A DNA stretch of 64,000 nt, from the NCBI GenBank assembly GCA_958296125.1, contig OY282444.1, forward strand, positions 3,443,623-3,507,622, in the 5' to 3' direction. The translations under genes and the position numbers were made by a program. How positions within the stretch are numbered: the first letter of the stretch is position 1; each line of letters begins with the position of its first letter. The notes below the pieces were generated by a model. That model ran no database searches, was not told the DNA's origin, and saw only the letters and a program-made list of their open reading frames with translations. The DNA comes from an uncultured Poribacteria bacterium (lineage in GTDB: Bacteria > Poribacteria > WGA-4E > PCPOR2b). Below are positions 1 through 64,000 of this stretch, piece by piece.

Positions 1-358
1 TCACGTCATCCCAGACCTCTGGGTCCACATCAACGACCGTCCCTGCGCCCCCGATGGCAGCACTATTAAATAGGATGTTCAACCCACCGTATCGCTCAAC
101 GGCCGCTTCAACCATCCCTTGACAGTCGTCGTTTTGGGAAACGTCAGCGACGAAAATTGAAGCCTCCCCGCCTTCCTCCTCAATGATAGCAAGGGTTTTC
201 TCCGCATTTGAGGCATCCCGGTCTACCAGCAAAACCTTGGCACCCTGCCTAGTAAAAAGAATTGATGTCGCTCGTCCAACGCCAGCCACCGGGGTACGGC
301 TCCCCGCTCCGGTGACAATGGCAACTTTGCCTGTTAACCGTGTCCCACTGTTTTCCAT
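1..358 (-). CDS. Short-chain dehydrogenase/reductase, N-terminal part (cut by window edge)
   Basis: Reading the minus strand from an ATG at 358 gives an open frame of 119 codons that runs off the window start. The product begins MENSGTRLTGKVAIVTGAG, the nucleotide-binding TGxxxGxG region of classical SDR oxidoreductases. The loop is slightly lengthened (TGAGSRTPVAGVGRA). It continues with VLLVDRD (NAD-preferring acidic end of beta-2), VADVSQ, and a variant of the NNAG motif (FNSAAIGG). The catalytic Tyr-x-x-x-Lys lies outside the window, so activity cannot be judged. Known family role: NAD(P)-dependent oxidation of an alcohol or sugar; substrate unknown. A transposon-like hairpin element lies just upstream of its start. 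Confidence 0.85.
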   Translation of the reverse strand, partial: MENSGTRLTGKVAIVTGAGSRTPVAGVGRATSILFTRQGAKVLLVDRDASNAEKTLAIIEEEGGEASIFVADVSQNDDCQGMVEAAVERYGGLNILFNSAAIGGAGTVVDVDPEVWDDV

Positions 359-542
359 TATTGCTTGGCTTCCTTTGGTTTTATTTTTTACCTATGTTAA
401 GAAATCGTGCAATAGAATCCGGGTTTTTGACAAGTGGGGCCGAGGGGACCCCGCCCTCACGGTTTCTCTTCGTAATTTGCACTTTCTTTTTAAATTGCGT
501 TCCTCTGTGCTATAGAAGGGCGAGGTTTTCACCTCAAGGGGC

Positions 543-810
543 TTTGACATACTCCCACACCCTAAAGGTAAAGGGTGGGGATTCTCGCCCCTGGGCTCGG
601 CACGGATTGAACTTGTAGGTTTTCATTGGGATTGTCTTTCTGTCTTTCATGCCCGTCTAACTGGATTGTGGGAGACCCTATCGTGCGATAGGGGTTAGAC
701 TCTCCCACGAAAGACAAAAAGATTATACCCTATTTCACCTACAAAGTCAAACATTTTTGACTCACTACCGTTTGCCAATCTGTATCCCCACCCTAAAGGA
801 TGGGGGCTTA
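543..810. mobile_element. Non-autonomous IS200/IS605-like hairpin element (element A)
   Basis: No gene is present between 359 and 1048. A left-end hairpin (543-587: TTTGAC, then CTCCC, a TAAAGG loop and GGGGATTC) and a right-end hairpin (786-806, CCCCACCC...GGATGGGGG followed by CTTA) bound about 270 bp. Between them is a nested imperfect palindrome. ACTTGTAGGT 611-620 pairs with 737-747, TGTCTTTC 641-648 with GAAAGACA 709-716, GTGGGAGA 668-675 with TCTCCCAC 701-708, and CCCTATCG 676-683 with CGATAGGG 686-693. End hairpins of this form are typical of IS200/IS605-type elements. No transposase or TnpB frame is present, so this looks like a MITE or a relic. Confidence 0.55.
590..607 (+). repeat. 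18-bp dispersed repeat, degenerate copy
   Basis: CCTGGGCTCGGCACGGAT differs at two positions from the window-wide consensus CCTGGTCTCGGCACGGAC. It lies just inside the left-end hairpin of element A. Confidence 0.5.
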
Positions 811-1048
811 GATCGGAAGATTACGATAACGCTGTTCAAGGGGATGTAGCACGGACAGAAGAGCTGCTAGATTGGGAGCCAGTTTATCGATTTGACGCAA
901 ATCTCTAACCTCGGTCCCGCAAGGAGTCGCTTAAATCAAAAAATCCTTGAAATCTGGCGCAGGTTGTGAGAAAATCATTGGTATCCAAGGCACGAATTTA
1001 GAGTTGTTTTACCAACAACAAATACCAACTTAGTTTGGAGGGATGTAA

Positions 1049-2071
1049 ATGGGTAACATAGCAACAAACAACTTAGGAAGTACAGGGGTTCCTTTAACCC
1101 AATTAGGCTTCGGCGGGGCACCGCTAGGAGATCTCTTTGAGATCCTCAGCGAAACGCAAGCACAGACCACATTGCAAGCAGCATGGGATGCCGGCTTACG
1201 CTACTTTGACACAGCACCGTTCTACGGTTATGGGAAAAGTGAGCATCGTTTCGGACATTTTCTCCGCCAACAGCCACGTAAGGACTTTGTGCTTTCTACT
1301 AAAATCGGACGCGTGCTGCGGGCGACGCGTGACCCTGATAATTTCGACAAAGGGATGTGGGCGGGAGGGCTGCCCTTCGATATTGTGTTTGACTATAGCT
1401 ACGACGGAGTCATGCGTTCCTATGAAGACAGCCTCCAGCGGCTTGGTCTGCATTCTGTCGATCTCCTGCTCATCCACGATCTTGACCACCTATTTCACGT
1501 GAACGATACACGGATTAACGCTCACATGGTGCAACTCGGCACCAGCGGTTGGCGCGCACTTGAAGAACTTCGTTCCAGCGGACAGATAAAAGGGGTGGGG
1601 GCCGGCGTGAACCAGATGGGCACTATCCCGCGCTTTTTGGAAATGGTAGACCTTGATTTCTTTATCGTTGCGATGCCGTATACGCTGTTAGATCAGGATG
1701 TCTTGGACGCTGAATTTCCACAGTGCGAGGAACGCGGTATCGGCGTGGTGATTGGCGCGGTGTTTGCCTCCGGCATTCTGGCAACAGGTGCGACGGAGAA
1801 TGCTTATTACGCCTATGCCCCGGCACCTCCTGAAGTATTGGAAAGAACGCGGCGCCTCCAAGCTGTCTGTGATCGACATAACGTGCCGCTACGGGCAGCA
1901 GCATTACAGTTCCCCTTGGCGCATCCAATCGTCGCCGCAGCTATTCCGGGTGGCCTTATGCCAGAGCACGTGCAATCGAATGTCGAAATATTTGAACACC
2001 CTATCCCTGCGGATCTTTGGAGCGAGCTAAAAGCGGAGGGATTGCTGCGCGAAGACGCACCCACCCCCTAA
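1049..2071 (+). CDS. Aldo/keto reductase (D-threo-aldose/L-fucose 1-dehydrogenase type)
   Basis: This is a 340-residue cytosolic TIM-barrel oxidoreductase with a clear ribosome site (GGAGGG at 1037-1042) before the ATG. The AKR catalytic tetrad is visible: Asp in YFDTAPFYG, Tyr in the FYGYGKSEHRFG loop, Lys in STKIGR and His in LLLIHDLD. The GFGGAPLGDLF start, the GVGAGVNQ stretch and the AIPGG motif near the C terminus resemble the D-threo-aldose 1-dehydrogenase (L-fucose dehydrogenase) subgroup, which oxidises sugars to lactones with NAD(P). Sugar specificity is inferred only. It stands alone, with a hairpin element upstream and the defence module convergent downstream. Confidence 0.88.
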   Translation: MGNIATNNLGSTGVPLTQLGFGGAPLGDLFEILSETQAQTTLQAAWDAGLRYFDTAPFYGYGKSEHRFGHFLRQQPRKDFVLSTKIGRVLRATRDPDNFDKGMWAGGLPFDIVFDYSYDGVMRSYEDSLQRLGLHSVDLLLIHDLDHLFHVNDTRINAHMVQLGTSGWRALEELRSSGQIKGVGAGVNQMGTIPRFLEMVDLDFFIVAMPYTLLDQDVLDAEFPQCEERGIGVVIGAVFASGILATGATENAYYAYAPAPPEVLERTRRLQAVCDRHNVPLRAAALQFPLAHPIVAAAIPGGLMPEHVQSNVEIFEHPIPADLWSELKAEGLLREDAPTP

Positions 2072-2218
2072 GCCACCGTAAATTATAGTTTGGCTTTTAG
2101 GCAAAAAATGAGTAGTAGAGCGATTAGTCGTCAGTTGATTGTGGGGGGGACAATCACTCACCATTCCCTCTCACGCACAGGTTAGATCTATCGGACGGAC
2201 CGCGCTGCTGCGTAAGTT

Positions 2219-3094
2219 CTATGCTTGCTGCTCTGTTGAGAAAATCCGAAATGGTGAATTGGAGGTTTCCCATCTTCGCAGAGACTGATAAAGTTGGGTT
2301 GATAAGAAATAAGCGGATTCATATCCTGCTCGCAAAAATTTCTCAAGCACTTCCGGTTCGACTTCACGATGCTGATTTGAACCTAAAACCCTAGATAAAC
2401 CAACCGACAGAATGCAAACTAAATCATGCCCACAGCAGATATCCCAAGAACTATGTTTTGAATCCACAAGCTCATCGAGTTTGTCCTGCAAATCATTATC
2501 GCTGAGGTCATGCCTCCGCGACTTGTTTTTAACTTCTCGAATCAGTTCACTGCTATCAACATGTAGTGTATCACGGTTGATAAATCGGTTGAAAACAATC
2601 CCTTCAAATTTCAGAGAGAGATTGTTTCGTTGAGAAGCCCATCTTAAGTATCCGATTGGATCCGCAGCACTCAGTAGCACTTGACGCACGTTCGTTTTAT
2701 TGTTTTCGGTAAAGCGGGCTATTTTCTGTTCGGAACCAAATTCGTCAAGTAACTTTTCCAATGAAGGAGACTCAAGAAGCATCGTTTCTAAATCATGTGT
2801 ATCAGTCATAAACTGATTTGGACTCGTTGGGCAGAGTCCCTCAAGTCGCCAGAAATCAGCATCAATGATCGCTACAACTCCGGCAAAGTCAGCCTCTTCG
2901 AGAATTTTGAGGGCTGCTAGCGCATTATCTTTGTTATGCGCTGGTGTAACTTGAACCCGCTTGGAGTCAATAAGGCGTTTGTAAACTCGTAAATCGGCGG
3001 TTTGACCTTCAACAATCAAGAAGGTCCCCGAAAATTGAGCGCGAGCCATTCGGATTCCGTTGGCAACATCATCTGCTGTGATGTAATTCCTCAT
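2219..3094 (-). CDS. DUF4435 (TOPRIM-like) protein, AriB-like component of a PARIS-type defence pair
   Basis: The protein has 291 residues. The N-terminal half shows TOPRIM-like features: LIVEGQTADLRVYKRL with Glu29, then VVAIIDADFW with a DxD motif, then a THDLETMLL motif, matching the DUF4435 family as I recognise it. In known PARIS systems a DUF4435 protein (AriB) is the toxic nuclease that the ATPase AriA holds and releases when phage anti-restriction proteins are sensed. Here its ATG overlaps the stop of the upstream ATPase gene by four bases (ATGA), so the two are translationally coupled in the order ariA-ariB. The family call is strong. The defence role is inferred from the pairing. 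Confidence 0.75.
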   Translation of the reverse strand: MRNYITADDVANGIRMARAQFSGTFLIVEGQTADLRVYKRLIDSKRVQVTPAHNKDNALAALKILEEADFAGVVAIIDADFWRLEGLCPTSPNQFMTDTHDLETMLLESPSLEKLLDEFGSEQKIARFTENNKTNVRQVLLSAADPIGYLRWASQRNNLSLKFEGIVFNRFINRDTLHVDSSELIREVKNKSRRHDLSDNDLQDKLDELVDSKHSSWDICCGHDLVCILSVGLSRVLGSNQHREVEPEVLEKFLRAGYESAYFLSTQLYQSLRRWETSNSPFRIFSTEQQA

Positions 3095-4464
3095 GAAGTC
3101 TCTGGTCCTTTCAATTCAACTGTCAGATCCCAGCGATCATGAATAATTTGAGGTGAATGGGTAGCCATGATCACATCAAAGGAAGCAAGTTGAGTTATTT
3201 CTTGTAGATCTTGTAGAAATTGTTGCTGCCATGCAACATGTAATGAGAGTTCAGGTTCGTCAATGAGGATAAGGGAATTAGGGCGTACTTTGAACAGCAA
3301 TTGGTACAACAGAACTAATTCATGCTGTTCGCCAGAAGATAATGAGGTTACAGGAAGAGGCTTATCGCCCCTAGTTAAAAAAGAAAATCCTTCTTGTCTT
3401 GAAATCGTCATTCTGTTGTATCGGAAGCGTTCATTTATGATTTGCTTGAAGAGATCAATTTTATTCGTAATTTCATCAAGCACACTTAGTTTTTCCTCTA
3501 CATCTTGAACGTAAACAGATAAAACTTCCTCTGTGTTTTTACTGATTTGTTGGATTGACAAATCCATATCTTGTTCTTTATCTAAAAGCCCTACCTCCTC
3601 GAGTCTAGAACGTTTCTCTTCCAGTTCGTCTAGTTTGTTTTTAATTTGATCTTCGGTAAGTTCAGAATGCCCCATCTGCTTCACTAATCGAGCTGGAAAT
3701 GTTCTGTCCAACGATTGAGATAAAGCCGCCGATTCTGCCAGTTTTTCTTGAATCTTTTCGGTTAACTCCTTTGAATATTCTTTGACAGTTGGCACCCATG
3801 TTATCATTGGCGGTCTGCTGTGAACAAATCTGTTTCTGGTCATTCTTCGACTAGAAACATTCAATAGTCGTTGCGTTTCAATGAGATGAATTTTGGTCGA
3901 TTCTTTAACTTGAATCCACCAGTCTGGTTCATTAAACCTGAATGGCAAACGATGTCCAAAACGGTCTATAACCTCATCAAGATATAGAATCTCACCATCG
4001 TCGGACATCCATCGCTTGGTGTCTATCCGTTCTAAGCCTGTCACATCTTCTATCATTGATAAAGGAGTCACATCTTCATCGATCTGTCCTAAGATGAAGG
4101 GATCTGGTTGTCCACTGTTCCCCAAAAAGTTGATGCTGATTGGCGTTTTTGGCAGATGTGCACGTTCTTCAGTTGCACTGTCGTCGGGGTCCAGATTATC
4201 CCATATTTGTTGAGTGTTGGACTCAGATATTCCATCAATCCATATCGCACTCCCTTCCTCAAATCGAACCTCAAATTTACGAAAAGGGATGCTACGAAAT
4301 TGTGCAAATCTACTGTTAAATAAGCCGTTAAGCATCTGTAGTAAGATTGTTTTTCCAAAACCATTTGGACCGTGAATAATTGTTATGCGCTCTTCAGTAT
4401 TCAACGATATCGTATGGTCAAATATTCCAAACAGACCTTCAACGACTACTTCTGTAATCCGCAT
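3091..4464 (-). CDS. AAA/ABC-type ATPase, AriA-like component of a PARIS-type defence pair
   Basis: The protein has 457 residues from the ATG at 4464, chosen because GAGG (4473-4476) sits 8 nt upstream. Alternative starts are ATG 4470 and GTG 4473. Walker A is HGPNGFGKT at residues 31-39. A long charged helical middle region (likely coiled coil) separates it from an ABC signature SLSSGEQHE, a Walker B LILIDEPELSLH and a switch-His segment MATHSPQII. This is the SMC/RecF-like ATPase class (AAA_15/AAA_21) seen in AriA, OLD and related defence proteins. It overlaps the DUF4435 gene by 4 nt. No integrase or phage gene flanks the pair. Confidence 0.8.
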   Translation of the reverse strand: MRITEVVVEGLFGIFDHTISLNTEERITIIHGPNGFGKTILLQMLNGLFNSRFAQFRSIPFRKFEVRFEEGSAIWIDGISESNTQQIWDNLDPDDSATEERAHLPKTPISINFLGNSGQPDPFILGQIDEDVTPLSMIEDVTGLERIDTKRWMSDDGEILYLDEVIDRFGHRLPFRFNEPDWWIQVKESTKIHLIETQRLLNVSSRRMTRNRFVHSRPPMITWVPTVKEYSKELTEKIQEKLAESAALSQSLDRTFPARLVKQMGHSELTEDQIKNKLDELEEKRSRLEEVGLLDKEQDMDLSIQQISKNTEEVLSVYVQDVEEKLSVLDEITNKIDLFKQIINERFRYNRMTISRQEGFSFLTRGDKPLPVTSLSSGEQHELVLLYQLLFKVRPNSLILIDEPELSLHVAWQQQFLQDLQEITQLASFDVIMATHSPQIIHDRWDLTVELKGPETS

Positions 4465-4574
4465 TTTCATCACCTCAACGAATGAACTACTAATGATAAA
4501 GTAATTTTAGAGTAGGTTCGCGTTATGTTTCGACAAAGGACCCTCCGACAGTACATGCTTTTCTTGATCTGCGA

Positions 4575-4600
4575 ACATACAATAGTATGTATAATTATAC
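4575..4600. promoter_or_regulatory. Palindromes upstream of the ATPase/DUF4435 pair
   Basis: ACATAC-AATA-GTATGT (4575-4590) overlaps the perfect palindrome GTATAATTATAC (4589-4600), about 110-135 bp upstream of the ATPase start in the otherwise AT-rich intergenic region 4465-4780. The arrangement would suit a dimeric regulator. No regulator gene is adjacent. I see nothing else in this gap. Confidence 0.3.
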
Positions 4601-4780
4601 ATTTACCGCCCCCAAATTTCAACCTAAGGACAATGGGAGCAATCAAAGATATATGTCAATGGCTTGCTCCCACTCACATGAAGGATTTTGATATTGATAT
4701 GTAGTCTGAGAGCTACAAGAGCCATCTCCGCGGCGATGCGACAATTCCCTTCTCGTCCGCTTGATGCGAAATTCGAGGGA

Positions 4781-6247
4781 TTAACTGAACTGAATTGAAT
4801 AGAGGTCTGCGTCCTTTAATAGAAATCGCAGGCGGATGGGCTGCCCTGAAAGCTGACTCACATCTGTGCCGTTCTTCCACGTTACTATCCGTTCGAGGTC
4901 ATCACCAAAGACCTCTGGACAATCCTCCAATCCGCAGCCGGGGATGGTGTCGCCAGACGCATCCTGAACTTCGACCTGAATGCTGCCCACCGCAGAGGTT
5001 GAGAAGTTAATAACGAGCTGATTTCCCTTGAAGGTCAGAGGCTTTGTTACAAATTCCCCGCCGCTCAACGGTGCCTGCATTGAGACAAATCCATCAATTC
5101 GGAGCGTGTAACGCCGCCAGCGACAATCGTCCCCCTGATGCGAATCTTCGCTGGCATAGATGGAAATCTCATCGGGCGCGCCATCGATGTGCGATTTTGT
5201 CTCCACCAATCCCCAATTCTGATAGTTGTCGCCGTAGAACCAGTTACCCCTCAACCGCAGACCGGGACGGATAAACGATTCGGGCCAGATGTTGAAATGA
5301 CCCCCATCCCGACTGCTCATGAACATTCCATCGGTCACAGCTGTCCCCTCGCGTTGAGACACATAGCCTCGGAGGCGGCGATACTCAAGTTGCGGTAAGG
5401 CTTTCGTCGATTCTGCCCATCCCCGATCGGTGTATCGGGTTGGAAAGCCGAGGAAGATATGCGGAGCGCGGTAGTACGGGATAATCTGATTCGTGTACAA
5501 CTCGCTGCCCCGGCCAGGTGAGTATTCTAACCATTCAGGGTCAGACCAATTGAGGAAATCTTTTGATGTCCCTGTGCGGATGTCGCGTCCCTCACGAAAA
5601 TCGCGATGGTATTCACGGTATTCGCCGCGCACCGTATCCCAAAAGGCGAGGTTCTGTGAGTCAAACGCACCTTTGGTGATTACAGGTTCATCTTTCATGA
5701 GCGACCAGTGGATGCCATCCGCGGACTTGAACGCATACAAGCCACCCTCACCTGAGCCGAGTGCCTTGTACTTTTCGTCCGGGCTACAATCGGGATTCTC
5801 GTCCTTAAAAGGTGCGAAGTTGTGTGATCCCACCCCTTCCCAGATGATGTTGTTCTGCTTCCCACCATCGAATGCAATCAAGCCAAGTTCCGGTTTGGTC
5901 CAGTGTATCCCATCGCGGCTCTCAGCGTAGCAGACCACCTGCGGGTGGGGATCGTCAAAGCCCTCAGTTGTATAAATGACGTGACTCCCCCGGTAATACA
6001 TCCGGTAAAGATTGCCATCTTGAAACACAGTTTTATAGCCGCAGGTGCTACCCTCCCACGGGTTATCATGAACACAGGCAACCTCCTGAGGCTGCGGATG
6101 GTGTAACCTTCGCGTGGAACCAGCTATTTCATCAATCAGATAATCGTCAACGAACAGTTCCAGTCGGTTGCCGATGTCAATAGGTGAAACTGTTTGTGCA
6201 ATTGCATCTCTTGATAGCGTAAGCATTGCGGAAGCGACAGATATCAT
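4781..6247 (-). CDS. Secreted beta-propeller glycosidase-like protein
   Basis: The start at 6247 is preferred because GGGAGG (6258-6263) lies 10 nt upstream. This gives 488 residues; an in-frame ATG at 6328 has no ribosome site. The N terminus MISVASAMLTLSRDAIAQT looks like a short signal peptide. The body has GNRLELFVDDYLID followed by repeated short blocks (YRMYYRG, YAESRDGIHWTKPELGL, FKSADGIHWS) typical of five-bladed propeller glycoside hydrolase-like proteins of the GH32/GH43/GH62 type. The C-terminal ~110 residues look like a beta-sandwich. Such proteins are frequent in polysaccharide-degrading bacteria. No catalytic residues can be assigned with confidence and the substrate is unknown. 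Confidence 0.65.
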   Translation of the reverse strand: MISVASAMLTLSRDAIAQTVSPIDIGNRLELFVDDYLIDEIAGSTRRLHHPQPQEVACVHDNPWEGSTCGYKTVFQDGNLYRMYYRGSHVIYTTEGFDDPHPQVVCYAESRDGIHWTKPELGLIAFDGGKQNNIIWEGVGSHNFAPFKDENPDCSPDEKYKALGSGEGGLYAFKSADGIHWSLMKDEPVITKGAFDSQNLAFWDTVRGEYREYHRDFREGRDIRTGTSKDFLNWSDPEWLEYSPGRGSELYTNQIIPYYRAPHIFLGFPTRYTDRGWAESTKALPQLEYRRLRGYVSQREGTAVTDGMFMSSRDGGHFNIWPESFIRPGLRLRGNWFYGDNYQNWGLVETKSHIDGAPDEISIYASEDSHQGDDCRWRRYTLRIDGFVSMQAPLSGGEFVTKPLTFKGNQLVINFSTSAVGSIQVEVQDASGDTIPGCGLEDCPEVFGDDLERIVTWKNGTDVSQLSGQPIRLRFLLKDADLYSIQFS

Positions 6248-6482
6248 TGGTAAATACCCTCCCTGCTGATTTTGGATATTGTAGCCCAGGCTGCTAGCAT
6301 ACTCCGTATGCCGTAACCTCTGTTCCATAAACCCATTGAGTTCAAGAGTTCATTCGTTACTGTTTTTCGACTAGCAACTTAGGTTATTGTAACAGGAACG
6401 CGTCGAAAAGGGGATCGAAAAGCAGAATCTTTGTCACTGCTCACCTAAAAAATAAGCGTGCGTTCCACAATGCTTTTTGCTG

Positions 6483-6511
6483 TTGACCCAAGCATACCAA
6501 AGGAGTAAAAT
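6483..6511 (+). promoter_or_regulatory. Sigma-70-type promoter for the RraA-like gene
   Basis: TTGACC (6483-6488), 17 nt spacer, TAAAAT (6506-6511), 70 nt upstream of the ATG at 6582. The spacing is optimal and each box has one mismatch. The rest of 6248-6581 shows nothing recognisable. Confidence 0.55.
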
Positions 6512-6581
6512 GGCTGTCGTATATTTCCAAAGTAGGCGAGGAAAATCCGCCAATCCGTGAGCAGATTTAGAGGAGTGTAAT

Positions 6582-7355
6582 ATGTCCACTATCAAACGAC
6601 CCACACCTGAAATCATTGAGGCGTTATATGAATTGGGAACCGATGCGGTCACCTCCACTATGGAGGCGTTGGGTGTGCGCCGAACCTTTATGGAGGGTCC
6701 CATCGCTCGTGTGCCCGGGAGTAAAATTGTTGGGCCCGCACTGACGCTCCGTTTCACACCACAGCGCGAAGACCAGATGAGAGGCTATCAGATACCGGGG
6801 GTGTCCGTTGAAGAATCGGAACCCCAAGGCGAGGAAGCTGGGGAGAAAACCTCCGCCCTGTGGGAGGTGATGTTTGAAGTGCAGGCTGGCGACGTGATCG
6901 TGGTTGACGGTAGGGGAGATCTCGCCACCGGCTGCTTTGGAGAGATGTTGATGACCTATTTCCAAGCACAAGGCGGGGTTGGTGTCGTCATTGACGCTGG
7001 TATCCGGGATTCTGTGCCGATCTTCCAAGAACTGAAGGTGCCGGTCTGGTCGACCGCTGTGACCACCGGCGGGGCGGGCCATCTGAACCTCTTTCCCGCT
7101 GACTTCAACCTCCCCATCGGTTGTGGTAAGGTCTTGGTCAATCCCGGTGACATCATCATGGCGGACGATGGCGGGGCTATTGTCGTGCCGCCTCGGTTGA
7201 TACCGCGCATCCTCGATATCGCCGGTGAGCGTGAGGAGCATGAGATTTTTGTCCGTATGAAACTACGGGAGGGCGGAGATCTGCGGAAATACTATCCGTT
7301 CAACGACGAAGGCAGGAAAGAGTATGAGGAGTGGTTGACTGCTCAGAAGCAGTGA
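6582..7355 (+). CDS. RraA-like protein (HMG/CHA aldolase family)
   Basis: The protein has 257 residues and an AGAGGAG ribosome site. The fold family covers 4-hydroxy-4-methyl-2-oxoglutarate aldolases, oxaloacetate decarboxylases and the RNase E regulator RraA. Diagnostic parts are TDAVTSTMEALG at the N terminus, GDVIVVDGRGDLATGCFGEM, then VGVVIDAGIRD, where the Arg-Asp pair binds substrate and the divalent metal, and a late GDIIMADDGGAIVVPP. With the metal-site Asp present, an aldolase/decarboxylase role is more likely than RNase regulation. It lies between sugar-related genes, so a catabolic step is plausible but unproven. Confidence 0.82.
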   Translation: MSTIKRPTPEIIEALYELGTDAVTSTMEALGVRRTFMEGPIARVPGSKIVGPALTLRFTPQREDQMRGYQIPGVSVEESEPQGEEAGEKTSALWEVMFEVQAGDVIVVDGRGDLATGCFGEMLMTYFQAQGGVGVVIDAGIRDSVPIFQELKVPVWSTAVTTGGAGHLNLFPADFNLPIGCGKVLVNPGDIIMADDGGAIVVPPRLIPRILDIAGEREEHEIFVRMKLREGGDLRKYYPFNDEGRKEYEEWLTAQKQ

Positions 7356-7662
7356 GTTGGCAGGTTCCCAAATTGAGAGGGCTTTACGCTTTTCGTTTTT
7401 AGGGCAAGTCGCCAGAGAAAAACTTGGCCCCCTTAACCCAATACCCTTCATCCAACAGGAGAGGCTACAAATTACGAGGCTAGATACTAGACAAAACAGA
7501 CGGGAAACCTAACATAACAGGGTATAATAACAACCTTTCCAACTCAAATTACAGATAAAGGAAGGATGGCTTCTTCCCTGAGAGTATCGTCGCGATTCTT
7601 GGACTGGATTTGGCACTCGAATACACGTGATAAGAGATGATGCACGACGATGGAGGATTAAG

Positions 7663-8832
7663 ATGATGCAAGTAATCATTAAACCGAAACTGCACACGAG
7701 TCGCCTCGGCGGGGTTGATGTGCCATCGGCAGAAGTACTCAAGCAGATGCACGACAGTCAATACATCCTGCACGCTATCGGCGGAAAGCTTACCCAAATT
7801 CCGGTGGAAAAAACCCTGCTGCCACACAGCGATGACATGAGCCCGCAAGGTGCACACGTGGACGTGGGACCAGACGGCACAGTATACGTGAAGCAGTCCC
7901 AAGTCTTGTGCAAGTCCACGGACGGGGGACGCACATGGACATCGCAGTCCCTAATAGGCATGAAGAAAGTGCCGGGCGGACACTGGCGGGTGTTGCGGGA
8001 CGGCACATTTATCGGCATCAACTGCTCGACAGGAGCGGATGCACATGAACCAGCCACTGTATGGGTCTCTCAAGACGAGGGAATAACGTGGGCGAAGCGG
8101 GCGGAAATTCCGGTCGAAATGGAACTAACCGATGGCAGACCCTACACCGAACGTTACACGCACCGCGGGCTGAACCGACTTCAGGATGACACGCTGCTAT
8201 GGACGGTGGACATCCGAGATACACCCATCACCATGAACGGTTGTTACACCTTCCGTTCGACGGATGGGGGTCATACTTGGCAGGGTCCTACTCTGATGAT
8301 CGATTGGGGTTCGGAGGGTGCAGCCGTGTTGATGCCGTCCGGTCGCATATTTGCGACAATGCGCTATCAACGGTATCCTTTGCCCTCCGACACCCAAGAC
8401 ATGATGAGCCCAATGGATGGATCCGACGCGGGCAAAGGTTTCAAGAACGTATTCGTGATGGAATCAGCGGATGGCGGTCAAACGTGGAGTCCGCCGCGTA
8501 TGCTATGCACGGTATACGGTCAAACCTTCGGCTATCCCGCAGCCCAGAGCGACGGGACCGTGGTTGTTATTCATGATACGCGTTATGGCCCCGGACCGCC
8601 CGGGTCACGAGCGATGATCAGCCGCGACGAAGGCAGAACTTGGCTGGACGAAGTCTACTATCTCGATTCCACCACCTTCACCGGCAGCTACAGTGCTAGC
8701 GTGGTATTTGCGGATGATACGATTCTGTCGGTCTGTGGTTCAAGCCAAGCCCCCGGATCCTGGGATGAGGTCAGAGACAACACCGATATGTATGCCATTC
8801 GCTGGCGACCGGTGGGGAGGAAGGCAACCTAA
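7663..8832 (+). CDS. Sialidase/BNR-repeat exo-glycosidase-like protein
   Basis: The ATG at 7663 follows GGAGG (7652-7656) by 6 nt and gives 389 residues. Five Asp-box (SxDxGxxW) repeats are visible: STDGGRTW, SQDEGITW, STDGGHTW, SADGGQTW and SRDEGRTW, the hallmark of six-bladed sialidase-type propellers. Arginines such as YTERYTHRGLNR and a TMRYQR stretch could belong to an active-site triad, but this cannot be settled by eye. There is no obvious signal peptide, so it is probably cytoplasmic or exported by another route. True sialidases and many uncharacterised BNR proteins share this pattern. Confidence 0.75.
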   Translation: MMQVIIKPKLHTSRLGGVDVPSAEVLKQMHDSQYILHAIGGKLTQIPVEKTLLPHSDDMSPQGAHVDVGPDGTVYVKQSQVLCKSTDGGRTWTSQSLIGMKKVPGGHWRVLRDGTFIGINCSTGADAHEPATVWVSQDEGITWAKRAEIPVEMELTDGRPYTERYTHRGLNRLQDDTLLWTVDIRDTPITMNGCYTFRSTDGGHTWQGPTLMIDWGSEGAAVLMPSGRIFATMRYQRYPLPSDTQDMMSPMDGSDAGKGFKNVFVMESADGGQTWSPPRMLCTVYGQTFGYPAAQSDGTVVVIHDTRYGPGPPGSRAMISRDEGRTWLDEVYYLDSTTFTGSYSASVVFADDTILSVCGSSQAPGSWDEVRDNTDMYAIRWRPVGRKAT

Positions 8833-8915
8833 GTTTCGACCGATGCTTAGCACATATCCAACTCTTATAGGACTGACGCACTTCAGATTGCAGTCGCACA
8901 ATTTAGGGAGCTTCC

Positions 8916-8938
8916 GTTCCAGATCCGATTGCATCGGG
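8916..8938 (+). repeat. 23-bp dispersed repeat, copy 1
   Basis: This segment (GTTCCAG...GATTGCATCGGG) recurs at 54337-54359 with one mismatch. Both copies lie a few tens of bp from other repeats in gene-free DNA. Confidence 0.5.
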
Positions 8939-8946
8939 CCTGCCCC

Positions 8947-8964
8947 CCTGGTCTCGGCACGGAC
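8947..8964 (+). repeat. 18-bp dispersed repeat, exact consensus copy
   Basis: CCTGGTCTCGGCACGGAC, one of about nine copies in gene-free DNA of this window. Confidence 0.6.
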
Positions 8965-8978
8965 GATCTATCGGGGCA

Positions 8979-9013
8979 TGTTTGGGCTTTAGACCTAAAG
9001 GATTTTAGGTAAG
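8979..9013 (+). repeat. Right-end-like remnant with CCTAAA/TTTAGG hairpin
   Basis: TGTTTGGGCTTTAGACC is followed by a CCTAAA-GGAT-TTTAGG hairpin. The first 29 nt match 57787-57815 with two mismatches. The GGGCTTTAGA core resembles the right ends of elements A and B, so this is probably an orphan transposon end. Confidence 0.45.
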
Positions 9014-9104
9014 CCAACCGCTAGCTTCCAATCAGCTAGGGTGGTTGGGAGACCTGCACCATCTTGGGCAACTCCGTAAAGCATTTGGCGTTTTATTGGC
9101 AGCT

Positions 9105-9119
9105 GTTCAAAATCTGAAC
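9105..9119 (+). promoter_or_regulatory. Inverted repeat, candidate enhancer-binding-protein site (copy 1)
   Basis: GTTCAAAATCTGAAC: perfect 5-bp arms around a 5-bp centre, about 200 bp upstream of the sigma-54 promoter at 9308. The identical 15-mer occurs at 24371-24385 upstream of the second sigma-54 promoter. In both cases a TTTGCACAATA stretch follows shortly after. An additional inverted repeat GTTACCA...TGGTAAC occupies 9177-9201 here only. Confidence 0.5.
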
Positions 9120-9307
9120 GCTGCTGTTAGACATTTGCACAATATTCGGTATTTTATACTAAATCCGATCACTATTGTTACCAAGATTGCTGCGTGGTAA
9201 CCAGCGACGCTGTTCCTTCCCGGGTCCTGTAACCACAGTGCCCCAGAATTTATATCAATAAAGGGTACCTCCTAACTACTTTTGAGATTTCAGCGATATT
9301 TTTTATA

Positions 9308-9324
9308 TTGGCACAAAGATTGCG
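9308..9324 (+). promoter_or_regulatory. Sigma-54 (-24/-12) promoter of the first DUF4159/PD40 cassette
   Basis: TTGGCACAAAGATTGCG has GG at 9310-9311 and GC at 9322-9323, separated by the invariant 10 nt, and fits the TGGCAC-N5-TTGC consensus of RpoN promoters. The expected start of transcription is about 9335, giving a leader of about 140 nt before the ATG at 9478. The gap 8833-9477 holds this promoter, its upstream inverted repeats and three dispersed repeats. Confidence 0.7.
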
Positions 9325-9477
9325 CAACACGCAGTCACATTTACCTCAAAAACCTGCAACCGAGTCAGTTTTGAGGATCGTGGTTCCTCTGAGCATTTCG
9401 TTAAGGCAGAAAAGGCGACTCCTTTCCTGCTTTGTACGGAACTACAAGCCAATGATTCGCTTAAGGAGGTTACCCCC

Positions 9478-11097
9478 ATGAAATCTCATCACAAGTACCG
9501 CTTCTGGCTCATCTCTTTGGTGGTACATCTATGCCTCGCGATTGTCTGCAGCGTCATCATTATCAATCAAACCACTCCGCGCGCTGTTGACACCTTAGAC
9601 GTGAGCATTTTCAAAGTTAAACCGCTCCCGCCTGTGAAGAAAATACCACATATCCAAGCACCTACTGTCGCGCCGGCACCTACGCCTAATTTCCAAATCA
9701 CGCCACAGTCAGCGTCGACACAGCCCCGGGCTCTGACAACCCATCCGGTGAAATCTACCTCCGTATCTGTGACGAAAGCTATGGCAGTGGATGCCCCAGT
9801 TACTCAGTCTCCGAGGCGATCTGCACGCACCAAAATTTCTGTCCAAGGGGTTTCTCAATCCTCTCGTATCAATCACCTTCCTACCCAACCACTTGCCACC
9901 GCTGTCGATCTCCCCCCTCAGCCAGATACTCCGTTAACCGCAGGACTGAGCGGGGACAGTTCGCTTCCTAACGGTATTGACGAAGGAGGGAGTAGCGGGG
10001 TTGGACGGGGTGCCTTCAGTTCGGGAAGTGGTGTGGATCAGAGGCGAGTCCGAGGCCGTGCTAGTCTGACTTCACTAGTCGCCGCCGAAGGAACGGCAAA
10101 CATTGATGACACCCTTTCTGATGTCACCGAAAAGGTAACGCTGGGGGGTGGGGTGCCTGAACTCCCGCCTAGAACTCCCGGTGCTATCGTTGTGGGGCGC
10201 GGACGGGATATTATAGGACGATTAAACCTTGTCCGCTTTGAAGATCCCCTTCATCCCAATGCGGATATATGCGGTAATGGTATCGGAAATATCCGATTTG
10301 GGGCAGGTCTGTCCTATCTCGTGCAATCACTGAATCAAAAAACTCAGATCAAAACACAACTTGTCGATGCTGTCCAAATGAAGGATGCTGCATTCTTTCA
10401 GGCACCGATTCTTTTTATGGAACCGATACCCGGCGGCTCAAGGGTGAGTCCAGAACATCTGAGGAAAGTATACTATTCTCACAGCAATCCAATTTGGAAT
10501 ACTGTGCGTCCGGATGGATTAAATAAGTACACTGACGTTGAACTCCAAAGACTGCGAGAGTATGTGATCAATCGTGGCGGATTCATCTATATCTTAACGC
10601 ATGGGAATACGGATAGCGTAATGAAAGGCACCAAAAAGCTGCTTCGGAGTATCCTGCCGGAGCATCAACTCGGCCTTATTCCCAATAATCACCCGATTTA
10701 CAACACCTATTACCCGCTAAATGGTCCCTTGCGTTTTCCGTTACGCAAGATTGTGTCTGCAGGCGGACATGGCATCCCCCTTCACTTCGGTCCCTATTCC
10801 GAATTGCAAGGTATCACTATCGATGGACGGCTCGCTGTCTTAGTGGATACCGAACAGATGATGCATGTGATCGATGGCGGGGTTCAAAAACCCTTTTACG
10901 GCAAGTTCCGAAATCAGAATCAGGTTCTAGAAGAATACGCGCCTCACGCAGCACGGCAACTGATCAACATTGTCATCTATGCCATCACACATGGGAATAT
11001 TTCGGATTACAGCAACTACATTCCCGAAACAGTTTTGAAAAATTCTGGTGGCGGCAGCTTGCGGAAAAAAGCACCAAATGTCATACAGAAATTGTAA
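9478..11097 (+). CDS. TonB-like anchored DUF4159 protein, copy 1
   Basis: The protein has 539 residues with a perfect ribosome site (AAGGAGG) and ATG. One N-terminal membrane helix (about residues 9-29, YRFWLISLVVHLCLAIVC) leaves the rest outside the inner membrane. A Pro/Ser/Thr-rich stretch (about 45-160) and a Gly-rich stretch (about 160-235) resemble the linker of TonB-like proteins. The C-terminal ~275 residues match DUF4159, recognised by YTDVELQRLREYVINRGGF, a LPEHQL..IPNNHPIYNTYY block and GITIDGRLAVLVDTEQ. DUF4159 has no established function and resembles a class-I glutamine-amidotransferase fold. Cys265 (ADICGNG) is the position read as TGA in copy 2. It is first gene of a sigma-54-driven two-gene operon. 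Confidence 0.8.
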   Translation: MKSHHKYRFWLISLVVHLCLAIVCSVIIINQTTPRAVDTLDVSIFKVKPLPPVKKIPHIQAPTVAPAPTPNFQITPQSASTQPRALTTHPVKSTSVSVTKAMAVDAPVTQSPRRSARTKISVQGVSQSSRINHLPTQPLATAVDLPPQPDTPLTAGLSGDSSLPNGIDEGGSSGVGRGAFSSGSGVDQRRVRGRASLTSLVAAEGTANIDDTLSDVTEKVTLGGGVPELPPRTPGAIVVGRGRDIIGRLNLVRFEDPLHPNADICGNGIGNIRFGAGLSYLVQSLNQKTQIKTQLVDAVQMKDAAFFQAPILFMEPIPGGSRVSPEHLRKVYYSHSNPIWNTVRPDGLNKYTDVELQRLREYVINRGGFIYILTHGNTDSVMKGTKKLLRSILPEHQLGLIPNNHPIYNTYYPLNGPLRFPLRKIVSAGGHGIPLHFGPYSELQGITIDGRLAVLVDTEQMMHVIDGGVQKPFYGKFRNQNQVLEEYAPHAARQLINIVIYAITHGNISDYSNYIPETVLKNSGGGSLRKKAPNVIQKL

Positions 11098-11212
11098 ATT
11101 GCTGGTTAAACATCAAACAAGGGTGGGGAAAGATTGAAGGAATCGTAAACTGATTCTTTTGCTTCATGAAATGTCTTCCCTCGCCATCTCATGAAGGTTT
11201 AACACCTCACAT

Positions 11213-11232
11213 TTTGCCAGTGGGCAAATTTT
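11213..11232 (+). promoter_or_regulatory. Attenuator-like hairpin between cassette genes
   Basis: TTTGCC-AGTG-GGCAAA followed by TTTT. The stem is short. A related hairpin with G-U pairs occurs before the second lipoprotein copy (about 15550-15570). An additional 8-bp inverted repeat CTTCATGA/TCATGAAG (11162-11169/11189-11196) precedes it in copy 1 only. Confidence 0.3.
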
Positions 11233-11248
11233 GAAAGGAGAAAGTGGC

Positions 11249-11260
11249 ATGTTTATCTAG
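11249..11260 (+). other. Minimal leader ORF (MFI-stop) with strong ribosome site
   Basis: AAAGGAG is followed 6-7 nt later by ATG TTT ATC TAG, 43 nt upstream of the lipoprotein ATG and out of frame with it. The lipoprotein ATG has no Shine-Dalgarno of its own. The second cassette keeps the same ribosome site and the same 43-nt spacing, but its leader runs 40 codons. This suggests translational coupling or reinitiation. Confidence 0.35.
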
Positions 11261-11291
11261 CACTGTCGGATAAACGCACCCACGAATTCTT

Positions 11292-12965
11292 ATGGCTACC
11301 CCAATTCGTTACTCCTACCTTGGTCTTTTTGCTTGGGCACTGTTTGTACTTTTTATCGGTTGTGGTGATGATGAAGATAACGCTTTCGTTCCGGAGATTG
11401 TGGTAACACCGGAAGGAATTATCAAAGGAACCATTACAGATTTGGTTACACAGCAGGGTGTCATAGATACCCGCGTTGTATTGGTCACAGAGAAGAAAGT
11501 CCCAGGCGGCGATATCGAGCAGGAAGATGTCGCCTCAACAACCACCGATGCCAGCGGAAACTTCATATTTGAAGAACTCAAAACTGGCGAATATGTCCTG
11601 AAAATCACTGCCCGCGGTTATCTGGGTCAACAAGCACCGGTAGAAGTCACCCGCAAAGCACCTGCAACCGTCAATTTTCGTCTTGAACCCGGTGTCAGGT
11701 TTAGAGGCACGGTGATTTCTGATGACAGCAACACCGTCGGGAATGTTCTCATCTCTTTGGGTGAACGTGCCGCAGTTACGAACTCCTGGGGACAATATGA
11801 AATTGCACCAGTTTCCAAGGGGCGATACGATTTGACTGCGGAAAAGCCGGGCTATCACACGACACGCATACCGGGTATAACTGTCGGCGATAGCGATGTC
11901 TCGCGAAAGATCTCTATTGAACGCAAGGTGAGGGGGCAAATTGTCTTCGCACGTGGAGATGTTGCTGGCAAGGATTTTTTTGGGATTTCAGTGATTAACG
12001 CAGATCGCACAGGTGAAAAGCCACTGACACATCTGTCCGACGCACAGCCTACTTGGTCACCTAATGGCAGGGAAATTATCTTCAGTCGTTCAGAAAATAG
12101 TGGCCTACCGCAAATCTATATTATGGATAGTCGTGGGAGTAACATAAGACCTATCAGCGGAGACCATTTCAATGATCGGCACCCGGCTTGGTCCCCTGAT
12201 GGTCGGCGCATCGCCTTTGTTCACGCGCGAACCTTGGGGCAGCCAGCGATTTATACCATGAATGCGAACGGAGGGAATCGCGTTAGACTGTCCGACTGCC
12301 ACGTAGACTCTAGGCCCACATGGTCGCCTGATGGGACTCAGATTGCCTATACCCATGCGCTCCAGCAGGGAGGGAACCGGAATCTTTTTGTGGTGGACAT
12401 TGATAGATTTCTCGCCGCCAAAGAGGCACCCCCAACGAAAGCAGTACTGGAACCGGAGCCAGAACCAGAACCGGAGATACCACAAAAGCCAGAACCGGAA
12501 CCGGAGCCAGAACTAAAACCCGAACCAGAGCCAGACCCGCATCAAACGCCAGATAAGGAGAAAAAGGAGGATGATCAACTCAAGGCACCGAGTGCCGATT
12601 CACCGGCATTAACAGATGGCATTCAACGTTTGACAAATAGTTCAAACCACGATATCCACCCGGATTGGAGTCCGGATGGATCGAAATTGATCTTTACCAA
12701 GGAAAGTTCTCCATCCATTGCTGCATTCAGTGCTGCGGTGTATATTCTGGATCTGTTTTCGCTGCGTCAAATCCGCTTGACCAAGGAGGAAGGTTATAAC
12801 GGCTATCCGTGTTGGTCTCCTGACGGAACGAAGATTGTTTTCAGCAGCAATCGCAACGGCAGCTTCGGTATCTGGGTTATGGATGCGGACGGCAGCAATG
12901 CAGCCCTCATTTTCGATGAGTTGAGCCAGGATGATATTCTCAGCCAGCACGCGTGGCGCGAGTAA
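11292..12965 (+). CDS. Lipoprotein with CarboxypepD_reg-like and PD40 (TolB-like) repeats, copy 1
   Basis: The protein has 557 residues. The signal peptide ends in a lipobox (LFIGC), so it is probably a surface or periplasmic lipoprotein. Two carboxypeptidase-regulatory-like beta-sandwich domains follow (about residues 43-115 and 133-200; TTTDASGNFIFEELKTGEY, YEIAPVSKGRYDLTAEKPGY). Then come WSPDG-type PD40 propeller blades (about 255-370), an acidic Pro-Glu repeat linker (about 388-430) and two or three more PD40 blades to the end. PD40 propellers of the TolB kind bind partner proteins, and the neighbouring DUF4159 protein is the obvious candidate partner. The start codon lacks a ribosome site (see the leader at 11249). 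Confidence 0.8.
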   Translation: MATPIRYSYLGLFAWALFVLFIGCGDDEDNAFVPEIVVTPEGIIKGTITDLVTQQGVIDTRVVLVTEKKVPGGDIEQEDVASTTTDASGNFIFEELKTGEYVLKITARGYLGQQAPVEVTRKAPATVNFRLEPGVRFRGTVISDDSNTVGNVLISLGERAAVTNSWGQYEIAPVSKGRYDLTAEKPGYHTTRIPGITVGDSDVSRKISIERKVRGQIVFARGDVAGKDFFGISVINADRTGEKPLTHLSDAQPTWSPNGREIIFSRSENSGLPQIYIMDSRGSNIRPISGDHFNDRHPAWSPDGRRIAFVHARTLGQPAIYTMNANGGNRVRLSDCHVDSRPTWSPDGTQIAYTHALQQGGNRNLFVVDIDRFLAAKEAPPTKAVLEPEPEPEPEIPQKPEPEPEPELKPEPEPDPHQTPDKEKKEDDQLKAPSADSPALTDGIQRLTNSSNHDIHPDWSPDGSKLIFTKESSPSIAAFSAAVYILDLFSLRQIRLTKEEGYNGYPCWSPDGTKIVFSSNRNGSFGIWVMDADGSNAALIFDELSQDDILSQHAWRE

Positions 12966-13071
12966 AACGCAGTAGCCTATATCTCAAAAAAATAATAATT
13001 AGGATGAATCGGGTAACTACAGCAGAGACTCCCTACGGAAATGCGTAAGTTCTAATTAGATTTCAAACCCA

Positions 13072-13104
13072 AGCACCGCTGTTTAGCGGTGCTTTTTGGG
13101 TTTT
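13072..13104 (+). terminator. Rho-independent terminator after cassette 1
   Basis: A perfect 9-bp stem AGCACCGCT-GTTT-AGCGGTGCT (13072-13093) is followed by a T-rich tract, 107 nt after the lipoprotein stop. It closes the first DUF4159/PD40 operon and insulates the second copy. Confidence 0.85.
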
Positions 13105-13212
13105 ATGGCAATCCAATCGACAGACTCATACTATCTGAAAGATCATTCACCTGTGTCGCGCTACAGTGTCTGGTACATCAAGCCAAGATTATAACGTAAT
13201 CTTCCAGCCTCC

Positions 13213-13259
13213 GATGTAGGCCCCCCCCTCCCCCCGCTTGCGGGGGGATTAAAGGGGGT
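13213..13259. repeat. G/C-run hairpin repeat, copy 1
   Basis: GATGTAGG, then a C-run, CCCCCCG-CTTG-CGGGGGG, ATTAAA and GGGGG. The inverted complement of the same arrangement lies at 54372-54417, including the GATGTAGGCCCC arm, so this is a dispersed hairpin element and not simple low complexity. Confidence 0.5.
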
Positions 13260-13474
13260 ACCACCTGCGAGGGGATTAGAGGAAGGTCATTCTACCCGCC
13301 AAAATGCCCTAATGCTTCCTGTTAAAAGGTTGTATTTCTAACAAGAATGTGCTATAATTCCGTTCAAACAAAAGTGGGTGAATGGCGGCTGACCAAGCAA
13401 TGGGTGGCATTATTTGCTTTGACTGCTCCCAAGCATAAATGCTTGGGATTCCTATGATAGACTGACCAGTAGCA

Positions 13475-13496
13475 GTCCGTGCCGAGACCAGGGTTG
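13475..13496 (-). repeat. 18-bp dispersed repeat (inverted copy, 22-nt arm)
   Basis: GTCCGTGCCGAGACCAGG followed by GTTG. It pairs with 13533-13554 to form a long potential hairpin. Confidence 0.55.
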
Positions 13497-13532
13497 CCCT
13501 GTGCTATCTGCTTGCTTCAACGATTCGAGCCT

Positions 13533-13554
13533 CAACCCTGGTCTCGGAACGGAC
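13533..13554 (+). repeat. 18-bp dispersed repeat (direct copy, 22-nt arm)
   Basis: CAAC followed by CCTGGTCTCGGAACGGAC, with one mismatch to the consensus. It is the second arm of the hairpin with 13475-13496. Confidence 0.55.
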
Positions 13555-13580
13555 TACTGAGGGCTTACCGAATCTCCACA

Positions 13581-13598
13581 CCTGGTCTCGGCACGGAC
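13581..13598 (+). repeat. 18-bp dispersed repeat, exact consensus copy
   Basis: CCTGGTCTCGGCACGGAC, the third copy inside element B. Confidence 0.6.
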
Positions 13599-13813
13599 AG
13601 CGTTTAACGTCTCCGAGTGCCCCTCGGCGACGATAACTCAACCCGTTCACTTCGTTGTTTCTACTACACGCTTCAGGAGAGTATGATATAATCGTATCAC
13701 ATTTTTTTACTATGGATGTAATAAAAAACTACGCTGTTTGACCCAATGTTAAAACATTGGGCTTGTGAGAATTACTGTCAAAAGCCAATGATTCGCTTAA
13801 GGAGGTTATCCCC

Positions 13814-14614
13814 ATGAAATCTCATCACAAGTACCGCTTCTGGTTCATCTCGCTAGTGATACATCTATGCCTCGTGATTGTCTGCAGCGTCATCATTATC
13901 AACCAAACCACTCCGCGCGATGTTGATGCCTTAGACGTGAGCATTTTCAAAGTTAAACCGGTGCCGCTTGTGAAGAAAACACCACAGGTCCAAGCACCTA
14001 CTGTCGCGCCGGCACCTACGCCTAATTTCCAAATCACGCCACAGTCAGCGTCGACACAGCCCCGGGCTCTGACAACCCATCCGGTAAGATCTACCTCCGT
14101 ATCTGTGCCGAAAGCCGTAGCAGTAGATGCCCCGGTTTCTCAGCCTCCGACACAATCTACGCATACCGAAATTTCTGTTCAAGGGGTATCTCAATCCTCG
14201 CGTGCCAATAACCAGCCTGCCCAATCGCTCGCCACTGCTGTCAATCTCCCTCTCCAGTCAGATGCCCCGTTAGCTGCAGGATTGAGCGGAAACAATTCAC
14301 TTTCTGGCTCCGGCAGTATTGGCGAAGGAAGTGGTAGCGGTGTTGGGCGTGGAGCCTTCAGTTCAGGAGGCGGTGTGGGTCAGTCACGGACAAAGGGCCG
14401 TGTTGGGTTGACTTCACTAGTCACCACCGAAGGGAGTGCCAATATTGATGACACCCTTTCCGATGTCACCGAAAAAGTAACATTGGGGGGTGAGGTGCCT
14501 GAACTCCCCCCTGGAAGTCCCGGGGCTATCGTTGTGGGCCGCGGACGAGATATCATGGGACGATTAAACCTTGCCCGTTTTGAAGACCCCCTTCACCCAA
14601 GCGCAGATATATGA
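13814..14614 (+). CDS. TonB-like anchored DUF4159 protein copy 2, N-terminal part up to in-frame TGA
   Basis: This shares the first copy's ribosome site, start and membrane helix (YRFWFISLVIHLCLVIVC), Pro/Ser-rich linker and Gly-rich linker. After 266 residues the frame meets TGA at 14612-14614, exactly where copy 1 has TGC for Cys265 (ADIC in copy 1, ADI-stop in copy 2). If translation ends here the product is a membrane anchor plus linker with no DUF4159 domain. If the TGA is read through, the frame continues to 15433 and the total length is 539 codons, equal to copy 1. The upstream 45 bp are near-identical to copy 1, but the sigma-54 region is missing. Confidence 0.65.
   Translation: MKSHHKYRFWFISLVIHLCLVIVCSVIIINQTTPRDVDALDVSIFKVKPVPLVKKTPQVQAPTVAPAPTPNFQITPQSASTQPRALTTHPVRSTSVSVPKAVAVDAPVSQPPTQSTHTEISVQGVSQSSRANNQPAQSLATAVNLPLQSDAPLAAGLSGNNSLSGSGSIGEGSGSGVGRGAFSSGGGVGQSRTKGRVGLTSLVTTEGSANIDDTLSDVTEKVTLGGEVPELPPGSPGAIVVGRGRDIMGRLNLARFEDPLHPSADI
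14612..14614 (+). other. In-frame TGA at a cysteine position
   Basis: One base change (TGC to TGA) relative to copy 1. Downstream, the frame is open for 273 codons and aligned with copy 1 without frameshift. A short hairpin TCGGA-AATT-TCCGA follows about 15 nt later. The Cys-containing copy has an equivalent hairpin, so it is not specific evidence for a selenocysteine insertion element. Confidence 0.7.
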
Positions 14615-15433
14615 GGCAGTGGTGTCGGAAATTTCCGATTTGGGGCAGGTCTGTCCTATCTTGTGCAATCACTGAATCAAAAAACTCAGATCAAAACGCA
14701 GCTTGTCGAAGCTGTCCAAATGAAGGATGCAGCGTTTTTTCAGACACCGATTCTTTTTATGGAACCGATATCCGGGGGCTCAAAGATAAGGCCAGAACAC
14801 CGCCAGAGAGTGTTCAACTCCCACAGTAATCCACTCTGGGATACTAGGCGTCCGGGTGGATTAAGTAAGTACACTGATGCTGAAGTCCAAAGGCTGCGAG
14901 AGTATGTGATTAATCGTGGCGGATTCGTTTATATAGCAACGCATGGGAATGCGGATAACGCAATGAAAGGCACGAGAAAGGTGCTGCGGGCCCTCCTGCC
15001 AGAACATCAACTCGGCTTTATTTCCAATGATCACCCAATTTACAACACCTATTACCCACTAAATGGTCCCTTGCGCTTTCCGTTGCGTAAGGTCGGGGCT
15101 TTTGGACATGCCATCCCTCTCCACTTTGGGCCTTATTCCGAACTGCAAGGTATCACTATCGATGGACGGCTTGCCGTTTTAGTCGATACCGAACAGATGA
15201 TACATGTAATTGATGGCAAAGTTCAGAAACCCTTCTACGGCAAATTTCAAAATCAGAATCAGATTCTAGAGGAGTTTGCCCCCCACGCAGCGCGGCACCT
15301 GATCAACGTTGTCATTTATGCTATCACACATGGGAATATTTCGGATTATAGCAACTACGTTCCCGAAACAGTTAAAAACTCGGGTGACGGTAATTATCGG
15401 AAGAAAGCACCAACTGTCACACAGAAATTGTAG
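14615..15433 (+). CDS. DUF4159 domain of copy 2, downstream of the in-frame TGA
   Basis: This frame encodes the complete DUF4159 domain, closely similar to copy 1 (YTDAEVQRLREYVINRGGF, ISNDHPIYNTYY, GITIDGRLAVLVDTEQ). Differences from copy 1 are mostly conservative and no second lesion is present. The first possible independent start is a GTG at 14663, without a good ribosome site, so separate translation is doubtful. The region is either the tail of a read-through protein or a recent pseudogene half. Confidence 0.55.
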   Translation, partial: GSGVGNFRFGAGLSYLVQSLNQKTQIKTQLVEAVQMKDAAFFQTPILFMEPISGGSKIRPEHRQRVFNSHSNPLWDTRRPGGLSKYTDAEVQRLREYVINRGGFVYIATHGNADNAMKGTRKVLRALLPEHQLGFISNDHPIYNTYYPLNGPLRFPLRKVGAFGHAIPLHFGPYSELQGITIDGRLAVLVDTEQMIHVIDGKVQKPFYGKFQNQNQILEEFAPHAARHLINVVIYAITHGNISDYSNYVPETVKNSGDGNYRKKAPTVTQKL

Positions 15434-15586
15434 ATTTCTGTTCAAACATCAGCCAAGAGTGGGAGGAAGATTGAAAGAATCGAACGCTTGATTGCCTTGT
15501 TTCTTGAACTACCTTCCACTACTGTCTCATTAAGGTTTAACACATCACATTTTGTCAGCAGGCGAATTTTGAAAGGAGGAAGTGGT

Positions 15587-15709
15587 ATGTTCATCAGGCC
15601 CCGCCGGATAAACGTACCCACAAATTCTTATGGCGAACTTAATCTGTTACTCCTGTCTCGGTTTTTTTGCTCTGGCTCTGTTCACATTTTTTGTCGGTTG
15701 TGGTGGTGA
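15587..15709 (+). other. Leader ORF overlapping the start of lipoprotein copy 2
   Basis: AAAGGAGG precedes ATG at 15587. The frame encodes 40 residues (MFIRPRRINVPTNSYG...) and ends at 15709, overlapping the first 80 nt of the lipoprotein gene in another frame. The distance from leader ATG to gene ATG (43 nt) is the same as in cassette 1, where the leader stops after three codons. Confidence 0.35.
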
Positions 15710-17297
15710 TGACGACGTTGTTGATACCGGTGCCGAGGCTGTGGTATTACCGGAGGGAATCGTCAAAGGAGTCATTACAGATTTGGTCACACAGCAGGGG
15801 ATCGCAGGTGTCCAAGTCACATTGGTGATGGATAAGAGAGTCCCAGGCGGCGATATCGAACAGGAAGAGGTCGCTTCAACAACTACCGATGCCAGTGGAA
15901 TCTTCATATTTGAAACGATCAAAACCGGGGAATATACCCTGAAGATCAATGCCCCTGGTTACATAAACCAACAAACGGTGACAAAAGTCACTCGCAAAGA
16001 GCCTGCAACCGTCAATTTCCGCCTTGAACCCGGTGTCAGATTTAGGGGTACGGTGATTTCTGACGATGGCAATACTGTGAAGAATGTCCTTATTTCTTTA
16101 GGTGAACGTGCGACAGTTACGAATCCTGGGGGACACTATGAAATTGCCCCGGTCTCCAAGGGACAATACAATCTGACTGCGGAAAAGCCGGGCTATCACA
16201 CGACACGGATACCGGGTGTCACTGTCGGCGATATCGATGTCTCGCGAGAGATCTCTATTGAACGCAATGTGAGGGGACAGATTGTTTTCGTGCGTGGAGA
16301 TGTTGCCAGCAAGGACTTTTTTGGGATTTCAGTTATCAACGCAGATCGCACAGGCGAGAAACCGTTGACACATCTCTTCGATGTACACCCCTCCTGGTCC
16401 GCTAATGGTGAGGAAATTGTCTTCAGTCGCTCAGAAAACAACCGGCCACTACAAATCCATATTATGGATAGCCGTGGGGGCAACACAAGACCTATCAGCG
16501 GAGACCATTTCAATGATCGGCACCCGGCTTGGTCCCCTGAGGGCCGTCGCATCGCCTTTGTTCACGCGCGAGCCTTGGGTCAACCAGCCATTTACACCAT
16601 GAATGCGAACGGAGAAAATCGGGTTCGACTTTCCGACTGCCACGCAGATTCTAGGCCCACATGGTCCCCTGACGGTACTCAGATTGCCTATACCTATGCA
16701 CTGAAGGAAGGGATCCGGAATCTTTTTGTGGTGGACATTGATACATTTCTCGCCGCCAAGGAGACCCCCCCTACGAAAGTAGAGGTGGAACCGGAGCCAG
16801 AACCGGAACCAGAAATACCACAGGAGCCAGAACCGGAACCAGAGGTGCCACAAAAGCCAGAACCGGAACCAGACCCGAATCAAACACCAGATGATGAGAA
16901 AAAGGATGGGGAGGGCGATCCACCTCAGGCACCGAGTGCCAATCCACCAGCAATCGGAGAAGGGATTCAACGCTTGACAACGAGTGCCAACCACGATATC
17001 CACCCGGATTGGAGTCCGGATGGATCGAAATTGACCTTTACCAAGGAGGCCTCCCCGTTAGATGCTGCGGTGTATATCCTGGATCTGTTTTCGCTGGTTC
17101 AAACCCGCTTGACCAAGGAGGAAGGTTACAACGGCTATCCCTGTTGGTCGCCTGACGGAACGAAGATTGTCTTCAGCAGTAACCGCAACGGCAGTTTGGG
17201 CATCTGGATTATGGATGCGGACGGCAGCAATACGGCTCTTATTTTCGATGAGTTGAGTCAGGATGATATCCTCAGCCAGCACGCGTGGCGCGAGTAA
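15630..17297 (+). CDS. Lipoprotein with CarboxypepD_reg-like and PD40 repeats, copy 2
   Basis: The 555-residue paralogue of the 11292 gene has the same domain order: lipobox (FFVGC), two carboxypeptidase-regulatory-like domains, WSPDG/WSANG PD40 blades, an acidic Pro-Glu linker and terminal PD40 blades ending in DILSQHAWRE in both copies. The reading frame is intact, which contrasts with the TGA-interrupted partner gene just upstream. The signal peptide n-region lacks Lys/Arg, unlike copy 1. No terminator of the copy-1 kind follows it. Confidence 0.8.
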   Translation: MANLICYSCLGFFALALFTFFVGCGGDDDVVDTGAEAVVLPEGIVKGVITDLVTQQGIAGVQVTLVMDKRVPGGDIEQEEVASTTTDASGIFIFETIKTGEYTLKINAPGYINQQTVTKVTRKEPATVNFRLEPGVRFRGTVISDDGNTVKNVLISLGERATVTNPGGHYEIAPVSKGQYNLTAEKPGYHTTRIPGVTVGDIDVSREISIERNVRGQIVFVRGDVASKDFFGISVINADRTGEKPLTHLFDVHPSWSANGEEIVFSRSENNRPLQIHIMDSRGGNTRPISGDHFNDRHPAWSPEGRRIAFVHARALGQPAIYTMNANGENRVRLSDCHADSRPTWSPDGTQIAYTYALKEGIRNLFVVDIDTFLAAKETPPTKVEVEPEPEPEPEIPQEPEPEPEVPQKPEPEPDPNQTPDDEKKDGEGDPPQAPSANPPAIGEGIQRLTTSANHDIHPDWSPDGSKLTFTKEASPLDAAVYILDLFSLVQTRLTKEEGYNGYPCWSPDGTKIVFSSNRNGSLGIWIMDADGSNTALIFDELSQDDILSQHAWRE

Positions 17298-17522
17298 AAC
17301 GTGGGTCTAATCGATTTGCAGTTACCATCTATCAGCAAAGACGAAAAAGACAAAATTATGGGGGGCACCGCGTTGAAGATTTGGTTCAAAAAAGAGAATT
17401 GAGGGGGCAGGACGGGCAAGATTGGGATAGGAGTTTGAACTCTGGTATAGGGGAGCCGATTCATCGGAGGACACGGAACTCCTTCGATGAACCGACGGAA
17501 CTGTGTGTCAGGTGTGTAAATC

Positions 17523-18308
17523 CTATTCAAGCAATTCCCTAGGGATACGAGAGCCCAGGTATTCCTGATTCGGATCGCGGTTGGCAATGATCTCAGGGAT
17601 ATTGTCCTCCCAATTGTCGGGCACTGTCATGGGACGCTTATGCCACGCTAAAATTAGGGTTCGTCGATGGTCTGTCAGGTTCCGGTGCGCTGAATGCAAG
17701 ACCCGGGCATCCGCCAAGACGAGTGCCCCCGCCGAAACGAAGACATCTACCTGATCCGGATGATCGCTGAACATGATCGGGTGGTCCTCTTCAATAAATC
17801 GAGCCCCTTGTTCGTGGGCTGGGACCAATTGATCGTGCAGCGGAATGCGTTTGAGATGGGTGCCGGGGATAACTTTGAGACATCCGTTTTCAACCGTTGT
17901 ATCGGTCAGGTAGTAGGACAGGAACATGGTCTGAGGCCATGGCGAACAACTCATTGGATCATTCCATAGCATCCAATCCTGATGCCAATAGAGCGCGGGT
18001 TCTTCAGGATCTTTAGTAAGAATAATAATCCCCCCAGTGCTCTCGAAATCTCCAAAGCCCATCTGCTCAAGTGCTCGGCGCGATGGTTGCCAATCCAACA
18101 GCTTCTGGATGATTGGGTTGTCCGCACCCCGCACGCCCACATGCTGCCCTTGATACCTTACGTCAGGGGGCGGCTCATGCCCAGCGATCAAGTGCTCCGA
18201 TTCTTCTCGGAGTTCCTGTAAAAAGGCTTCAGTTAAGATATTGTCTACCACGCAGTAGCCATCGCGCATCATTTGTTCCCGCTTTTGCAGGGCTACTTCT
18301 GGTGTCAT
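17523..18308 (-). CDS. Phytanoyl-CoA dioxygenase (PhyH) family protein 1
   Basis: The ATG at 18308 follows AGGAG by 6-7 nt and gives 261 residues; an upstream in-frame ATG at 18359 lacks a site. PhyH enzymes are Fe(II)/2-oxoglutarate dioxygenases. The His-x-Asp iron ligands are in YWHQDWMLW, and the distal His with the 2-oxoglutarate Arg is in VLHSAHRNLTDHRRTLILAW. It is followed on the same strand by two uncharacterised paralogues and lies close enough (80 nt) to share a transcript with them. The natural substrate is unknown; bacterial members hydroxylate diverse small molecules. Confidence 0.85.
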   Translation of the reverse strand: MTPEVALQKREQMMRDGYCVVDNILTEAFLQELREESEHLIAGHEPPPDVRYQGQHVGVRGADNPIIQKLLDWQPSRRALEQMGFGDFESTGGIIILTKDPEEPALYWHQDWMLWNDPMSCSPWPQTMFLSYYLTDTTVENGCLKVIPGTHLKRIPLHDQLVPAHEQGARFIEEDHPIMFSDHPDQVDVFVSAGALVLADARVLHSAHRNLTDHRRTLILAWHKRPMTVPDNWEDNIPEIIANRDPNQEYLGSRIPRELLE

Positions 18309-18387
18309 ACTGTTCTCCTGTGGGTTATTAACATTTCTGTCAATAGAAACGTCATCCAATTACTGAATCTACCGCAAAGCATAAGAT

Positions 18388-19569
18388 TTAAGCCCGCCCG
18401 TGATGCGACTCAGCCGGCGCACGATACTCCACCCGCAGATGCGGGGTTTCCAGACGCTGATGGTTTTGTATCCGTGAAGTCAGGCAACTCTCCAGCATCC
18501 CGCTGACAATCAAGGTGCGCTCTGCCGGGTAAGGGGCAACCCCGGTCATGATCATTTCGACAATCTTGGCAACTAGGCAGGCGGAGTAGGTCACATTGGG
18601 TGTCGGCGGTAGGAAAAACTGCGTGGACACCGGATCCGCCACACCCTTGAGCCGCGCAGCGAAGCAATAGTCTCTGATCGCACCGTTGAGCATGAGTAGC
18701 GTGGTTTGGAGTCCATCGTTGCGTTCGATAAAATAGGCTGCTGGATTTTCGACTAATTTCTGGAGTTCGCCGCTGCCGAGCAAATCCTGAGTCCGACCAT
18801 CTTCTTCCGTCAGTCCACACGGACTGTCACACCGAGAAAGTGCCGCTTCCAAAAGTTCCTTTGACCAACGTCCTGCCTCACCTGCCTCCCACACCGCATC
18901 CCCCTCGATTAATTGTACAGCCTTGACCCCGGGCTCACCACCTTTGCGGCGTTCAACCATGCACTGCATGGCTTCGAGGGCGTGATAATCCATCGGATCG
19001 GAGCCACCGACCCCTACCATCAGGGCACTCTCAATCTCGCAATCAAGGGGCAATTCGATATCTGGCAGGCGCCAAGTTACCGGCAGGGACGAACCGGCGA
19101 GGATTGGGAATTCCAAGCGATGGCCGTCGTCCACCATCTCCTGCGCCTTCTCGAAACTGTAAGAGAGATGTTTATCATTGTAAATTGGAACTGCGCGCCC
19201 GTCCTCCTCAAAAACTTTGACGCACTCCTTGAAGAATTCGTAGCGCGGGTAGAGAACCTGACCTTTTTCGTTTCTTGGGTAATCACCATGCTCACCAATT
19301 AATAACACGGCATCGACAGCAAGTTTATCCCCACCACAGCGCAACGCTTCAGAAATAGTCGGATACACGGAGAAACCGAACTCGCGGGCGCGGTCAGTGG
19401 ATTGATCTCCTTCGGGTGTCTGATCAACGAATAGGGAAACGACTTGGGTATCGGGACGATGCCAGCCCCCCTCGTAGGGGTAGCCAACCATGAAGCGGTC
19501 AGCGAAGTGCTGGGCATGTGACAGGTAGCGATAGATGGTGGCAATCACGGCGATACGTTTGGATGCCAT
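18388..19569 (-). CDS. Uncharacterised protein, tandem paralogue A
   Basis: The protein has 393 residues and an AAAGGAG ribosome site. I do not recognise an established domain. It starts with a Rossmann-like strand (RIAVIATIYRYLSHAQHFADRF) and carries conserved blocks DAVLLIGEHGDYPRNEKGQ, YEFFKECVKVFEEDGRAVPIYNDKHLSYSF, ILAGSSLPVTWRLP, DYHALEAMQCMVERRKGGE and a late APYPAERTLIVSGMLE. All recur in the next gene, so the two are tandem duplicates. No signal peptide or membrane helix is visible. The conserved His, Asp, Glu and Tyr residues in GEHGDYP and NDKHLSY could form an active site. Confidence 0.7.
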   Translation of the reverse strand: MASKRIAVIATIYRYLSHAQHFADRFMVGYPYEGGWHRPDTQVVSLFVDQTPEGDQSTDRAREFGFSVYPTISEALRCGGDKLAVDAVLLIGEHGDYPRNEKGQVLYPRYEFFKECVKVFEEDGRAVPIYNDKHLSYSFEKAQEMVDDGHRLEFPILAGSSLPVTWRLPDIELPLDCEIESALMVGVGGSDPMDYHALEAMQCMVERRKGGEPGVKAVQLIEGDAVWEAGEAGRWSKELLEAALSRCDSPCGLTEEDGRTQDLLGSGELQKLVENPAAYFIERNDGLQTTLLMLNGAIRDYCFAARLKGVADPVSTQFFLPPTPNVTYSACLVAKIVEMIMTGVAPYPAERTLIVSGMLESCLTSRIQNHQRLETPHLRVEYRAPAESHHGRA

Positions 19570-19590
19570 TTGCGTGTTTCTCCTTTAAAA

Positions 19591-20784
19591 TCAGGTCCTC
19601 CAGAAAGTCGATTCTTCCGTCGGCTGATAAGAAATATTTAAGTGCGGCGTCTCCTGCTGCGTCTGCCCTTGAAAGAGACTCTCAACCCCGGCAGCAACCA
19701 ACCCGGTAGTAAGCAGCGTACGTTCAACCGGATAGGTCGCCGCTCCGCTCAGGAACATCTTTTCAACATTGTTGACCAACGGCGAGAAGAAGTTAGCAAG
19801 GGTCGTGCGGGCTGGAGGCATCGGCAGGTACATCTGTGTGGACAATGGGGCATCCTGATCGTCGAGGTGAGCGGCGAAGTTGAAATCCTGCACCAGCCCG
19901 TTCATAAGAATCATAGTCGCTTTGAGACCGTCCAAGTGTTCGTATTGGTAGGCGATTGGGTCTTCAACCAGTTGCTTCATTTCGTCCAAGGTTGGAAAGA
20001 TATTGTTGAACCCTTGGCGTGAAGGGGTGAGGGTGTGACTGCGGCAGAGAGAGGCTTCAAACAGTTCACGCGACCACAATTCTTCGTGATGCGCCTCCCA
20101 GAATTTGTCACCGCGGTAGGCTTGCAGCCACTTGACACCTTTTTCGCCGCCTTCGCGGCGCTCTACCATACACTGGATGGTTTCTAGGGCATGGAAGTCG
20201 TAGCTGTCAACGCCCCCAATCGCGATACATAGTGCCTCTCGGACGCGGGCACCCAACGGCATGTCAATGGACGGGGTGCGCCAAGTCACCGGCAGGGACG
20301 ACCCCGACATGAATGCAAAGCCCATCTCTTGAGAGATGTCGTACATCTCTCGCGCCCAATCCCAGCTCCAAGAAAGATGCTTATCGTTGAAAATGGGCGC
20401 AGTGCTGCCGGTAGTGCTGTAGACCGAGACAATCTGCTTGAAAAACTCGTAGCGTGGGTAGAGATGCTGCCCCTTCTCGTTGGAGGGATAGCTACCGTGC
20501 TCGCCGATCAGTAGGACCCCATCAACGGCAAGCTTGCTGCCTCCCAAGGTCAAGGCATCCGCGATAGTCGGATAGATTTTCATCTGAGGGAAGCGTTCCG
20601 CACGGTCACGGCTCAAGTCGCCTTCAGGTCGCTGGTCAACGTAGAGTGAGACCAGATCCATTGGCGGGCGGTGGTGCCGACTGTTCCAGCCATACCCCCC
20701 CAAGAAACGGTCAGCGATGTGCTGGCCATGGGAATACTTACGGTACTCTGTGACGATTGCCGCAATTTTGGGGCGCTTAATCAT
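19591..20784 (-). CDS. Uncharacterised protein, tandem paralogue B
   Basis: The 397-residue paralogue of the 18388 gene lies 21 nt upstream of it. Shared blocks are VTEYRKYSHGQHIADRFLGGY, VSLYVDQRPEGDLSRDRAE, GVLLIGEHGSYPSNEKGQ, FNDKHLSWSWDWA, SGSSLPVTWRTP, YDFHALETIQCMVERREGG and TYPVERTLLTTGL. The complete conservation of these blocks between divergent copies argues that both are functional. The pair followed by PhyH on one strand suggests a three-gene operon. No function is proposed. The gap 20785-21045 shows nothing else. Confidence 0.7.
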   Translation of the reverse strand: MIKRPKIAAIVTEYRKYSHGQHIADRFLGGYGWNSRHHRPPMDLVSLYVDQRPEGDLSRDRAERFPQMKIYPTIADALTLGGSKLAVDGVLLIGEHGSYPSNEKGQHLYPRYEFFKQIVSVYSTTGSTAPIFNDKHLSWSWDWAREMYDISQEMGFAFMSGSSLPVTWRTPSIDMPLGARVREALCIAIGGVDSYDFHALETIQCMVERREGGEKGVKWLQAYRGDKFWEAHHEELWSRELFEASLCRSHTLTPSRQGFNNIFPTLDEMKQLVEDPIAYQYEHLDGLKATMILMNGLVQDFNFAAHLDDQDAPLSTQMYLPMPPARTTLANFFSPLVNNVEKMFLSGAATYPVERTLLTTGLVAAGVESLFQGQTQQETPHLNISYQPTEESTFWRT

Positions 20785-21045
20785 AGTGCGAATATCCTTT
20801 TAATCGATATATAACGGTTTCGTATAATTACGTGGAAAGATTACACCAATTTCCAAATCAAATCAAGCAAAAAGGGAATGTCATTCACCACCAAAACTGA
20901 TGTTCTCACCTATGCGCTTGTGATAGATTATAATCTGTTTGAACAGGGCTGCCGCACTCTTCTCCGAGTGTGGGGACTGGGCTACAAACCAGAGTCATAT
21001 CCACGTTGAAAACTTCCGACCACAAAAAAATTAAAAACAACATCA

Positions 21046-21804
21046 TCACCGATATTGCTCCAGATCCCCCCGGTATTCCAGCCCCAGCACACGACGTGCC
21101 CGCTCCACATTGCAGGTCTTATCTGCTTCGGGGGTGCCCACAATATGGAAGATATCGAAGCCGATTGTCGTGGACTCTATCGCCAGACGACAGGCTTCTG
21201 CCAGATCATGCCGACACACGCATCCATTCCGCACCGGCGTGCCCTCAGCCCCCAGTTTCTCCCGATGCCTTCCAATTCCCAATCGACTATCTACGATATA
21301 ATCCGGACGCAAGACGATAATGCGCGACCCATACGCATCGTAAAACTGTCGGCACATCTCCTCCTGCAAACGCTTGCAAACCGCGTACTGACTGCCATCG
21401 GGTCTTCTGACATCCGCCGTGAAAAATATCCCCTTGGGGTGCACTGTCTGGCATGAGCCGATGTGCACCACCCGCTTGATACCATGCTGCCGTGCGGATT
21501 CCAGCACATTCCACAAACCCTTCAAATTGACCAAGAACGGCTGCGGATCATCTACGCCGTATCCTCCGAAATAGACTGCAAGATGAATAACCGCGTCCAT
21601 TCCCTCTACGGCGTTGTGAACAGCGGAGAAGTCCACAATATCCCCGTGGATAAGCTCCCCCTCCTGCCATTCGCCATCAATATCCTTCCACCCTTTCCAT
21701 GGCTCCGGTCCGCGATCAAAGGCGCGAGCCTGATGTTTGCCAGCCAAATTGGCAAGCACAGCCCGGCCTGTCCAGCCGGCTGCGCCGAATACCACAACCT
21801 TCAT
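21046..21804 (-). CDS. NAD-dependent epimerase/dehydratase (extended SDR)
   Basis: The protein has 252 residues. The N terminus VVVFGAAGWTGRAV is the extended-SDR GxxGxxG motif, followed by DIVDFSAV (acidic adenine contact) and DAVIHLAVYFGGYG. The catalytic YAVCKRLQEE segment supplies Tyr-x-x-x-Lys and the HIGSCQ segment its Ser. It is shorter than typical sugar-nucleotide epimerases (about 310-340), so a substrate-binding C-terminal part is reduced. It lies 22 nt downstream of the secreted protein at 21827 on the same strand. Confidence 0.82.
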   Translation of the reverse strand: MKVVVFGAAGWTGRAVLANLAGKHQARAFDRGPEPWKGWKDIDGEWQEGELIHGDIVDFSAVHNAVEGMDAVIHLAVYFGGYGVDDPQPFLVNLKGLWNVLESARQHGIKRVVHIGSCQTVHPKGIFFTADVRRPDGSQYAVCKRLQEEMCRQFYDAYGSRIIVLRPDYIVDSRLGIGRHREKLGAEGTPVRNGCVCRHDLAEACRLAIESTTIGFDIFHIVGTPEADKTCNVERARRVLGLEYRGDLEQYR

Positions 21805-21826
21805 TCGTTCTATTCCTTTCGCAATC

Positions 21827-22633
21827 CTATCGGACTACCCTTGATTTCAGTCGCCCCCAGGTGGTCGTCAACTTGCCTTGCGCCTCTACGGCAAAAGGAT
21901 TCTTTTCAGGTTCAGTCACAAACACATCGTCTACCTCGATTGCCGCCTCTTGAGTCCCAAAACCGATGCGTCCCCTGCCGCTTAGGTTGAAATCCTTAAC
22001 GTCAACGAGGGGCGGCCCGTAATCCCCCGAAACTGCTGCTACGCCATTATCTGTGAGAAAGAAACGGTAGCCTTTCGGGTGATTTTCGATTTTAATCCAA
22101 TAGTCTGTGCCTCTATCAAGCTTCGTTTTGGTCTCAGTTTTGGCATATTCTTGGGTAACATGCCGTATATGCCGATGCACGACAGATCTTTTTCCCTCCC
22201 TGTTCAGTGCCCAATAAATAACATGACGGCTCAAACTCTCTTGCATCCGAGGGGGCAAAGCCTCTTTACCACCAAAGCCGGCACCTTCATCGCTGTGAAA
22301 ACGCCAAACGATGAGCGGACTCTCGCCTGCTGCGAGTTTGACTGTTGAATAAAACCAATAGTCATTCCACGCTTCATCCCAATGCCCATCGGATACCAAG
22401 ATGAGATTCTTGCCATTTCGTTGGTTCTGCACTAACTGGCCATTTTCAACCCTCCACGCGCCAGAGACGGTATGCCATTTCCCCGTACCGTTCAACTTGT
22501 CTTTTGACTTATCAAAAGTATCTTCAAACAAGATTTTCTGGGCTTGAGTCAAACTTGGTGGGATAAGGACGCTCGCCACAATCGATACCACCGTGAGAAT
22601 CCATTGTTTTTGAGAATTTTTCTTGTGACACAT
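21827..22633 (-). CDS. Secreted concanavalin-like (DUF1080/LamG-type) protein
   Basis: The ATG at 22633 has a perfect AAAGGAGG (22641-22648) and gives 268 residues. A signal peptide is clear (MCHKKNSQKQWILTVVSIVA..., ending TQAQ). The mature part opens ILFEDTFDKSKDKLNGTGKWHTVSGAWRVENG in shorter recognisable blocks, and later has DRGTDYWIKIENHPKGYRF and GRGRIGFGTQEAAIEVDDV. This is the pattern of the concanavalin-type sandwich found in 3-keto-disaccharide hydrolases (DUF1080) and LamG proteins. It is extracytoplasmic and probably carbohydrate-related. Active-site residues cannot be assigned. Confidence 0.65.
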   Translation of the reverse strand: MCHKKNSQKQWILTVVSIVASVLIPPSLTQAQKILFEDTFDKSKDKLNGTGKWHTVSGAWRVENGQLVQNQRNGKNLILVSDGHWDEAWNDYWFYSTVKLAAGESPLIVWRFHSDEGAGFGGKEALPPRMQESLSRHVIYWALNREGKRSVVHRHIRHVTQEYAKTETKTKLDRGTDYWIKIENHPKGYRFFLTDNGVAAVSGDYGPPLVDVKDFNLSGRGRIGFGTQEAAIEVDDVFVTEPEKNPFAVEAQGKLTTTWGRLKSRVVR

Positions 22634-22837
22634 GGTGAATCCTCCTTTCAATTTTACCAGCAAAATAGGGAAGCCTCATATAAACGCTTCGGAAACGTGT
22701 TCATAGAATTCTATGTAAAAGTATACCCTATTATCCCCCCAGTTTCCAATACGATCTGAACGATATAGCCGTTTTTAATGAAACTTACCGATTTGGACAG
22801 TGTGTTATCCTTTAAATTGTAAGGGAGGTCAAAAAAA

Positions 22838-24355
22838 ATGAAAGCGAATGTACCCCAAACACACGGTGTCGTTCTCACCTGCATACTCGCCTTTGGCATA
22901 CTCCAACATGCTGCATCGGCGGCAGATGAACGACAAACATTGCAAGCACTCAGCAAAAGTTTTACCGTGCTCGCACAGGAAGTTGGAGAAACGGTTGTTG
23001 GAATTGAAACTGAGCGATCAGACGAAGACAGAGATCGGGAGCCCCGCTTTGAACGTCGCGGCAAATCTGAAGGGTGGGAATCGTTCGGTCCGGAATTTCG
23101 TCGTTGGTTTCGCCGAAACTCAGACCGGGGTGAAAAGTCGGAAGATTATTTTTTCTATCCTGACCCGCATGGGAAAAGACGAGAGCGGGGGCGTAATGTG
23201 ATACCTGAAAATATGTTCCCACACAATTCCCCGGATTACACTAATTTTGGATCTGGCATCCTGCTTGATGAACAAGGGCACATTGCCACCGTTATCGAAT
23301 TGGTCGATGATAGCGAGGAGATTACAATCACGCTTCAGGATAGCACACGCCTTGAGGCCGAAGTGGTTGCATCTGACGAAGGGACGGGGATTGCTGTGCT
23401 CAAAGTTGATGCCGACGCGCTTCCGACGACGAAATTTGGTGATTCGGATGCCGTTGCCATCGGTGAATTAATGCTTGCACTCGGGCATACCGCGGATCAG
23501 GAGCCTGCGATTTCTTTGGGAATGATTAGCGGCGTTGGACGCAACCCGCATATCGTCGATTATGAAAACTGGCTCGCGATTGACGCGAATCTGCGCCCCG
23601 GTTCGGGTGGCGGTGCAATTGTCAGCGCAAAAGGTGAAATCATCGGCATGAGCGTTGGCAGCCCATCGAACAGCGCGTTTGCCATTCCGATTAACACGGT
23701 CAGGCACGTTGCGACAGAGCTGATCGAACATGGCAAAGTCGCGCGCGGCTGGCTCGGCATTTCAATTCAGGAGATTGATTCAGATCTGGCTGAGAAACTG
23801 GGTTTGGATAAACCGATGGGTGCCCTGATCACCGGTATCTTTGATGACACACCCGCTGAAGAATTTGGCTTACAAAAAGGTGATGTAATCGTCGCTATTA
23901 ACGTCGAAGCGATCAGGGATGTTAATCATCTGCGCGCTGCAGTTGCCATGTATAGGCCAATGACTACCATCTCGATTTCCATTCTGCGTGATGGTCAAAC
24001 GCAAGATATGTCTGTGACGCTTAGTGAACGGCCCGCACGAGCTCTTCGACATCTCAAAGATGCTGAGGAATATACGGATCTTTGGAAAGGTCTCTCCCTT
24101 CAGGACCTGACAGCTGATTTGGCTGAAAAGTTCGGGCACACTTCCGATGAAGGGGTGTTAATTGCTGGTGTGGCACCGGGCAGTGCGGTTGTCAAGGCGG
24201 GGCTCCGCAGGGGAGACCTGATTCTTGAGGTTGAGAACCAGACCATTCACAGCGTAGAAGAGTTCAAATCGGCGGTGGAGAAGGTGGCAGATGAAGCCAA
24301 AGTCTTGCTACTTATAAAACAGGAGGGGCAGGCACGGTATGTGACCGTCAAGTAA
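22838..24355 (+). CDS. HtrA/DegP-like protein with two PDZ domains and no catalytic triad
   Basis: The protein has 505 residues, with a signal peptide ending ASAADE. A charged segment (about 60-130) leads into a trypsin-like fold from GSGILLDEQGHIATV onward, then PDZ1 (about 300-395, GALITGIFDDTPAEEFGLQKGD) and PDZ2 (about 415-505, GVLIAGVAPGSAVVKAGLRRGD). Compared with the HtrA consensus, all three catalytic positions are replaced: His by Glu154 (TNNHVV becomes TVIELV), Asp by Gly184 (TDLAVLK becomes TGIAVLK) and Ser by Gly257 (GNSGGP becomes GSGGGA). The rest is well kept, so this should be a periplasmic pseudoprotease, perhaps a chaperone or regulator. The ribosome site is GGGAGG. Confidence 0.85.
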   Translation: MKANVPQTHGVVLTCILAFGILQHAASAADERQTLQALSKSFTVLAQEVGETVVGIETERSDEDRDREPRFERRGKSEGWESFGPEFRRWFRRNSDRGEKSEDYFFYPDPHGKRRERGRNVIPENMFPHNSPDYTNFGSGILLDEQGHIATVIELVDDSEEITITLQDSTRLEAEVVASDEGTGIAVLKVDADALPTTKFGDSDAVAIGELMLALGHTADQEPAISLGMISGVGRNPHIVDYENWLAIDANLRPGSGGGAIVSAKGEIIGMSVGSPSNSAFAIPINTVRHVATELIEHGKVARGWLGISIQEIDSDLAEKLGLDKPMGALITGIFDDTPAEEFGLQKGDVIVAINVEAIRDVNHLRAAVAMYRPMTTISISILRDGQTQDMSVTLSERPARALRHLKDAEEYTDLWKGLSLQDLTADLAEKFGHTSDEGVLIAGVAPGSAVVKAGLRRGDLILEVENQTIHSVEEFKSAVEKVADEAKVLLLIKQEGQARYVTVK

Positions 24356-24370
24356 AAGCGGGGTCAGTCT

Positions 24371-24385
24371 GTTCAAAATCTGAAC
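24371..24385 (+). promoter_or_regulatory. Inverted repeat, candidate enhancer-binding-protein site (copy 2)
   Basis: GTTCAAAATCTGAAC is identical to 9105-9119. It lies 86-100 bp upstream of the second sigma-54 promoter and is followed by a TTTGCACAATA stretch, as in copy 1. Confidence 0.5.
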
Positions 24386-24468
24386 ACCGCTGTCAAATAT
24401 TTGCACAATACTTGGCATCTTAATAGAGTTGTGTTCTAATTATTTCAGGCTTTAGCGAGATGTTGGTA

Positions 24469-24485
24469 TTGGCACAAAAATTGCT
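24469..24485 (+). promoter_or_regulatory. Sigma-54 (-24/-12) promoter of the triheme cytochrome gene
   Basis: TTGGCACAAAAATTGCT has GG (24471-24472) and GC (24483-24484) separated by exactly 10 nt. It is nearly identical to the promoter at 9308. The surrounding 60-80 bp also resemble the other site. The predicted transcript start is about 24496, 100 nt before the gene. Confidence 0.7.
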
Positions 24486-24595
24486 CGGTCATTTAATTAC
24501 ATTTGCCTCCAATCAGTTTTGGGAATTGTGGTTTCCCTGAGTATTTTTAATTCGTTTCGAGGTTAGACTGGCACTCGCCTCGCTTATCAACTGGA

Positions 24596-25549
24596 ATGCT
24601 TCCATTGAAACCACATTCCCATCAAATGACCCGTCGGTTGATTTCCCCGCCTATGAATCCATTTTTTCAAATCGCTCATGGCGTTATTGGGGCGATTCTT
24701 ATATCTCTCTTCTTCATTCTCAGATCGAGTTTCGGTGAAGCACGACACACGCTCAGTATCATCGGGGCTATTATCATCCTCATCGCGAGCGGTTACATCC
24801 TACGGACCCGGTTAATCCGATGGGGGAGCCGACAGGTCTGGCTCAAATACCATCAAAGATTTGCATCGTTAGGGTTGTCTCTTGTTCTCATCCATTCAGC
24901 GGCTCAACCGATCGCTTGGCATTCGTGGTTGGCGTTTACGCTAGCACTCCTCAACCTTGGGACCGGTATTGCTGTCAGCCTCACTGCACATCGCACACGA
25001 CGCATTCTGCTCCGCTGCCATCTTGCCCTCGCACCAGTCTTGCTGCTTACCGTCCTCCTGCACGGCAGAGAAAAATTAGATCACGATCAATTTTTCCCTT
25101 TGACAGAAGTTCACGATGTCCCATGTGTGAAATGTCATACGTCGGAGGCACTGCTGTTTAGCATCGATCCGCGCTTCCAGAGCGATTTAGATAGCGGCGG
25201 GATTGTCTCAGAGGACTTGCAGTGGGAGTTTAATCTTCACGGAACATCCCTCTCTCAACGGACAACGATTTCGACGGAAAAGGGAGATAATCGCTGGCTA
25301 ATAACCGATGAAAAAAATGAGGAGGAATATACGGCCGAGAAGGCGGGCGATCGGCTAAATGTCCATGCAGATGCTGTGTATGAGGCTTACACCTGCCTCA
25401 CCTGTCATGTTCACAATACTCCTGAGATCCAGTTTGATCACGCAAGTCATGGTGTCAAATCCTACAACGCCTGCCTTAACTGCCATCAAACCGTTATCGG
25501 TGGAACAAAATACGGAAATCGAAAGGCGAATTGGGAGTATAATCCGTGA
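24596..25549 (+). CDS. Membrane multiheme cytochrome (cytochrome b-like helices plus three CxxCH)
   Basis: The protein has 317 residues. Four hydrophobic helices occupy about residues 25-165, with histidines suited to heme b ligation (YHQRFASLG..LIHSAA, CHLALAPVLLLTVLLHG). A periplasmic tail then carries three c-type heme motifs: CVKCH, CLTCH and CLNCH. The combination suggests electron transfer between the quinone pool and a periplasmic partner. No close named family comes to mind. The start is uncertain: ATG 24596 has no clear ribosome site and ATG 24653 is possible. The sigma-54 promoter upstream implies regulated expression. Confidence 0.72.
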   Translation: MLPLKPHSHQMTRRLISPPMNPFFQIAHGVIGAILISLFFILRSSFGEARHTLSIIGAIIILIASGYILRTRLIRWGSRQVWLKYHQRFASLGLSLVLIHSAAQPIAWHSWLAFTLALLNLGTGIAVSLTAHRTRRILLRCHLALAPVLLLTVLLHGREKLDHDQFFPLTEVHDVPCVKCHTSEALLFSIDPRFQSDLDSGGIVSEDLQWEFNLHGTSLSQRTTISTEKGDNRWLITDEKNEEEYTAEKAGDRLNVHADAVYEAYTCLTCHVHNTPEIQFDHASHGVKSYNACLNCHQTVIGGTKYGNRKANWEYNP

Positions 25550-25594
25550 TAGGCTGCGAAAAAACCGCGCTTGATTGGCGGTAAGGAGTCGTGT

Positions 25595-26254
25595 ATGTCC
25601 CAAAACTTCAAACCGGTGACGGTTGGGATATCGGGCGGTTCAGCATCAGGGAAAACGACATTCGCGAAAGCACTGGCGGAAAGGTTGAAAGAATTTGCGC
25701 CGATCATTCTGCACCAAGATTACTACTTCAGAGACTGGTCAGAATACCCGCCGGAGGAACGGGAGAAAGTCATTACCGCGAACCACCCTGACGCAGTTCA
25801 GTGGAAGGTGCTGCTTGGGCATATCCGTCAGTTGATTGCACACCAGCCGATTGAAACTCCGCCTGAAGGGACGCGAGCGTTTGCACGCGGTGATGCGCCC
25901 GCTACGGTTCAACCGAGCGATCTAATCATCGTCGAAGGGCATCTGATTCTGTGGGATGCAGCACTCAGAGATTTGATGGATGTCAAACTTTTCGTTGATG
26001 TCGAACCACATGAGCGGGTGCTGCGTCGTCTGCTACGGGATGTCGCGCAACGTGGGGGCGACCTTGAGGGGGCGATTGCGTGGTATCGCCGGGATGTCAT
26101 CCCCAATTTCCCAGTCTATACCGAGCCGTGTAAGGGGTATGCCGATCTCCTTATTCCGTTCCTAGATGAGAATCCCGTGGCGTTGCAAACCATCGTTGCG
26201 GGCTTACGAGATCGAATTGTGAACCGACGCGCCTCTGCAATGGATGAACCGTAA
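25595..26254 (+). CDS. Uridine kinase-like P-loop kinase
   Basis: The ATG at 25595 follows AAGGAG by 6 nt and gives 219 residues. Walker A is GISGGSASGKTTFA, followed by the substrate segment LHQDYYFRDWSEYP and the LIIVEGHLILWD strand characteristic of uridine/cytidine kinases (udk) and related phosphoribulokinase-like enzymes. The Arg-rich lid RVLRRLLRDVAQRG is present. The expected reaction is phosphorylation of uridine/cytidine with ATP or GTP in pyrimidine salvage. Substrate choice inside this superfamily cannot be proven from the sequence. Confidence 0.8.
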   Translation: MSQNFKPVTVGISGGSASGKTTFAKALAERLKEFAPIILHQDYYFRDWSEYPPEEREKVITANHPDAVQWKVLLGHIRQLIAHQPIETPPEGTRAFARGDAPATVQPSDLIIVEGHLILWDAALRDLMDVKLFVDVEPHERVLRRLLRDVAQRGGDLEGAIAWYRRDVIPNFPVYTEPCKGYADLLIPFLDENPVALQTIVAGLRDRIVNRRASAMDEP

Positions 26255-26284
26255 TGCGGAAACGTTCACTATCCTCACCGTGCC

Positions 26285-26476
26285 CTACATAACTGAGTTC
26301 ATTTTCCCATCGGGCCCGCGCTCCGCCACCCCCCGCGTATCGCCTACTTCCATTCGGCTATGGATAGCGTCGGAGCCGACAGCATCAACTTTCACATGCC
26401 CATTTTCCAGATACCCCACATCTGATGCCGCTACATCAACTGGAGCAAATTCCGTAAAAGATTCGCTATATCTCAT
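26285..26476 (-). CDS. Possible small hypothetical protein
   Basis: A 63-codon minus-strand frame (MRYSESFTEFAPVDVAAS..., ending KMNSVM) fills part of the 400-bp gap between the uridine kinase-like and EF-Tu-like genes. The composition (charged, no odd runs) looks more protein-like than the overlapping plus-strand frame. There is no good ribosome site, no recognisable domain and no neighbour on its strand, so it may be spurious. Confidence 0.25.
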   Translation of the reverse strand: MRYSESFTEFAPVDVAASDVGYLENGHVKVDAVGSDAIHSRMEVGDTRGVAERGPDGKMNSVM

Positions 26477-26654
26477 TTTCTTTTGATGGACTCTGCCCTC
26501 TCCTCTATGGTAAAATACGAAATGCCATCTTTTAATCCAATCTTTAAGCTGGAGCAGTGAGTAGGTGGGCAATGAGTTCACAAGATTTGTGGGGATTGAA
26601 CCCCAGATTGTGTTTGACGCATTACTTACCACATTTTTGTCAGAGAGGAAAGCG

Positions 26655-27872
26655 ATGGATGAAAAAAGGCAATATCGGCATCAAGGGTTGACAATCTGCA
26701 CACTCGGTGGGGTGGGACACGGCAAAACGACGCTGACCGCAGGAATAATTAAGGTGGTTTCACGGATTGGCTCCACACAGATGGATGCGGCTGACTTTGA
26801 ATCGCAGCAACCGACGCATCATTCAATAGAACCGCAGACCTATGTTAGTTATCGAGCAGTTGATTATGAAACAAGTGGTAGACATTACACCCATATTGAC
26901 GGACTGAGTCACGGGGATAACATCAAGATGTTGATTGGTGGTTCACCGGGAATTCGCGGGGTGATTCTGGTGGTGAGTGCAGTTGATGGCGTAACGGCAG
27001 AAGCCGAAGCCGAGATCCGGCTCGCGAGCCAAGCTCGCATACCCACAGTTGTCACCTTCTTGAACAAGGCAGAAAAGGTCGAAGATCCGGAATTAATCGA
27101 GATTTGCGAGATGGAGATTCGTGAGATACTCACAGATTGCGGCTATGCGGAGGAGAAATCGCCGGTCATCATTGGCGATGCGGCGAAGGCATTCAACTAT
27201 AAAGGACAAAATCCTAATTCAGATCACTGGAAACCGATTGTCGATCTTATCTTCGCCATGAATCGTTGCATGCCGCAACCGCTGAATCCACTTGAACTGC
27301 CATTGCTGATGCCGATTCGCAAGGTCATCGACACCCCCAAGGGCACCTCGACATTATACGGTGAGGTGGTGCAGGGAGGCCTTGCTATCGGACATCCGGT
27401 TGATGTCGTCGGCAAGGGAGATCGCATCAAGACCCGTTGCGTCGGCCTGCGACACAGCGACGCTGCCGCTTCGGCTGAGGAGAAATACGACGAAGCGAGT
27501 AAGCGTGCAGAAGATGAAGTCCAAGTTGACGCGGAAATGGGGTGGATTACGCCGGGGCAGGTCGTTTCACAGCCGAAGAGCATCAAGTCCCACACTAACT
27601 TTGAGGCGGCGGTTTACGTGATGACCCAAGAGGAGTGCGGAACGCATATCCCCCTCGTTGGGAACGATAAACCGGAGATTCACCTCTGGACAATCGACGT
27701 TACGGGCCATTTCCACCTTTCGTCGGAGGTTGCCATTGTCAATCCGGGTGAACACGCGACCGTGCGAATTTTGCTTGATGTGCCGATGGCAATAACAATC
27801 GGCACGCGGTTCGAGATCAAGAAGATGGGAGCGAAGATTGGAATGGGAGTTGTGACGGAAATTATAGAGTAG
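26655..27872 (+). CDS. EF-Tu-like protein with degenerate GTPase motifs
   Basis: The ATG at 26655 has AGAGGA upstream and gives 405 residues. It aligns over all three EF-Tu domains: GHGKTTLTAGI at the P-loop, a VTFLNKAEKVEDPELIEICEMEIREIL region, beta-barrel domain 2 (TSTLYGEVVQGGLAIG) and domain 3 ending RFEIKKMGAKIGMGVVTEIIE. Motifs differ: GHVDHGKT is GGVGHGKT (18-25), the switch-I RGITI is absent (HSIEPQT), DCPGH is DGLSH (82-86), NKCD is NKAE (137-140) and SALKA is GDAAKA. A 25-residue acidic/lysine insertion lies in domain 2. It is unlikely to be the translational EF-Tu. A non-canonical role or impaired GTP cycle is inferred. Confidence 0.75.
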   Translation: MDEKRQYRHQGLTICTLGGVGHGKTTLTAGIIKVVSRIGSTQMDAADFESQQPTHHSIEPQTYVSYRAVDYETSGRHYTHIDGLSHGDNIKMLIGGSPGIRGVILVVSAVDGVTAEAEAEIRLASQARIPTVVTFLNKAEKVEDPELIEICEMEIREILTDCGYAEEKSPVIIGDAAKAFNYKGQNPNSDHWKPIVDLIFAMNRCMPQPLNPLELPLLMPIRKVIDTPKGTSTLYGEVVQGGLAIGHPVDVVGKGDRIKTRCVGLRHSDAAASAEEKYDEASKRAEDEVQVDAEMGWITPGQVVSQPKSIKSHTNFEAAVYVMTQEECGTHIPLVGNDKPEIHLWTIDVTGHFHLSSEVAIVNPGEHATVRILLDVPMAITIGTRFEIKKMGAKIGMGVVTEIIE

Positions 27873-27917
27873 CGAAGTATCCCATTCATCCACTGCGACG
27901 CCACAAGGGAAATGACT

Positions 27918-29159
27918 ATGAAGAAGATATACAACCAAATCGAAGGCGGCAGGACATTGCTTTGTGATTCGCTGAAAGAATTGGTCCGGATTCCCACTGT
28001 GAACCCGCCCGGCATCAACTATGCAGAAATTGTACAGGTACTTCAGGAACGGTGCGAGGCACTCGGCATGAGTACACAGGTTGTGCCAGTCCCTCAAGCT
28101 GAAGCGCAGGCAGTTGTGCCACACGCTGACAATTATCCTCGCATGAACCTGCTCGCGAGGTGGGACGTTGGAGCAGAAAAAACGGTCCACTTCAATGCCC
28201 ACTACGATGTCGTTCCGGTCTCCGGTGACTGGCACTTCGATCCGTTTAAGCCAGAGATTATCGGGGATTGGCTCTACGGTAGGGGAGCAGACGACATGAA
28301 AGACTCCATCGCCGCCCTGTTGTTTGCGATTGCAGCGCTGCAGGAGAACGGTGTCCAACCCGCTTTCAATATCGAGTGCTCGCTCACCTGCGACGAAGAG
28401 ATTGGTGGTGAGTTAGGGGCAGGATATGTCGTACGCAACGGGTTGGTTCAAGCGGATTACGTCGTCAATTGCGAGGGCGGATCTGTTCTCAACGTGGGGG
28501 TGGGACACAATGGTGTATTGTGGTTAGAAGTGAGGGTTTATGGCAAAGCAGCGCATGCCGCCAATCCAGACAAGGGATTGAACGCCTTTGAAAAGTCCGC
28601 CGCTCTCGTCACGGGGATCCAACCCCTGAAGCAGCAGTTGAAAGCACCGGACCGTGTTTTCAAAACCTTTTCAGGTGCGGATCGATACCCCACGGTCAAC
28701 ATCGGCGGCATCTTTCACGGCACGGAGGGAGATAAGGTCAACACCGTGCCTGCACAGACAACCTTCTCCATAGATCGGAGAGTCCTTCCCAACGAGCGTT
28801 TGGCAACAGCGGAAGCGGAGTTGCGGGGGGCGATTCAAGAGGTCTGTCAATCCGACACGGAAATGAAGGTAGATGTAAGTTCGACCTTGGGGATTGAACC
28901 GTGTGTCGTGGCACCAGAACACCCTTTCCCCCAAGCGTTTGCGCGAGCAGTGCGTAGTATACGTCGTCAGCCGATTAAATTCAGCACGACAAGCGGCTTT
29001 ACCGACCTGCATTTCTTCGTCGAAGAGGGGGGACTGCCCGGTGTCGGTTACGGCGCAAATGGACAAGGGGCTCACGGTGTGAACGAGCGGGTCAGTATAT
29101 CGGATCTGGTTAAGACTGCAAAGGTGTATGCAACGTTCATGGCGAGGGGGATTCCTTAA
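27918..29159 (+). CDS. M20 family deacylase/peptidase (ArgE/DapE type)
   Basis: The protein has 413 residues from ATG 27918, which is 7 nt after AAGGGA; ATG 27912 is too close to the site. Di-zinc ligands are visible: His-x-Asp in VHFNAHYDVVPVSG, Asp in GRGADDMKDS, Glu-Glu in LTCDEEIGG, and a late His in the GFTDLHFF region. The lid domain dimerisation loop KAAHAANPDKGLNAFE is intact. Family members hydrolyse N-acyl amino acids (acetylornithine, succinyl-diaminopimelate) or small peptides. ArgE would fit the argF gene 19 kb away, but the assignment is not specific. Confidence 0.82.
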   Translation: MKKIYNQIEGGRTLLCDSLKELVRIPTVNPPGINYAEIVQVLQERCEALGMSTQVVPVPQAEAQAVVPHADNYPRMNLLARWDVGAEKTVHFNAHYDVVPVSGDWHFDPFKPEIIGDWLYGRGADDMKDSIAALLFAIAALQENGVQPAFNIECSLTCDEEIGGELGAGYVVRNGLVQADYVVNCEGGSVLNVGVGHNGVLWLEVRVYGKAAHAANPDKGLNAFEKSAALVTGIQPLKQQLKAPDRVFKTFSGADRYPTVNIGGIFHGTEGDKVNTVPAQTTFSIDRRVLPNERLATAEAELRGAIQEVCQSDTEMKVDVSSTLGIEPCVVAPEHPFPQAFARAVRSIRRQPIKFSTTSGFTDLHFFVEEGGLPGVGYGANGQGAHGVNERVSISDLVKTAKVYATFMARGIP

Positions 29160-29196
29160 AAAACGCAAGAAATAAGGGAAGCAAGGAGGACATCCA

Positions 29197-29997
29197 ATGA
29201 TACTCAACATTCCATTCATCGTATCTGGGGAAAGCGGGCTCACCCATAATGACGCGCTGCAATTAACAACCCTTCGGCAGGCACCTAAAACAACCGGGCG
29301 CAACGGTTGGCGAGTTGTCGAAGATGAGGCAGTCTGGTGTCCATCCGAAACAGCAATCATCATCGTGGATATGTGGAACAAACACTGGTCATGGGGCGCA
29401 ACCGAGCGCGTGAATATCATGGCACCACGAATGAATACCGTCATTGATACCGCCAGAGATCGGGGGATACAGATTATTCACGCACCGTCGGATACGATGG
29501 ATTTCTACGACGGACATTCTGCGAGGGCTTGGGTCCTCAATGTTCCGCATGTAGACATGCCCGACCCGATTGAGCATCCAGATCCGCCTCAACCAGTGGA
29601 TTCATCGGATGGCGGTTCGGATACCGGCGAGGAAAACAGCTTCAAAGCATGGCACCGTCAGCACCCGGCAATCGAGATTAAAGATGGAGATGCCATCAGC
29701 GATAACGGTCAAGAGGTCTATAACCTCCTCATGCAAAAGGGGGTCAAGAATCTGCTCTACATGGGGGTCCACACCAATATGTGTGTGTTGGGCAGATCTT
29801 TCGCAATTAAAGCGATGGTTCGGTCGGGACAGTTCAATGTCGTGTTGGTTCGGGATCTCACTGACGCAATGTACAATCCGTTCAAGCCCCCCTATGTCAG
29901 CCACGAAGCGGGAACACAACTGATTATCGCGTACATTGAGAAGTTCTGGTGCCCGACAATAACGAGTGACGATTTGACCGCAAGTTCACCTCAGTAG
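29197..29997 (+). CDS. Isochorismatase-like cysteine hydrolase
   Basis: The protein has 266 residues with a GGAGG site before the ATG. The catalytic Asp sits in AIIIVDMWNKHW and the nucleophilic Cys in MGVHTNMCVLGR, the classic signature of isochorismatase/nicotinamidase hydrolases. A long acidic, Pro-rich insertion (about 120-155) and an N-terminal extension of about 45 residues before the first core strand are unusual for the family (normally about 180-220 aa). It is 37 nt from the M20 gene, so the two are probably co-transcribed amide hydrolases. Confidence 0.8.
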   Translation: MILNIPFIVSGESGLTHNDALQLTTLRQAPKTTGRNGWRVVEDEAVWCPSETAIIIVDMWNKHWSWGATERVNIMAPRMNTVIDTARDRGIQIIHAPSDTMDFYDGHSARAWVLNVPHVDMPDPIEHPDPPQPVDSSDGGSDTGEENSFKAWHRQHPAIEIKDGDAISDNGQEVYNLLMQKGVKNLLYMGVHTNMCVLGRSFAIKAMVRSGQFNVVLVRDLTDAMYNPFKPPYVSHEAGTQLIIAYIEKFWCPTITSDDLTASSPQ

Positions 29998-30099
29998 TTC
30001 GTGTATGCTGAGACAGTCCTCCAAGTCCTCAAGTTTCCCTTGCTCCACACGCCGATTGAGCTTAATACGAGCTTAACACGAAATGGATGTGAGCAGCAC

Positions 30100-31473
30100 A
30101 TGAAACAGATACGTTTCGGGTTGATGTTATCTAGCGCGCTCCTTCTGTTTGGCTCCATGCTAGCCAGTGCTTCAGAAAACATCCCCATTGCAATCGCCCC
30201 TCAAGGTCAGTTTGCGCCGCGGGGAGTTAGCGACGGCGTTGGCGGAACGATTGTTATATGGGAGGACTTCCGCACCGGGAAGGATTGGGATGTTTACGCT
30301 CAACGGTTTAATGTCGATGGTATCCCCCTATGGGATAAGGGCGGTGTAGCGATTTGCGAGAAAAAACGCGATCAGCGATGGCTGCGACTGGTGCGTAACG
30401 GTAATCGTATAATCATTGCTTGGACCGATCAACGTGCGCCGGGGAATTGGGATGTCTATGCTCAAACGATCGATTTGTCAGGGAAGAAATTGATGCCTGA
30501 CGGGGGTGTTCCTGTCTGTGCACATCCGGCAGATCAATCTGATATCGAAATTTTGAGCGATGGAGCAGGGGGTGCAATTCTCATTTGGAAAGACCGACGG
30601 CGACACCCCGACTTTCATGACCTTTATGTCCAGCGAATTGACGCAGCGGGTCAACCGATGTGGGCACTCGATGGGGTGCCGGTCTTTCCGTCCGAAGCCC
30701 TTCAGAGCACTCCCCGGTTGGTCTCTGGCGATGCAGATAGCTTCTACGTCATCTGGTGGGAGGTTATCGGTTACGAACAGTGGAACATCATGGCGCGTCG
30801 AATAGGCATGGACGGTAAATACCTTTGGAGAAAGCCAACGGTTGTTTCACCGATGGAGGGATTGCAGGGCGAGCCGCGCGCTGTGAGCGATGGTAGAGGT
30901 GGACTTATCGTTGTCTGGCAAACCTACGAGAATTTTATCAACGATGATTTCTATGCACAACGGATAGACCCAGCGGGAAACAAGGTTTGGGAGGTGAATG
31001 GTGTGCCGATCTGCGACGCGGAGGGGATTCAAAAAAATCTCACAATTACGAGCGACGGGCGCGGGGGAGCGGTAGCCGCTTGGCGGGATGAGCGGGATGT
31101 CTTTTCAGATCTTTACACCCAGCGAATCGGTGCTGATGGAACCCCCCGGTGGAAACCCAATGGAATCCCGCTGTGTATCGCCGGAGGGTATCAGGACAAA
31201 CCGTTCCTGGCCCGATGTGAAGAGAGCGAATTTTTTGTCGCTTGGCTGGACTTTCGAGAAGATTACGGCGACGAAAGCAATGATACCATCTACGGGCAGA
31301 AAATCAATTTAGAGGGGAAAACACTTTGGACTGAAAACGGAATCCCCCTATGCACAGCGAGTGGCGTGCAGCAACCGCCCTATGTTGTGGAATCCGAGTC
31401 GGGGAAATTGAGCGTTGTGTGGAGCGATGCCCGTAGCGATATCGGTGATATTTACATGCACCGCTTGAAATGA
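30100..31473 (+). CDS. Secreted protein of seven ~48-residue repeats
   Basis: The start at 30100 gives a clear signal peptide (MKQIRFGLMLSSALLLFGSML, cut near ASA) and 457 residues. The mature protein is built of seven full repeats and a partial one. The consensus is D-[IVL]-YAQRI-x2-x-G-x2-W-x2-NGVPIC, a Gln-x-x-P spacer, SDG-x-GG-[AI]-I-x-x-W-x-D-x-R. Examples are DVYAQRFNVDGIPLW, DFYAQRIDPAGNKVW and DLYTQRIGADGTPRW. The repeat length and WxD pattern suggest a seven-bladed beta-propeller. I do not recognise a named family; a surface binding role is possible. Confidence 0.65.
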   Translation: MKQIRFGLMLSSALLLFGSMLASASENIPIAIAPQGQFAPRGVSDGVGGTIVIWEDFRTGKDWDVYAQRFNVDGIPLWDKGGVAICEKKRDQRWLRLVRNGNRIIIAWTDQRAPGNWDVYAQTIDLSGKKLMPDGGVPVCAHPADQSDIEILSDGAGGAILIWKDRRRHPDFHDLYVQRIDAAGQPMWALDGVPVFPSEALQSTPRLVSGDADSFYVIWWEVIGYEQWNIMARRIGMDGKYLWRKPTVVSPMEGLQGEPRAVSDGRGGLIVVWQTYENFINDDFYAQRIDPAGNKVWEVNGVPICDAEGIQKNLTITSDGRGGAVAAWRDERDVFSDLYTQRIGADGTPRWKPNGIPLCIAGGYQDKPFLARCEESEFFVAWLDFREDYGDESNDTIYGQKINLEGKTLWTENGIPLCTASGVQQPPYVVESESGKLSVVWSDARSDIGDIYMHRLK

Positions 31474-31559
31474 AGCAGTGAATCAGAGATACAACGTCTA
31501 CTGATTCTTGACTTGCTTTAGAAACCGCCTCTAGAGCAGCCCACTCTGTGTAATGGCTT

Positions 31560-32591
31560 ATGCGTTTATGGCACATCATTTCAGATATCCACGGCAACTA
31601 CCGAGCTTTTCGTAACCTGCTTCTGCATGCACAGCTAATTGATGAAAGCAATCAATGGACCGGTGGAGAGGCACGCCTGTTTCTTCTCGGAGATTACGTC
31701 ACAAGCGGGCCCGATTCCAAGTCGGTCATCGATCTAATCCGATCACTAGAATGTCAGGTTCCTGATCAGGTTATTGCGCTTCTCGGAAACCACGAGCTCC
31801 TATTCCTGCGCGCCGTTCACGATAAACGTCATCGCCAAAAATGGTTGTCAAATCCTGAAAATTGGCAGACGTTGATTTCATGGGCGGAGGCAAACGGGGA
31901 ATTGGACAATTCGTTGCAGCGTCTGCAAATCGATCCGCTCTCGACGCAGGCGATAGCAGAAATTTATCAGGCGATAGCGAAATCCGAACCCGATTCAGAT
32001 TCGCTGATTCAGCGTGTAACACAGCGATGGCGGTTTAATCACCCCGCCTTCACCTCAGATCTCTGGGGGGCGTGGTCTCTATTTCTCCGTATCATTGAGG
32101 CGGATGGAACGTTAGCATGGATTGAGGGGCTGCCGGTTGCGTATCGGGAAGAGGAATGGGGGTTGTTCCACGCCGGACCACCAACTGGGTTTGATGGCGG
32201 CATCGACGACTTGAATAATCAATTTGATGCCCTCCGGCGGGGAGGTAGATTTGATCACCCGTTATTAGCAGCCGATCACTCGCTGACCAGTCCTATTGGC
32301 ACACGCCGCTGGTGGGAGGACGCATCACAGGTGGAATTCCTATTCAATCAGTTTGATATTGAACAGTGTGCTTTCGGGCATGATCCACAGGCGATTGAAA
32401 TGCGCGGGATACTTGGGAGTGCTTGGAACAAAGTGGTGAGCACCGATCCGTATATGCGTGGGAACATCGAAGGCATAATTCGGATCTGGGGCGGTTGTGT
32501 TGATGCCATCTATACGGATTCAGCGATTTCAATCCTTCAGGACATCTACCCACAGAGGCCCTTTTTCACAGTGAACAGGTTAATCGGATGA
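31560..32591 (+). CDS. Calcineurin-like (PPP-type) metallophosphoesterase
   Basis: The protein has 343 residues. The metal-site motifs of serine/threonine phosphatase-like enzymes are complete: HIISDIHGNYRAF, LLGDYVTSGPDS, LLGNHELLFL, a His in WGLFHAGPP and a late AFGHDP. The GDxVxxGP form places it near the PPP/ApaH branch, which dephosphorylates phosphoproteins or diadenosine tetraphosphate. The C-terminal ~100 residues have no motif I recognise. It directly precedes the HhH/CYTH/CHAD genes on the same strand, which supports a phosphate-related role. Confidence 0.8.
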   Translation: MRLWHIISDIHGNYRAFRNLLLHAQLIDESNQWTGGEARLFLLGDYVTSGPDSKSVIDLIRSLECQVPDQVIALLGNHELLFLRAVHDKRHRQKWLSNPENWQTLISWAEANGELDNSLQRLQIDPLSTQAIAEIYQAIAKSEPDSDSLIQRVTQRWRFNHPAFTSDLWGAWSLFLRIIEADGTLAWIEGLPVAYREEEWGLFHAGPPTGFDGGIDDLNNQFDALRRGGRFDHPLLAADHSLTSPIGTRRWWEDASQVEFLFNQFDIEQCAFGHDPQAIEMRGILGSAWNKVVSTDPYMRGNIEGIIRIWGGCVDAIYTDSAISILQDIYPQRPFFTVNRLIG

Positions 32592-32647
32592 CCCTTCAAT
32601 ATGCCCCCAATTCAGAGCTGGGAACAAAATCAAGGGAGTGCGATACT

Positions 32648-33106
32648 ATGGATAATCTTCAAGCCATTCGCGGGGTTGGCCCCGTTATTGGAGACAAGCT
32701 ACAGAAAGCTGGATATCAATCCCGCGCACAGGTCGCATCAGCGACACCGGAAGAGCTCAACGAAAAAATCGGGATCGCGGTGGGGCAAGCAAGCCGAATT
32801 ATTGCGTCTGCAAAGATGGCGATCCTACTTGAACAGATAGGCCCCTCCAAGTCAGAATCAAAGGTTGTCGAAGTTTCTGACGATTCGCCAGAGTTCGGCG
32901 ATAAACGTCAACTTGCTAGCCAGCTTGTGGAAGTCATTTTCCAAAATCCAGAGGTGACAAAACAGATTGCTCAAGAGGTTAACTCAGAACTTACGAAAAA
33001 CTTCGGGAAGAAATTGCGAAAAAAGGTTGCAAAGAAAGGGTTGTCCAAGAAGAAATTCAGGAAAGCACTCAAGGCTGGGCTTTTCAAAGTTCTGAAACAG
33101 ATGTAA
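32648..33106 (+). CDS. Helix-hairpin-helix protein with basic C terminus
   Basis: The ATG at 32648 lies 9 nt after AGGGAG and gives 152 residues; an in-frame ATG at 32588 has no site. Residues 4-55 form a helix-hairpin-helix DNA/nucleic-acid-binding motif (IRGVGPVIGDKLQKAGYQS, ATPEELNEKIGI). The C-terminal 35 residues are very Lys-rich (KNFGKKLRKKVAKKG..., KFRKALK). It could bind DNA or another polyanion; next to CYTH and CHAD genes, polyphosphate is conceivable. The function is otherwise unknown. Confidence 0.65.
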   Translation: MDNLQAIRGVGPVIGDKLQKAGYQSRAQVASATPEELNEKIGIAVGQASRIIASAKMAILLEQIGPSKSESKVVEVSDDSPEFGDKRQLASQLVEVIFQNPEVTKQIAQEVNSELTKNFGKKLRKKVAKKGLSKKKFRKALKAGLFKVLKQM

Positions 33107-33231
33107 GATTACGGGCCCGATAGATGCCTCAAAGCTGGTTTAATCAGTCTCAATAGAGCAAAATTTTCCACCTTTCAAATACCGTATTAGCTGCGAGTTG
33201 GTGATCCCGAGATAAGGAGATATCTTAGATA

Positions 33232-33900
33232 ATGCTCGAAGTTGAAGCAAGATTTCAGGCAACATCGGCACGGCTACTCGATCAGATTCGATTACAGAAA
33301 CAGGTGGCAGGTTATACACTTTCAGATCAGACGAATACCCCACAACAGGATACCTATCTCGACACAATGAACGGAACCCTCCTGCAGCACGGTGCCTCTT
33401 TACGCCTCAGGAAGAAGGAGCCGGTCCCCGGGGTCATCAAGGAAGGAACACAGCTCGTTACATTCAAAACCCAGACCGAGGAGATTTATACGCGCATAGA
33501 ACTTGAAACGCCGATTACTGACCGACAGGCGCAAGCCCTCTTAAGTGGGAATCTTGAGAAGATTCATGTTGAGGCTACCGAAGCGGCGGTGAGACACCTA
33601 AAGGGACAGGCAGTATTCCCCGTCCTGCATGTCGAAAACCGCCGCGAAACGTGGTGCCTAAATGCTGATGCAGGGCGTGTCGAAGTGTGTCTCGATGAGG
33701 TGCAGTATGTGGATATGGATAGAACGCAATCTGTTCAGGGGTATGAGGTTGAATTAGAACTCAAAGATGGCGAACCTGTGTTCTTACAACAGATTGCTGA
33801 CGCGGTATCTCAACAGTGTAATCTGATCCCGATCTTCCAATCGAAATATGAGCGCGGCGTAGCACTCTTGAAGGTGTTCGGTGTCAAAACGGAGCGTTAG
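33232..33900 (+). CDS. CYTH domain triphosphatase-like protein
   Basis: The protein has 222 residues. CYTH tunnels bind triphosphates with Mg2+ through an N-terminal ExExK/R motif (here MLEVEARFQA) and alternating Glu/Arg/Lys strands: ASLRLRKK, VTFKTQ, IYTRIELETP, VEVCLDEVQYVD, YEVELELKDGE and the terminal SKYERGV. Known members are tripolyphosphatase, thiamine triphosphatase and CyaB-type adenylate cyclase. With a CHAD pair immediately downstream (21 nt), an inorganic tripolyphosphate/polyphosphate role is the best guess. CYTH and CHAD are often fused in one protein; here they are separate. Confidence 0.85.
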   Translation: MLEVEARFQATSARLLDQIRLQKQVAGYTLSDQTNTPQQDTYLDTMNGTLLQHGASLRLRKKEPVPGVIKEGTQLVTFKTQTEEIYTRIELETPITDRQAQALLSGNLEKIHVEATEAAVRHLKGQAVFPVLHVENRRETWCLNADAGRVEVCLDEVQYVDMDRTQSVQGYEVELELKDGEPVFLQQIADAVSQQCNLIPIFQSKYERGVALLKVFGVKTER

Positions 33901-33921
33901 AAAAAGGAGGTTATCAACGGT

Positions 33922-34392
33922 ATGGCGAAAGCACAGAACGTCAAAGGTATTGCGCCGGAGAAAAGCCTTGAAGAGTGCGCTCGAAGGATTATCACCACCC
34001 GGCTGCAGGAGATGATGTCTTTCAAATCGGGGGCCATTGATGGGACAGATATCGAGTATGTTCACGATATGCGAGTCGCCTCCCGACGGCTACGCGCTGC
34101 CATGCAGAACTTCGCGGATTGCTTTGCCCGAAAAAAGAAGTTCCGCAGGCACCTCAAACGGGTTGAGCAGATTACGCATACGTTGGGAGACGTGCGTGAT
34201 TTAGATGTGTTAATCGATCGCTTTCAAAAAGACGCGCAAACAGTCCCAGAAGCTGCACAGATCGGTGTTCAAAACCTGATAAGTCATCTCCAGCGAGAAC
34301 GGGAAGAGCGGCGGGCACCGATGTTTACGATGTTTGAAGCATTGGACAAAAGTAATTTTGAGCAGAAGTTCTTGAAATTCTTTAAGGTATAG
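33922..34392 (+). CDS. CHAD protein, N-terminal half-domain
   Basis: The protein has 156 residues after an AAGGAGG site. It contains VHDMRVASRRLRAAMQNF and LGDVRDLDVLIDRF, the motifs of the first four-helix half of a CHAD domain (conserved His, Arg-rich, polyphosphate-binding). It stops where a normal CHAD protein (about 300 residues) would go on to its second half, which is supplied by the next gene 2 nt downstream in another frame. The starts of both proteins are alike (MAKAQNVKG and MAKAWKVKG). Confidence 0.8.
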   Translation: MAKAQNVKGIAPEKSLEECARRIITTRLQEMMSFKSGAIDGTDIEYVHDMRVASRRLRAAMQNFADCFARKKKFRRHLKRVEQITHTLGDVRDLDVLIDRFQKDAQTVPEAAQIGVQNLISHLQREREERRAPMFTMFEALDKSNFEQKFLKFFKV

Positions 34393-34394
34393 AT

Positions 34395-34964
34395 ATGGCA
34401 AAAGCATGGAAAGTGAAGGGGACTCAACCACAGTCGAGCTATCGTTGGAACGCACAGGTTATCCTTGCCGTAAAGGTTGAGGAAGCATACTCGTGGGCGG
34501 AAGCCATTCGCAATCCAGATAACATCAAGGCACTCCATAACCTGCGAATCTCAATTAAGCGGCTACGCTATTCGATGGAGTGCTTCACCATCAACTATGG
34601 TGAGGAATTCAAGGATTTCTTGGAGGGCTTAGCAGATTTGCAAGGACAACTGGGTGATATTCACGATTGCGATGTTGTCGAAACGGTTCTGACGGATTAT
34701 TTGCAATCACTTCCGGACCAAGCGGATACGGAGACCGGTGTAATTGGCATCAATGCCCTGCTGCTCCGCTACCGTGAAATGCGGGCGGCAAAGTATCAGG
34801 CGTTTTTGCAGCAATGGACTGTGCTTGAGGAAGCAGATTTCAAGGACCAACTCCTTAGAATCGTCACAGGTGAATCGGGAGCAGAAACGTCCTCTCAGGA
34901 GTTTAGGCACCTCCGTCCATCCGCAGCCGAATTTAAGAAGCAGACCACTCATCTTAGAACGTAA
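34395..34964 (+). CDS. CHAD protein, C-terminal half-domain
   Basis: The protein has 189 residues. It contains LHNLRISIKRLRYSMECF and LADLQGQLGDIHDCDVV, typical of the second half of a CHAD domain (KRLRYxxE, LGxxxDxxV). The ATG lies 2 nt after the stop of the upstream gene, so translation is probably coupled. The N terminus MAKAWKVKG repeats the leader of the first half, arguing for a stable two-protein arrangement and against a simple frameshift. The two products would need to associate to give the full helical groove that binds polyphosphate. Confidence 0.78.
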   Translation: MAKAWKVKGTQPQSSYRWNAQVILAVKVEEAYSWAEAIRNPDNIKALHNLRISIKRLRYSMECFTINYGEEFKDFLEGLADLQGQLGDIHDCDVVETVLTDYLQSLPDQADTETGVIGINALLLRYREMRAAKYQAFLQQWTVLEEADFKDQLLRIVTGESGAETSSQEFRHLRPSAAEFKKQTTHLRT

Positions 34965-34978
34965 AGGAGACGCAGAAA

Positions 34979-35956
34979 ATGGCGGTGAATGACGATTATG
35001 TTGTCGGGGTAGATATGGGAGGCACGAAAATCTTGGCTGCCGTTATTGATGCCGAGGGAAAAATTGTCCATCAAGTCAAAACAGCGACAAAGCCAAGGAA
35101 AGGTCAGGAGGAAGTGATTAAACGGATTGCACGCTGCATCCAAGAAGCGATTGACCGCGCCAAACTTAAACCTTCTCAAATTCGCGCAATCGGTATCGGG
35201 TCACCGGGTCCACTCGATCCGGAGACAGGGGTCATTATCTTCGCGCCTAATCTCGGTTGGTCAAACGTGCCGCTCAAGACGAAGCTAGAAGTAAACCTTG
35301 GTATCCCTACTTTCGTTGATAATGATGTCAATATGGGGACACTTGGCGAGTATGCCTTCGGTGCTGGACAAGGGGTAAAAAGTCTCGTTGGGATTTTTGT
35401 TGGCACCGGAATCGGCGGTGGGATTATCTTAGATGGGAAACTCTATCATGGTGTCAACAAAACCGCTGGAGAAGTCGGGCACATGATTGTGAAAGCGAAC
35501 GGGCCCCGGTGTGGTTGTGGCAATTTCGGCTGTCTGGAAGCGGTTGCTAGCCGCACCGCAATTACTAGGGAACTTCAGAAAGCTATCCTAAAAAAAGGGC
35601 AGAAAAGCAAACTCACCCAGCTGAATGGCGGAAGCCTCGACTTGATTCGGAGTCAAGCCATCGCTAAAGCTGTCAAGCGCGCCGACAAACCGACAATTAA
35701 GGTGATGCAACGTGCCGGGAAATATCTAGGAATGAGCGTAGCTTCGATTGTCCATTTCTTGAACCCTGAAATGATTGTGCTCGGCGGGGGGGTCATCGAA
35801 GCGATGGGGGATAGCTTGTTAGATCCAATCCGCCAAGCAGCAGCGAAATATGCTCTGCCCACAACGATGGACGGTGTTCAGATTGTCGAGGCAACCCTTG
35901 GCGATAACGCGGGTGTGATTGGGGCATCCGTTTTAGCGCGTCAGCGGTTGTCGTGA
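34979..35956 (+). CDS. ROK family glucokinase-like sugar kinase
   Basis: The protein has 325 residues with an AAAGGAG site. Phosphate-binding VGVDMGGTKILAAV, glucokinase-type APNLGWSNVPLK, catalytic Asp in FVDNDVNMGTLGE, FVGTGIGGGI, the zinc motif CGCGNFGCLEAVAS and the EVGHM His ligand are all present. ROK glucokinases phosphorylate glucose at O6 with ATP; a few relatives use polyphosphate. It lies 14 nt downstream of the CHAD pair, which makes a polyphosphate donor a reasonable hypothesis, though the sequence does not decide the phosphate source. Confidence 0.85.
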   Translation: MAVNDDYVVGVDMGGTKILAAVIDAEGKIVHQVKTATKPRKGQEEVIKRIARCIQEAIDRAKLKPSQIRAIGIGSPGPLDPETGVIIFAPNLGWSNVPLKTKLEVNLGIPTFVDNDVNMGTLGEYAFGAGQGVKSLVGIFVGTGIGGGIILDGKLYHGVNKTAGEVGHMIVKANGPRCGCGNFGCLEAVASRTAITRELQKAILKKGQKSKLTQLNGGSLDLIRSQAIAKAVKRADKPTIKVMQRAGKYLGMSVASIVHFLNPEMIVLGGGVIEAMGDSLLDPIRQAAAKYALPTTMDGVQIVEATLGDNAGVIGASVLARQRLS

Positions 35957-35998
35957 AACGTAAACGGGAGAAATTACCGATAAAACATGGAGGAACAC

Positions 35999-36406
35999 AT
36001 GCCATATAAAATCTATCCCACGGCTGCTGCTGATGCCTCAACGGCATTCCAGATTGAGCTCGATCCGCGCGCAATTGAGGCGATGGAAGAGATCGAAAAC
36101 AGTGGGGCACAAGGGGCAGCACGCGAGGAGATTTTGCGAAAGCACCTCAGCACAGACTATGACAAGGGCTACTGGGGGACCGCTTACGGACTTCATGGGA
36201 TTTCCGATGGCTTGACACCAGCGAGGCTCGCTGAAATACTTGAAGAACATGGTGAGTCCTTTGATCCCTGTGTGGAGCGAGACACATTCGATCACAGCAT
36301 GATGGTCAATGTCGAATCGGAGTTGGATTCGCAGCTGGAATTTATTCCCGACCGGATTTTCGATGCCATCGTGGATGCCTACAAGCAGGAGCTGATCGCC
36401 AGTTGA
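35999..36406 (+). CDS. Hypothetical protein
   Basis: The protein has 135 residues from ATG 35999, 5 nt after GGAGG; an ATG at 35987 overlaps that site and is rejected. It has an acidic, helix-rich soluble composition (FQIELDPRAIEAMEEIENS, GLTPARLAEILEEHGE) with no domain I recognise and no membrane segment. It is probably the next gene of the HhH-CYTH-CHAD-ROK transcript (42 nt gap). Confidence 0.6.
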   Translation: MPYKIYPTAAADASTAFQIELDPRAIEAMEEIENSGAQGAAREEILRKHLSTDYDKGYWGTAYGLHGISDGLTPARLAEILEEHGESFDPCVERDTFDHSMMVNVESELDSQLEFIPDRIFDAIVDAYKQELIAS

Positions 36407-36504
36407 GATCGCCACAGGCTAAACCCTATTACACAATATTACACAATGGTTGGGGAAAAACACGAAATGTAATGAGTAACACTATCGAACTAGGAGGGTA
36501 TATC

Positions 36505-36999
36505 ATGACTTTAGAAAATTGGGTAGTATCGGCATCAAAAGTCAAAAGGGCTTTTCTCGCAATCACCGACCATCTGCTGACACGGGTGAATCTCGAATCG
36601 CTTGAAGGTGACGAGGGGACGGTAGGTGTCAAAGCCGTGTGGGAGGGTGAACGTGGCGAAAGCACCTTAAAAGTAAACGCACCCTCTTTGAAGGGGAACA
36701 TCAAAACAGAAGGGGATGCAGCACCAACGGTCGAATACTGGCATACCGGGGACAAGCGCGGCTTTGCATTGCGAAATCCGAGGAGTATCTCCTGTGAACT
36801 GGATGAGGAGACGTTTAGGAAAATTGAGACAGGCAAAGCCGCGGGGATCGCAATCGCTGCCGGTGCCGCGGTTGGACTGGTTGGTTGGTGCGCCGTAGTG
36901 CTTTTAGGTCGGGCGGCACTGGTCAAACAGGAAGCAGAGCCTGCTTCACCGCGCCAGCTTGAACCGGACCCCGCTAGCGGTAATTCGCACGATGGGTAG
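36505..36999 (+). CDS. Hypothetical single-pass membrane protein
   Basis: The ATG at 36505 follows AGGAGGG; upstream in-frame starts have no site. It has 164 residues. A soluble, beta-looking first part (residues 1-105) is followed by one glycine/alanine-rich helix (AAGIAIAAGAAVGLVGWCAVVLLG) and a short polar tail. No family is recognised. It sits at the end of the phosphate-related gene run and before a repeat-bearing gap. Confidence 0.55.
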   Translation: MTLENWVVSASKVKRAFLAITDHLLTRVNLESLEGDEGTVGVKAVWEGERGESTLKVNAPSLKGNIKTEGDAAPTVEYWHTGDKRGFALRNPRSISCELDEETFRKIETGKAAGIAIAAGAAVGLVGWCAVVLLGRAALVKQEAEPASPRQLEPDPASGNSHDG

Positions 37000-37035
37000 G
37001 AGCCCTAAAACGTGAAGCGTGCCGAGCGAAAGAAT

Positions 37036-37098
37036 TTCTCACAATCCCAATGCTTGCCTGCCTGCCCGGTCTCGACACGGACAGCGTTGGGTCAAACA
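37036..37098 (-). mobile_element. Orphan right-end hairpin of the IS200/IS605-like family
   Basis: Read on the minus strand: GTTTGACCCAACGCT, loop, AGCATTGGGATTGTGAGAA. This matches the right end of element B (GTTTGACCCAATGTT...CATTGGGCTTGTGAGA). The stems are 37046-37054 and 37083-37091. The 28-nt loop contains a copy of the 18-bp repeat (37065-37082). Confidence 0.45.
37065..37082 (+). repeat. 18-bp dispersed repeat, variant
   Basis: CCCGGTCTCGACACGGAC, with two mismatches to the consensus, carried in the loop of the end hairpin 37046-37091. Confidence 0.55.
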
Positions 37099-37236
37099 CC
37101 GTGAGGGAAGTTCTAAATCACTATTCTAACCGAGTCACCGCACTTCATTCGATCGGTCGGCTGGAAAAATTCCCAACATAATTTTTGACGCTTACCTTCG
37201 CGCCTTGTCAATTCTTCAGTCCAATACACCGCCCGG

Positions 37237-38382
37237 CTATGCCGCTTTGACTTTTTCCTTGAACGCATGGATTGCCATCTCCAGTTCGTCATCTTCAACG
37301 CTGTGGTGGACAAAAAAGCTCCACGCACCTCGAGTCGATTTCTCGGCGTTTGGACACGAACCGGGGACATATTGCACGGAGTCAGGCAGTGGTACGCCGA
37401 CGGAAGTCTGCCGCATCGCTTGCATACGCTGATACTCTACTTCGATGTAGTTAATCTCACCCCTGCACCCCAATGATTCGGGTCCCCATACCGGATACAC
37501 CCAATAGTTAGGTTGGGTCTCTGGATACACATACGCCAGTCGCACACCCGCAACATGACACAGTTCGGTCTCAATCTTTTCGACAAGCTCCCGTCGACGG
37601 GCGTTGAATCGGTCAATCTTTTCCAACTGGGCAAATGCTACTGCCCCCTGAAGTTCGCTGAAGCGGAAATCGTGGCCAAAGGAGAAATGCCCGCGCGTTG
37701 GCAAACCGTTAACAGGTTTCGCTTCTGGTCTCTCTAACCCGTACAGATACCACGGCATTCCAGAGTTCGAGAACTCTGTCGCCCGTTTATAGAGCTCCGG
37801 ATCGTCCGTGGCAATCATTCCCCCTTCGCCCGACGTGATATGCTTCGATTGCTGCATGGAAAAACAGGCGACATCACCGATGGTGCCGACCTTACGCCCC
37901 TTATAGTAGGCATCGTAGGACTGCGAGCAATCCTCCACAACCTTCAGGTGGTGCTTCTTTGCAACAGCCATAATCTCGCTCATCATCGCCGGCTGACCGT
38001 TCAGATGGACAATCACTATAGCGCGGGTCCGCGACGTGATGCACGCTTCAATCCCTTCAGCCGAAATAATCTGTGTCCTAGGATCCACATCAGCGAAGAC
38101 AGGAACGCAGCCGATCGCGACAACTGGGAAAGACACGAAAATTGGCGCGATAGCCGGACAGATAATTTCGTCCCCTACATCCAACCCTAGACTAGCGTAA
38201 GCCGTTGTATTGGCACTGGTCCCAGAGTTTACAGCGTGAACATATTTCCGACCGAGATGTTCCCCGAATGCCTCCTCAAATCTCGGAACGAAATTGCTTC
38301 GTCCCCACCGCCATGCGTCTTGGCTTGCGATGACCTCTCGTAGATAGGCCAGTTCTTTTTCTCCAAAGCAATTTCTTGGCAT
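37237..38382 (-). CDS. DegT/DnrJ/EryC1/StrS family aminotransferase
   Basis: The protein has 381 residues after a GAGGGGG site. The PLP Lys lies in CFSMQQSKHITSGEGGM, the cofactor Asp/Gln region in VVEDCSQSYDA, and the fold-type-I NSGTSANTTAYASLG motif near residue 60. Members transaminate or dehydrate keto-sugars, often UDP- or dTDP-linked, for surface polysaccharides or antibiotics. No sugar-nucleotide neighbours lie beside it, so the pathway is unknown. The GH4 glycosidase gene is divergent from it. Confidence 0.85.
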   Translation of the reverse strand: MPRNCFGEKELAYLREVIASQDAWRWGRSNFVPRFEEAFGEHLGRKYVHAVNSGTSANTTAYASLGLDVGDEIICPAIAPIFVSFPVVAIGCVPVFADVDPRTQIISAEGIEACITSRTRAIVIVHLNGQPAMMSEIMAVAKKHHLKVVEDCSQSYDAYYKGRKVGTIGDVACFSMQQSKHITSGEGGMIATDDPELYKRATEFSNSGMPWYLYGLERPEAKPVNGLPTRGHFSFGHDFRFSELQGAVAFAQLEKIDRFNARRRELVEKIETELCHVAGVRLAYVYPETQPNYWVYPVWGPESLGCRGEINYIEVEYQRMQAMRQTSVGVPLPDSVQYVPGSCPNAEKSTRGAWSFFVHHSVEDDELEMAIHAFKEKVKAA

Positions 38383-38553
38383 GTCGATCCCCCTCTTTCA
38401 TGAAGTTGTTTTGCAGGAATGGAATGGTTGTATTCGCGATGAGGGCTTAGTGAGCAGAGAGTAGCCCTCCGTTTCGATTATCATGCAACATTCCTTCGCA
38501 TACTTTATCAGAACACATACCTCTGGTCAACCTAAAATTACCCACCTTCCCTG

Positions 38554-38582
38554 TTGATATAACCCCCAAACCGTGATAGAAT
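38554..38582 (+). promoter_or_regulatory. Sigma-70-type promoter for the GH4 gene
   Basis: TTGATA (38554-38559), 17 nt spacer, TAGAAT (38577-38582), 51 nt upstream of the ATG at 38633. Confidence 0.5.
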
Positions 38583-38632
38583 GAAGCCAATACGATCCAT
38601 TTAGTGAAATCCGATTGGAGGTGGCACTTATT

Positions 38633-39931
38633 ATGGCTAAAATTGCTTTCCTCGGTGCGGGGAGTTTCGGCTTCGGCAGACGACTGATTGAAGATCTCCT
38701 CTCATTTCCAGAACTGATAGATTCAACTATCCATCTTGTAGACCCCGATAGTGAGCGACTGGCGTTGATACACACCTATGCCCAACGCATCGCTCGTGAG
38801 TTGAACCTACCCACACAGCTTGCCGCGTCAACAGAGCGTGAACCAGCCTTGGACGGTGCCGATTATGTCATCATTTCTATTCGGGTGGGCACCAACATGG
38901 AGCCAGAAGCGTTGGATGTGCAAATTCCGCTGGAGGTCGGTGGGCTTCGGCAAACGGTCTCCGACACCGTCGGCATCGGCGGCCTGATGAAGGGGCTGCG
39001 CACAATCCCTGCCATGCTCGACATCGCTCGGGATATGGAGCGGCTCTGTCCGGATGCCCCAATGCTCAACTATACCAATCCGATGGCGATGATTATGTGG
39101 GCGGTGTTGGAGGCAACGAGTATCTCCGGCGTGGGGCTTTGTCATAGTGTGCAGGGCACCAGTAAGCAGCTGGCGAACTACATGGGGGTGGATTACGAGA
39201 ACCTCCTCTATCGTGTGGCGGGGATTAATCACATGGCGTGGTTTTTGGAACTTTCGCAAGATGGCGAAACACTCTATCCACGTCTGAACGCCTGCCTTGA
39301 CGACCCTGAGATTGTCGCCCGCGACCCGGTGCGCTTTGAAATTCTGAAGCATTTCGGTCGGTTTGTCACCGAGTCCTCGCGCCACATGGCAGAGTATGTA
39401 CCTTACTTCATGCAACACACTGACGAAATGGCGCGGTTAAACCTTGAGAATCGGACCGCCGAAAGCTTTGTCAATCAACACACAGACAGGGAAAAGCGAA
39501 TCGCACAAGCAAAGCGTGAAGCGGAATCGGCACCAGTCGGACTGCGGCGTTCCCACGAATATGCAGCAATCATTATTCACGCAATGGAGACGGATACCCC
39601 CGCTTGCATTTACGGGAACGTGCTCAACACCGACCTCATCACCAATCTCCCGATTGGCTGTTGCGTCGAAGTCCCTACACTTATAACTCGCGCCGGGTTG
39701 CAGCCGTGCTATGTCGGTGCGCTACCGCCTCAATGTGCGGCCCTCTGCCAGACCAATATCAACATGCAAGGGTTGACGGTGCGCGCGATCCTAGAGGAGA
39801 ACCGAGAATATGCCTATCACGCGGGATTAGTCGATCCAAATACTGCCGCACAATTAACCTTGTCAGAGATTCGCACAACGATTGATCGGTTGTTGGATGC
39901 ACAGGGTGGATTTATGCCGCCGCTCGGTTAG
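38633..39931 (+). CDS. Glycoside hydrolase family 4 (alpha-glucosidase/alpha-galactosidase type)
   Basis: The protein has 432 residues from ATG 38633 (TGGAGG upstream). GH4 enzymes are NAD+ and Mn2+ dependent. The Rossmann start is IAFLGAGSFGFGRRLIEDLL; later come VDPDSERLAL, YTNPMAMIMWAV, the metal-binding Cys-His in GLCHSVQGTS and GINHMAWFLEL. The closest characterised groups are AglA/MelA-type enzymes acting on alpha-glucosides or alpha-galactosides without phosphorylation, but substrate choice is inference. The SMP-30-like lactonase downstream could process a derived sugar lactone. Confidence 0.85.
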   Translation: MAKIAFLGAGSFGFGRRLIEDLLSFPELIDSTIHLVDPDSERLALIHTYAQRIARELNLPTQLAASTEREPALDGADYVIISIRVGTNMEPEALDVQIPLEVGGLRQTVSDTVGIGGLMKGLRTIPAMLDIARDMERLCPDAPMLNYTNPMAMIMWAVLEATSISGVGLCHSVQGTSKQLANYMGVDYENLLYRVAGINHMAWFLELSQDGETLYPRLNACLDDPEIVARDPVRFEILKHFGRFVTESSRHMAEYVPYFMQHTDEMARLNLENRTAESFVNQHTDREKRIAQAKREAESAPVGLRRSHEYAAIIIHAMETDTPACIYGNVLNTDLITNLPIGCCVEVPTLITRAGLQPCYVGALPPQCAALCQTNINMQGLTVRAILEENREYAYHAGLVDPNTAAQLTLSEIRTTIDRLLDAQGGFMPPLG

Positions 39932-40160
39932 TAGAAGTTTGGGATAAACCTTATAGCTCCCAGGGGAATTGCCTCCGTTATAAAAATTAGGCAAGTGAGC
40001 GGGCGATCACAGGTTAGGAAACCCCGATGCATCGAGGGCAGGCTCTGTGGCTACGAGTACATTGCCATGCCCTATTGCAACTCCATTTCTCTATTGACTC
40101 AACGGTGGATTTCAGCCAAAATAGAGCGATATTATCTCACAGGAAAGGCAGCTTGTCACA

Positions 40161-41003
40161 ATGATCGAGGAACTTTTTATCAGTCATATTTTCACAGAAC
40201 GGGACGGTTTTACCTCTGGCATAGAAGGACCCGCCTGTGATGCCGATGGCAACCTTTATGCCGTCAACTACGCATGTCAGCATACGGTCGGGAAGGTTAC
40301 TCCGGTGGGAAAATGTAGCGTATTTGTCGAACTGCCCGATGGCAGTATTGGAAACGGCATCCGTTTCAACAGCGCAGGTTTCATGCTTATCGCCGACTAT
40401 ACCAACCACAATATCCTCAAGGTTGATATGGGAACACAGGATATCAACATCTATGCCCATGAGCCCACCATGAATCAGCCAAATGACATCGCCATCGGCT
40501 CCAACGATATCGTCTACGCCAGCGACCCGAACTGGGCGGAATCAACGGGGCAAATCTGGCGCATTGATACAGACGGTGCAGTCACGCTTCTTGAGGCGGA
40601 TATGGGGACCACTAACGGCATTGAAGTCAGCCCCGATGAGCGCACCCTCTACGTCAATGAAAGTGTGCAACGTAACATCTGGGCGTACGAGCTATCCGCA
40701 AGGGGAGAGGTTAGGGATAAGCGATTACTGATTCAGTTCCCCGATTTTGGGTTTGATGGTATGCGCTGCGATGTTGAAGGCAATCTCTACGTGACGCGCC
40801 ACGGCAAAGGCACAATCGCTAAAATTTCTCCGCAGGGTGAGGTGCTTCTGGAGGTTGAACTTGCTGGAAAGCAGTGCACCAACCTTGCCTTTGGCGGTCC
40901 TGATGGACGGACCTGTTATGTCACACTCGCTGACCGAGGCAATATCGAGTATTTCCGCACAGATTTGCCGGGGCGAAGTTGGCAGCTTTTTCAGAGGGGT
41001 TAA
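40161..41003 (+). CDS. SMP-30/gluconolactonase/LRE family protein
   Basis: The protein has 280 residues. Six-bladed propeller lactonases of this family bind one divalent metal through Glu in SGIEGPACDADG, Asn in QPNDIAIG, Asn in TTNGIEVSPDERTLYV and Asp in FGFDGMRCD; all four are in place. The likely reaction is hydrolysis of a sugar-acid lactone. Its stop codon abuts the start of the thioredoxin-like gene (TAAATG), so they share a transcript. The start ATG has AGGAAAGG about 14 nt upstream, a loose fit. Confidence 0.82.
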   Translation: MIEELFISHIFTERDGFTSGIEGPACDADGNLYAVNYACQHTVGKVTPVGKCSVFVELPDGSIGNGIRFNSAGFMLIADYTNHNILKVDMGTQDINIYAHEPTMNQPNDIAIGSNDIVYASDPNWAESTGQIWRIDTDGAVTLLEADMGTTNGIEVSPDERTLYVNESVQRNIWAYELSARGEVRDKRLLIQFPDFGFDGMRCDVEGNLYVTRHGKGTIAKISPQGEVLLEVELAGKQCTNLAFGGPDGRTCYVTLADRGNIEYFRTDLPGRSWQLFQRG

Positions 41004-41612
41004 ATGCGTAATTTACGGATAGGCGGCATCCTCCTGTTGATGCTGCTGAACATCAATCAAGGGCTTATCGCCAAGGAAGGCGACGAATTAATTGGGAAAC
41101 CGGCTCCGGAATGGGAGGCACTGAAGTGGCTGAATTCGCAGCCGCTCAAGCTGAACGAGCTAGCGGACAAAGTGGTTCTCATTCGCTGGTGGACGGAGAC
41201 ATGCCCATTTTGTAGCCGTAGTGCACCTGCGCTGAACGAATTTCACGACACCTTCGAGGATGAGGGTCTGGTCGTGATTGGGATGTACCATCCGAAACCA
41301 CCCGGCCCGCGTCGTCAAAAGGCACTAGAAAAGGTGGTGAAGCGACTTGGCTTTGAATTCCCGATTGCCTTAGATATGGATTGGAGCACGTTGCGACGTT
41401 ACTGGTTGGCTAAGGGCAGACACCGATGGACTTCGGTCAGCTTTCTCATTGATAAGCGGGGAAAGATTCGCTATATCCACCCGGGTGGCGAGTATTACAA
41501 AGGAAAAGACGAAACACAGACGGAAGCCCAACGAGATTATCACGAATTGAAAGCGATGATTGAAAAATTAATTGCGGCACCTTCTCAGTCCCAAGTTAAA
41601 TCGTCGGATTAG
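41004..41612 (+). CDS. Secreted TlpA/peroxiredoxin-like thioredoxin-fold protein
   Basis: The protein has 202 residues. The signal peptide MRNLRIGGILLLMLLNINQG is followed by the Redoxin/AhpC-TSA-like core: GKPAPEWEALKWLNS, then WWTETCPFCSRSAPAL with the CPFC redox pair, and SFLIDKRGKIRYIHPGG. It should be a periplasmic thiol-disulfide oxidoreductase. It ends 65 nt from the convergent MsrP gene, a periplasmic methionine-sulfoxide reductase, so a redox link is conceivable. It starts directly at the SMP-30 stop. Confidence 0.8.
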   Translation: MRNLRIGGILLLMLLNINQGLIAKEGDELIGKPAPEWEALKWLNSQPLKLNELADKVVLIRWWTETCPFCSRSAPALNEFHDTFEDEGLVVIGMYHPKPPGPRRQKALEKVVKRLGFEFPIALDMDWSTLRRYWLAKGRHRWTSVSFLIDKRGKIRYIHPGGEYYKGKDETQTEAQRDYHELKAMIEKLIAAPSQSQVKSSD

Positions 41613-41676
41613 TTTGCATCATCAGATGGAAACAGACCTTGCGTCGATGGTTCATCATCTATGCCGTGATGATGAA

Positions 41677-42666
41677 TCATCGATTATAAAGGTGTGCAAC
41701 ATATTCGGCGTAACCGTTGTAGAGCAGCGTCGGGCGTTTTTTCCACATGAAGGCTGGACCGTTGCCAATCATCCGTTCGGAGGCTTGCGACCACCGTGGG
41801 TGCGGTACGTCGGGTTCCACATTTGCCTCAAAACCGTATTCACTCGATTGAAGGGTGTTCCAGAACGTCTTCGGTTGATAGTTGAGAAACTCAATTTTTA
41901 CGATGGATTTGGCACCCTTGAAGCCGTACTTCCACGGCACCACTTCGCGGATGGGTGCCCCGTGCTGCTTTGGAAGTTCGTGACCATAGATACCAATGGC
42001 AAAAAACGCCAGTTCATTTGCCATCTCGTCGGTGCGGAGCCCTTCTGTATAGGGCCAAGGAAGTCGAGATAAGCGAGGCCCCGGTCCCTTGGTAATCTTC
42101 CGATTGTAATACGAGATGAAGCGAACGTATCTCGCCTCTGACATCGGCTCAACATCATCAATAATCCGTTTCATCGGGAAGCCAAGCCATGGAACAACCA
42201 TTGCCCACGCCTCAACACAACGGAAGCGATAGACCCGCTCCTCAAGGGGAAATTTCTTCTTGATGTTGTCTAAGTCATAGGTGCGGGGATTCCTGACTAA
42301 GCCGGTGACCTCTACTTTCCAGTTTTCGGTCGGCAACGCCTGCGCCGCTTCCCAGATAGATTTTGATCCACCGAATTCATAGAAGTTGTTATACTTGGCG
42401 GCAACGGCTTCGTCGGTGATGGGGCGGTCAACCTTTGCAAAGGCTGGATTCTGTTTGACCGATTCAAATTTCATCAGGTTCGGGTCTATCTGGGGAGGTG
42501 GCTTTGACTCCGATTCGGTCGCGCAACCGAGAATCGATCCACCGGCAATGCTCAAACCGGCACCGGCAAGCGTCGTCAAGAACCTCCGTCGATTTATAAA
42601 AGCTGCTTCCGGCGTAACCTCCCGCTCTGGAATCTCCCAAGTTTTTGGAATGTGGATGTTTGCCAT
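41677..42666 (-). CDS. msrP: Methionine sulfoxide reductase catalytic subunit MsrP (YedY-type molybdoenzyme)
   Basis: The protein has 329 residues. A twin-arginine signal (INRRRFLTTLAGAGLSIAGG) is followed by the sulfite-oxidase-fold molybdopterin domain, including the molybdenum-ligand Cys in VYRFRCVEAWAMVVPW and VTGLVRNPRTYDLD. MsrP repairs oxidised methionine in periplasmic proteins and normally receives electrons from the membrane heme protein MsrQ. No msrQ lies next to it here; the adjacent gene is a PhyH oxygenase 42 nt upstream on the same strand. The ribosome site is GAGAGGA. Confidence 0.88.
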   Translation of the reverse strand: MANIHIPKTWEIPEREVTPEAAFINRRRFLTTLAGAGLSIAGGSILGCATESESKPPPQIDPNLMKFESVKQNPAFAKVDRPITDEAVAAKYNNFYEFGGSKSIWEAAQALPTENWKVEVTGLVRNPRTYDLDNIKKKFPLEERVYRFRCVEAWAMVVPWLGFPMKRIIDDVEPMSEARYVRFISYYNRKITKGPGPRLSRLPWPYTEGLRTDEMANELAFFAIGIYGHELPKQHGAPIREVVPWKYGFKGAKSIVKIEFLNYQPKTFWNTLQSSEYGFEANVEPDVPHPRWSQASERMIGNGPAFMWKKRPTLLYNGYAEYVAHLYNR

Positions 42667-42708
42667 GGGTTTATCCTCTCTTTCTGCTTTAATCCGTCCT
42701 ACCCCCCC

Positions 42709-43548
42709 TTACACACGTTCCCACCGACTAGGGTTCATTCCCGGTGCTTCTTTTTTCATGTTCGGCGGTTTGTTACCACCGTGATAATCCCAGTGACGGG
42801 TGTTGCGGTCGCCCAACAACGGTCTGACAGAATCTGGCAGCTTCGCTAAATCCATATCATCCCAAGTTGACACTTTGTCTTGGGGGCCCGCCCATCCCGG
42901 ACGATAAGCGATGGCAAGCATTTCACGGGGATAGCTGCCAACGTTAGGATAGTTTCCGTGAAAGACTTTGTGGTTAATCAGTATCGCTGAACCCGCTTTC
43001 GCAGGGACCATCACCTCTTCGGGGTGCGATTCAAAACGTTTGTAGGGATTCGCATCAGCGTGCATCGAGAGGTGAGATCGGGGGATGACGCGGAACGGCG
43101 ACACCTCCGGGGTGAGATCATCGAGGTAGTATAGCACCCGGACCATAAAGGGAACGCTGCCATCGTAACCGAAGATTTGAGAGCCGTAGGGTTGTCCGTC
43201 TGTGTGCAAACTGATCCCCGGATGCCCCGGTTCGGAACGGGCGTAGCCGTAGCTCATCATAATCGTTTCGTCGCCAAACAGTTCTTGCAAGAAGGACAGC
43301 GTCGGGGGATGGGCAAGCAGTTCCGTGATAGCCCCACCTCTAAATTGGAGGTTCGGACATCCCCGTTGATGTGCGCTGTAATCCACCGATGTGGTTTCCA
43401 ACTTTGCAGTCTCCGACTTGAGCCGAGCGACGTGGTCAGGAGATAGTAGGTCGGGTAGTAAAAGATAGCCTTCAACTTCGATCTGGCGAATCCGCTCGCC
43501 AAGCGTCAAGACTGACCAGTCACGGTCATCAATACGTGGGGTGTGCAT
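42709..43548 (-). CDS. Phytanoyl-CoA dioxygenase (PhyH) family protein 2
   Basis: The ATG at 43548 is preceded by GGAGGAAGCGAA and gives 279 residues. Iron ligands are His-x-Asp in GISLHTDGQPYG and the distal His in NHKVFHGNYP, with a 2-oxoglutarate Arg in the SYPREMLAIAYRPGW segment. The N terminus LGERIRQIEVEGYLLLPDLLS is the usual PhyH opening. It probably shares a transcript with msrP. It is distinct in sequence from the copies at 17523 and 51557. Confidence 0.85.
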   Translation of the reverse strand: MHTPRIDDRDWSVLTLGERIRQIEVEGYLLLPDLLSPDHVARLKSETAKLETTSVDYSAHQRGCPNLQFRGGAITELLAHPPTLSFLQELFGDETIMMSYGYARSEPGHPGISLHTDGQPYGSQIFGYDGSVPFMVRVLYYLDDLTPEVSPFRVIPRSHLSMHADANPYKRFESHPEEVMVPAKAGSAILINHKVFHGNYPNVGSYPREMLAIAYRPGWAGPQDKVSTWDDMDLAKLPDSVRPLLGDRNTRHWDYHGGNKPPNMKKEAPGMNPSRWERV

Positions 43549-43708
43549 TTCGCTTCCTCCAAATGTCGTCGAACTCTGAGATAAAAGATGGTGAGCCCAA
43601 TTTTTTATACCGATCCGATTAAGAGCTTTCATGTGAAAAAATTTGGTTCACGGCATTTAGGTTATCCTACTTGGAAACTGATGTCAACAAGGAAATATCG
43701 AATTTTTG

Positions 43709-43737
43709 TTGCAGAACACTCATTTGTCTGTTAAGAT
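43709..43737 (+). promoter_or_regulatory. Sigma-70-type promoter for the CocE-like gene
   Basis: TTGCAG (43709-43714), 17 nt spacer, TAAGAT (43732-43737), 85 nt before the ATG at 43822. Confidence 0.45.
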
Positions 43738-43821
43738 GATAGGTCAAACGCACCCCTGAAGATCAGAGTTTACCGATACCTGCAAACATCTCCAAACATG
43801 CCTTTTCTGAGGAGAAAACTC

Positions 43822-45642
43822 ATGCCTGAATCCTATCAAGGTTCACATCAGCAGTATGACGCGATTTGCCAATCCAACGTGAGGATCCCGATGCGCGATG
43901 GCGTGCACCTAGCGACCGACATCTACTTTCCTGCGCTCGGCGGTCAGCCGATGTCAGGGAAATTTCCGGTCATCTTGGAACGTACCCCCTACGACAAGGC
44001 GGGATCGGGAAATGTGACGAACGGAACCTACTACGCCCGGCGAGGCTACGTCTGCGCGATTCAGGATGTACGAGGCAGATTCGCCAGCGACGGTGAGTGG
44101 TATCCCTTCGCCCAAGAAGCCCCTGATGGCTACGATACGGTGGAGTGGCTCGCCGCCCAAGAGTGGAGTGATGGACAGGTCGGCACGATGGGCGCATCGT
44201 ATGGTGGCAGCGACCAGTCCGCGCTGGCAACGCTCAACCCGCCGCATCTTTCAACGATGATCGTCGCTGTTGGTGCGTCGAATTACTATCACTGTTCAAT
44301 GCGACAAAACGGTGCGCTCGAACAACGTTTCATGATCTACGCCTTCCGAATGGCGACCACCAGCAAGGAAGCGTTCGCCGATGCTAACATCAAAGCCGCG
44401 GTTGATAGCGCGTTTGCGAATGTGGGTGAGTGGGTGTCTCGTGCGCCGCTCAAGAAAGGCACATCGCCGTTGCGGATGCTACCGAATTACGAACAGTGGG
44501 TGATCGATTTGTTCACGCACGGAGAATATGATGACTATTGGAAGCAACGCGGATACGCCATCTCGCAGTATTACGAAGAGCACGCGGATGTGCCAACGCT
44601 CTACCTCGGTGGGTGGTATGACTCGTATGCGCGGGCGACCTGCGAGAATTATACCGCACTCAGCAAAATGAAACAGTCGCGGCAGGTCCTTATGATGGGA
44701 CCGTGGACGCATGGTGGCTGGAGCGTGTCAAATGCGGGCGACGTTGATTTTGGGAATCACTCCTTCATTAACTACAATGACCTGCGGTTGGCGTGGTTCG
44801 ACCACTTCCTCAAAGGGCAATACACAGAGGTCGCCGACTGGTCGCCGGTCAAGATTTTTGTGATGGGCACCGGCGAGGGAACGCCCAACTATCAGGGGCG
44901 ACTCCATCACAGCGGCTCGTGGCGCGACGAGCAGGATTTTCCCCTGCCCGATACCCAGTTCACGCCTTACTATCTTCACGCTGATGGCGAGATGTCTACC
45001 GCGCTACCAATGGCTGAGGGCTCACAAAGTCGCTTTAGCTTTGATCCGCGAGAGCCTGTCCCAACCATTGGCGGCGGCATCTCCGCTGCGGACCCGATCA
45101 TGGGCGCAGGCGCGTTTGACCAACGTGGGGACTCCAGATTCTTCGGTTGCACGGACACCCTTCCCCTCAATGCCCGCAGCGATGTGCTGACCTTCCAGAC
45201 TCCCCCGCTAGCAAACGATGTGGAAGTCACAGGACCAATTACGGTCAAACTCCACGCCTCATCATCTGCCCGCGATACCGACTTCACAGCCAAACTGATT
45301 GATGTTTGTCCATTGAGCGATGACTATCCCGATGGGCTCGCTATCAACCTGACAGACTCCATCATCCGGGCGCGCTACCGAAACGGTTGGGACGCTCCAG
45401 AGTTACTGGAGCCGGGGAAGGTCTACGAATTCATCTTTCAACTTTATCCAACCTCTAACGTTTTCAAGAAGGGTCACCGGATTCGTTTAGACATTTCCAG
45501 CAGCAATTGGCCCCGTTTTGATGCGAATCCGAACACGGGCGGTGATTTGGGGAGCGAGCGGCGGCTTGAAATTGCAGAGCAGGCGATTTATCACGAGCCT
45601 AAACACGCATCGCATGTGGTTTTACCCATTATCGAGCGATAG
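43822..45642 (+). CDS. CocE/NonD family hydrolase (X-Pro dipeptidyl-peptidase S15 type)
   Basis: The ATG at 43822 has GAGGAG 7 nt upstream and gives 606 residues. The alpha/beta-hydrolase core opens VRIPMRDGVHLATDIYFP and contains the nucleophile Ser in GTMGASYGGSDQ and the catalytic His in GPWTHGGWS. The C-terminal third is the jelly-roll domain of S15 enzymes (DVEVTGPITVKLHASSSARDTDF). Members are cocaine esterase, cephalosporin esterases and X-Pro aminopeptidases. There is no signal peptide, so it is cytoplasmic. The natural substrate is unknown. Confidence 0.87.
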   Translation: MPESYQGSHQQYDAICQSNVRIPMRDGVHLATDIYFPALGGQPMSGKFPVILERTPYDKAGSGNVTNGTYYARRGYVCAIQDVRGRFASDGEWYPFAQEAPDGYDTVEWLAAQEWSDGQVGTMGASYGGSDQSALATLNPPHLSTMIVAVGASNYYHCSMRQNGALEQRFMIYAFRMATTSKEAFADANIKAAVDSAFANVGEWVSRAPLKKGTSPLRMLPNYEQWVIDLFTHGEYDDYWKQRGYAISQYYEEHADVPTLYLGGWYDSYARATCENYTALSKMKQSRQVLMMGPWTHGGWSVSNAGDVDFGNHSFINYNDLRLAWFDHFLKGQYTEVADWSPVKIFVMGTGEGTPNYQGRLHHSGSWRDEQDFPLPDTQFTPYYLHADGEMSTALPMAEGSQSRFSFDPREPVPTIGGGISAADPIMGAGAFDQRGDSRFFGCTDTLPLNARSDVLTFQTPPLANDVEVTGPITVKLHASSSARDTDFTAKLIDVCPLSDDYPDGLAINLTDSIIRARYRNGWDAPELLEPGKVYEFIFQLYPTSNVFKKGHRIRLDISSSNWPRFDANPNTGGDLGSERRLEIAEQAIYHEPKHASHVVLPIIER

Positions 45643-45719
45643 GGGAGCCGTGAGACGTGAAAGGGTGTCGAAATTTCCAAAACAGGTAGCATAACCATTC
45701 GCAACGGGAGGGAAATATT

Positions 45720-46385
45720 GTGAAAATCAAATGGTGTGGACACGCTACGTTTTTGATAGAAGGAAACGGGACTCGCATTGTGACCGATCCGTATACACCT
45801 GAAGTCGCTGGCTATGACCCGATCGCTGAACCAGTGGAGATTGTGATTATGAGTTCCGCGACTGACCGATTTCACAGTTGTGCGGATATGGTGCCGGGCA
45901 ATCCGGTCGTGATTAATGCGCTCGACATTACCGAGACCGGGGCGGAAGTCAAAGGGATTTGCTTCTCGTCCGTGCCAGCTATGGAGAGCATCAAACATAA
46001 AAGCGATCCGGATCAGAACGCAATGTATCGATTCGGCGTTGAAGGGATCGAAATTGGGCACATGGGCGATGTGGGAAACCCTTTGAGCGAGACGCAACTC
46101 GAATTTTTCAAGGGGGTTGATATCCTGCTTGCGCTAACGGGGGGTCCCCCAACCATTGAACTGAATGACCTTGATAAAGTCATTGATGCGATTCAGCCGA
46201 GGGTGACAATTCCGATGCACTACAGAACCAACAAGGTTACGCTCACTCGAATCCTGCCGGTAGATGATTTCGCCGCACGATATCCGGCGGAACTTGTCCA
46301 TTATCAGCATCAGTCACAGATTGAAGTGAGTAAGTCAAAACTACCCCAGACAAATCAAATCTATGTGCTAGATTACGCCAATTAG
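45720..46385 (+). CDS. UlaG-like MBL-fold protein with degenerate metal-binding motif
   Basis: The protein has 221 residues from a GTG start 7 nt after GGGAGGG. The opening KIKWCGHATFLIEGNGTRIVT is typical of UlaG/RomA-like metallo-beta-lactamase-fold hydrolases, as are GHMGDVGN and IPMHYRTN. The metal motif SHxHxDH should follow VEIVIM, but the sequence reads MSSATDRFHS, so at least three of the metal ligands are absent. The rest of the fold is preserved. It is probably not a conventional metallo-hydrolase. The neighbouring CocE gene is 77 nt upstream. Confidence 0.75.
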   Translation: MKIKWCGHATFLIEGNGTRIVTDPYTPEVAGYDPIAEPVEIVIMSSATDRFHSCADMVPGNPVVINALDITETGAEVKGICFSSVPAMESIKHKSDPDQNAMYRFGVEGIEIGHMGDVGNPLSETQLEFFKGVDILLALTGGPPTIELNDLDKVIDAIQPRVTIPMHYRTNKVTLTRILPVDDFAARYPAELVHYQHQSQIEVSKSKLPQTNQIYVLDYAN

Positions 46386-46498
46386 CATCCTTGGAACCAC
46401 GGCTTAGCCAGCAGGTGAATTAGGGGAGAAGCACAGGACCGTCCTGCCTTCATTTTACGGTGTCGTTGCGGCGGTTTTATCCGCTTGTTTCGGAAGGA

Positions 46499-46789
46499 TC
46501 ATTTGTTCGATGCCCACCCCTTATCAATGAACCATCGCCGCCACCGCTCCCACATCAATTTTCGCTTGAGGACGTTCACATGAATCCGATGCACACACAA
46601 ACGTTTTCCGTCCAACTCAAGCACGGGGATTAGTTCTTTATATTTTGTGAACAATCCCAAGTTCGCCGTAATGTCAATTTCTTCAATCTGGATTGGGAAC
46701 TGCGCTGCGATCGGTTCAAGGAATTCCTTCGCTTCATCGCAAAGCGGACAATCCGCTTTCGTGTAAAGTTGGAGTTTGATTGTATTCAT
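46499..46789 (-). CDS. Glutaredoxin-like (DUF836-type) protein
   Basis: The protein has 96 residues from ATG 46789. The thioredoxin-fold start KLQLYTKADCPLCDEAKEFL carries a CPLC pair, followed by EEIDITANLGLFTKY and IPVLELDGKRL with the cis-Pro. This matches small glutaredoxin-like proteins of the DUF836 group. A possible role is thiol-disulfide exchange in the cytoplasm. The ribosome site is weak. The region between it and argF holds a dispersed repeat and the argF promoter. Confidence 0.78.
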   Translation of the reverse strand: MNTIKLQLYTKADCPLCDEAKEFLEPIAAQFPIQIEEIDITANLGLFTKYKELIPVLELDGKRLCVHRIHVNVLKRKLMWERWRRWFIDKGWASNK

Positions 46790-46946
46790 TGATTGGGCCC
46801 TCGGATCACGGATGTGCACCGGTTCATCGAGTGATGGACAGATAGACAACAATCATCGACCTCCCTATTTTCGCAGAAATATGTATCAGCGTCAAACTTT
46901 TTTAGCGTAGGGTGCTTTAGTTTTCGGTTTTCTCCCTGTCCCGCAA

Positions 46947-46965
46947 GTCCCGCGAAGCGAGGATT
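46947..46965 (+). repeat. 19-bp inverted dispersed repeat, copy 1
   Basis: GTCCCGCGAAGCGAGGATT is the exact reverse complement of 57762-57780, in gene-free DNA 10.8 kb away. The latter lies inside element C. Confidence 0.5.
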
Positions 46966-47098
46966 TCGCTTTGCTTTGAATCCTCGATGCTTCATCGGGG
47001 GTGACTTGCCCGCCTCATGCGCCAATGAACTGAATATCGGGATTCGGAGATCCCTCCTATAGCAGAACTCAATGACCCTATTTTTAGCGCATTCTGGC

Positions 47099-47127
47099 TT
47101 GACATGCGGGTTGCCATGCAGTATAAT
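47099..47127 (+). promoter_or_regulatory. Consensus sigma-70 promoter of argF-thrC
   Basis: TTGACA (47099-47104), exactly 17 nt, TATAAT (47122-47127): a perfect consensus promoter. Transcription should start near 47134, which rules out the in-frame ATG at 47072 and fixes the argF start at 47159. Confidence 0.85.
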
Positions 47128-47158
47128 CATGCTTTTCAAACCTTTTGGGGGCCCTATC

Positions 47159-48073
47159 ATGAACCTCATTTCACTAAAGAACTGGTCTACAGAGGATATC
47201 ATTGAGGTCGTCGAGGACAGCATCGCGATCAAAAACAATCCAGAACGATATGCGAATGCTACAAGTCGGCGCAGTCTCGTCATGCTTTTTCAGAAGACCT
47301 CAACCCGAACCCGTTGCGCTGGAGAGGTCGGTATGACCCAACTGGGGGGCCATGCAGTTTATCTGGATTGGCGCACCACCAATTTCGCGCTCGCGGATTT
47401 ACGGGATGAAATTCGCGTGCTGTCTGCTTATGCGGACATAATCCTAGCACGTTTTCTCAGACATGCAGATGTCGTGCAGGCAGCGGAGAGTGCAACGGTT
47501 CCGTTCATCAATGGGTGCTGTGACCGTTACCATCCGACGCAAGCTCTCGGTGACTTGATGACCATACAAGAAAAATTTGGGCGCATCGAAGGGGTCAAAC
47601 TCACTTACGTTGGGGTGCACAATAATGTATGCAATGCGTTAATTGCCGCCGGGCTAAAAGGGGGCATGGAGGTAACTGTCGTTGCACCGGAGATGAATCC
47701 CGCAGCGGTTGATGAGGAACTCTATGAAGCGGCGCGTAAAGCAGGCACTTATAAAGTATCAGATCAACTTCACCAAGCGATTGCAAATAGCGATGTTGTT
47801 TATACAGACACATGGGTCGATATGGAATTTTTCACGGATCCAGCGTTTAAGGAGGAGAAGGAACAACGCATTAAGACCCTTTCTCCCTATCAGTTGAATG
47901 CGGAGTTACTCGCAGGGCAGGATGTCCTCGTCATGCACTGTCTGCCCGCCCATCGGGGTTATGAGGTTTCCGGTGAAATTGTTGAAGACCCGAGATCGAT
48001 TATGTTCGATCAATCGGAGAACCGACTTCACAGTATGAAAGGGTTAATACTGAAACTGTTGGGAGCACTATGA
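47159..48073 (+). CDS. argF: Ornithine carbamoyltransferase family protein
   Basis: The protein has 304 residues. The carbamoyl-phosphate motif is QKTSTRTRCAGEVG (STRTR), the HPTQ motif lies in GCCDRYHPTQALGDLM, and the ornithine loop HCLPAHRGYEV contains the catalytic Cys. It makes citrulline from ornithine and carbamoyl phosphate in arginine biosynthesis. The CCDRYHP region departs a little from the usual form, so an acetyl- or succinyl-ornithine variant cannot be excluded. The gene overlaps thrC by four bases (ATGA) and has a perfect sigma-70 promoter. Confidence 0.85.
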   Translation: MNLISLKNWSTEDIIEVVEDSIAIKNNPERYANATSRRSLVMLFQKTSTRTRCAGEVGMTQLGGHAVYLDWRTTNFALADLRDEIRVLSAYADIILARFLRHADVVQAAESATVPFINGCCDRYHPTQALGDLMTIQEKFGRIEGVKLTYVGVHNNVCNALIAAGLKGGMEVTVVAPEMNPAAVDEELYEAARKAGTYKVSDQLHQAIANSDVVYTDTWVDMEFFTDPAFKEEKEQRIKTLSPYQLNAELLAGQDVLVMHCLPAHRGYEVSGEIVEDPRSIMFDQSENRLHSMKGLILKLLGAL

Positions 48074-49218
48074 GTTATTTCGCTCACCTTGAATGCAGCC
48101 GTTGCGCCCAAACCTACGAACCCAACGTCCCACAGAACCTGTGCACGAAATGCGGGAAGCCGCTATTCCCGCGTTATGCGTTGGATAAAATTGCTCAAAC
48201 CTGGGATAAATCTGCCCTATTGGAACGTGAGCCATCGATGTGGCGATATGCTGAGCTCCTACCTGTGATTGACTCACGCCACATCGTTTCCCTCAATGAG
48301 TCAATGACACCGCTCCTGCCAATACAACGGCTCGCCGCCTTCTTAGGGCTTGAAGCGTTGTGGGTAAAGGATGAGTCCCGTTTACCTACCGGTAGCTTTA
48401 AGGCTCGCGGGTTGGCAATGGCGGTTTCTAAAGCCAAAGAACTCGGATTGACCAAACTTGCGATTCCGTCCGCCGGTAATGCGGCAACCGCACTCTCCAG
48501 TTACGCAGCCCAAGCGGGGATGGAGGCGCACATCTTCATGCCTCAAGATGCCCCTCCGTTTAACCGTAACACCTGCCAACTGGCGGGTGCACATGTCACC
48601 TTCATTGACGGATTGATTACGGATGCAGGAAAAATCGTTGCCGAGCGGAAGGAAGCTGAAGGGTGGTTTGACGTTTCAACACTCAAAGAGCCGTATCGCG
48701 TTGAGGGGAAAAAGACGATGGGGCTTGAGATTGCGGAACAGTTCGATTGGGAACTTCCCGATGTCATCATCTATCCGACAGGTGGGGGTACAGGGATTGT
48801 CGGAATGTGGAAGGCGTTTCAGGAGTTGGAAACCATCGGGTGGATTGAGGAAAAACGTCCGCGCATGATCTCCGTACAAGCGGCAGGTTGTGCCCCAATC
48901 GTCAAAGCGTGGCAGGAAGGAGCAACTGAAGCTGAGCCATGGGCAAACGCACACACAAGTGCGGCAGGGTTGCGGGTGCCACACGCTGTCGGTGATTTCC
49001 TGATTCTTGATGCTATCTACCAGAGCGACGGGGCTGCAATTGCTGTTACCGACGCTGAAATACGGGAGGCGATGGGGACCTTAGCGACACATGAGGGGAT
49101 TTTGGCTTGCCCTGAGGGTGCGGCAACTGTTGCCGGACTCTGCAAATTGGTAGCAGCTGGGGAAATTCAACCCGAAAACAGGGTGGTGTTGTTCAACACA
49201 GGTGGGTATCAGGTGTAA
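48070..49218 (+). CDS. thrC: Threonine synthase
   Basis: The protein has 382 residues. The N terminus has a zinc-ribbon-like pair (LECSRCAQTYE, LCTKCGKPLF), followed by the fold-type-II PLP core: DESRLPTGSFKARGLAMA with the Schiff-base Lys, SAGNAATALSSYAA and PTGGGTGIVGMW. This is the archaeal/plant-like threonine synthase class, converting O-phosphohomoserine to threonine. It is translationally coupled to argF. The LivG gene follows after 80 nt. Confidence 0.87.
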   Translation: MSYFAHLECSRCAQTYEPNVPQNLCTKCGKPLFPRYALDKIAQTWDKSALLEREPSMWRYAELLPVIDSRHIVSLNESMTPLLPIQRLAAFLGLEALWVKDESRLPTGSFKARGLAMAVSKAKELGLTKLAIPSAGNAATALSSYAAQAGMEAHIFMPQDAPPFNRNTCQLAGAHVTFIDGLITDAGKIVAERKEAEGWFDVSTLKEPYRVEGKKTMGLEIAEQFDWELPDVIIYPTGGGTGIVGMWKAFQELETIGWIEEKRPRMISVQAAGCAPIVKAWQEGATEAEPWANAHTSAAGLRVPHAVGDFLILDAIYQSDGAAIAVTDAEIREAMGTLATHEGILACPEGAATVAGLCKLVAAGEIQPENRVVLFNTGGYQV

Positions 49219-49298
49219 ATCCTCCTGCAACTGTTTGAGGGTGTAAGCTTGTAGATAGATCTACAGTAGAATGCTACTATCAGGTTCCATAAAAACTT

Positions 49299-50084
49299 AT
49301 GAACGCAACAACACCCATTCTTGAAATTACCAACCTGACCAAGCATTTTGGCGGCGTGACCGCCGTGTCAAATATTGATATATCTGTGCAACAAGGGCAG
49401 ATCGCCAGTCTCATTGGCCCCAACGGTGCGGGAAAAACGACACTTTTTAACTGCGTCACAGGGTTGGAACATCCAACCGAAGGAAGTATCAAATTTCAAA
49501 ATCGAAGCATTGTTGGCCTGCGTCCGGATCAAATTGCGACAATTGGAATGGCACGGACATTTCAAAACATCCGCCTATTTTCTAAGCTGACTGTCTTGGA
49601 TAATGTGAAAATCGGCAGGCACTGTCAGTCAAAAAAACGCCTCTGGGGCGCAATCAGTCGTAACCAAAAACAGCGTCAAGAAGAAGCATACATCACAGTA
49701 CAAGCGTTTCAGCAACTCAGCTTTGTTGGACTGGAGGAGGTTCGGGACCAGCTCGCCGGCAATCTTTCTTATGGAGACCAGCGGCGGATTGAAGTTGCGC
49801 GGGCGTTAGCGATGGGACCAACGCTGCTTCTTTTAGATGAACCCGCGGCGGGCATGAATCCGCAGGAAACACAACGGTTGATAGAACTCATCCATGCAAT
49901 CCGTGAGCAAGGAATCACGATTTTGTTGATCGAACATGACATGAAACTGGTCATGCAGATTTCAGACTGGGTCACTGTAATCGCTCAGGGAGAAAAGATT
50001 AGTGCCGGCAAACCTGAAGCAGTCCAAAACGATACGCGGGTAATCAAAGCTTACCTTGGAGAATCCTACGATGCTCAAACTTAA
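49299..50084 (+). CDS. livG: Branched-chain amino-acid ABC transporter ATPase LivG
   Basis: The protein has 261 residues. Walker A is GPNGAGKTTLFN, the ABC signature NLSYGDQRRIEVARAL, Walker B LLLLDEPAAGMNP and the switch His LLIEHDMKLVM. The LivG-type C-terminal extension (GEKISAGKPEAVQ..VIKAYLGE) is present. It energises the high-affinity uptake of branched-chain or related amino acids with LivF. It overlaps livF by 14 nt. The cognate permease and binding-protein genes lie 4.7 kb downstream. Confidence 0.92.
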   Translation: MNATTPILEITNLTKHFGGVTAVSNIDISVQQGQIASLIGPNGAGKTTLFNCVTGLEHPTEGSIKFQNRSIVGLRPDQIATIGMARTFQNIRLFSKLTVLDNVKIGRHCQSKKRLWGAISRNQKQRQEEAYITVQAFQQLSFVGLEEVRDQLAGNLSYGDQRRIEVARALAMGPTLLLLDEPAAGMNPQETQRLIELIHAIREQGITILLIEHDMKLVMQISDWVTVIAQGEKISAGKPEAVQNDTRVIKAYLGESYDAQT

Positions 50085-50775
50085 TGAGATTCACACCTAC
50101 TATGGCAATATTCGAGCCATCAGGGGGGTCTCACTTTACGTTGAAGCCGGGGAAATGGTTTGTTTGATTGGAGCGAATGGAGCGGGCAAATCAACGACGC
50201 TGATGACGATATCGGGTATCTATCACCCCGTGCAAGGGACAATTAACTTTGAGGGGGAGGATTTAACCGAGATCTCAGCGGAAAAGCGTGTTGAATTGGG
50301 AATTTCGCAAGTCCCCGAGGGGAGGCTAATCTTTCCTGAAATGACCGTGTTAGAAAATCTTGAACTTGGTGCATTTCGGCGCAAGGATACCCCCATTATC
50401 AAGGAAGATCTTGATCGAGTTTTTAATCTTTTTCCGGTCTTGCGTGAGCGAAGAACGCAGCAAGGCGGGACGTTAAGCGGTGGTGAACAGCAAATGCTGG
50501 CTATCGGTCGGTCCCTAATGTCACATCCCCGTCTCCTCCTCCTTGATGAACCTTCGCTTGGGCTTGCCCCAATTCTGGTTGAGCAGATTTTTGAGATAAT
50601 CCAACAAATCAACAAACAAGGCACAACTATTCTTCTTGTCGAGCAGAACGCGTATCTCGCCTTACAGCTGACCCATCGCGGCTATGTTATGGAGACCGGG
50701 GAAATAGCTATTGAAGGCACATCCGCGGACCTTCTCAACGATGTGCGAGTCCGGCAGGCGTATCTGGGGGAATAG
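50071..50775 (+). CDS. livF: Branched-chain amino-acid ABC transporter ATPase LivF
   Basis: The protein has 234 residues from ATG 50071. It begins LKLNEIHTYYGNIRAIRGVSL, then Walker A GANGAGKSTTLM, Q-loop/PEGRLIFPEMTV typical of LivF, signature TLSGGEQQMLAIGRSLM, Walker B LLLLDEPSLGLAP and VEQNAYLAL in the switch region. It is the second ATPase of the Liv transporter, within livG's transcript. Confidence 0.92.
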   Translation: MLKLNEIHTYYGNIRAIRGVSLYVEAGEMVCLIGANGAGKSTTLMTISGIYHPVQGTINFEGEDLTEISAEKRVELGISQVPEGRLIFPEMTVLENLELGAFRRKDTPIIKEDLDRVFNLFPVLRERRTQQGGTLSGGEQQMLAIGRSLMSHPRLLLLDEPSLGLAPILVEQIFEIIQQINKQGTTILLVEQNAYLALQLTHRGYVMETGEIAIEGTSADLLNDVRVRQAYLGE

Positions 50776-50953
50776 CGGTGAGGCGGGATGGCTCATTTTC
50801 AGCGAACGAGCACCAGATTAGCTGTGAGTGTTGGGTTTCACTTTCGCCACGAACGGCGTGTTGAAAGGCAGAAACTTGACTGGCCTTGATAGTGAGTCGC
50901 TTTCAATCGTTCAACCCAATCCACCAAACTTCGCAAGCTAGTGGCAGCTGGGG

Positions 50954-51409
50954 TCATTCAATCTGCACACCTACTTCGCTCTCAATAGCATCTGGTTTGT
51001 CGTCGTTAATCTTTCCTAAAATGAGGGCACCCACCGCGAGTACAAGAACAACAGCACCGCAAATAACTCCCCACTTCCCGTTCAAGACCTCCATAGGTAG
51101 GATAATTATACCGATTAGCACATAAAATATCCCCTCATAGATGCCTCCTATTGCCAAAGAGTACACCCCAAGAGCAATAACGGAGATTGAACATACAAAT
51201 GTGAAACGCCCAATGCTTCCTGTGATTTTGCATATATGGAGCAAGATGCTCAGTAATATTAAACCAATACCTGACGCTCCGAAGACAACGGCGGCCTCAA
51301 TAAAACCTTCCTGCCAAGAGAGCAGCGCAAGGAAAAGAATTATCACTATTAGCACATATTGTTCGGCTCTTGCAATATGATCAATTATACGCTTTCTTAA
51401 AGTTGTCAT
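50954..51409 (-). CDS. Hypothetical multi-pass membrane protein
   Basis: The protein has 151 residues with a GAGGAG site. Five predicted hydrophobic helices (YVLIVIILFLALLSW, AAVVFGASGIGLILLSILLH, FVCSISVIALGVYSLAI, IFYVLIGIIILPMEVL, WGVICGAVVLVLAVGALIL) are followed by a short acidic tail. No family is recognised. It lies between the two halves of the Liv operon on the opposite strand. Confidence 0.65.
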   Translation of the reverse strand: MTTLRKRIIDHIARAEQYVLIVIILFLALLSWQEGFIEAAVVFGASGIGLILLSILLHICKITGSIGRFTFVCSISVIALGVYSLAIGGIYEGIFYVLIGIIILPMEVLNGKWGVICGAVVLVLAVGALILGKINDDKPDAIESEVGVQIE

Positions 51410-51556
51410 GGAATTTCTCCTCAGCTTTTCTTTAGTTCAGTGGCGAGGGAGTTATTTGATCACCTAGCGGAAGCGGAGCCTCCGAAAGTATTGTAACTTG
51501 GTTATATACAAGACAACGGGGGGCATTTTTCTACGGTTGACCCGTAGGGGCAGGTT

Positions 51557-52528
51557 TTAGTTATTTCTATCCTCAAGCCGTGTCCAACCCCGCCCGGGAT
51601 GGAATGCTCCTGATCCTTGAAAGTGCTCTCGGATTCTACGGAATGCTTCAGGGGTGTCAACCTCTTGCTCCGGGTGTTTGGGATTACGCAGGACAAAATC
51701 GGCTTCTGGTGGGTAACATGCCATCGTAACAGGTTCCCGTTCTGGCGTATAGGATTCCGGACCTTCCTCTACATTGTTGGGTGCTTCAGCACTTTGATAG
51801 CGCAGGTCTACGCTCCAGCGTACCTGCTCGCTGTGATTTTCAAAAGAGGCGTGCGGTGTTAGGTTGGTCATGAATAGTACATCCCCTGCCATCATCTCCA
51901 TCGGAATGGGGCCTGTGTCTGGAAATTCATCTGTAGGTATTTCAAGGTATCCACCATGCCCTCCGGTATAATGCCGAAAAACGCCCCGCCGATGCACCTT
52001 TGGCATCACGTAGAGACAACCGTTATTTCGGGTCGAATCAACTAGCGGAATCCAGCAGGTGACAAGCAGGTGCTTATCACAGTGGGGGAGGAAATAGCCA
52101 GAATCTTGATGCCACGGCACCTCACCGCGTTCCCATTCCGGAAGCTTTGGACGAATGCGGTACGCTGAAGCACCGATAATAGTAGGTCCAATAAGGCTTT
52201 CGATACAAGATAGTAGGGGAGGGTGGGTAAGCATGCCGAACATTGATGCCCCACTAAAACCACCGCCACCTGACCCCATCACACTTCTGGTGATTCCTAT
52301 CGCAGCGTCGAGGTTAGATTTTCTGATACGTCCCAGACGGTTCCCGAACGGTTCATCGGCATAAATGTCTTCTAGCACCCCCTCAGATTGCAAGCGTTTC
52401 GCCTCTGTATCGACAATTTCGCTAAGCGCATCATGGATTGGTTGTAGATCGGCTGCTGAAAAGAGAGCGGGTTTTATCACATACCCTTCCTCATTAAACT
52501 GTCGCAATTCTGTGTTGGTAAGGCTCAT
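51557..52528 (-). CDS. Phytanoyl-CoA dioxygenase (PhyH) family protein 3
   Basis: The ATG at 52528 has GGAGGAGATATTG upstream and gives 323 residues. Fe(II) ligands are His-x-Asp in EVPWHQDSGYFLP and the distal His in NLTPHASFENHS, with Arg in QVRWSVDLRYQS. It is longer than the other two PhyH proteins in this window; a Gly-rich GSGGGGFSG loop near residue 90 and a Pro/Glu-rich C-terminal part are additions. It inserts between livF and livK on the opposite strand. Confidence 0.85.
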   Translation of the reverse strand: MSLTNTELRQFNEEGYVIKPALFSAADLQPIHDALSEIVDTEAKRLQSEGVLEDIYADEPFGNRLGRIRKSNLDAAIGITRSVMGSGGGGFSGASMFGMLTHPPLLSCIESLIGPTIIGASAYRIRPKLPEWERGEVPWHQDSGYFLPHCDKHLLVTCWIPLVDSTRNNGCLYVMPKVHRRGVFRHYTGGHGGYLEIPTDEFPDTGPIPMEMMAGDVLFMTNLTPHASFENHSEQVRWSVDLRYQSAEAPNNVEEGPESYTPEREPVTMACYPPEADFVLRNPKHPEQEVDTPEAFRRIREHFQGSGAFHPGRGWTRLEDRNN

Positions 52529-52570
52529 CAATATCTCCTCCAAAGTTAATTTAGTCCGTATCCACCGGGA

Positions 52571-52771
52571 TTAGCCACAATAATCCCGTATGAGGGCCCC
52601 ATCAATGCGTATCACTACAGTCTGCGCGTAGGTGGGGCACTCCATTTGGGGCTTTTGAAGTGGATTCTTGAAACGGCGATAACTAGCCAAGAGGCACAGC
52701 GCAACCCTGCCATCGCCGAAGTAGTCTGAACGATATGGAAAAGATCGCTCGTCCTGTATCATACTGCCCAT
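52571..52771 (-). CDS. Possible small hypothetical protein
   Basis: A 66-codon frame (MGSMIQDERSFPYRSDYFGDG...) in the 414-bp gap 52529-52942, with GAGAGGG 3 nt before the ATG. It is upstream of the PhyH gene on the same strand. No homologue is recognised and coding status is uncertain. The remainder of the gap shows nothing. Confidence 0.25.
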   Translation of the reverse strand: MGSMIQDERSFPYRSDYFGDGRVALCLLASYRRFKNPLQKPQMECPTYAQTVVIRIDGALIRDYCG

Positions 52772-52942
52772 ATACCCTCTCGATTCTTAAATCTCCGAGC
52801 AGAGGACAGGTGCACCTGTGTAGGCATGTGCGAAATTTCGATTGCCGATGGGAGCAAATTCTGTAACTTCAGAATATTAGATGCCTTTGATTATATCCCA
52901 TTATCGCTGTCTGTAAAGTTCCAATTGCGGAGTAGAGTGCAA

Positions 52943-54193
52943 TTACTTTGCCGTAATGACGAACTCTAACTGGCGGTGTGCCTCTCGGAGTGAGTTTTCG
53001 ACACTTTCAGGGCTACTCCCCCTCGCAAAGATAAATCCGAGATACCTCGCGCCTTCCGGCAGAGGGAGTACCTCCTGCCCAATCGGTATGCTGATAGTAA
53101 CCTCTTCAATGTCTGCAACCCGCTCTGCATCTGCTTTACCTTGTACTTCCCGCAAAATTCCGGCGCGAGGAATGGGAATCATCATCACACCAGCAGACTG
53201 TCGTTCACGCTGCAACGGCTCAACCTCCATCCCGATGGCGTGCCGAATGATGAGTTCTTCGAGCGAGATACCTGTGCCAAAACGCAACGTCCGTGCACAA
53301 AGCCCACCAATTGACCGCGCGGCAATCTCGATTATCCATGCGTCATCATCGTTGACTCGCAGCTCCGCGTGGACGGGTCCCTCCCGCAAACCGAGTGCGT
53401 CTGCTGTCCGTGCTGTGCAGGATATGATATCCTCTTGAATACTAACCGGCAACCGGGACGGGGTGACGTAGAGTGTTTCCTCAAAGAAAGGACCATCTAA
53501 CGGATCAGGCTTATCAAAAATAGCGAGCACCTTGAGGCTTCCCTGAATCAGGATGCCTTCAAGAGCAACCTCTACCCCCGGTATAAAATCTTCAATGAGA
53601 ATTTGCTGCGATCTAGCATCTTTCCGGGATTTAACGTCAGACGAACCTAAAATGCGAACAATCCTCCTAAATGCTTTCACAAATTCTTCCGAATTGTTCG
53701 CACGGATGACACCGCGACTTGCTGAAAGGGAAAGTGGCTTGAGGACACACGGAAAGTTTACGCGACTCGCAACTTCTGTTAGATCGGTGTTGATCGAAAC
53801 CAGATCAAAACGGGGCGAGGGGATTCCTGCTGCTGCAAGCACTTTCCGCATCTGATATTTGCTGCGAGTGGTGCGGGCGGATTCCACAGAATTATGAGGC
53901 AAAGATAACGCCTTCGCCGCCATTGATACCAGAATTGTTGTGTCGTCATCAACGCCCACAATAGCGTCAGTCGGATGGGTTTGGGCAAACGCAACAATCT
54001 CCTCCGTTGCCTTCTCAGGTTTGCTGAAGTTAACGACCAAGGACTTTCGGGGTGATAATTCAGACAACGTTTGCGGCTGATCTGATCCAATCGCAACCGT
54101 TACGCCTAACTGCGATGCAGCTGAGAGAAATGCCTCCGCGCGATATGTTTTCGTGGGCAAGAGCAGGAGAATGCGTTTTTTGTTTGGGTTCAT
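52943..54193 (-). CDS. ATP-grasp ligase-like protein
   Basis: The ATG at 54193 has GGAAGG 6 nt upstream and gives 416 residues. An N-terminal Rossmann-like domain (KRILLLLPTKTYRAEAFL, SLVVNFSKPE) is followed by the ATP-grasp fold: SKYQMRKVLAAAGIPSPRF, PCVLKPLSLSASRGVIRAN (ATP-binding Lys and Ser), VEVALEGIL, AELRVNDDDAWIIEIAARS IGG with Glu/Asn metal ligands. Members ligate carboxylates to amines or thiols (biotin carboxylase, carbamoyl-phosphate synthase, dipeptide ligases such as BacD). The substrate is unknown. No partner biosynthetic gene is adjacent. Confidence 0.78.
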   Translation of the reverse strand: MNPNKKRILLLLPTKTYRAEAFLSAASQLGVTVAIGSDQPQTLSELSPRKSLVVNFSKPEKATEEIVAFAQTHPTDAIVGVDDDTTILVSMAAKALSLPHNSVESARTTRSKYQMRKVLAAAGIPSPRFDLVSINTDLTEVASRVNFPCVLKPLSLSASRGVIRANNSEEFVKAFRRIVRILGSSDVKSRKDARSQQILIEDFIPGVEVALEGILIQGSLKVLAIFDKPDPLDGPFFEETLYVTPSRLPVSIQEDIISCTARTADALGLREGPVHAELRVNDDDAWIIEIAARSIGGLCARTLRFGTGISLEELIIRHAIGMEVEPLQRERQSAGVMMIPIPRAGILREVQGKADAERVADIEEVTISIPIGQEVLPLPEGARYLGFIFARGSSPESVENSLREAHRQLEFVITAK

Positions 54194-54336
54194 AATAGAC
54201 CTTCCAACTGGAAGCGGGCAATTATTCAAGGTTTAATTGACAAATTATACGTAACCTGCTCATCTAAAGCAATCGGAAAAAGCGGATATGGGGCTATTTA
54301 GTTTTCCGTTTTTTGACCGATTTTGATGGGTAGTCT

Positions 54337-54359
54337 GTTCCAGCTCCGATTGCATCGGG
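54337..54359 (+). repeat. 23-bp dispersed repeat, copy 2
   Basis: Matches 8916-8938 with one mismatch (GTTCCAGC...GATTGCATCGGG). It sits 12 bp before the G/C-run hairpin in the gap 54194-54637, which holds no gene. Confidence 0.5.
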
Positions 54360-54371
54360 GAGCCCAGGGAA

Positions 54372-54417
54372 TCACCCCCCTTAATCCCCCCGTAAACGGG
54401 GGGAAGGGGCCTACATC
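54372..54417. repeat. G/C-run hairpin repeat, copy 2
   Basis: A C-run, TTAATCCCCCCG-TAAA-CGGGGGG, then AAGGGGCCTACATC: the reverse complement of the arrangement at 13213-13259. Confidence 0.5.
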
Positions 54418-54637
54418 AATCCCTCCGTAGACGGCATGGATCGAAGAATTAAATGATCCTAAGCGGGTAGAATGCAATTGCAATTCCCTATGTTCTATGT
54501 TAAACTATAAAAGTTTCGAGAGAAGCTTGGAAAATTCTTGAGAAACCACCAATATAACGTTATTCACCAATGCTGATAAGTTGATAATGTAGGTTTTAAC
54601 GTCTAAAATCCACATACCCAATTTTAAGGAGTGAAAA

Positions 54638-55468
54638 ATGATGTACCGAAAGTTTTGGGGCATCTTTGCCCTTATCACAACCATCAGCATTTTAGTGGGG
54701 TGTGCACCCAAGCCACAGGTTGAAATCTATATGGAGCCTGTTGTGGGCAGAGACCACGCCCAAATCGATGCACAGATGGGTTCTATCTCTGTGGAGCAGC
54801 ACGGTGTTCAAATTACACTTGAACCACTCGATGAAGTGGAGTTGTTTCGACTCACAGAAGATGCACGGATTAATCCGTATATCGGGATGGACCGTTGGGG
54901 CAATGTCGAACCGTTGTATACCGTTTTCGGTATTCACATAGAAAACAGATCCAATTCGCGGGTCATCATTGATCCGACCGCAATTTTAGTCGATCTAAAC
55001 GGTGAGCAGTATGCCGCGCTCCCCTACGATTACTTCAAAGAACTCTACGAGAACGTGAGACCACAAACAATGGCATTCTATGACGTTGGATATCGATACC
55101 GTTATCCTTACCCACGTTCTTACCATCGCAGCCCCTACCGTTATTATTACCACAACCCGTATAACTATCGCTTGGGCTACCGGTATCATCACCGCTACCC
55201 TTACATACCGTATAGGGTGTACAATTACTACCCGGATCCGCTTGCTGCGAATCACGAACGGTTAGTTGCACGTGAGACCGTGTTCGATGGCGGTCGACTT
55301 TTCTCAGGCGCGCAACGTGAGGGTCTCTTGGTATTTGATAGACTTGACATCGGCGCGACGGATGTAAAGGTTATCTTGCCGGAAGTCCTGATTATCAATG
55401 AGGAGAAACAGCAGTCGAAATCTGATTTTGTGTTTGATTTTCGACAAGTTGTCAACGTAAAAGAATGA
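54638..55468 (+). CDS. Tyr/Arg-rich lipoprotein
   Basis: The protein has 276 residues after AAGGAG. The signal peptide ends with a good lipobox (ILVGCAPKP). A first beta-rich domain (about 25-130; GVQITLEPLDEVELFRLT, FGIHIENRSNSRVIIDPTAILVDLNGEQY) precedes a low-complexity segment (about 148-200) made almost only of Tyr, Arg, His and Pro (YRYRYPYPRS, YRYYYHNPYNYR), then a second beta-rich part ending in a VILPEVLI strand. No family is recognised. It is probably an outer-membrane or surface lipoprotein, located 50 nt before livK. Confidence 0.65.
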   Translation: MMYRKFWGIFALITTISILVGCAPKPQVEIYMEPVVGRDHAQIDAQMGSISVEQHGVQITLEPLDEVELFRLTEDARINPYIGMDRWGNVEPLYTVFGIHIENRSNSRVIIDPTAILVDLNGEQYAALPYDYFKELYENVRPQTMAFYDVGYRYRYPYPRSYHRSPYRYYYHNPYNYRLGYRYHHRYPYIPYRVYNYYPDPLAANHERLVARETVFDGGRLFSGAQREGLLVFDRLDIGATDVKVILPEVLIINEEKQQSKSDFVFDFRQVVNVKE

Positions 55469-55517
55469 GACCTTTGACAAATTTCTGTCTAAAGCTGAAT
55501 CAATCAAGGAGGTACGT

Positions 55518-56687
55518 ATGAAAAACAGAGCGCGTTCAACCGTTTTGCTTGTTATTTGTGTTGTAACATTTGTGATGATTATGGGTTTTTCACTTGCCGG
55601 GTGTGAAAATAGGAATGAGATTAAAATCGCTGTTGCGGGCCCCTTTACCGGCTCTGTTGCTGCTTTTGGGGAGATGATTAAGCGTGGCGCGGAGCTCAAG
55701 GCAAAAGAGATTAATGCTGCCGGCGGTGTCAACGGCAAAACACTAACGCTCCTCTTTGAGGACGATACCGGCAAAGAGAAAGAAGCCGGTTTAGTTGCAC
55801 AGCGAATCGCCGGCAATCGGCAGATTCTCGCAGTCGTTGGACACTTTAATAGTGCCTGCTCGTTAGCCGGCAAACCCATCTATCAACGTGCTGGTATTGT
55901 TGAACTCTCGCCTGGATCGACCAACATCAAGGTTTGTGAGGGAAGTGACTGGACATTCAGAAATTTGTACCGTGACGATTTTCAGGGCGCGTTTGTAGCG
56001 AAGTATATCAAAAATGTATTGGGGGAAAATCAAAAAGTCGTCATCTTTTTTGATAACGATGACTATGGCCGCGGGCTTAAAGACGGTTTTACTGAGGTTG
56101 CTGAGCAGCTTGGGCTTGAAATCATTGCAACTGAGGCCTACGATCGCGATAACACCGACTTTAAGGCGCAGTTGACAAGCATTAAGGCGAAGCACCCGCA
56201 TCTGATTTTTATCTCAGGGTTGTATAGTCAAGCGGGCTTAATCGCCTCACAAGCCCGTGAAGCAGGCATCACCGCCCAACTCTTTGGGGCGGACGGCGTT
56301 GATTCCCCGGATTTCCTTGAAATCGCCGGCGATGCCGCCGAAGGCACGTATGTCTCAACACCGTTTGTGTTTGAACTCGGCGGCCCCGAAGCCCAAAGGA
56401 TGGCGATGGCGTTCGAGGAAGCGTATGGGATCGCTCCCGATACTTGGGCAGCATTAACTTATGATGCGGTCGGCATGATTGTCGAAGCAATTGAAAAAGG
56501 CGGCGAAAATCGAAAAGCCATTCGCGACCATTTAGCGTCAATCAACAGTCCTGAAAAAGGATACACCGGCATCACGGGCTTAACCTATTTTGATGAGAAT
56601 GGGGATTGCGCCAAGCCCGCTTATGTCAAGATTGTCGAAAATGGTCGGTTTGTCCCTGCTGCGGAGCAGATGCTTGGTATGGAATAA
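55518..56687 (+). CDS. livK: Branched-chain amino-acid ABC transporter substrate-binding protein LivK (lipoprotein)
   Basis: The protein has 389 residues. The lipoprotein signal ends FSLAGCEN. The mature protein shows the type-I periplasmic binding fold: IKIAVAGPFTGSVAAFGEM, GAELKAKEINAAGGVNGK, LFEDDTGKEKEAGLVAQRI, VVGHFNSACSLAGKPIYQ, VVIFFDNDDYGRGLKDGF and a C-terminal GITGLTYFDENGD. It captures a branched-chain amino acid or similar ligand (amide, urea) for LivHMGF. It is the first gene of the livKHM group; livGF lie 4.7 kb upstream. Confidence 0.9.
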   Translation: MKNRARSTVLLVICVVTFVMIMGFSLAGCENRNEIKIAVAGPFTGSVAAFGEMIKRGAELKAKEINAAGGVNGKTLTLLFEDDTGKEKEAGLVAQRIAGNRQILAVVGHFNSACSLAGKPIYQRAGIVELSPGSTNIKVCEGSDWTFRNLYRDDFQGAFVAKYIKNVLGENQKVVIFFDNDDYGRGLKDGFTEVAEQLGLEIIATEAYDRDNTDFKAQLTSIKAKHPHLIFISGLYSQAGLIASQAREAGITAQLFGADGVDSPDFLEIAGDAAEGTYVSTPFVFELGGPEAQRMAMAFEEAYGIAPDTWAALTYDAVGMIVEAIEKGGENRKAIRDHLASINSPEKGYTGITGLTYFDENGDCAKPAYVKIVENGRFVPAAEQMLGME

Positions 56688-56789
56688 CGGAAAAGGCGGT
56701 GGATCCCGTTCCGTTTGCTTTGTTTCGCTGCCTCGCCCGTTGATATTTAACATTCTACACATAACGTCGTAGGAGCTTTTAATTCCTTT

Positions 56790-57683
56790 ATGTCCCAATT
56801 CCTGGAACAAATCATTAACGGACTCGTGCTTGGTGGCATCTACGCCCTAATTGCTGTGGGCTATACGATGGTCTACGGTATCATCCAACTCATTAACTTT
56901 GCACACGGCGAGATTTTTATGTTCGGCGCGTATTTTGCCTTCTTATGCGTCACGACCTTCGGCCTTTCATTTTGGTTCGCATTACCACTCAGTATGAGCC
57001 TGTGCGCCTTAATGGGGATGCTGATTGACTTTGTCGCCTATCGCCCCCTCCGGAACGCGCCACGCCTCTCCGCACTAATTACCGCCATCGGTATGTCCCT
57101 GGTGCTGCAAAATCTCGCTCGATTGATTTGGGGGGCAAGATGGCGTAAATTTCCCGCCGAAGCAACACCGGCACTTTTGACGGGAAATGCAATCTCCCTA
57201 CCCGGTGGGGCGCAGGTTTCATTCCTTGATATCTTCATTATCCTGCTCGCCGTAGGTTTAATGATTGGCTTAAATCGGTTAATTTATTTAACGAAAATTG
57301 GAAAAGCGATGCGAGCTTGCGCTCAAAACCGCGTCGCTGCGAACCTGATGGGAATCGATACAAATCGCGTAATCACCGTGACATTTGCAATCGGGTCTGC
57401 ACTCGGAGCCGTTGCCGGTGTCATGGTTGGGCTGCGTGAGGTCACCGAGCCAGCAATGGGCTATTACAAAGGGGTCGCAGCATTTGCTGCTGCGGTACTC
57501 GGCGGGATTGGCAATATTACCGGTGCCATGTTTGGGGGTGTGATACTCGGTGTTGCTGAAGCCCTCGGTGCGGGCTACATTTCATCCGAATACCGCCTAG
57601 CGATTGCTTATATCATCATGATTCTCGTCATTATCTTTCGTCCATCTGGCCTGCTGGGGAAATCAACAACGACGCGGGCTTAA
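56790..57683 (+). CDS. livH: Branched-chain amino-acid ABC transporter permease LivH
   Basis: The protein has 297 residues with about eight membrane helices. Its LivH hallmarks are the start FLEQIINGLVLGGIYALIAVGYTMVYGIIQLINFAHGE in shorter blocks, IGKAMRACAQNRVAANLMGID (the EAA-like coupling helix), and AFAAAVLGGIGNITGAMFGG. It forms the transmembrane channel with LivM. The ribosome site is weak (AGGAG about 15 nt upstream). Confidence 0.92.
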   Translation: MSQFLEQIINGLVLGGIYALIAVGYTMVYGIIQLINFAHGEIFMFGAYFAFLCVTTFGLSFWFALPLSMSLCALMGMLIDFVAYRPLRNAPRLSALITAIGMSLVLQNLARLIWGARWRKFPAEATPALLTGNAISLPGGAQVSFLDIFIILLAVGLMIGLNRLIYLTKIGKAMRACAQNRVAANLMGIDTNRVITVTFAIGSALGAVAGVMVGLREVTEPAMGYYKGVAAFAAAVLGGIGNITGAMFGGVILGVAEALGAGYISSEYRLAIAYIIMILVIIFRPSGLLGKSTTTRA

Positions 57684-57686
57684 TAC

Positions 57687-57815
57687 ATTGACGCGCTCCC
57701 AAACCTAAAGCGTTGGGATTCCTACCCGTTCCGTCCCGATCTCGCAAGTTCTGCACAGCGGAATCCTCGCTTCGCGGGACATGAATGTTTGGGTTTTAGA
57801 CCTAAAGGATTTTTG
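57687..57815. mobile_element. Short IS200/IS605-like hairpin element (element C)
   Basis: The left end is ATTGACGCGCT, hairpin CCCAAACCTAAAGCGTTGGG (57698-57717), then ATTCCTACC, matching the left end of element B. The right end TGTTTGGGTTTTAGACC (57787) matches the orphan end at 8979. The 19-bp repeat 57762-57780 lies inside. The element occupies nearly the whole 142-bp livH-livM gap, inside the operon. Confidence 0.45.
57762..57780 (-). repeat. 19-bp inverted dispersed repeat, copy 2
   Basis: AATCCTCGCTTCGCGGGAC is the exact reverse complement of 46947-46965. Confidence 0.5.
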
Positions 57816-57825
57816 ATAAACACAC

Positions 57826-58815
57826 ATGCGGAAAAAACTATTCGCCGCCAGAACCATGATTCTCATTGGGGTGGTGTGCCTACCACTGCTGACCTACGGC
57901 GCAGACCGCTTTGTTGATTTGTTATATGAACGCGATATCGTCTTACCAATACCAAGCGGAGACTACATCCTCCGAATCGTGGTGCAGGCTTGCCTTTATA
58001 TGCTGCTGGCTTTGGGACTTAACATTGTGCCGGGATTCACAGGGTTACTCGATTTGGGATATGTCGGATTTTACCTCGTCGGTGGATATACAGCCGGCCT
58101 GCTGATGGCGAGACTCGGTTGGAGTTACTGGATTGCGCTGCCGCTTGCTGCAATTCATGGCGCAATCTGGGGCTTGTTACGCGGAGCCCCTACCTTGCGG
58201 CTGACAGGAGATTATTTTGCCATCGTGACCTTCGGTTTCTCGGAACTCCTTTTCCGAGTTGTGAAAAATGAGGAGTGGCTCATCGGTGGTCCCAACGGGT
58301 TTGTAAATGATATTCCACCCCCTACCCTTTTTGGATATGAGATTTACAAATATTGGCAACAGTATTACCATATCCTAATTTTGTTGGCTCTCACAATTCT
58401 GGTTGTGTATCGTTTACAGAACTCGCGTGTCGGCCGAGCATGGGCGGCAATTCGGGAGGACGAGCGAGCGGCAGAGAGCATGGGGATTAATCTCCGCGAG
58501 TACAAATCCATCGCCTTCGCAGTCAGCGCGGCAATCGGTGCCGTTGGCGGGGCGTTCTTCGCACAGTTTCAGGTCAATATCAGCGCGGGCGCGTTTGAAT
58601 TTTGGGAATCCATTTTCATCTTGTGCATGATTGTGCTCGGTGGGGTGGGAAACATCAAGGGCGCAATTATCGGAGCTGGCATTCTAGCGTCTTTAGGGGA
58701 ACTCCTACGCATCATCCCATTCGGCGGTGCGCGCTATCTAATCTTTGGCATCATCCTAATCCTTATAATGCGTTTTCGTCCGGCAGGATTGCTATCAATG
58801 AGACAGCAAAACTAA
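57826..58815 (+). CDS. livM: Branched-chain amino-acid ABC transporter permease LivM
   Basis: The protein has 329 residues. Typical LivM segments are LLALGLNIVPGFTGLLDLGYVGFYLVGGY (in part), GAPTLRLTGDYFAIVTFGFSE, the GGPNGF motif, GRAWAAIREDERAAESMGIN (coupling helix) and MIVLGGVGNIKGAIIGA. About nine to ten membrane helices are visible. It pairs with LivH. A hairpin element fills the gap to livH, so read-through of that structure is required for operon expression. Confidence 0.92.
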   Translation: MRKKLFAARTMILIGVVCLPLLTYGADRFVDLLYERDIVLPIPSGDYILRIVVQACLYMLLALGLNIVPGFTGLLDLGYVGFYLVGGYTAGLLMARLGWSYWIALPLAAIHGAIWGLLRGAPTLRLTGDYFAIVTFGFSELLFRVVKNEEWLIGGPNGFVNDIPPPTLFGYEIYKYWQQYYHILILLALTILVVYRLQNSRVGRAWAAIREDERAAESMGINLREYKSIAFAVSAAIGAVGGAFFAQFQVNISAGAFEFWESIFILCMIVLGGVGNIKGAIIGAGILASLGELLRIIPFGGARYLIFGIILILIMRFRPAGLLSMRQQN

Positions 58816-58949
58816 CAACAGATTTAACGCGCTAGAAGTGTTAGAGGATTAGCCTGACAACAGCGGTAACAGCCTCTTAAAAGGGCGTAACAGGCCCTTC
58901 TGTAGTTCGGGGCTATCTCCCCCTAGTCTCTGTCCATGAGGCTACCATC

Positions 58950-58985
58950 CCTGGTCACGGCACGGACCCTGGTCACGGCACGGAC
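58950..58985 (+). repeat. Tandem pair of the 18-bp dispersed repeat
   Basis: Two directly adjacent, identical copies of CCTGGTCACGGCACGGAC (58950-58967 and 58968-58985), with one mismatch to the consensus. The gap 58816-59283 holds no gene. Confidence 0.65.
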
Positions 58986-59012
58986 ACTTGACTTTATCCC
59001 TTTTCTACTGCC

Positions 59013-59030
59013 CCTGGTCTCGGAACGGAC
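59013..59030 (+). repeat. 18-bp dispersed repeat
   Basis: CCTGGTCTCGGAACGGAC, one mismatch to the consensus, 27 bp after the tandem pair. Confidence 0.6.
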
Positions 59031-59283
59031 AAGCCTCTCCACAATCTCACCCGTCCAAGCCACCGTTTTTGAAGTGTAGGCTTCACGGACTTCCATTTTC
59101 TTTCGGAGCTTCCGTTTCGCAGCCTTCACCGCCCGCTAACCTCTGCTAGAAGTTCCACAGCCTGAAATGAATTGAGCCGCATTTTCCCGTTGTCCCGTTG
59201 ACACCGATAAACAACAGATACATGAGTTAGCTGCGGAGAGGTTCAGCAAAGGCACATATATTTGAACTCAAGGAGAAGAGCGG

Positions 59284-60531
59284 ATGCATTATCCAACCGA
59301 ACAATCGGCAGTACCAGGAACAGATCATAGCTTTGATGCCAACGTTTATACCCGTCTTGGTGTTAAACCGTTCATCAATGCCAACCTCCCTTTCACGTTT
59401 TTGAGCGCAACGGTGGTATGGCCAGAGGTGCGCCGGGCGATTGATGAAGCAGCACAATATATGGTTGACGTGGTCGAATTGCAGCGGGGAGTGGGCAGGC
59501 GGCTTTCGGAGATTTCGGGCGCGGAGTCCGGCATGATTTCCTCCGGTGCCGCCGGATCGATGGCACTTGCGACCGCAGCGTGCATCGCGGGCACCGATCC
59601 AGAAAAAATTTGGCAACTACCCCACACGACCGGTCTCAAAGATCAGGTCATCATGTGGGGGGGGCGAAGTATTTTCGATAGTGCGCTGCGACTCGTAGGG
59701 GGCAAACCGGTAGTCGTTAATTCGCTGGACGCATTGCGCCACTCTATTAACGATAAAACTGCCATGCTTTGCACAGGATACTCCGCCGATCCAGATCCAG
59801 TGGACCCGCCGCCCTTAGCAGAAATGGTATCGATTTGCAAGGCTGCGGGTGTTCCTGTATTCGTTGACGCAGCCGGCGGTATCCCTCCCATTGATAACAT
59901 CCGAAGATATGCCCGTATGGGTGTAGACCTGTACGGGTTTAGCGGAGGCAAGGGGTTGCGCGGACCTCAAGCTAGTGGGCTTTTGCTCGGACGGCAGGAC
60001 CTGATTGAAGCTGCGCTTGCCAACGCCACACCGGTTGAGGGGGCGGTATGCCGTGCAATGAAGGTCGGCAAAGAGGAAATTATCGGTTGTATGGCGGCTC
60101 TTGAAAAGTGGCTGACTATTGACCTTGATGCACTGTATCGCGAGCAAACGGAGAGACTGAAAACAATCGCAGCGTTCGTGGAATCCGTACCCGGTGTTGA
60201 AACCAAGATTGAAGTCCGTACCGGCAGTAACCGCTTTATGCAACTGATTGTGAACTGGGACGAAGAGGCTTTTGGGTTGACCGTGGACGAGTGTGGGCAG
60301 GAGCTGCGAGCAGGTGATCCGCCTATATCAGTGCTATGTGGTTACAACCCCTACGTGACGCGAGTTCGCGAATTCTACCCTCCAACCTCTACCGATGGGC
60401 AACCTGTCAAACGTGAGAGCAGCCCGTTGACGGCCTTCTCTCTCAGCCTTCAACCCGGCGAGGCAGAGATTGTGGGAAAACGCCTTTGCGAAGTTTTGAT
60501 GGCGGCATTTAATAGGAATTTGTCACATTAA
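59284..60531 (+). CDS. SelA-like PLP-dependent enzyme
   Basis: The protein has 415 residues with an AAGGAG site. Fold-type-I PLP features: VYTRLGVKPFINANLP at the start, GAESGMISSGAAGSMALATAA for cofactor phosphate, VPVFVDAAGGIPP with the ring Asp, and the Schiff-base Lys in YGFSGGKGLRGPQASGLLLG. This resembles selenocysteine synthase relatives such as D-glucosaminate-6-phosphate ammonia-lyase, and lacks the N-terminal tRNA-binding domain of true SelA. It should act in sugar-acid or amino-acid catabolism, not in selenocysteine formation. Confidence 0.75.
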   Translation: MHYPTEQSAVPGTDHSFDANVYTRLGVKPFINANLPFTFLSATVVWPEVRRAIDEAAQYMVDVVELQRGVGRRLSEISGAESGMISSGAAGSMALATAACIAGTDPEKIWQLPHTTGLKDQVIMWGGRSIFDSALRLVGGKPVVVNSLDALRHSINDKTAMLCTGYSADPDPVDPPPLAEMVSICKAAGVPVFVDAAGGIPPIDNIRRYARMGVDLYGFSGGKGLRGPQASGLLLGRQDLIEAALANATPVEGAVCRAMKVGKEEIIGCMAALEKWLTIDLDALYREQTERLKTIAAFVESVPGVETKIEVRTGSNRFMQLIVNWDEEAFGLTVDECGQELRAGDPPISVLCGYNPYVTRVREFYPPTSTDGQPVKRESSPLTAFSLSLQPGEAEIVGKRLCEVLMAAFNRNLSH

Positions 60532-60586
60532 CGTGGATTGGGGAATCCATGCTGAGTAGAACGACGGAGCTATTTAGTGATTATTC

Positions 60587-63340
60587 CTAACGCCGCCGAA
60601 TCGTGAGGTTCAAGGGGAAAAACAGCAGGACAGCATAGAATGCAAGCATCCACTGCCACTCTTTGAAGAGCGGAGCAAAGCCGAATATTCGTTGCGTCGT
60701 TGGTAGATAGACTATTGACAGATGTAACACAGTGCACGCAAGAAGGGTGAAGCAGAAGGGAGGGTTTGCCTTTATTCTTTGGAAGATGGACTCCCAAGAG
60801 AGGCGATGACACTGGAAGTTTGAAATCAACAACCCCAAAATCAACGTCGTACACGCTACCGTTTGGGCCGCGGCATGAGGGGTCGGCTGCGTTACTGCTG
60901 ACTCCACAAATGTAAGAATAAAGCTAAAAATAGTCATTGACGCAATGACAAGGCTGCGCAGCAGCACATCGTAGAAATCGGCTCGTGATAGGAAGGGTGG
61001 AATCTCTTGAGGTTTGCTATACTTGAAATCGCCACGGATGCGATCATACCCCAACCCCATCAGCGGTATGAGATTTACAAGCAGATGAACCCAGAATAGC
61101 TGGAGCAAGCTCAACGGCATGGGCAAGTTACGTAGCGGAGGGAAAAAGAAGCCGATATACGGTAACGCGCTTCCAATGATAAGCGTGAGAAGCTGTGCAA
61201 GGCTACAAGAGAGCAGCCAACGCATTGAACTTCTCAAGTTGATATAAGATTCACGGACCTGACGTATGAGGCTCGCGATGACATCAAAACCATCCTTAAA
61301 TACGAGACACGCTGCGCGGTGTTGAACAATATGCGATGAGCGAACAGCGGAGGCAAAACTGACATCGGCCATTCGCATTGCCCGTAAATCGAGAGGTGAT
61401 TTTCCCCAAAATCCGACGGAATGGCCAAGGCGTTTTAGATGTTGCACCAGATTCTGTTTCTGCTCGGCGGAAGGACGGCAATATACAAGTAAACGATTCA
61501 CGATCGATTCATAGTGCTCATCACTGAACTCCGCCAAGTCTTCTTGTGTAACAACACTGTATTTATCCTGAGTAATGGAAAGTTCTTTGGCAATATCTAG
61601 AGCGGCGTTCCGGTCTTTATCTGTTATCGTGATAATTTTAAGCCCCGCGTCAAGACAGGATTGGATAACCTCCTTTGAATCTGGGTACTCTAGCTCCGCA
61701 AAGGTGATGAACCCTAAAAAGGTCATGTTATGTTGCGTTTCATCCGGCGAGGGGGGAGTGTTCAGGTTTCGATAAGCGACAGCGAGGGTCCGGGGCCTGC
61801 TGTTTGATAGGTATTCAATTGCCCGCTGTGTCAACTCCTTCTGGTCGAAGTTCATGTAATTGGCTGTTCCATCGAGCTGAATGCGATGACAAACTTGTAG
61901 GATTGTCTCTGCATCCCCGAACATCAGCTTTAAGAACTTTCCATCTTGGAGAGCGAAAACAAGCGTTTTGTATGGGTGTTCTGACGTTGGAAGCTGCTCG
62001 TCAATCTTAGTGAAAGACTCATTGTAACGCTCCAAATCAAATCCAATCCTCTCGGCAATTCGATTTATTGCGTTACCGATGCTTGCCTCCGCTACAGTCG
62101 AAATTCCGGCGAGATTGTTCCTACCGCCATTGCTAGCAAAGCGGCTCGCGAGCAGAATTAACAACGGGAATTCTGGCGGCAGCTCTGAATCGGGGAACGT
62201 AGTTGAAATTGTCCCTGTCTCAATCTCATCTGATATATGTTCATTATGGGATTCCAGCCAAGCTTCCCACCCCTCTTGATCAACGAGACTTTGACCTACA
62301 AAAATATGCGAGGCAGCCATCTCTTCCTTCATAAAATTCCCAACTTCATCAACACAAGCTGCCGTAAGTTTGCTCAATCTCTCTATATTGACCAGATTCC
62401 GAATTGCGACCCCCTTCTCTAGGAGTCTGTAAGCGTGTTGAGCGAGGATTGCTCGACTCGTTGGAGCAATCCCTTCGGGAATTGAAGCAACGACAAAACC
62501 GAATCCGAGAAACAGGAGTTCACCCCAGTGGGTATTTTGATCTGGAAGCAGAAACGCTACGATAACCGCCACCCCTCCCAATATGCCCCCGGCAATTCGG
62601 AAAGAGTCGTAAAAAAAACCCATCTGCACTTCCGCTTCGGTATCTAGGTCAACAATCGCAGGCGCACATTGGTCGGATTTGTTTATCTCCAATTGATCGC
62701 CTATCCCAACAACGATTGCCCGCGCTTCGCCTTCAAGGACATACGTTCCAGCAAAGATCATATTACTCTGCTTTTCAGGTGGCAAGTCCGGTGTCGTAAT
62801 CTCTTCGTCAGTTTTCTGTGCATACGTTGTTGTTCCAAATACCGGTGCTTCATCGACAACCAAAGCCTCAGCCTCAACAACGCGGGCATCAGCGGCAATA
62901 TAGTCTCCTTCCTTCAGGAGCAACAGATCACCGGGCACAATCGCCGCAGGGGAAAGTTTGATAACGCGCTCATCTCGAATAACGGATACCCTGACCTCTA
63001 AATGCGTTCTAATAGACTGAAGCTGGTGGTGGGTTCTGCCAGCCTGAATGAATCGCCAGAGGACATGAAAACATAGGAGGGAGGAAAACACTAAGATCTC
63101 GTGGATCGCACGTTGGAAGTAGAAAAGCGTGCAGATAACAACGAACAGGAGAATGACCGTTGAATTGGTAAATTGCTTCAGTAAGAGAATGAAAAGCGAA
63201 CTTTCATGAGATCGCAGAATTTCGTTGATCCCATATTTGCTACTTTGGGCAGTTGCTTCCTTACTACTTAACCCACGTTCGAGGTCTGTCTTGAATTCGT
63301 GTAGAAGATGTGGAATTTTTTGGGTGTACCAATTCGACAT
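60587..63340 (-). CDS. P-type cation ATPase homologue with most catalytic motifs lost
   Basis: The protein has 917 residues, the full length of a P2-type (SERCA/PMR1-like) pump, with the cation-ATPase N domain (GLSSKEATAQSSKYGINEI), about ten membrane helices and the TM4 motif IPEG (287-290). The catalytic sites are altered: TGES is VVDE (161-164), DKTGT is DEVGN (331-335, phospho-Asp kept), KGA is FGD (475-477), TGD is TDK (573-575) and GDGVND is GKSPLD (646-651). The hinge Asp equivalent to SERCA D703 is therefore Lys647. The frame is intact throughout, so this is a maintained pseudo-pump or a pump of unusual chemistry. Confidence 0.85.
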   Translation of the reverse strand: MSNWYTQKIPHLLHEFKTDLERGLSSKEATAQSSKYGINEILRSHESSLFILLLKQFTNSTVILLFVVICTLFYFQRAIHEILVFSSLLCFHVLWRFIQAGRTHHQLQSIRTHLEVRVSVIRDERVIKLSPAAIVPGDLLLLKEGDYIAADARVVEAEALVVDEAPVFGTTTYAQKTDEEITTPDLPPEKQSNMIFAGTYVLEGEARAIVVGIGDQLEINKSDQCAPAIVDLDTEAEVQMGFFYDSFRIAGGILGGVAVIVAFLLPDQNTHWGELLFLGFGFVVASIPEGIAPTSRAILAQHAYRLLEKGVAIRNLVNIERLSKLTAACVDEVGNFMKEEMAASHIFVGQSLVDQEGWEAWLESHNEHISDEIETGTISTTFPDSELPPEFPLLILLASRFASNGGRNNLAGISTVAEASIGNAINRIAERIGFDLERYNESFTKIDEQLPTSEHPYKTLVFALQDGKFLKLMFGDAETILQVCHRIQLDGTANYMNFDQKELTQRAIEYLSNSRPRTLAVAYRNLNTPPSPDETQHNMTFLGFITFAELEYPDSKEVIQSCLDAGLKIITITDKDRNAALDIAKELSITQDKYSVVTQEDLAEFSDEHYESIVNRLLVYCRPSAEQKQNLVQHLKRLGHSVGFWGKSPLDLRAMRMADVSFASAVRSSHIVQHRAACLVFKDGFDVIASLIRQVRESYINLRSSMRWLLSCSLAQLLTLIIGSALPYIGFFFPPLRNLPMPLSLLQLFWVHLLVNLIPLMGLGYDRIRGDFKYSKPQEIPPFLSRADFYDVLLRSLVIASMTIFSFILTFVESAVTQPTPHAAAQTVACTTLILGLLISNFQCHRLSWESIFQRIKANPPFCFTLLACTVLHLSIVYLPTTQRIFGFAPLFKEWQWMLAFYAVLLFFPLNLTIRRR

Positions 63341-63409
63341 GGTTCAAGATTCTTATCTGAAAACTTGGCTTGTCTGAAAACTTGGAAAGTATAGGAAATA
63401 GAGCGGCTA

Positions 63410-63451
63410 TTGACATACTCCCGCCCCCTAAAGGGTGGGGATTCTTACCTG
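63410..63451. mobile_element. Orphan left-end hairpin of the IS200/IS605-like family
   Basis: TTGACATACTCCC, then GCCCCCTAAAGGGTGGGG and ATTCTTACC; this nearly repeats the left end of element A at 543-587. No matching right end is clear. It lies between the P-type ATPase start and the rpmA terminator. Confidence 0.5.
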
Positions 63452-63526
63452 TTCCTTTAGGGCTTGGAATTGTTCTATCAACAAAGTTAGCTCCTATTAC
63501 GCTGTTACGGTGTAATCGTATGTCTG

Positions 63527-63562
63527 AAAATAAAGAAAGCCTTGCCTAATGACGAGGCTTTC
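63527..63562 (-). terminator. Rho-independent terminator of rplU-rpmA
   Basis: On the minus strand: GAAAGCC, loop, GGCTTTC (63562-63535) followed by TTTATTTTC. It is 29 nt after the rpmA stop. Confidence 0.8.
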
Positions 63563-63590
63563 AATTTGACGAATCTGTTGGAATAAAGGG

Positions 63591-63857
63591 CTAGAAATCA
63601 GGGCGTTTCGAGTAAACGCTAACTTTTTTGCGGAATTTATCCTTCCGCTCAAACTTGACATAGCCATCAATCGTTGAGAAAAGGGTGTAATCGTTTCCGA
63701 CCCCAACGTTTTTTCCGGGGTGGAGGTGCGTGCCGCGCTGTCGGACCAGGATACTTCCAGCGGTCACAGTGCTCCCAGAAAACTGCTTAATCCCAAGCCG
63801 TTTACCGATACTATCTCGTCCATTGCTCGTGCTGCCGCCGCCTTTTTTATGAGCCAT
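63591..63857 (-). CDS. rpmA: 50S ribosomal protein L27
   Basis: The protein has 88 residues. [20 protein letters not shown] is the universal L27 start, without the cleavable N-terminal extension seen in Firmicutes. [19 protein letters not shown] and [17 protein letters not shown] follow. L27 contacts the peptidyl-transferase centre. The gene overlaps the end of rplU by 11 nt and has GGAGGG upstream of the ATG. Confidence 0.97.
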
Positions 63858-64000
63858 TTTCGTTTCCCTCCTCAGATGCGTGATTTCCATCTCGTATTTC
63901 AGTAATGCGTAATCGGGTGAATTGCTGCCGATGTCCAAGTTTCCGCTTATAGCCTTTACGCCTTTTCGATTTGAAAACGACAATTTTTTTGTCTTTACCT
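63847..64000 (-). CDS. rplU: 50S ribosomal protein L21, C-terminal part (cut by window edge)
   Basis: The minus-strand frame entering at 64000 reads [20 protein letters not shown], then [18 protein letters not shown], the conserved end of L21 with its 23S rRNA-binding basic loop. A short acidic/polar tail ([12 protein letters not shown]) precedes the stop. The stop codon lies inside rpmA (63847-63849), the usual rplU-rpmA coupling. Confidence 0.95.

Follow-up and report, generated by a model that had tools for sequence, protein, structure and literature searches.

Genes and promoters of the two operons

The window, which is the whole 64,000-nucleotide stretch of DNA analyzed here, comes from a sponge-associated bacterium, Candidatus Poribacteria. 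It contains two operons on the + strand that are preceded by closely similar control regions. The first operon begins with a gene for a DUF4159 protein (9478–11097, +), which features a cysteine at position 265 and, as judged by eye, a TonB-like N-terminus, and is followed by the gene for a PD40 beta-propeller protein with a CarboxypepD_reg domain (11292–12965, +). The second encodes a triheme membrane cytochrome of 298 aa (24653–25549, +) with CxxCH motifs at residues 158, 248, and 274. The cytochrome is more likely to start at the ATG at 24653 than at 24596, because the former start is conserved in relatives.

The promoter sequences are TTGGCACAAAGATTGC (9308–9323, +) for the first operon and TTGGCACAAAAATTGC (24469–24484, +) for the second. 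As had been predicted, both are sigma-54 promoters by their boxes: the -24/-12 elements are perfect, with GG-N10-GC, TTGGCA, and TTGC present at both, the sites are intergenic, and they are the sole zero-mismatch sigma-54 sites in the window. Transcripts are predicted to start near 9335 and near 24496, respectively. The original prediction named the lack of rpoN as a finding that would speak against it, and pointed to activator genes; the genome encodes one complete RpoN (protein at 4528513), in which the AID, CBD, and DBD are all present, and 20 sigma-54 activators (bEBPs), determined as strong PF00158 matches.

Upstream of both operons lies an identical 15-mer palindrome, GTTCAAAATCTGAAC (9105–9119 and 24371–24385), and the inverted repeat described earlier is thereby confirmed. 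A second, degenerate copy is located exactly 21 bp downstream of the strong site, GTTAGACATTTGCAC at 9126–9140 and GTCAAATATTTGCAC at 24392–24406. Scored as longer sites without strand, operator 1a (TGTTCAAAATCTGAACG, 9104–9120) matches 11 of 12 consensus positions and operator 2a (TGTTCAAAATCTGAACA, 24370–24386) is perfect with 12 of 12, and the degenerate tandem sites 1b (TGTTAGACATTTGCACA, 9125–9141) and 2b (TGTCAAATATTTGCACA, 24391–24407) each match 9 of 12, the latter being kept in cytochrome orthologues. The TTTGCACAATA stretch that was reported next to the palindrome is present at both loci (9134–9144 and 24400–24410) and can now be assigned more precisely, as the right half of the degenerate operator overlaps it.

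The distance from the start of the palindrome to the -24 box is 203 bp at promoter 1 and 98 bp at promoter 2, and the difference, given earlier as about 105 bp, is exactly 105 bp. The longer spacer features an inverted repeat, GTTACC-N13-GGTAAC (9177–9201, no strand assigned). The original prediction was correct that this repeat exists, but it is absent from the single orthologous long-spacer promoter found, that of genome G004; because it is unconserved there, it was rejected as the site of a second regulator and is probably incidental.

The likeness between the two copies spans operator, promoter, and leader. The two 5′ leaders are related to each other and consist of leader 1 (9335–9465, +, from the predicted start) and leader 2 (24497–24644, +), which is structured. 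In relatives, a terminator-like stem and T6 form the end of leader 2; the window copy lacks the 5′ arm of this stem. Leader 1 was part of the training set of the leader model, so its match to the model is not independent and proves nothing; the sole further new match is G004 C40 (E 3e-4), in which the leader is diverged in its 3′ portion. A long-range leader fold with covariation was considered and rejected, as double changes occur in just 2 of 39 pairs. The leaders and the window matched no family in Rfam.

Operator architecture and its recurrence

The operator is a tandem of a perfect TGTTCA-N5-TGAACA site and a degenerate copy exactly 21 bp, or two helical turns, away. Offsets of -21 and +21 score 5.42 and 4.94, respectively, and stand out from the full set of offsets tested (3.09, sd 0.45), which places the tandem sites on one face of the DNA. 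Operator–promoter distances fall at 65/66, 76, 85–89, 95–100, and 202/203 bp, with one helical face common to all. At 10.5 bp per turn the distances are in phase with a mean cosine of 0.70 and a simulated p of about 7e-4, a value to be read with the phase classes grouped by hand and with promoters that share ancestry and are incompletely independent. Since the distances keep one helical face, the 105-bp difference between the two spacers corresponds to ten helical turns. The 202/203-bp form is kept in another species (G004).

In the genome itself, GTTCAN5TGAAC occurs 15 times, compared with 3 for the reversed pattern, and 7 of these 15 palindromes have a strong sigma-54-like box 66–203 bp downstream. 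Perfect TTGGCAY-N5-TTGC sites number 31, against 12 for the control. The distribution is bimodal: 5 of 30 perfect sigma-54 sites have an operator scoring 11–12 with a tandem neighbour scoring 9–10, and the others score 9 or less. Across the order, the combined pattern (GTTCA-N5-TGAAC, 65–95 bp, TTGGCA-N6-TTGC) gave 47 matches in 30 of 73 genomes, upstream of genes for electron transfer, uptake across the outer membrane, and proteins of the cell surface, and none for the reversed control. The first pattern had left out the -12 box, yet nearly all of its matches within the order have this box correctly placed. One genome of family f2 (G009) has no match to the strict pattern, though each of the five candidate activators discussed below has an orthologue there; this is mild counter-evidence only, because the strict pattern overlooks weaker operators such as those in G003.

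At least seven promoters of this genome belong to the regulon. Outside the two window operons (the DUF4159–PD40 cassette and the triheme cytochrome), the targets are a TonB-dependent receptor, a PD40 protein, a BNR/TIG protein, a squalene-cyclase-like repeat protein, and an AhpC/TSA protein. The kinds of target are cytochromes, TonB-dependent receptors, beta-propellers, and DUF4159 proteins, which suggests a theme of cell envelope and periplasmic electron transfer. The 21-bp tandem, the equivalence of 105 bp to ten helical turns, and the regulon of this size were not part of the original prediction.

The duplicated DUF4159 cassette

The DUF4159–PD40 cassette is present twice in the window. The second DUF4159 gene (13814–15433, +) is a single frame of 539 codons, of which codon 267 is TGA (14612–14614) in place of the Cys of the first copy, and it is followed by a second PD40 gene (15630–17297, +). 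No operator or sigma-54 box was found upstream of this DUF4159 gene. In the window copy and in ten genes from nine other genomes, the in-frame TGA aligns to the Cys of homologues, and coding constraint persists beyond it (dN/dS of about 0.21 after the TGA and 0.32 before). A SECIS-like apical hairpin (14642–14656, +) with the loop GGTC is located 33 nt after the TGA, with an MFE of -12.3 to -20.2 in 52-nt segments. These values lie within the published bSECIS limits, which are a loop of 3–9 nt with an early G, a distance of 16–37 nt from the TGA, and an MFE of -7.5 or lower (PMC13188914). The genes selA and selB are present, SelB having been read by eye, with only weak SelA matches in G008; no tRNA was found within the selAB loci. 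The TGA aligned to Cys, the presence of selA and selB, and a hairpin within these limits are features shared with bacterial selenoproteins that have Cys homologues, and the Sec form of DUF4159 is probably a new selenoprotein family. DUF4159 is not among the DUF and TonB entries that were found in a 2026 review of prokaryotic selenoproteins, and a literature search found no paper naming DUF4159.

The proposed shared activator and switch

Both sites are very probably sigma-54 (RpoN) promoters that a single NtrC-type enhancer-binding protein activates from a distance. The activator would bind the tandem operator as two dimers, one on the strong TGTTCA-N5-TGAACA site and one on the weak site 21 bp away on the same face of the DNA, and, as is expected for this class of activator, the two dimers would seed an ATPase hexamer. 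Looping of the intervening DNA, a step with which the statistical phasing is consistent, would then bring the hexamer into contact with closed E-sigma54, and ATP hydrolysis would open the promoter. The whole-turn spacer classes (about 65, 76, 87, 98, and 203 bp) would arise because hexamer contact needs a fixed helical face. Looping at NtrC-type enhancers is sensitive to helical phase (PMC4740811).

The prediction of one activator for both operons is well supported, as operator and promoter recur before other genes and in relatives; the protein itself can be narrowed to candidates. Five bEBPs (2410340, 2748846, 1037844, 3726701, and 4269620) are kept in each of the four genomes compared, and these are the candidates for the shared activator. 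None of the five is confined to operator-bearing genomes, so naming the activator by co-occurrence failed. Proximity was indecisive as well: about 9 kb separate the TonB-receptor promoter from the bEBP at 1037844, which neighbours a kinase and a PSCyt1-domain gene, but the orthologues of this bEBP adjoin small proteins that look by eye like EutN/CcmL. No tandem-quality operator stood beside any of the bEBP genes scanned.

The arrangement resembles NtrC-type sigma-54 enhancers such as that of E. coli glnAp2 in its -24/-12 box, RpoN, and tandem sites, and the 17-bp inverted repeat has the 6-5-6 layout of the NtrC box TGCACCAnnnTGGTGCA (PMC8743547). It differs in its 21-bp tandem of one strong and one weak site, in its envelope and redox targets, in an activator narrowed only to candidates, and in its half-site, which is TGTTCA rather than the TGCACC of the NtrC regulon proper. 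Three of the five candidates scanned had best ntrC scores of 481, 450, and 485 bits, below the curated NtrC cut-off of 558.6 bits. In Desulfovibrio vulgaris, which also has many activators, sigma-54 operators were likewise predicted by genome comparison and one regulon was tied to multiheme cytochromes; the main text of that study, outside its figures, contains neither TTCA nor TGAAC (PMC4641369).

Other readings of the two sites were weighed. It is unlikely that more than one activator serves these promoters through similar operators, which would leave the window operons without strict co-control: the 20 activators in the genome, the five kept in all four genomes, and the variation of the palindrome's five central bases between target classes would allow for this, but the half-sites and their flanking T and A are identical across all classes and the same 15-mer stands at both window operons. 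It is very improbable that the palindrome belongs to an ordinary non-sigma-54 regulator, with the cytochrome operon read from a sigma-70 promoter and the sigma-54 boxes as relics. In cytochrome orthologues, a TTGACA-N17-TCTAAT element does sit between the operator and the sigma-54 box; however, it is confined to that class and has TTGGCA in place of TTGACA in the window, whereas every class retains the sigma-54 boxes. Finally, the resemblance of the two copies across operator, promoter, and leader could reflect a recently copied segment of mobile or repeat DNA with no shared function. We give this almost no weight, as the other operator–promoter pairs in the genome are unrelated beyond the sites, and the cytochrome promoter is kept in relatives and the DUF4159 promoter in another species. 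One of the two window promoters may nevertheless have originated by duplication.

Beyond common control by one NtrC-type activator, a broader reading takes the regulon as an envelope–redox programme in which, among other effects, a single sigma-54 signal would exchange the Sec form of DUF4159 for the Cys form and at once turn on cytochromes and receptors of the outer membrane, while the leader RNA would add further control. This broader reading is improbable. It assumes that selenocysteine is present in the sister of the Cys copy and in most close orthologues and that the structured leader is common to both operons. The simple rule of a Cys copy under sigma-54 and a Sec copy outside it, and with it a strict swap, is weakened because a TGA-bearing DUF4159 gene, L207 of G006, also appears to have an operator and a sigma-54 box.

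Switches of this type are known, but this regulon appears to be undescribed; the literature search gave no account of a sigma-54 regulon in Poribacteria, and the one text that mentions both deals with another bacterium. For these uncultured sponge symbionts, the analysis defines the operator exactly, lists targets, and shortlists candidate activators. The natural variety of spacers, from 65 to 203 bp and all in phase, is a ready set for studying the helical-face dependence of bacterial enhancers. If the Sec form of DUF4159 is confirmed, it would add a selenoprotein family and would hint that this protein of unknown function takes part in redox chemistry.

The paired promoters and their relatives

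The original prediction paired two sigma-54 promoters, one with its box at 9308-9323 before a DUF4159-PD40 cassette (promoter 1) and one with its box at 24469-24484 before a triheme membrane cytochrome (promoter 2). All of the elements it described are present at their coordinates, and a scan of the window (G000:C1:3443623-3507622, part of a 5.16-Mb single-contig genome) determined that the two boxes are its only zero-mismatch sigma-54 sites. The upstream palindrome has three exact copies in the genome; the third copy, at 1713837, is followed by a sigma-54 box 89 bp downstream and then by a PD40 protein. The relaxed form GTTCAN5TGAAC occurs 15 times, compared with three for the reversed pattern. 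A strong sigma-54-like box lies 66-203 bp from seven of these 15 (1028391, 1375254, 1713837, 2095090, 3452727, 3467993, and 4904837).

The pattern GTTCAN5TGAAC-N65..95-TTGGCA, which leaves the -12 box free, has matches in 44 of 146 genomes. Most matches within the order feature TTGC or GTGC at the correct -12 position, and the inspected matches outside the order have neither. A pattern that also requires the -12 box gives 47 matches in 30 of the 73 genomes of the order, one palindrome being counted twice in a second reading, and none for the reversed control. These matches are confined to families f1 and f3; f2 and f4, represented by five genomes together, have none. One relative, G003, has no strict match, yet a near-perfect operator and sigma-54 box precede its cytochrome, and the order-wide counts are therefore lower bounds.

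Operator anatomy and helical phase

A set of 41 promoters less than 80% alike gives the consensus T-GTTCA-N5-TGAAC-A, in which the inner ten bases were preset by the search pattern and the flanking T and A were free. When the 12 consensus positions were scored at every offset in 34 promoters, the best offsets from the perfect site were -21 and +21 (5.42 and 4.94 matches; mean 3.09, sd 0.45); a fainter signal recurs at -32 and +32. The promoters each tend to carry one additional degenerate operator copy, either upstream or downstream. It is downstream in both window promoters, as GTTAGACATTTGCAC and GTCAAATATTTGCAC; TTTGCACAATA, originally described as a stretch accompanying the palindrome, is present and overlaps the right half of this second copy. 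Among 30 perfect sigma-54 sites examined in this genome the pattern is bimodal: five score 11-12 at the operator, next to a neighbor of 9-10, and the remainder score 9 or less with no tandem.

The distance from the palindrome start to the -24 box is 66, 75/76, 85-89 (the commonest), 95-100, or 203 bp, and a 65-bp spacing precedes the DUF4159 gene of another genus (L207; a tentative operator, 10/12). Distances of the other classes depart from the main one by close to a whole number of turns (at 10.5 bp the mean cosine is 0.70, with a simulated p of ~7e-4; p = 0.012 in a smaller earlier test). The spacer of promoter 1 is 105 bp longer than that of promoter 2, an excess of ten helical turns at 10.5 bp. 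The counterpart of promoter 1 in G004 has a 202-bp spacing with a PD40 gene directly after. Work on synthetic enhancers described DNA looping with a helical period of ~10.5 bp (PMC4740811).

Leaders and an in-frame TGA

The sequences directly after the promoters are alike in the two window operons (9335-9465 and 24497-24644), and both feature a hairpin whose stem is altered on both sides, GAGGA/TCCTC versus GGGAA/TTCCC; the shared leader was also noted at loci L086-L089, L107, and L222. A leader model matches two leaders in this genome and, in five genomes of the same genus, a single cytochrome leader apiece. The first window leader was part of its training data, and the score of that copy is not independent. 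In the cytochrome orthologs the leader can be folded end to end and finishes in a closing stem, GCCGGGTCA/TGACCCGGC, followed by T6. This terminator-like arrangement suggests attenuation; the window's cytochrome leader is without the 5' arm of the closing stem. A sigma-70-like element, TTGACA-N17-TCTAAT, sits between operator and sigma-54 box in the orthologs L086-L089, and the window version (about 24413-24440) has TTGGCA instead of TTGACA.

The search for relatives of promoter 1 revealed ten DUF4159 genes from nine genomes with TGA precisely at the position of Cys265 in the window protein (L194-L202 and L207). A further such gene lies in the window at 13814-15433. This second copy is a single 539-codon frame with 79% identity to the first, interrupted solely by TGA at 14612-14614, where ORF finders break it into 13814-14614 and 14663-15433. 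Purifying selection acts on either side of the TGA (dN/dS ~0.32 before, ~0.21 after), and a hairpin with a GGTC loop lies 33 nt past it, within published bSECIS limits. SelA is strong in this and every other genome compared except G008, which has weak matches only, and SelB adjoins SelA in the two loci inspected. In L199 of G007 the residues flanking the TGA deviate, perhaps through a frameshift. A keyword search of a 2026 review of prokaryotic selenoproteins did not return DUF4159. The TGA-bearing proteins are probably a new selenoprotein family.

Candidate activators and targets of the regulon

The genome encodes a complete RpoN and 20 sigma-54 enhancer-binding activators (bEBPs), in line with the regulators anticipated. 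A second RpoN-like protein (G000:C1:518910-519308, L009) consists of the DNA-binding domain alone, its activator-interacting and core-binding domains not being detected. Five of the 20 bEBPs recur in every one of the four genomes compared and are candidate activators; they have receiver-like N-termini, which Pfam confirms for one. The operator is arranged 6-5-6 like the NtrC box (PMC8743547), but its half-site differs, and the regulon is therefore not the NtrC regulon proper. A pair of a GAF-kinase and a bEBP is also conserved (L146, L166, and 1036500-1045000 of this genome, L230). In other families it adjoins small EutN/CcmL-like genes, by eye microcompartment vertex proteins, and here it adjoins a large PSCyt1-LRR-dockerin protein. 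A separate group of sigma-54 promoters at 2877592, 2879832, and 2884591 (G000:C1:2876354-2884606, L103), with CCCCGTTAAAAAC...TTTTGGGG upstream and a bEBP gene adjoining, probably belongs to another regulon.

The paired-promoter finding is genuine and wider than was first seen: it is a sigma-54 regulon of known kind, present in two families of the order, and, as far as the literature searched shows, apparently without prior description. Its targets in this genome are a TonB-dependent receptor, a BNR/TIG protein, a PD40 protein, a squalene-cyclase-like repeat protein, both window operons and an AhpC/TSA protein, a less certain target given the 285 nt between promoter and start. Targets in relatives are TonB receptors, WD40-like proteins, PSCyt1-domain lipoproteins (behind 11 promoters, with Pfam checks on two members), and squalene-cyclase-like proteins, a class common to f1 and f3. 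The theme shared by these targets would be the envelope and periplasmic electron transfer.

What the first reader, a model, noticed from the sequence alone, without database searches (positions are those of the whole stretch)
60587..63340. Full-length P-type ATPase homologue with nearly all signature motifs replaced
Only the phospho-Asp (Asp331) and the TM4 IPEG are kept. TGES, KTGT, KGA, TGD and GDGVND are changed to VVDE, EVGN, FGD, TDK and GKSPLD. The 917-codon frame has no break. A maintained pseudo-pump could act as a channel, sensor or regulator of a real pump.
Basis: partly seen in the sequence, partly recalled or inferred. Interest (0 to 1): 0.6.

Follow-up and report, generated by a model that had tools for sequence, protein, structure and literature searches.

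The report
Poribacterial dead-pump P-type ATPase family
Bacteria of the phylum Poribacteria have kept, as a full-length gene under selection, a membrane ion pump whose ATP-burning and ion-binding residues are nearly all lost, so the protein must be doing some other job that is not yet known.

Summary
In detail: window 60587-63340 (-) is an unbroken 917-aa P2-type (SPCA/SERCA-like) ATPase homologue with its catalytic motifs replaced. One motif was misread: TGES aligns with FGTT, not VVDE. The gene is not decaying. In the host's order, 69 of 72 genomes carry a full-length, stop-free orthologue (two more have fragments at contig ends). In all 69 the TGES Glu, DKTGT Lys, KGA Lys, TGD Gly and first GDGVND Asp are gone; the phospho-Asp survives in only 25. 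Ion-site acids E771 and D800 are 0/69. dN/dS is 0.07-0.17. Pseudo-pumps form one clade (99/96). The 40 best hits outside the phylum are canonical pumps. The genome has no other P2 pump, only a P1B heavy-metal ATPase, so 'regulator of a real pump' is unsupported. The gene usually follows homoserine kinase; in the window's genus it has moved away and stayed intact. Best reading: an ancient, vertically inherited pseudo-P-type ATPase working without catalysis, most likely as a membrane scaffold or receptor. Catalytic death is strongly supported; the positive function is inference.

The parts
60587..63340 (-). 917-aa pseudo-P2-type ATPase (membrane pseudoenzyme)
62828..62839 (-). residues 168-171 FGTT, aligned with TGES of the actuator domain (dephosphorylation Glu 0/69 in the order)
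62471..62482 (-). residues 287-290 IPEG in M4 (kept here; PEG Glu kept in only 8/69 orthologues)
62336..62350 (-). residues 331-335 DEVGN, aligned with DKTGT (Asp kept here, 25/69 in the order; Lys 0/69)
61913..61921 (-). residues 474-476 FGD, aligned with KGA of the N domain (Lys 0/69)
61616..61624 (-). residues 573-575 TDK, aligned with TGD (Gly 0/69)
61388..61405 (-). residues 646-651 GKSPLD, aligned with GDGVND (first Asp 0/69; last Asp 69/69)
60590..61270 (-). M5-M10 membrane block (residues 691-917), where 8 of the 17 newly fixed residues of the order lie (C712; D791, Q843, R846, W849, R855, P909, N911)
63388..63416 (-). promoter-like match ATGTCA-N17-TATACT upstream of the gene (9 of 12 matches; the region holds no more such matches than shuffled sequence)
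   Evidence: (L088 8011-8039)
63535..63562 (-). GAAAGCC...GGCTTTC inverted repeat followed by T-rich sequence after rpmA, terminator-like
   Evidence: sequence read directly; not reported by the scan
63591..63857 (-). rpmA (ribosomal protein L27), upstream neighbour on the same strand, named from its sequence only

Best explanation
SHOWN BY SEQUENCE: a P2-type ATPase homologue that lost the residues for ATP binding, phosphorylation, dephosphorylation and cation coordination early in Poribacteria, and has since been inherited vertically as one full-length gene under purifying selection. It is a pseudoenzyme (my probability that it does not run a P-type catalytic cycle: 0.95). INFERRED: it kept the 10-helix, three-domain architecture because that architecture is a binding surface. 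The A domain and the M5-M10 bundle, with newly fixed residues enriched in M7-M10 and the loop between M8 and M9, hold a protein partner, so that it acts as a static membrane scaffold or receptor rather than as a transporter (probability of scaffold or receptor over the other functions: about 0.45). In known pumps accessory subunits bind on the M7-M10 side (Na,K-ATPase beta subunit, CDC50; from general knowledge, not tested here).
For: Over 69 order genomes plus 8 class/phylum genomes: D703, K515, K352, E183 and G626 are 0/69; reference pumps keep 13 of 13 catalytic positions while order members keep 1-4. Ion-site E771 0/69, D800 0/69. Adenine-site F487 and K492 mostly replaced. dN/dS 0.07-0.17 for pairs with dS 0.1-1.3. 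One clade with 99/96 support, motif columns left out; 100% SH-aLRT in a wider tree. Conservation has moved: P domain 0.43 against 0.60 mean pairwise identity in canonical pumps, with 31 canonical invariants lost; A domain 0.47 against 0.42, 19 invariants kept and 4 lost; M1-2 0.25 against 0.42; M7-10 0.40 against 0.30, holding 7 of 17 new invariants (Fisher p = 0.011). No second P2 pump in the genome. The gene stays intact after leaving the thrB locus in the window's genus.
Against: No partner, ligand or expression is known. The usual neighbours (Ycf48-like protein, aminotransferase, homoserine kinase) do not point to a membrane complex. The M7-10 enrichment is modest (p = 0.011, small counts, related sequences, not corrected for the choice of domains). 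D651 and K/R628 of the P domain are almost invariant, so ligand binding there cannot be excluded. No usable structure model was obtained.
Confidence: 0.5

Rival explanations
1. Lipid-handling or lipid-sensing protein: the degenerate pump holds lipids, or lets them pass, in its membrane groove, as suggested for human TMEM94, which has the P-type fold without a demonstrated cycle.
For: TMEM94 cryo-EM shows a P-type-like fold, no TGES, no measured ATPase activity and a phosphatidic-acid-like lipid between M3, M4, M5 and M7 (PMC12134183). The window protein's membrane core is nearly free of acidic residues, E289 being the only one in the ten predicted helices.
Against: No relation to TMEM94 was tested; M3-M4 are poorly conserved (0.34 against 0.45 in canonical pumps).
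Confidence: 0.17
2. Ligand or nucleotide sensor: the cytoplasmic headpiece still binds a small molecule without hydrolysing it and passes the state to the membrane domain or a partner.
For: D651 (69/69) and K/R628 (68/69) in the HAD-like P domain are retained; the N domain is as conserved as in canonical pumps (0.31 against 0.32).
Against: The KGA Lys is 0/69, F487 and K492 are mostly replaced, and the Mg2+-site Asp is 0/69.
Confidence: 0.15
3. Passive ion channel or facilitator: with the ATP-driven gates gone, the membrane domain conducts ions.
For: Ten membrane segments are kept, and M5-6 are as conserved as in real pumps (0.49 against 0.50).
Against: Cation-site E771 and D800 are 0/69 and E309 is 8/69; M1-M4, the entry path in P2 pumps, are relaxed.
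Confidence: 0.1
4. Regulatory subunit of another P-type pump in the same cell.
For: Pseudoenzymes often regulate active paralogues (general knowledge).
Against: No other P2 pump was found in the genome; the only other P-type ATPase is a P1B heavy-metal pump about 3.2 Mb away.
Confidence: 0.04
5. Still an active ATPase or pump using rebuilt, unconventional chemistry.
For: Some proteins called pseudoenzymes turn out to be active; whether human TMEM94/ERMA is active is disputed (PMC13322241 against PMC12134183).
Against: Even the nucleophile Asp is replaced by N, S, Q or H in 44/69 orthologues, and the K352 position is Glu in 67/69, a charge reversal in the active site.
Confidence: 0.03
6. Decaying pseudogene caught while its frame is still open.
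For: Many signature residues are lost.
Against: 69/72 order genomes intact, dN/dS 0.07-0.17, residues newly fixed across the order.
Confidence: 0.01

Closest known systems
P2A Ca2+-ATPases: SPCA/PMR1 (PDB 8iww, 7yag) and Listeria LMCA1 (6zhf)
   Same: Same domain order; the family profile matches SPCA1 over positions 12-878 of 903, E 2.8e-108; all 22 aligned members match the PMR1-type NCBIfam model.
   Different: Catalytic motifs and Ca2+-site carboxylates lost; score far below the family cut-off (254.8 against 798.3 bits).
Human TMEM94/ERMA
   Same: Ten-helix P-type-like protein without TGES, reported to lack ATPase activity (PMC12134183).
   Different: Eukaryotic ER protein whose activity is disputed (PMC13322241); no sequence relation was tested here.
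Mammalian ATP13A5
   Same: A P-type ATPase for which no autophosphorylation was found (PMC5837089).
   Different: Keeps the typical motifs according to that paper; the negative result may be due to expression.
FUPA families of uncharacterised prokaryotic P-type ATPases (e.g. FUPA24, mycobacterial CtpH/CtpI)
   Same: Functionally uncharacterised prokaryotic members of the superfamily (PMC3573892).
   Different: That paper reports the characteristic motifs in the mycobacterial members; the present family lacks them.

Membership tests
P2-type ATPase, as homologue | Full-length homology: N-terminal domain, A domain, HAD-like P domain with inserted N domain, C-terminal membrane domain | tested here: met
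   PF00690, PF00122, PF00689 over cut-off, PF00702 below cut-off; profile match to SPCA1 over 12-878
P2-type ATPase, as enzyme | DKTGT phosphorylation site | tested here: not met
   DEVGN in the window; Lys 0/69; Asp 25/69
P2-type ATPase, as enzyme | TGES dephosphorylation motif | tested here: not met
   FGTT; Glu 0/69
P2-type ATPase, as enzyme | KGA, TGD and GDGVND nucleotide/Mg2+ motifs | tested here: not met
   FGD, TDK, GKSPLD; K515, G626, D703 all 0/69
P2-type cation pump | Ion-site residues in M4, M5, M6 | tested here: not met
   E309 8/69, N768 0/69, E771 0/69, N796 1/69, T799 22/69, D800 0/69
P2-type ATPase, as enzyme | ATPase activity with aspartyl-phosphate intermediate | not testable with these tools
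   needs purified protein
Pseudoenzyme | Clear homology to an enzyme family with catalytic residues lost | tested here: met
Pseudoenzyme | Kept by selection (intact orthologues, low dN/dS) | tested here: met
Pseudoenzyme | Non-catalytic function demonstrated | not testable with these tools
   no partner or phenotype known
TMEM94-like pseudo-pump | Common descent with TMEM94 | not tested
   only the general resemblance described in PMC12134183 was considered

The most novel reading that the evidence does not exclude
A bacterial family of catalytically dead P-type ATPases, conserved across most of a phylum, that has outlived the active P2 pump in its own lineage and has become a new kind of membrane receptor or scaffold: a prokaryotic pseudo-P-type ATPase family of single origin and great depth.
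Probability: 0.5. Interest if true: 0.75.

Novelty: new variant of a known kind. Interest (0 to 1): 0.62.

Why it matters
P-type ATPases are textbook enzymes defined by their phosphorylated aspartate. Dead members seem hardly documented: no paper in the library searched holds both 'P-type ATPase' and 'pseudoenzyme', and the one structural case found, human TMEM94, is disputed. A single-origin, vertically inherited family without pump chemistry, with dozens of species at graded divergence, is a natural experiment on what the pump fold can do without ATP. It is also an annotation trap: the gene passes the general P-type ATPase domain models and may be labelled a cation-transporting ATPase.

Tried and rejected
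Decaying pseudogene: rejected. Several independent losses of catalysis: not favoured, since pseudo-pumps form one clade with the motif columns left out and again in a wider tree. Obligate operon with thrB: considered because Ycf48-like protein, aminotransferase, ThrB and pseudo-pump stand in this order in most loci, but in the window's genome the three-gene block sits at 1.76 Mb and the pump gene at 3.50 Mb. Degenerate relatives outside Poribacteria: the 40 best hits in other phyla are canonical for TGES, DKTGT, TGD and GDGxND (L165 was first read in the wrong frame and corrected); L156 has a variant of KGA. The closest plasmid-borne homologues are about 25% identical; the 12 fetched keep the motifs, with TGEA and KGS variants in one.

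Full report
What was checked. The ORF at 60587-63340 (minus strand) is a 917-codon frame with ATG start and no break. It matches the three P2-type Pfam domains over their cut-offs (Cation_ATPase_N, E1-E2_ATPase, Cation_ATPase_C), while the HAD hydrolase and N-domain models fall below theirs, which already hints that the catalytic part is what has changed. The family profile aligns over almost its whole length with human SPCA1 (8iww, E 2.8e-108) and with Listeria LMCA1. Ten hydrophobic peaks lie where M1-M10 are expected.

Motifs. Aligned with 12 canonical reference pumps from plasmid records, the window protein reads FGTT for TGES, IPEG, DEVGN for DKTGT, FGD for KGA, TDK for TGD, AEQK with K628 (SERCA K684), and GKSPLD for GDGVND. 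Kept besides D331 and IPEG are K628 and D651 (SERCA D707) and structural residues of the A domain.

Orthologues. The host is a Poribacterium: the nearest named records, 79-81% identical, are 'Candidatus Poribacteria' MAGs. A first search found the gene in 57 of 58 relatives, all of the same order. A profile search of the phylum (84 genomes) found it essentially full-length and free of stops in 69 of 72 genomes of the order; G007 and G071 have fragments at contig ends, and G050 (81% complete) shows none. Elsewhere it is full-length in G061, G062, G065, G066, G067, G068 and G069 (same class) and G058 (same phylum), and in pieces in G060, G063 and G064. G059, the other genome outside the class, showed only a canonical P2 pump (L081), and G058 has canonical pump genes besides the pseudo-pump. 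The tally (83 of 84) therefore includes G059 although its match is canonical.

State of the catalytic residues in the 69 order genomes, as number that keep the canonical residue (SERCA numbering): E183 0, D351 25 (Asn in 41), K352 0 (Glu in 67), K515 0, D601 0, G626 0, D627 6, K684 10 (Arg in 58), D703 0, N706 11, D707 69. Ion-site residues: E309 8, N768 0, E771 0, N796 1, T799 22, D800 0. Order members keep 1 to 4 of 13 catalytic positions, reference pumps all 13, and the outlying G058 and G062 keep 6.

Selection and descent. Pairwise dN/dS (Nei-Gojobori) is 0.07-0.17 for pairs with dS from 0.1 to 1.3. In a maximum-likelihood tree with the motif columns removed, pseudo-pumps are one clade with 99/96 support, G058 lying nearest to the canonical pumps and the class families next. 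One loss of catalysis followed by vertical descent is the simplest account. A wider tree with the best hits among 302 genomes of other phyla again separates the pseudo-pumps with 100% SH-aLRT; one row of that tree, L165, was a wrong reading frame and is canonical when read correctly. All 40 of those outside hits have TGES, DKTGT, TGD and GDGxND.

Where conservation went. Against canonical pumps, the P domain falls (mean pairwise identity 0.43 against 0.60) and loses 31 canonical invariants; M1-2 and M3-4 fall (0.25 against 0.42, 0.34 against 0.45); the N domain is unchanged; the A domain is kept (19 canonical invariants kept, 4 lost); M5-6 are unchanged; M7-10 rise (0.40 against 0.30). Of 17 residues newly fixed in the order, 7 are in M7-10 (Fisher p 0.011). 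This is the main basis for preferring a binding role of the C-terminal membrane block. It is suggestive, not proof: counts are small and the sequences are related.

Surroundings. In most loci the gene follows a Ycf48-like BNR protein, a class I aminotransferase and the GHMP kinase that I take for homoserine kinase ThrB, all on the same strand, often with short gaps (start codons only estimated). In the window's genus it lies instead downstream of rpmA, with a terminator-like repeat and a promoter-like match between them (the region holds no more promoter-like matches than chance). The Ycf48-aminotransferase-ThrB block is intact at 1.76 Mb of the host genome. So the gene survived relocation and does not need the thrB context. 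The only other P-type ATPase found in the genome is a P1B heavy-metal pump, and no canonical P2 pump was found there.

Reading. The sequence evidence shows a pseudoenzyme: no known route to ATP binding, phosphorylation or cation binding remains. What it does is inference. I favour a scaffold or receptor held in the membrane, with lipid handling, ligand sensing and passive conduction as rivals. Precedent is thin: human TMEM94 has the fold, no TGES and no measured ATPase activity in one study (PMC12134183), while another argues that it is an Mg2+ ATPase (PMC13322241, abstract only).

Limits. The structure model failed. Genomes outside the phylum were sampled, not searched exhaustively. Most relatives are MAG-like assemblies in many contigs. 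No expression data were found; the main text of the poribacterial transcriptome paper does not contain the word ATPase (PMC5087111).

Noticed in passing
L038, L039, L044-L054 and others; L106 3695-6897 (G000:C1 about 1.7607-1.7639 Mb): A Ycf48-like BNR protein, a class I aminotransferase and a homoserine-kinase-like GHMP kinase stand together across much of the phylum, including the window's genome; why a Ycf48-like protein sits with amino-acid biosynthesis genes is unclear.
   Followed up: partly
window 55518-58815 (+): Three consecutive genes that look like part of a branched-chain amino-acid ABC transporter (substrate-binding protein and two permeases), by sequence impression only.
   Followed up: no
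window 59284-60531 (+): A 415-aa gene that looks like a PLP enzyme (SelA-like) lies convergent with the pseudo-pump, with 55 bases between the two ORFs.
   Followed up: no
L083 (G060:C104) and L082 (G063:C15): In two class-level MAGs the pseudo-pump looks broken: one in-frame TGA in G060, two frames in G063; assembly errors or true decay.
   Followed up: no
L077 against L078-L080 (all G058): An outlying genome holds the pseudo-pump beside canonical pump genes, perhaps a record of the stage before the active pump was lost.
   Followed up: partly
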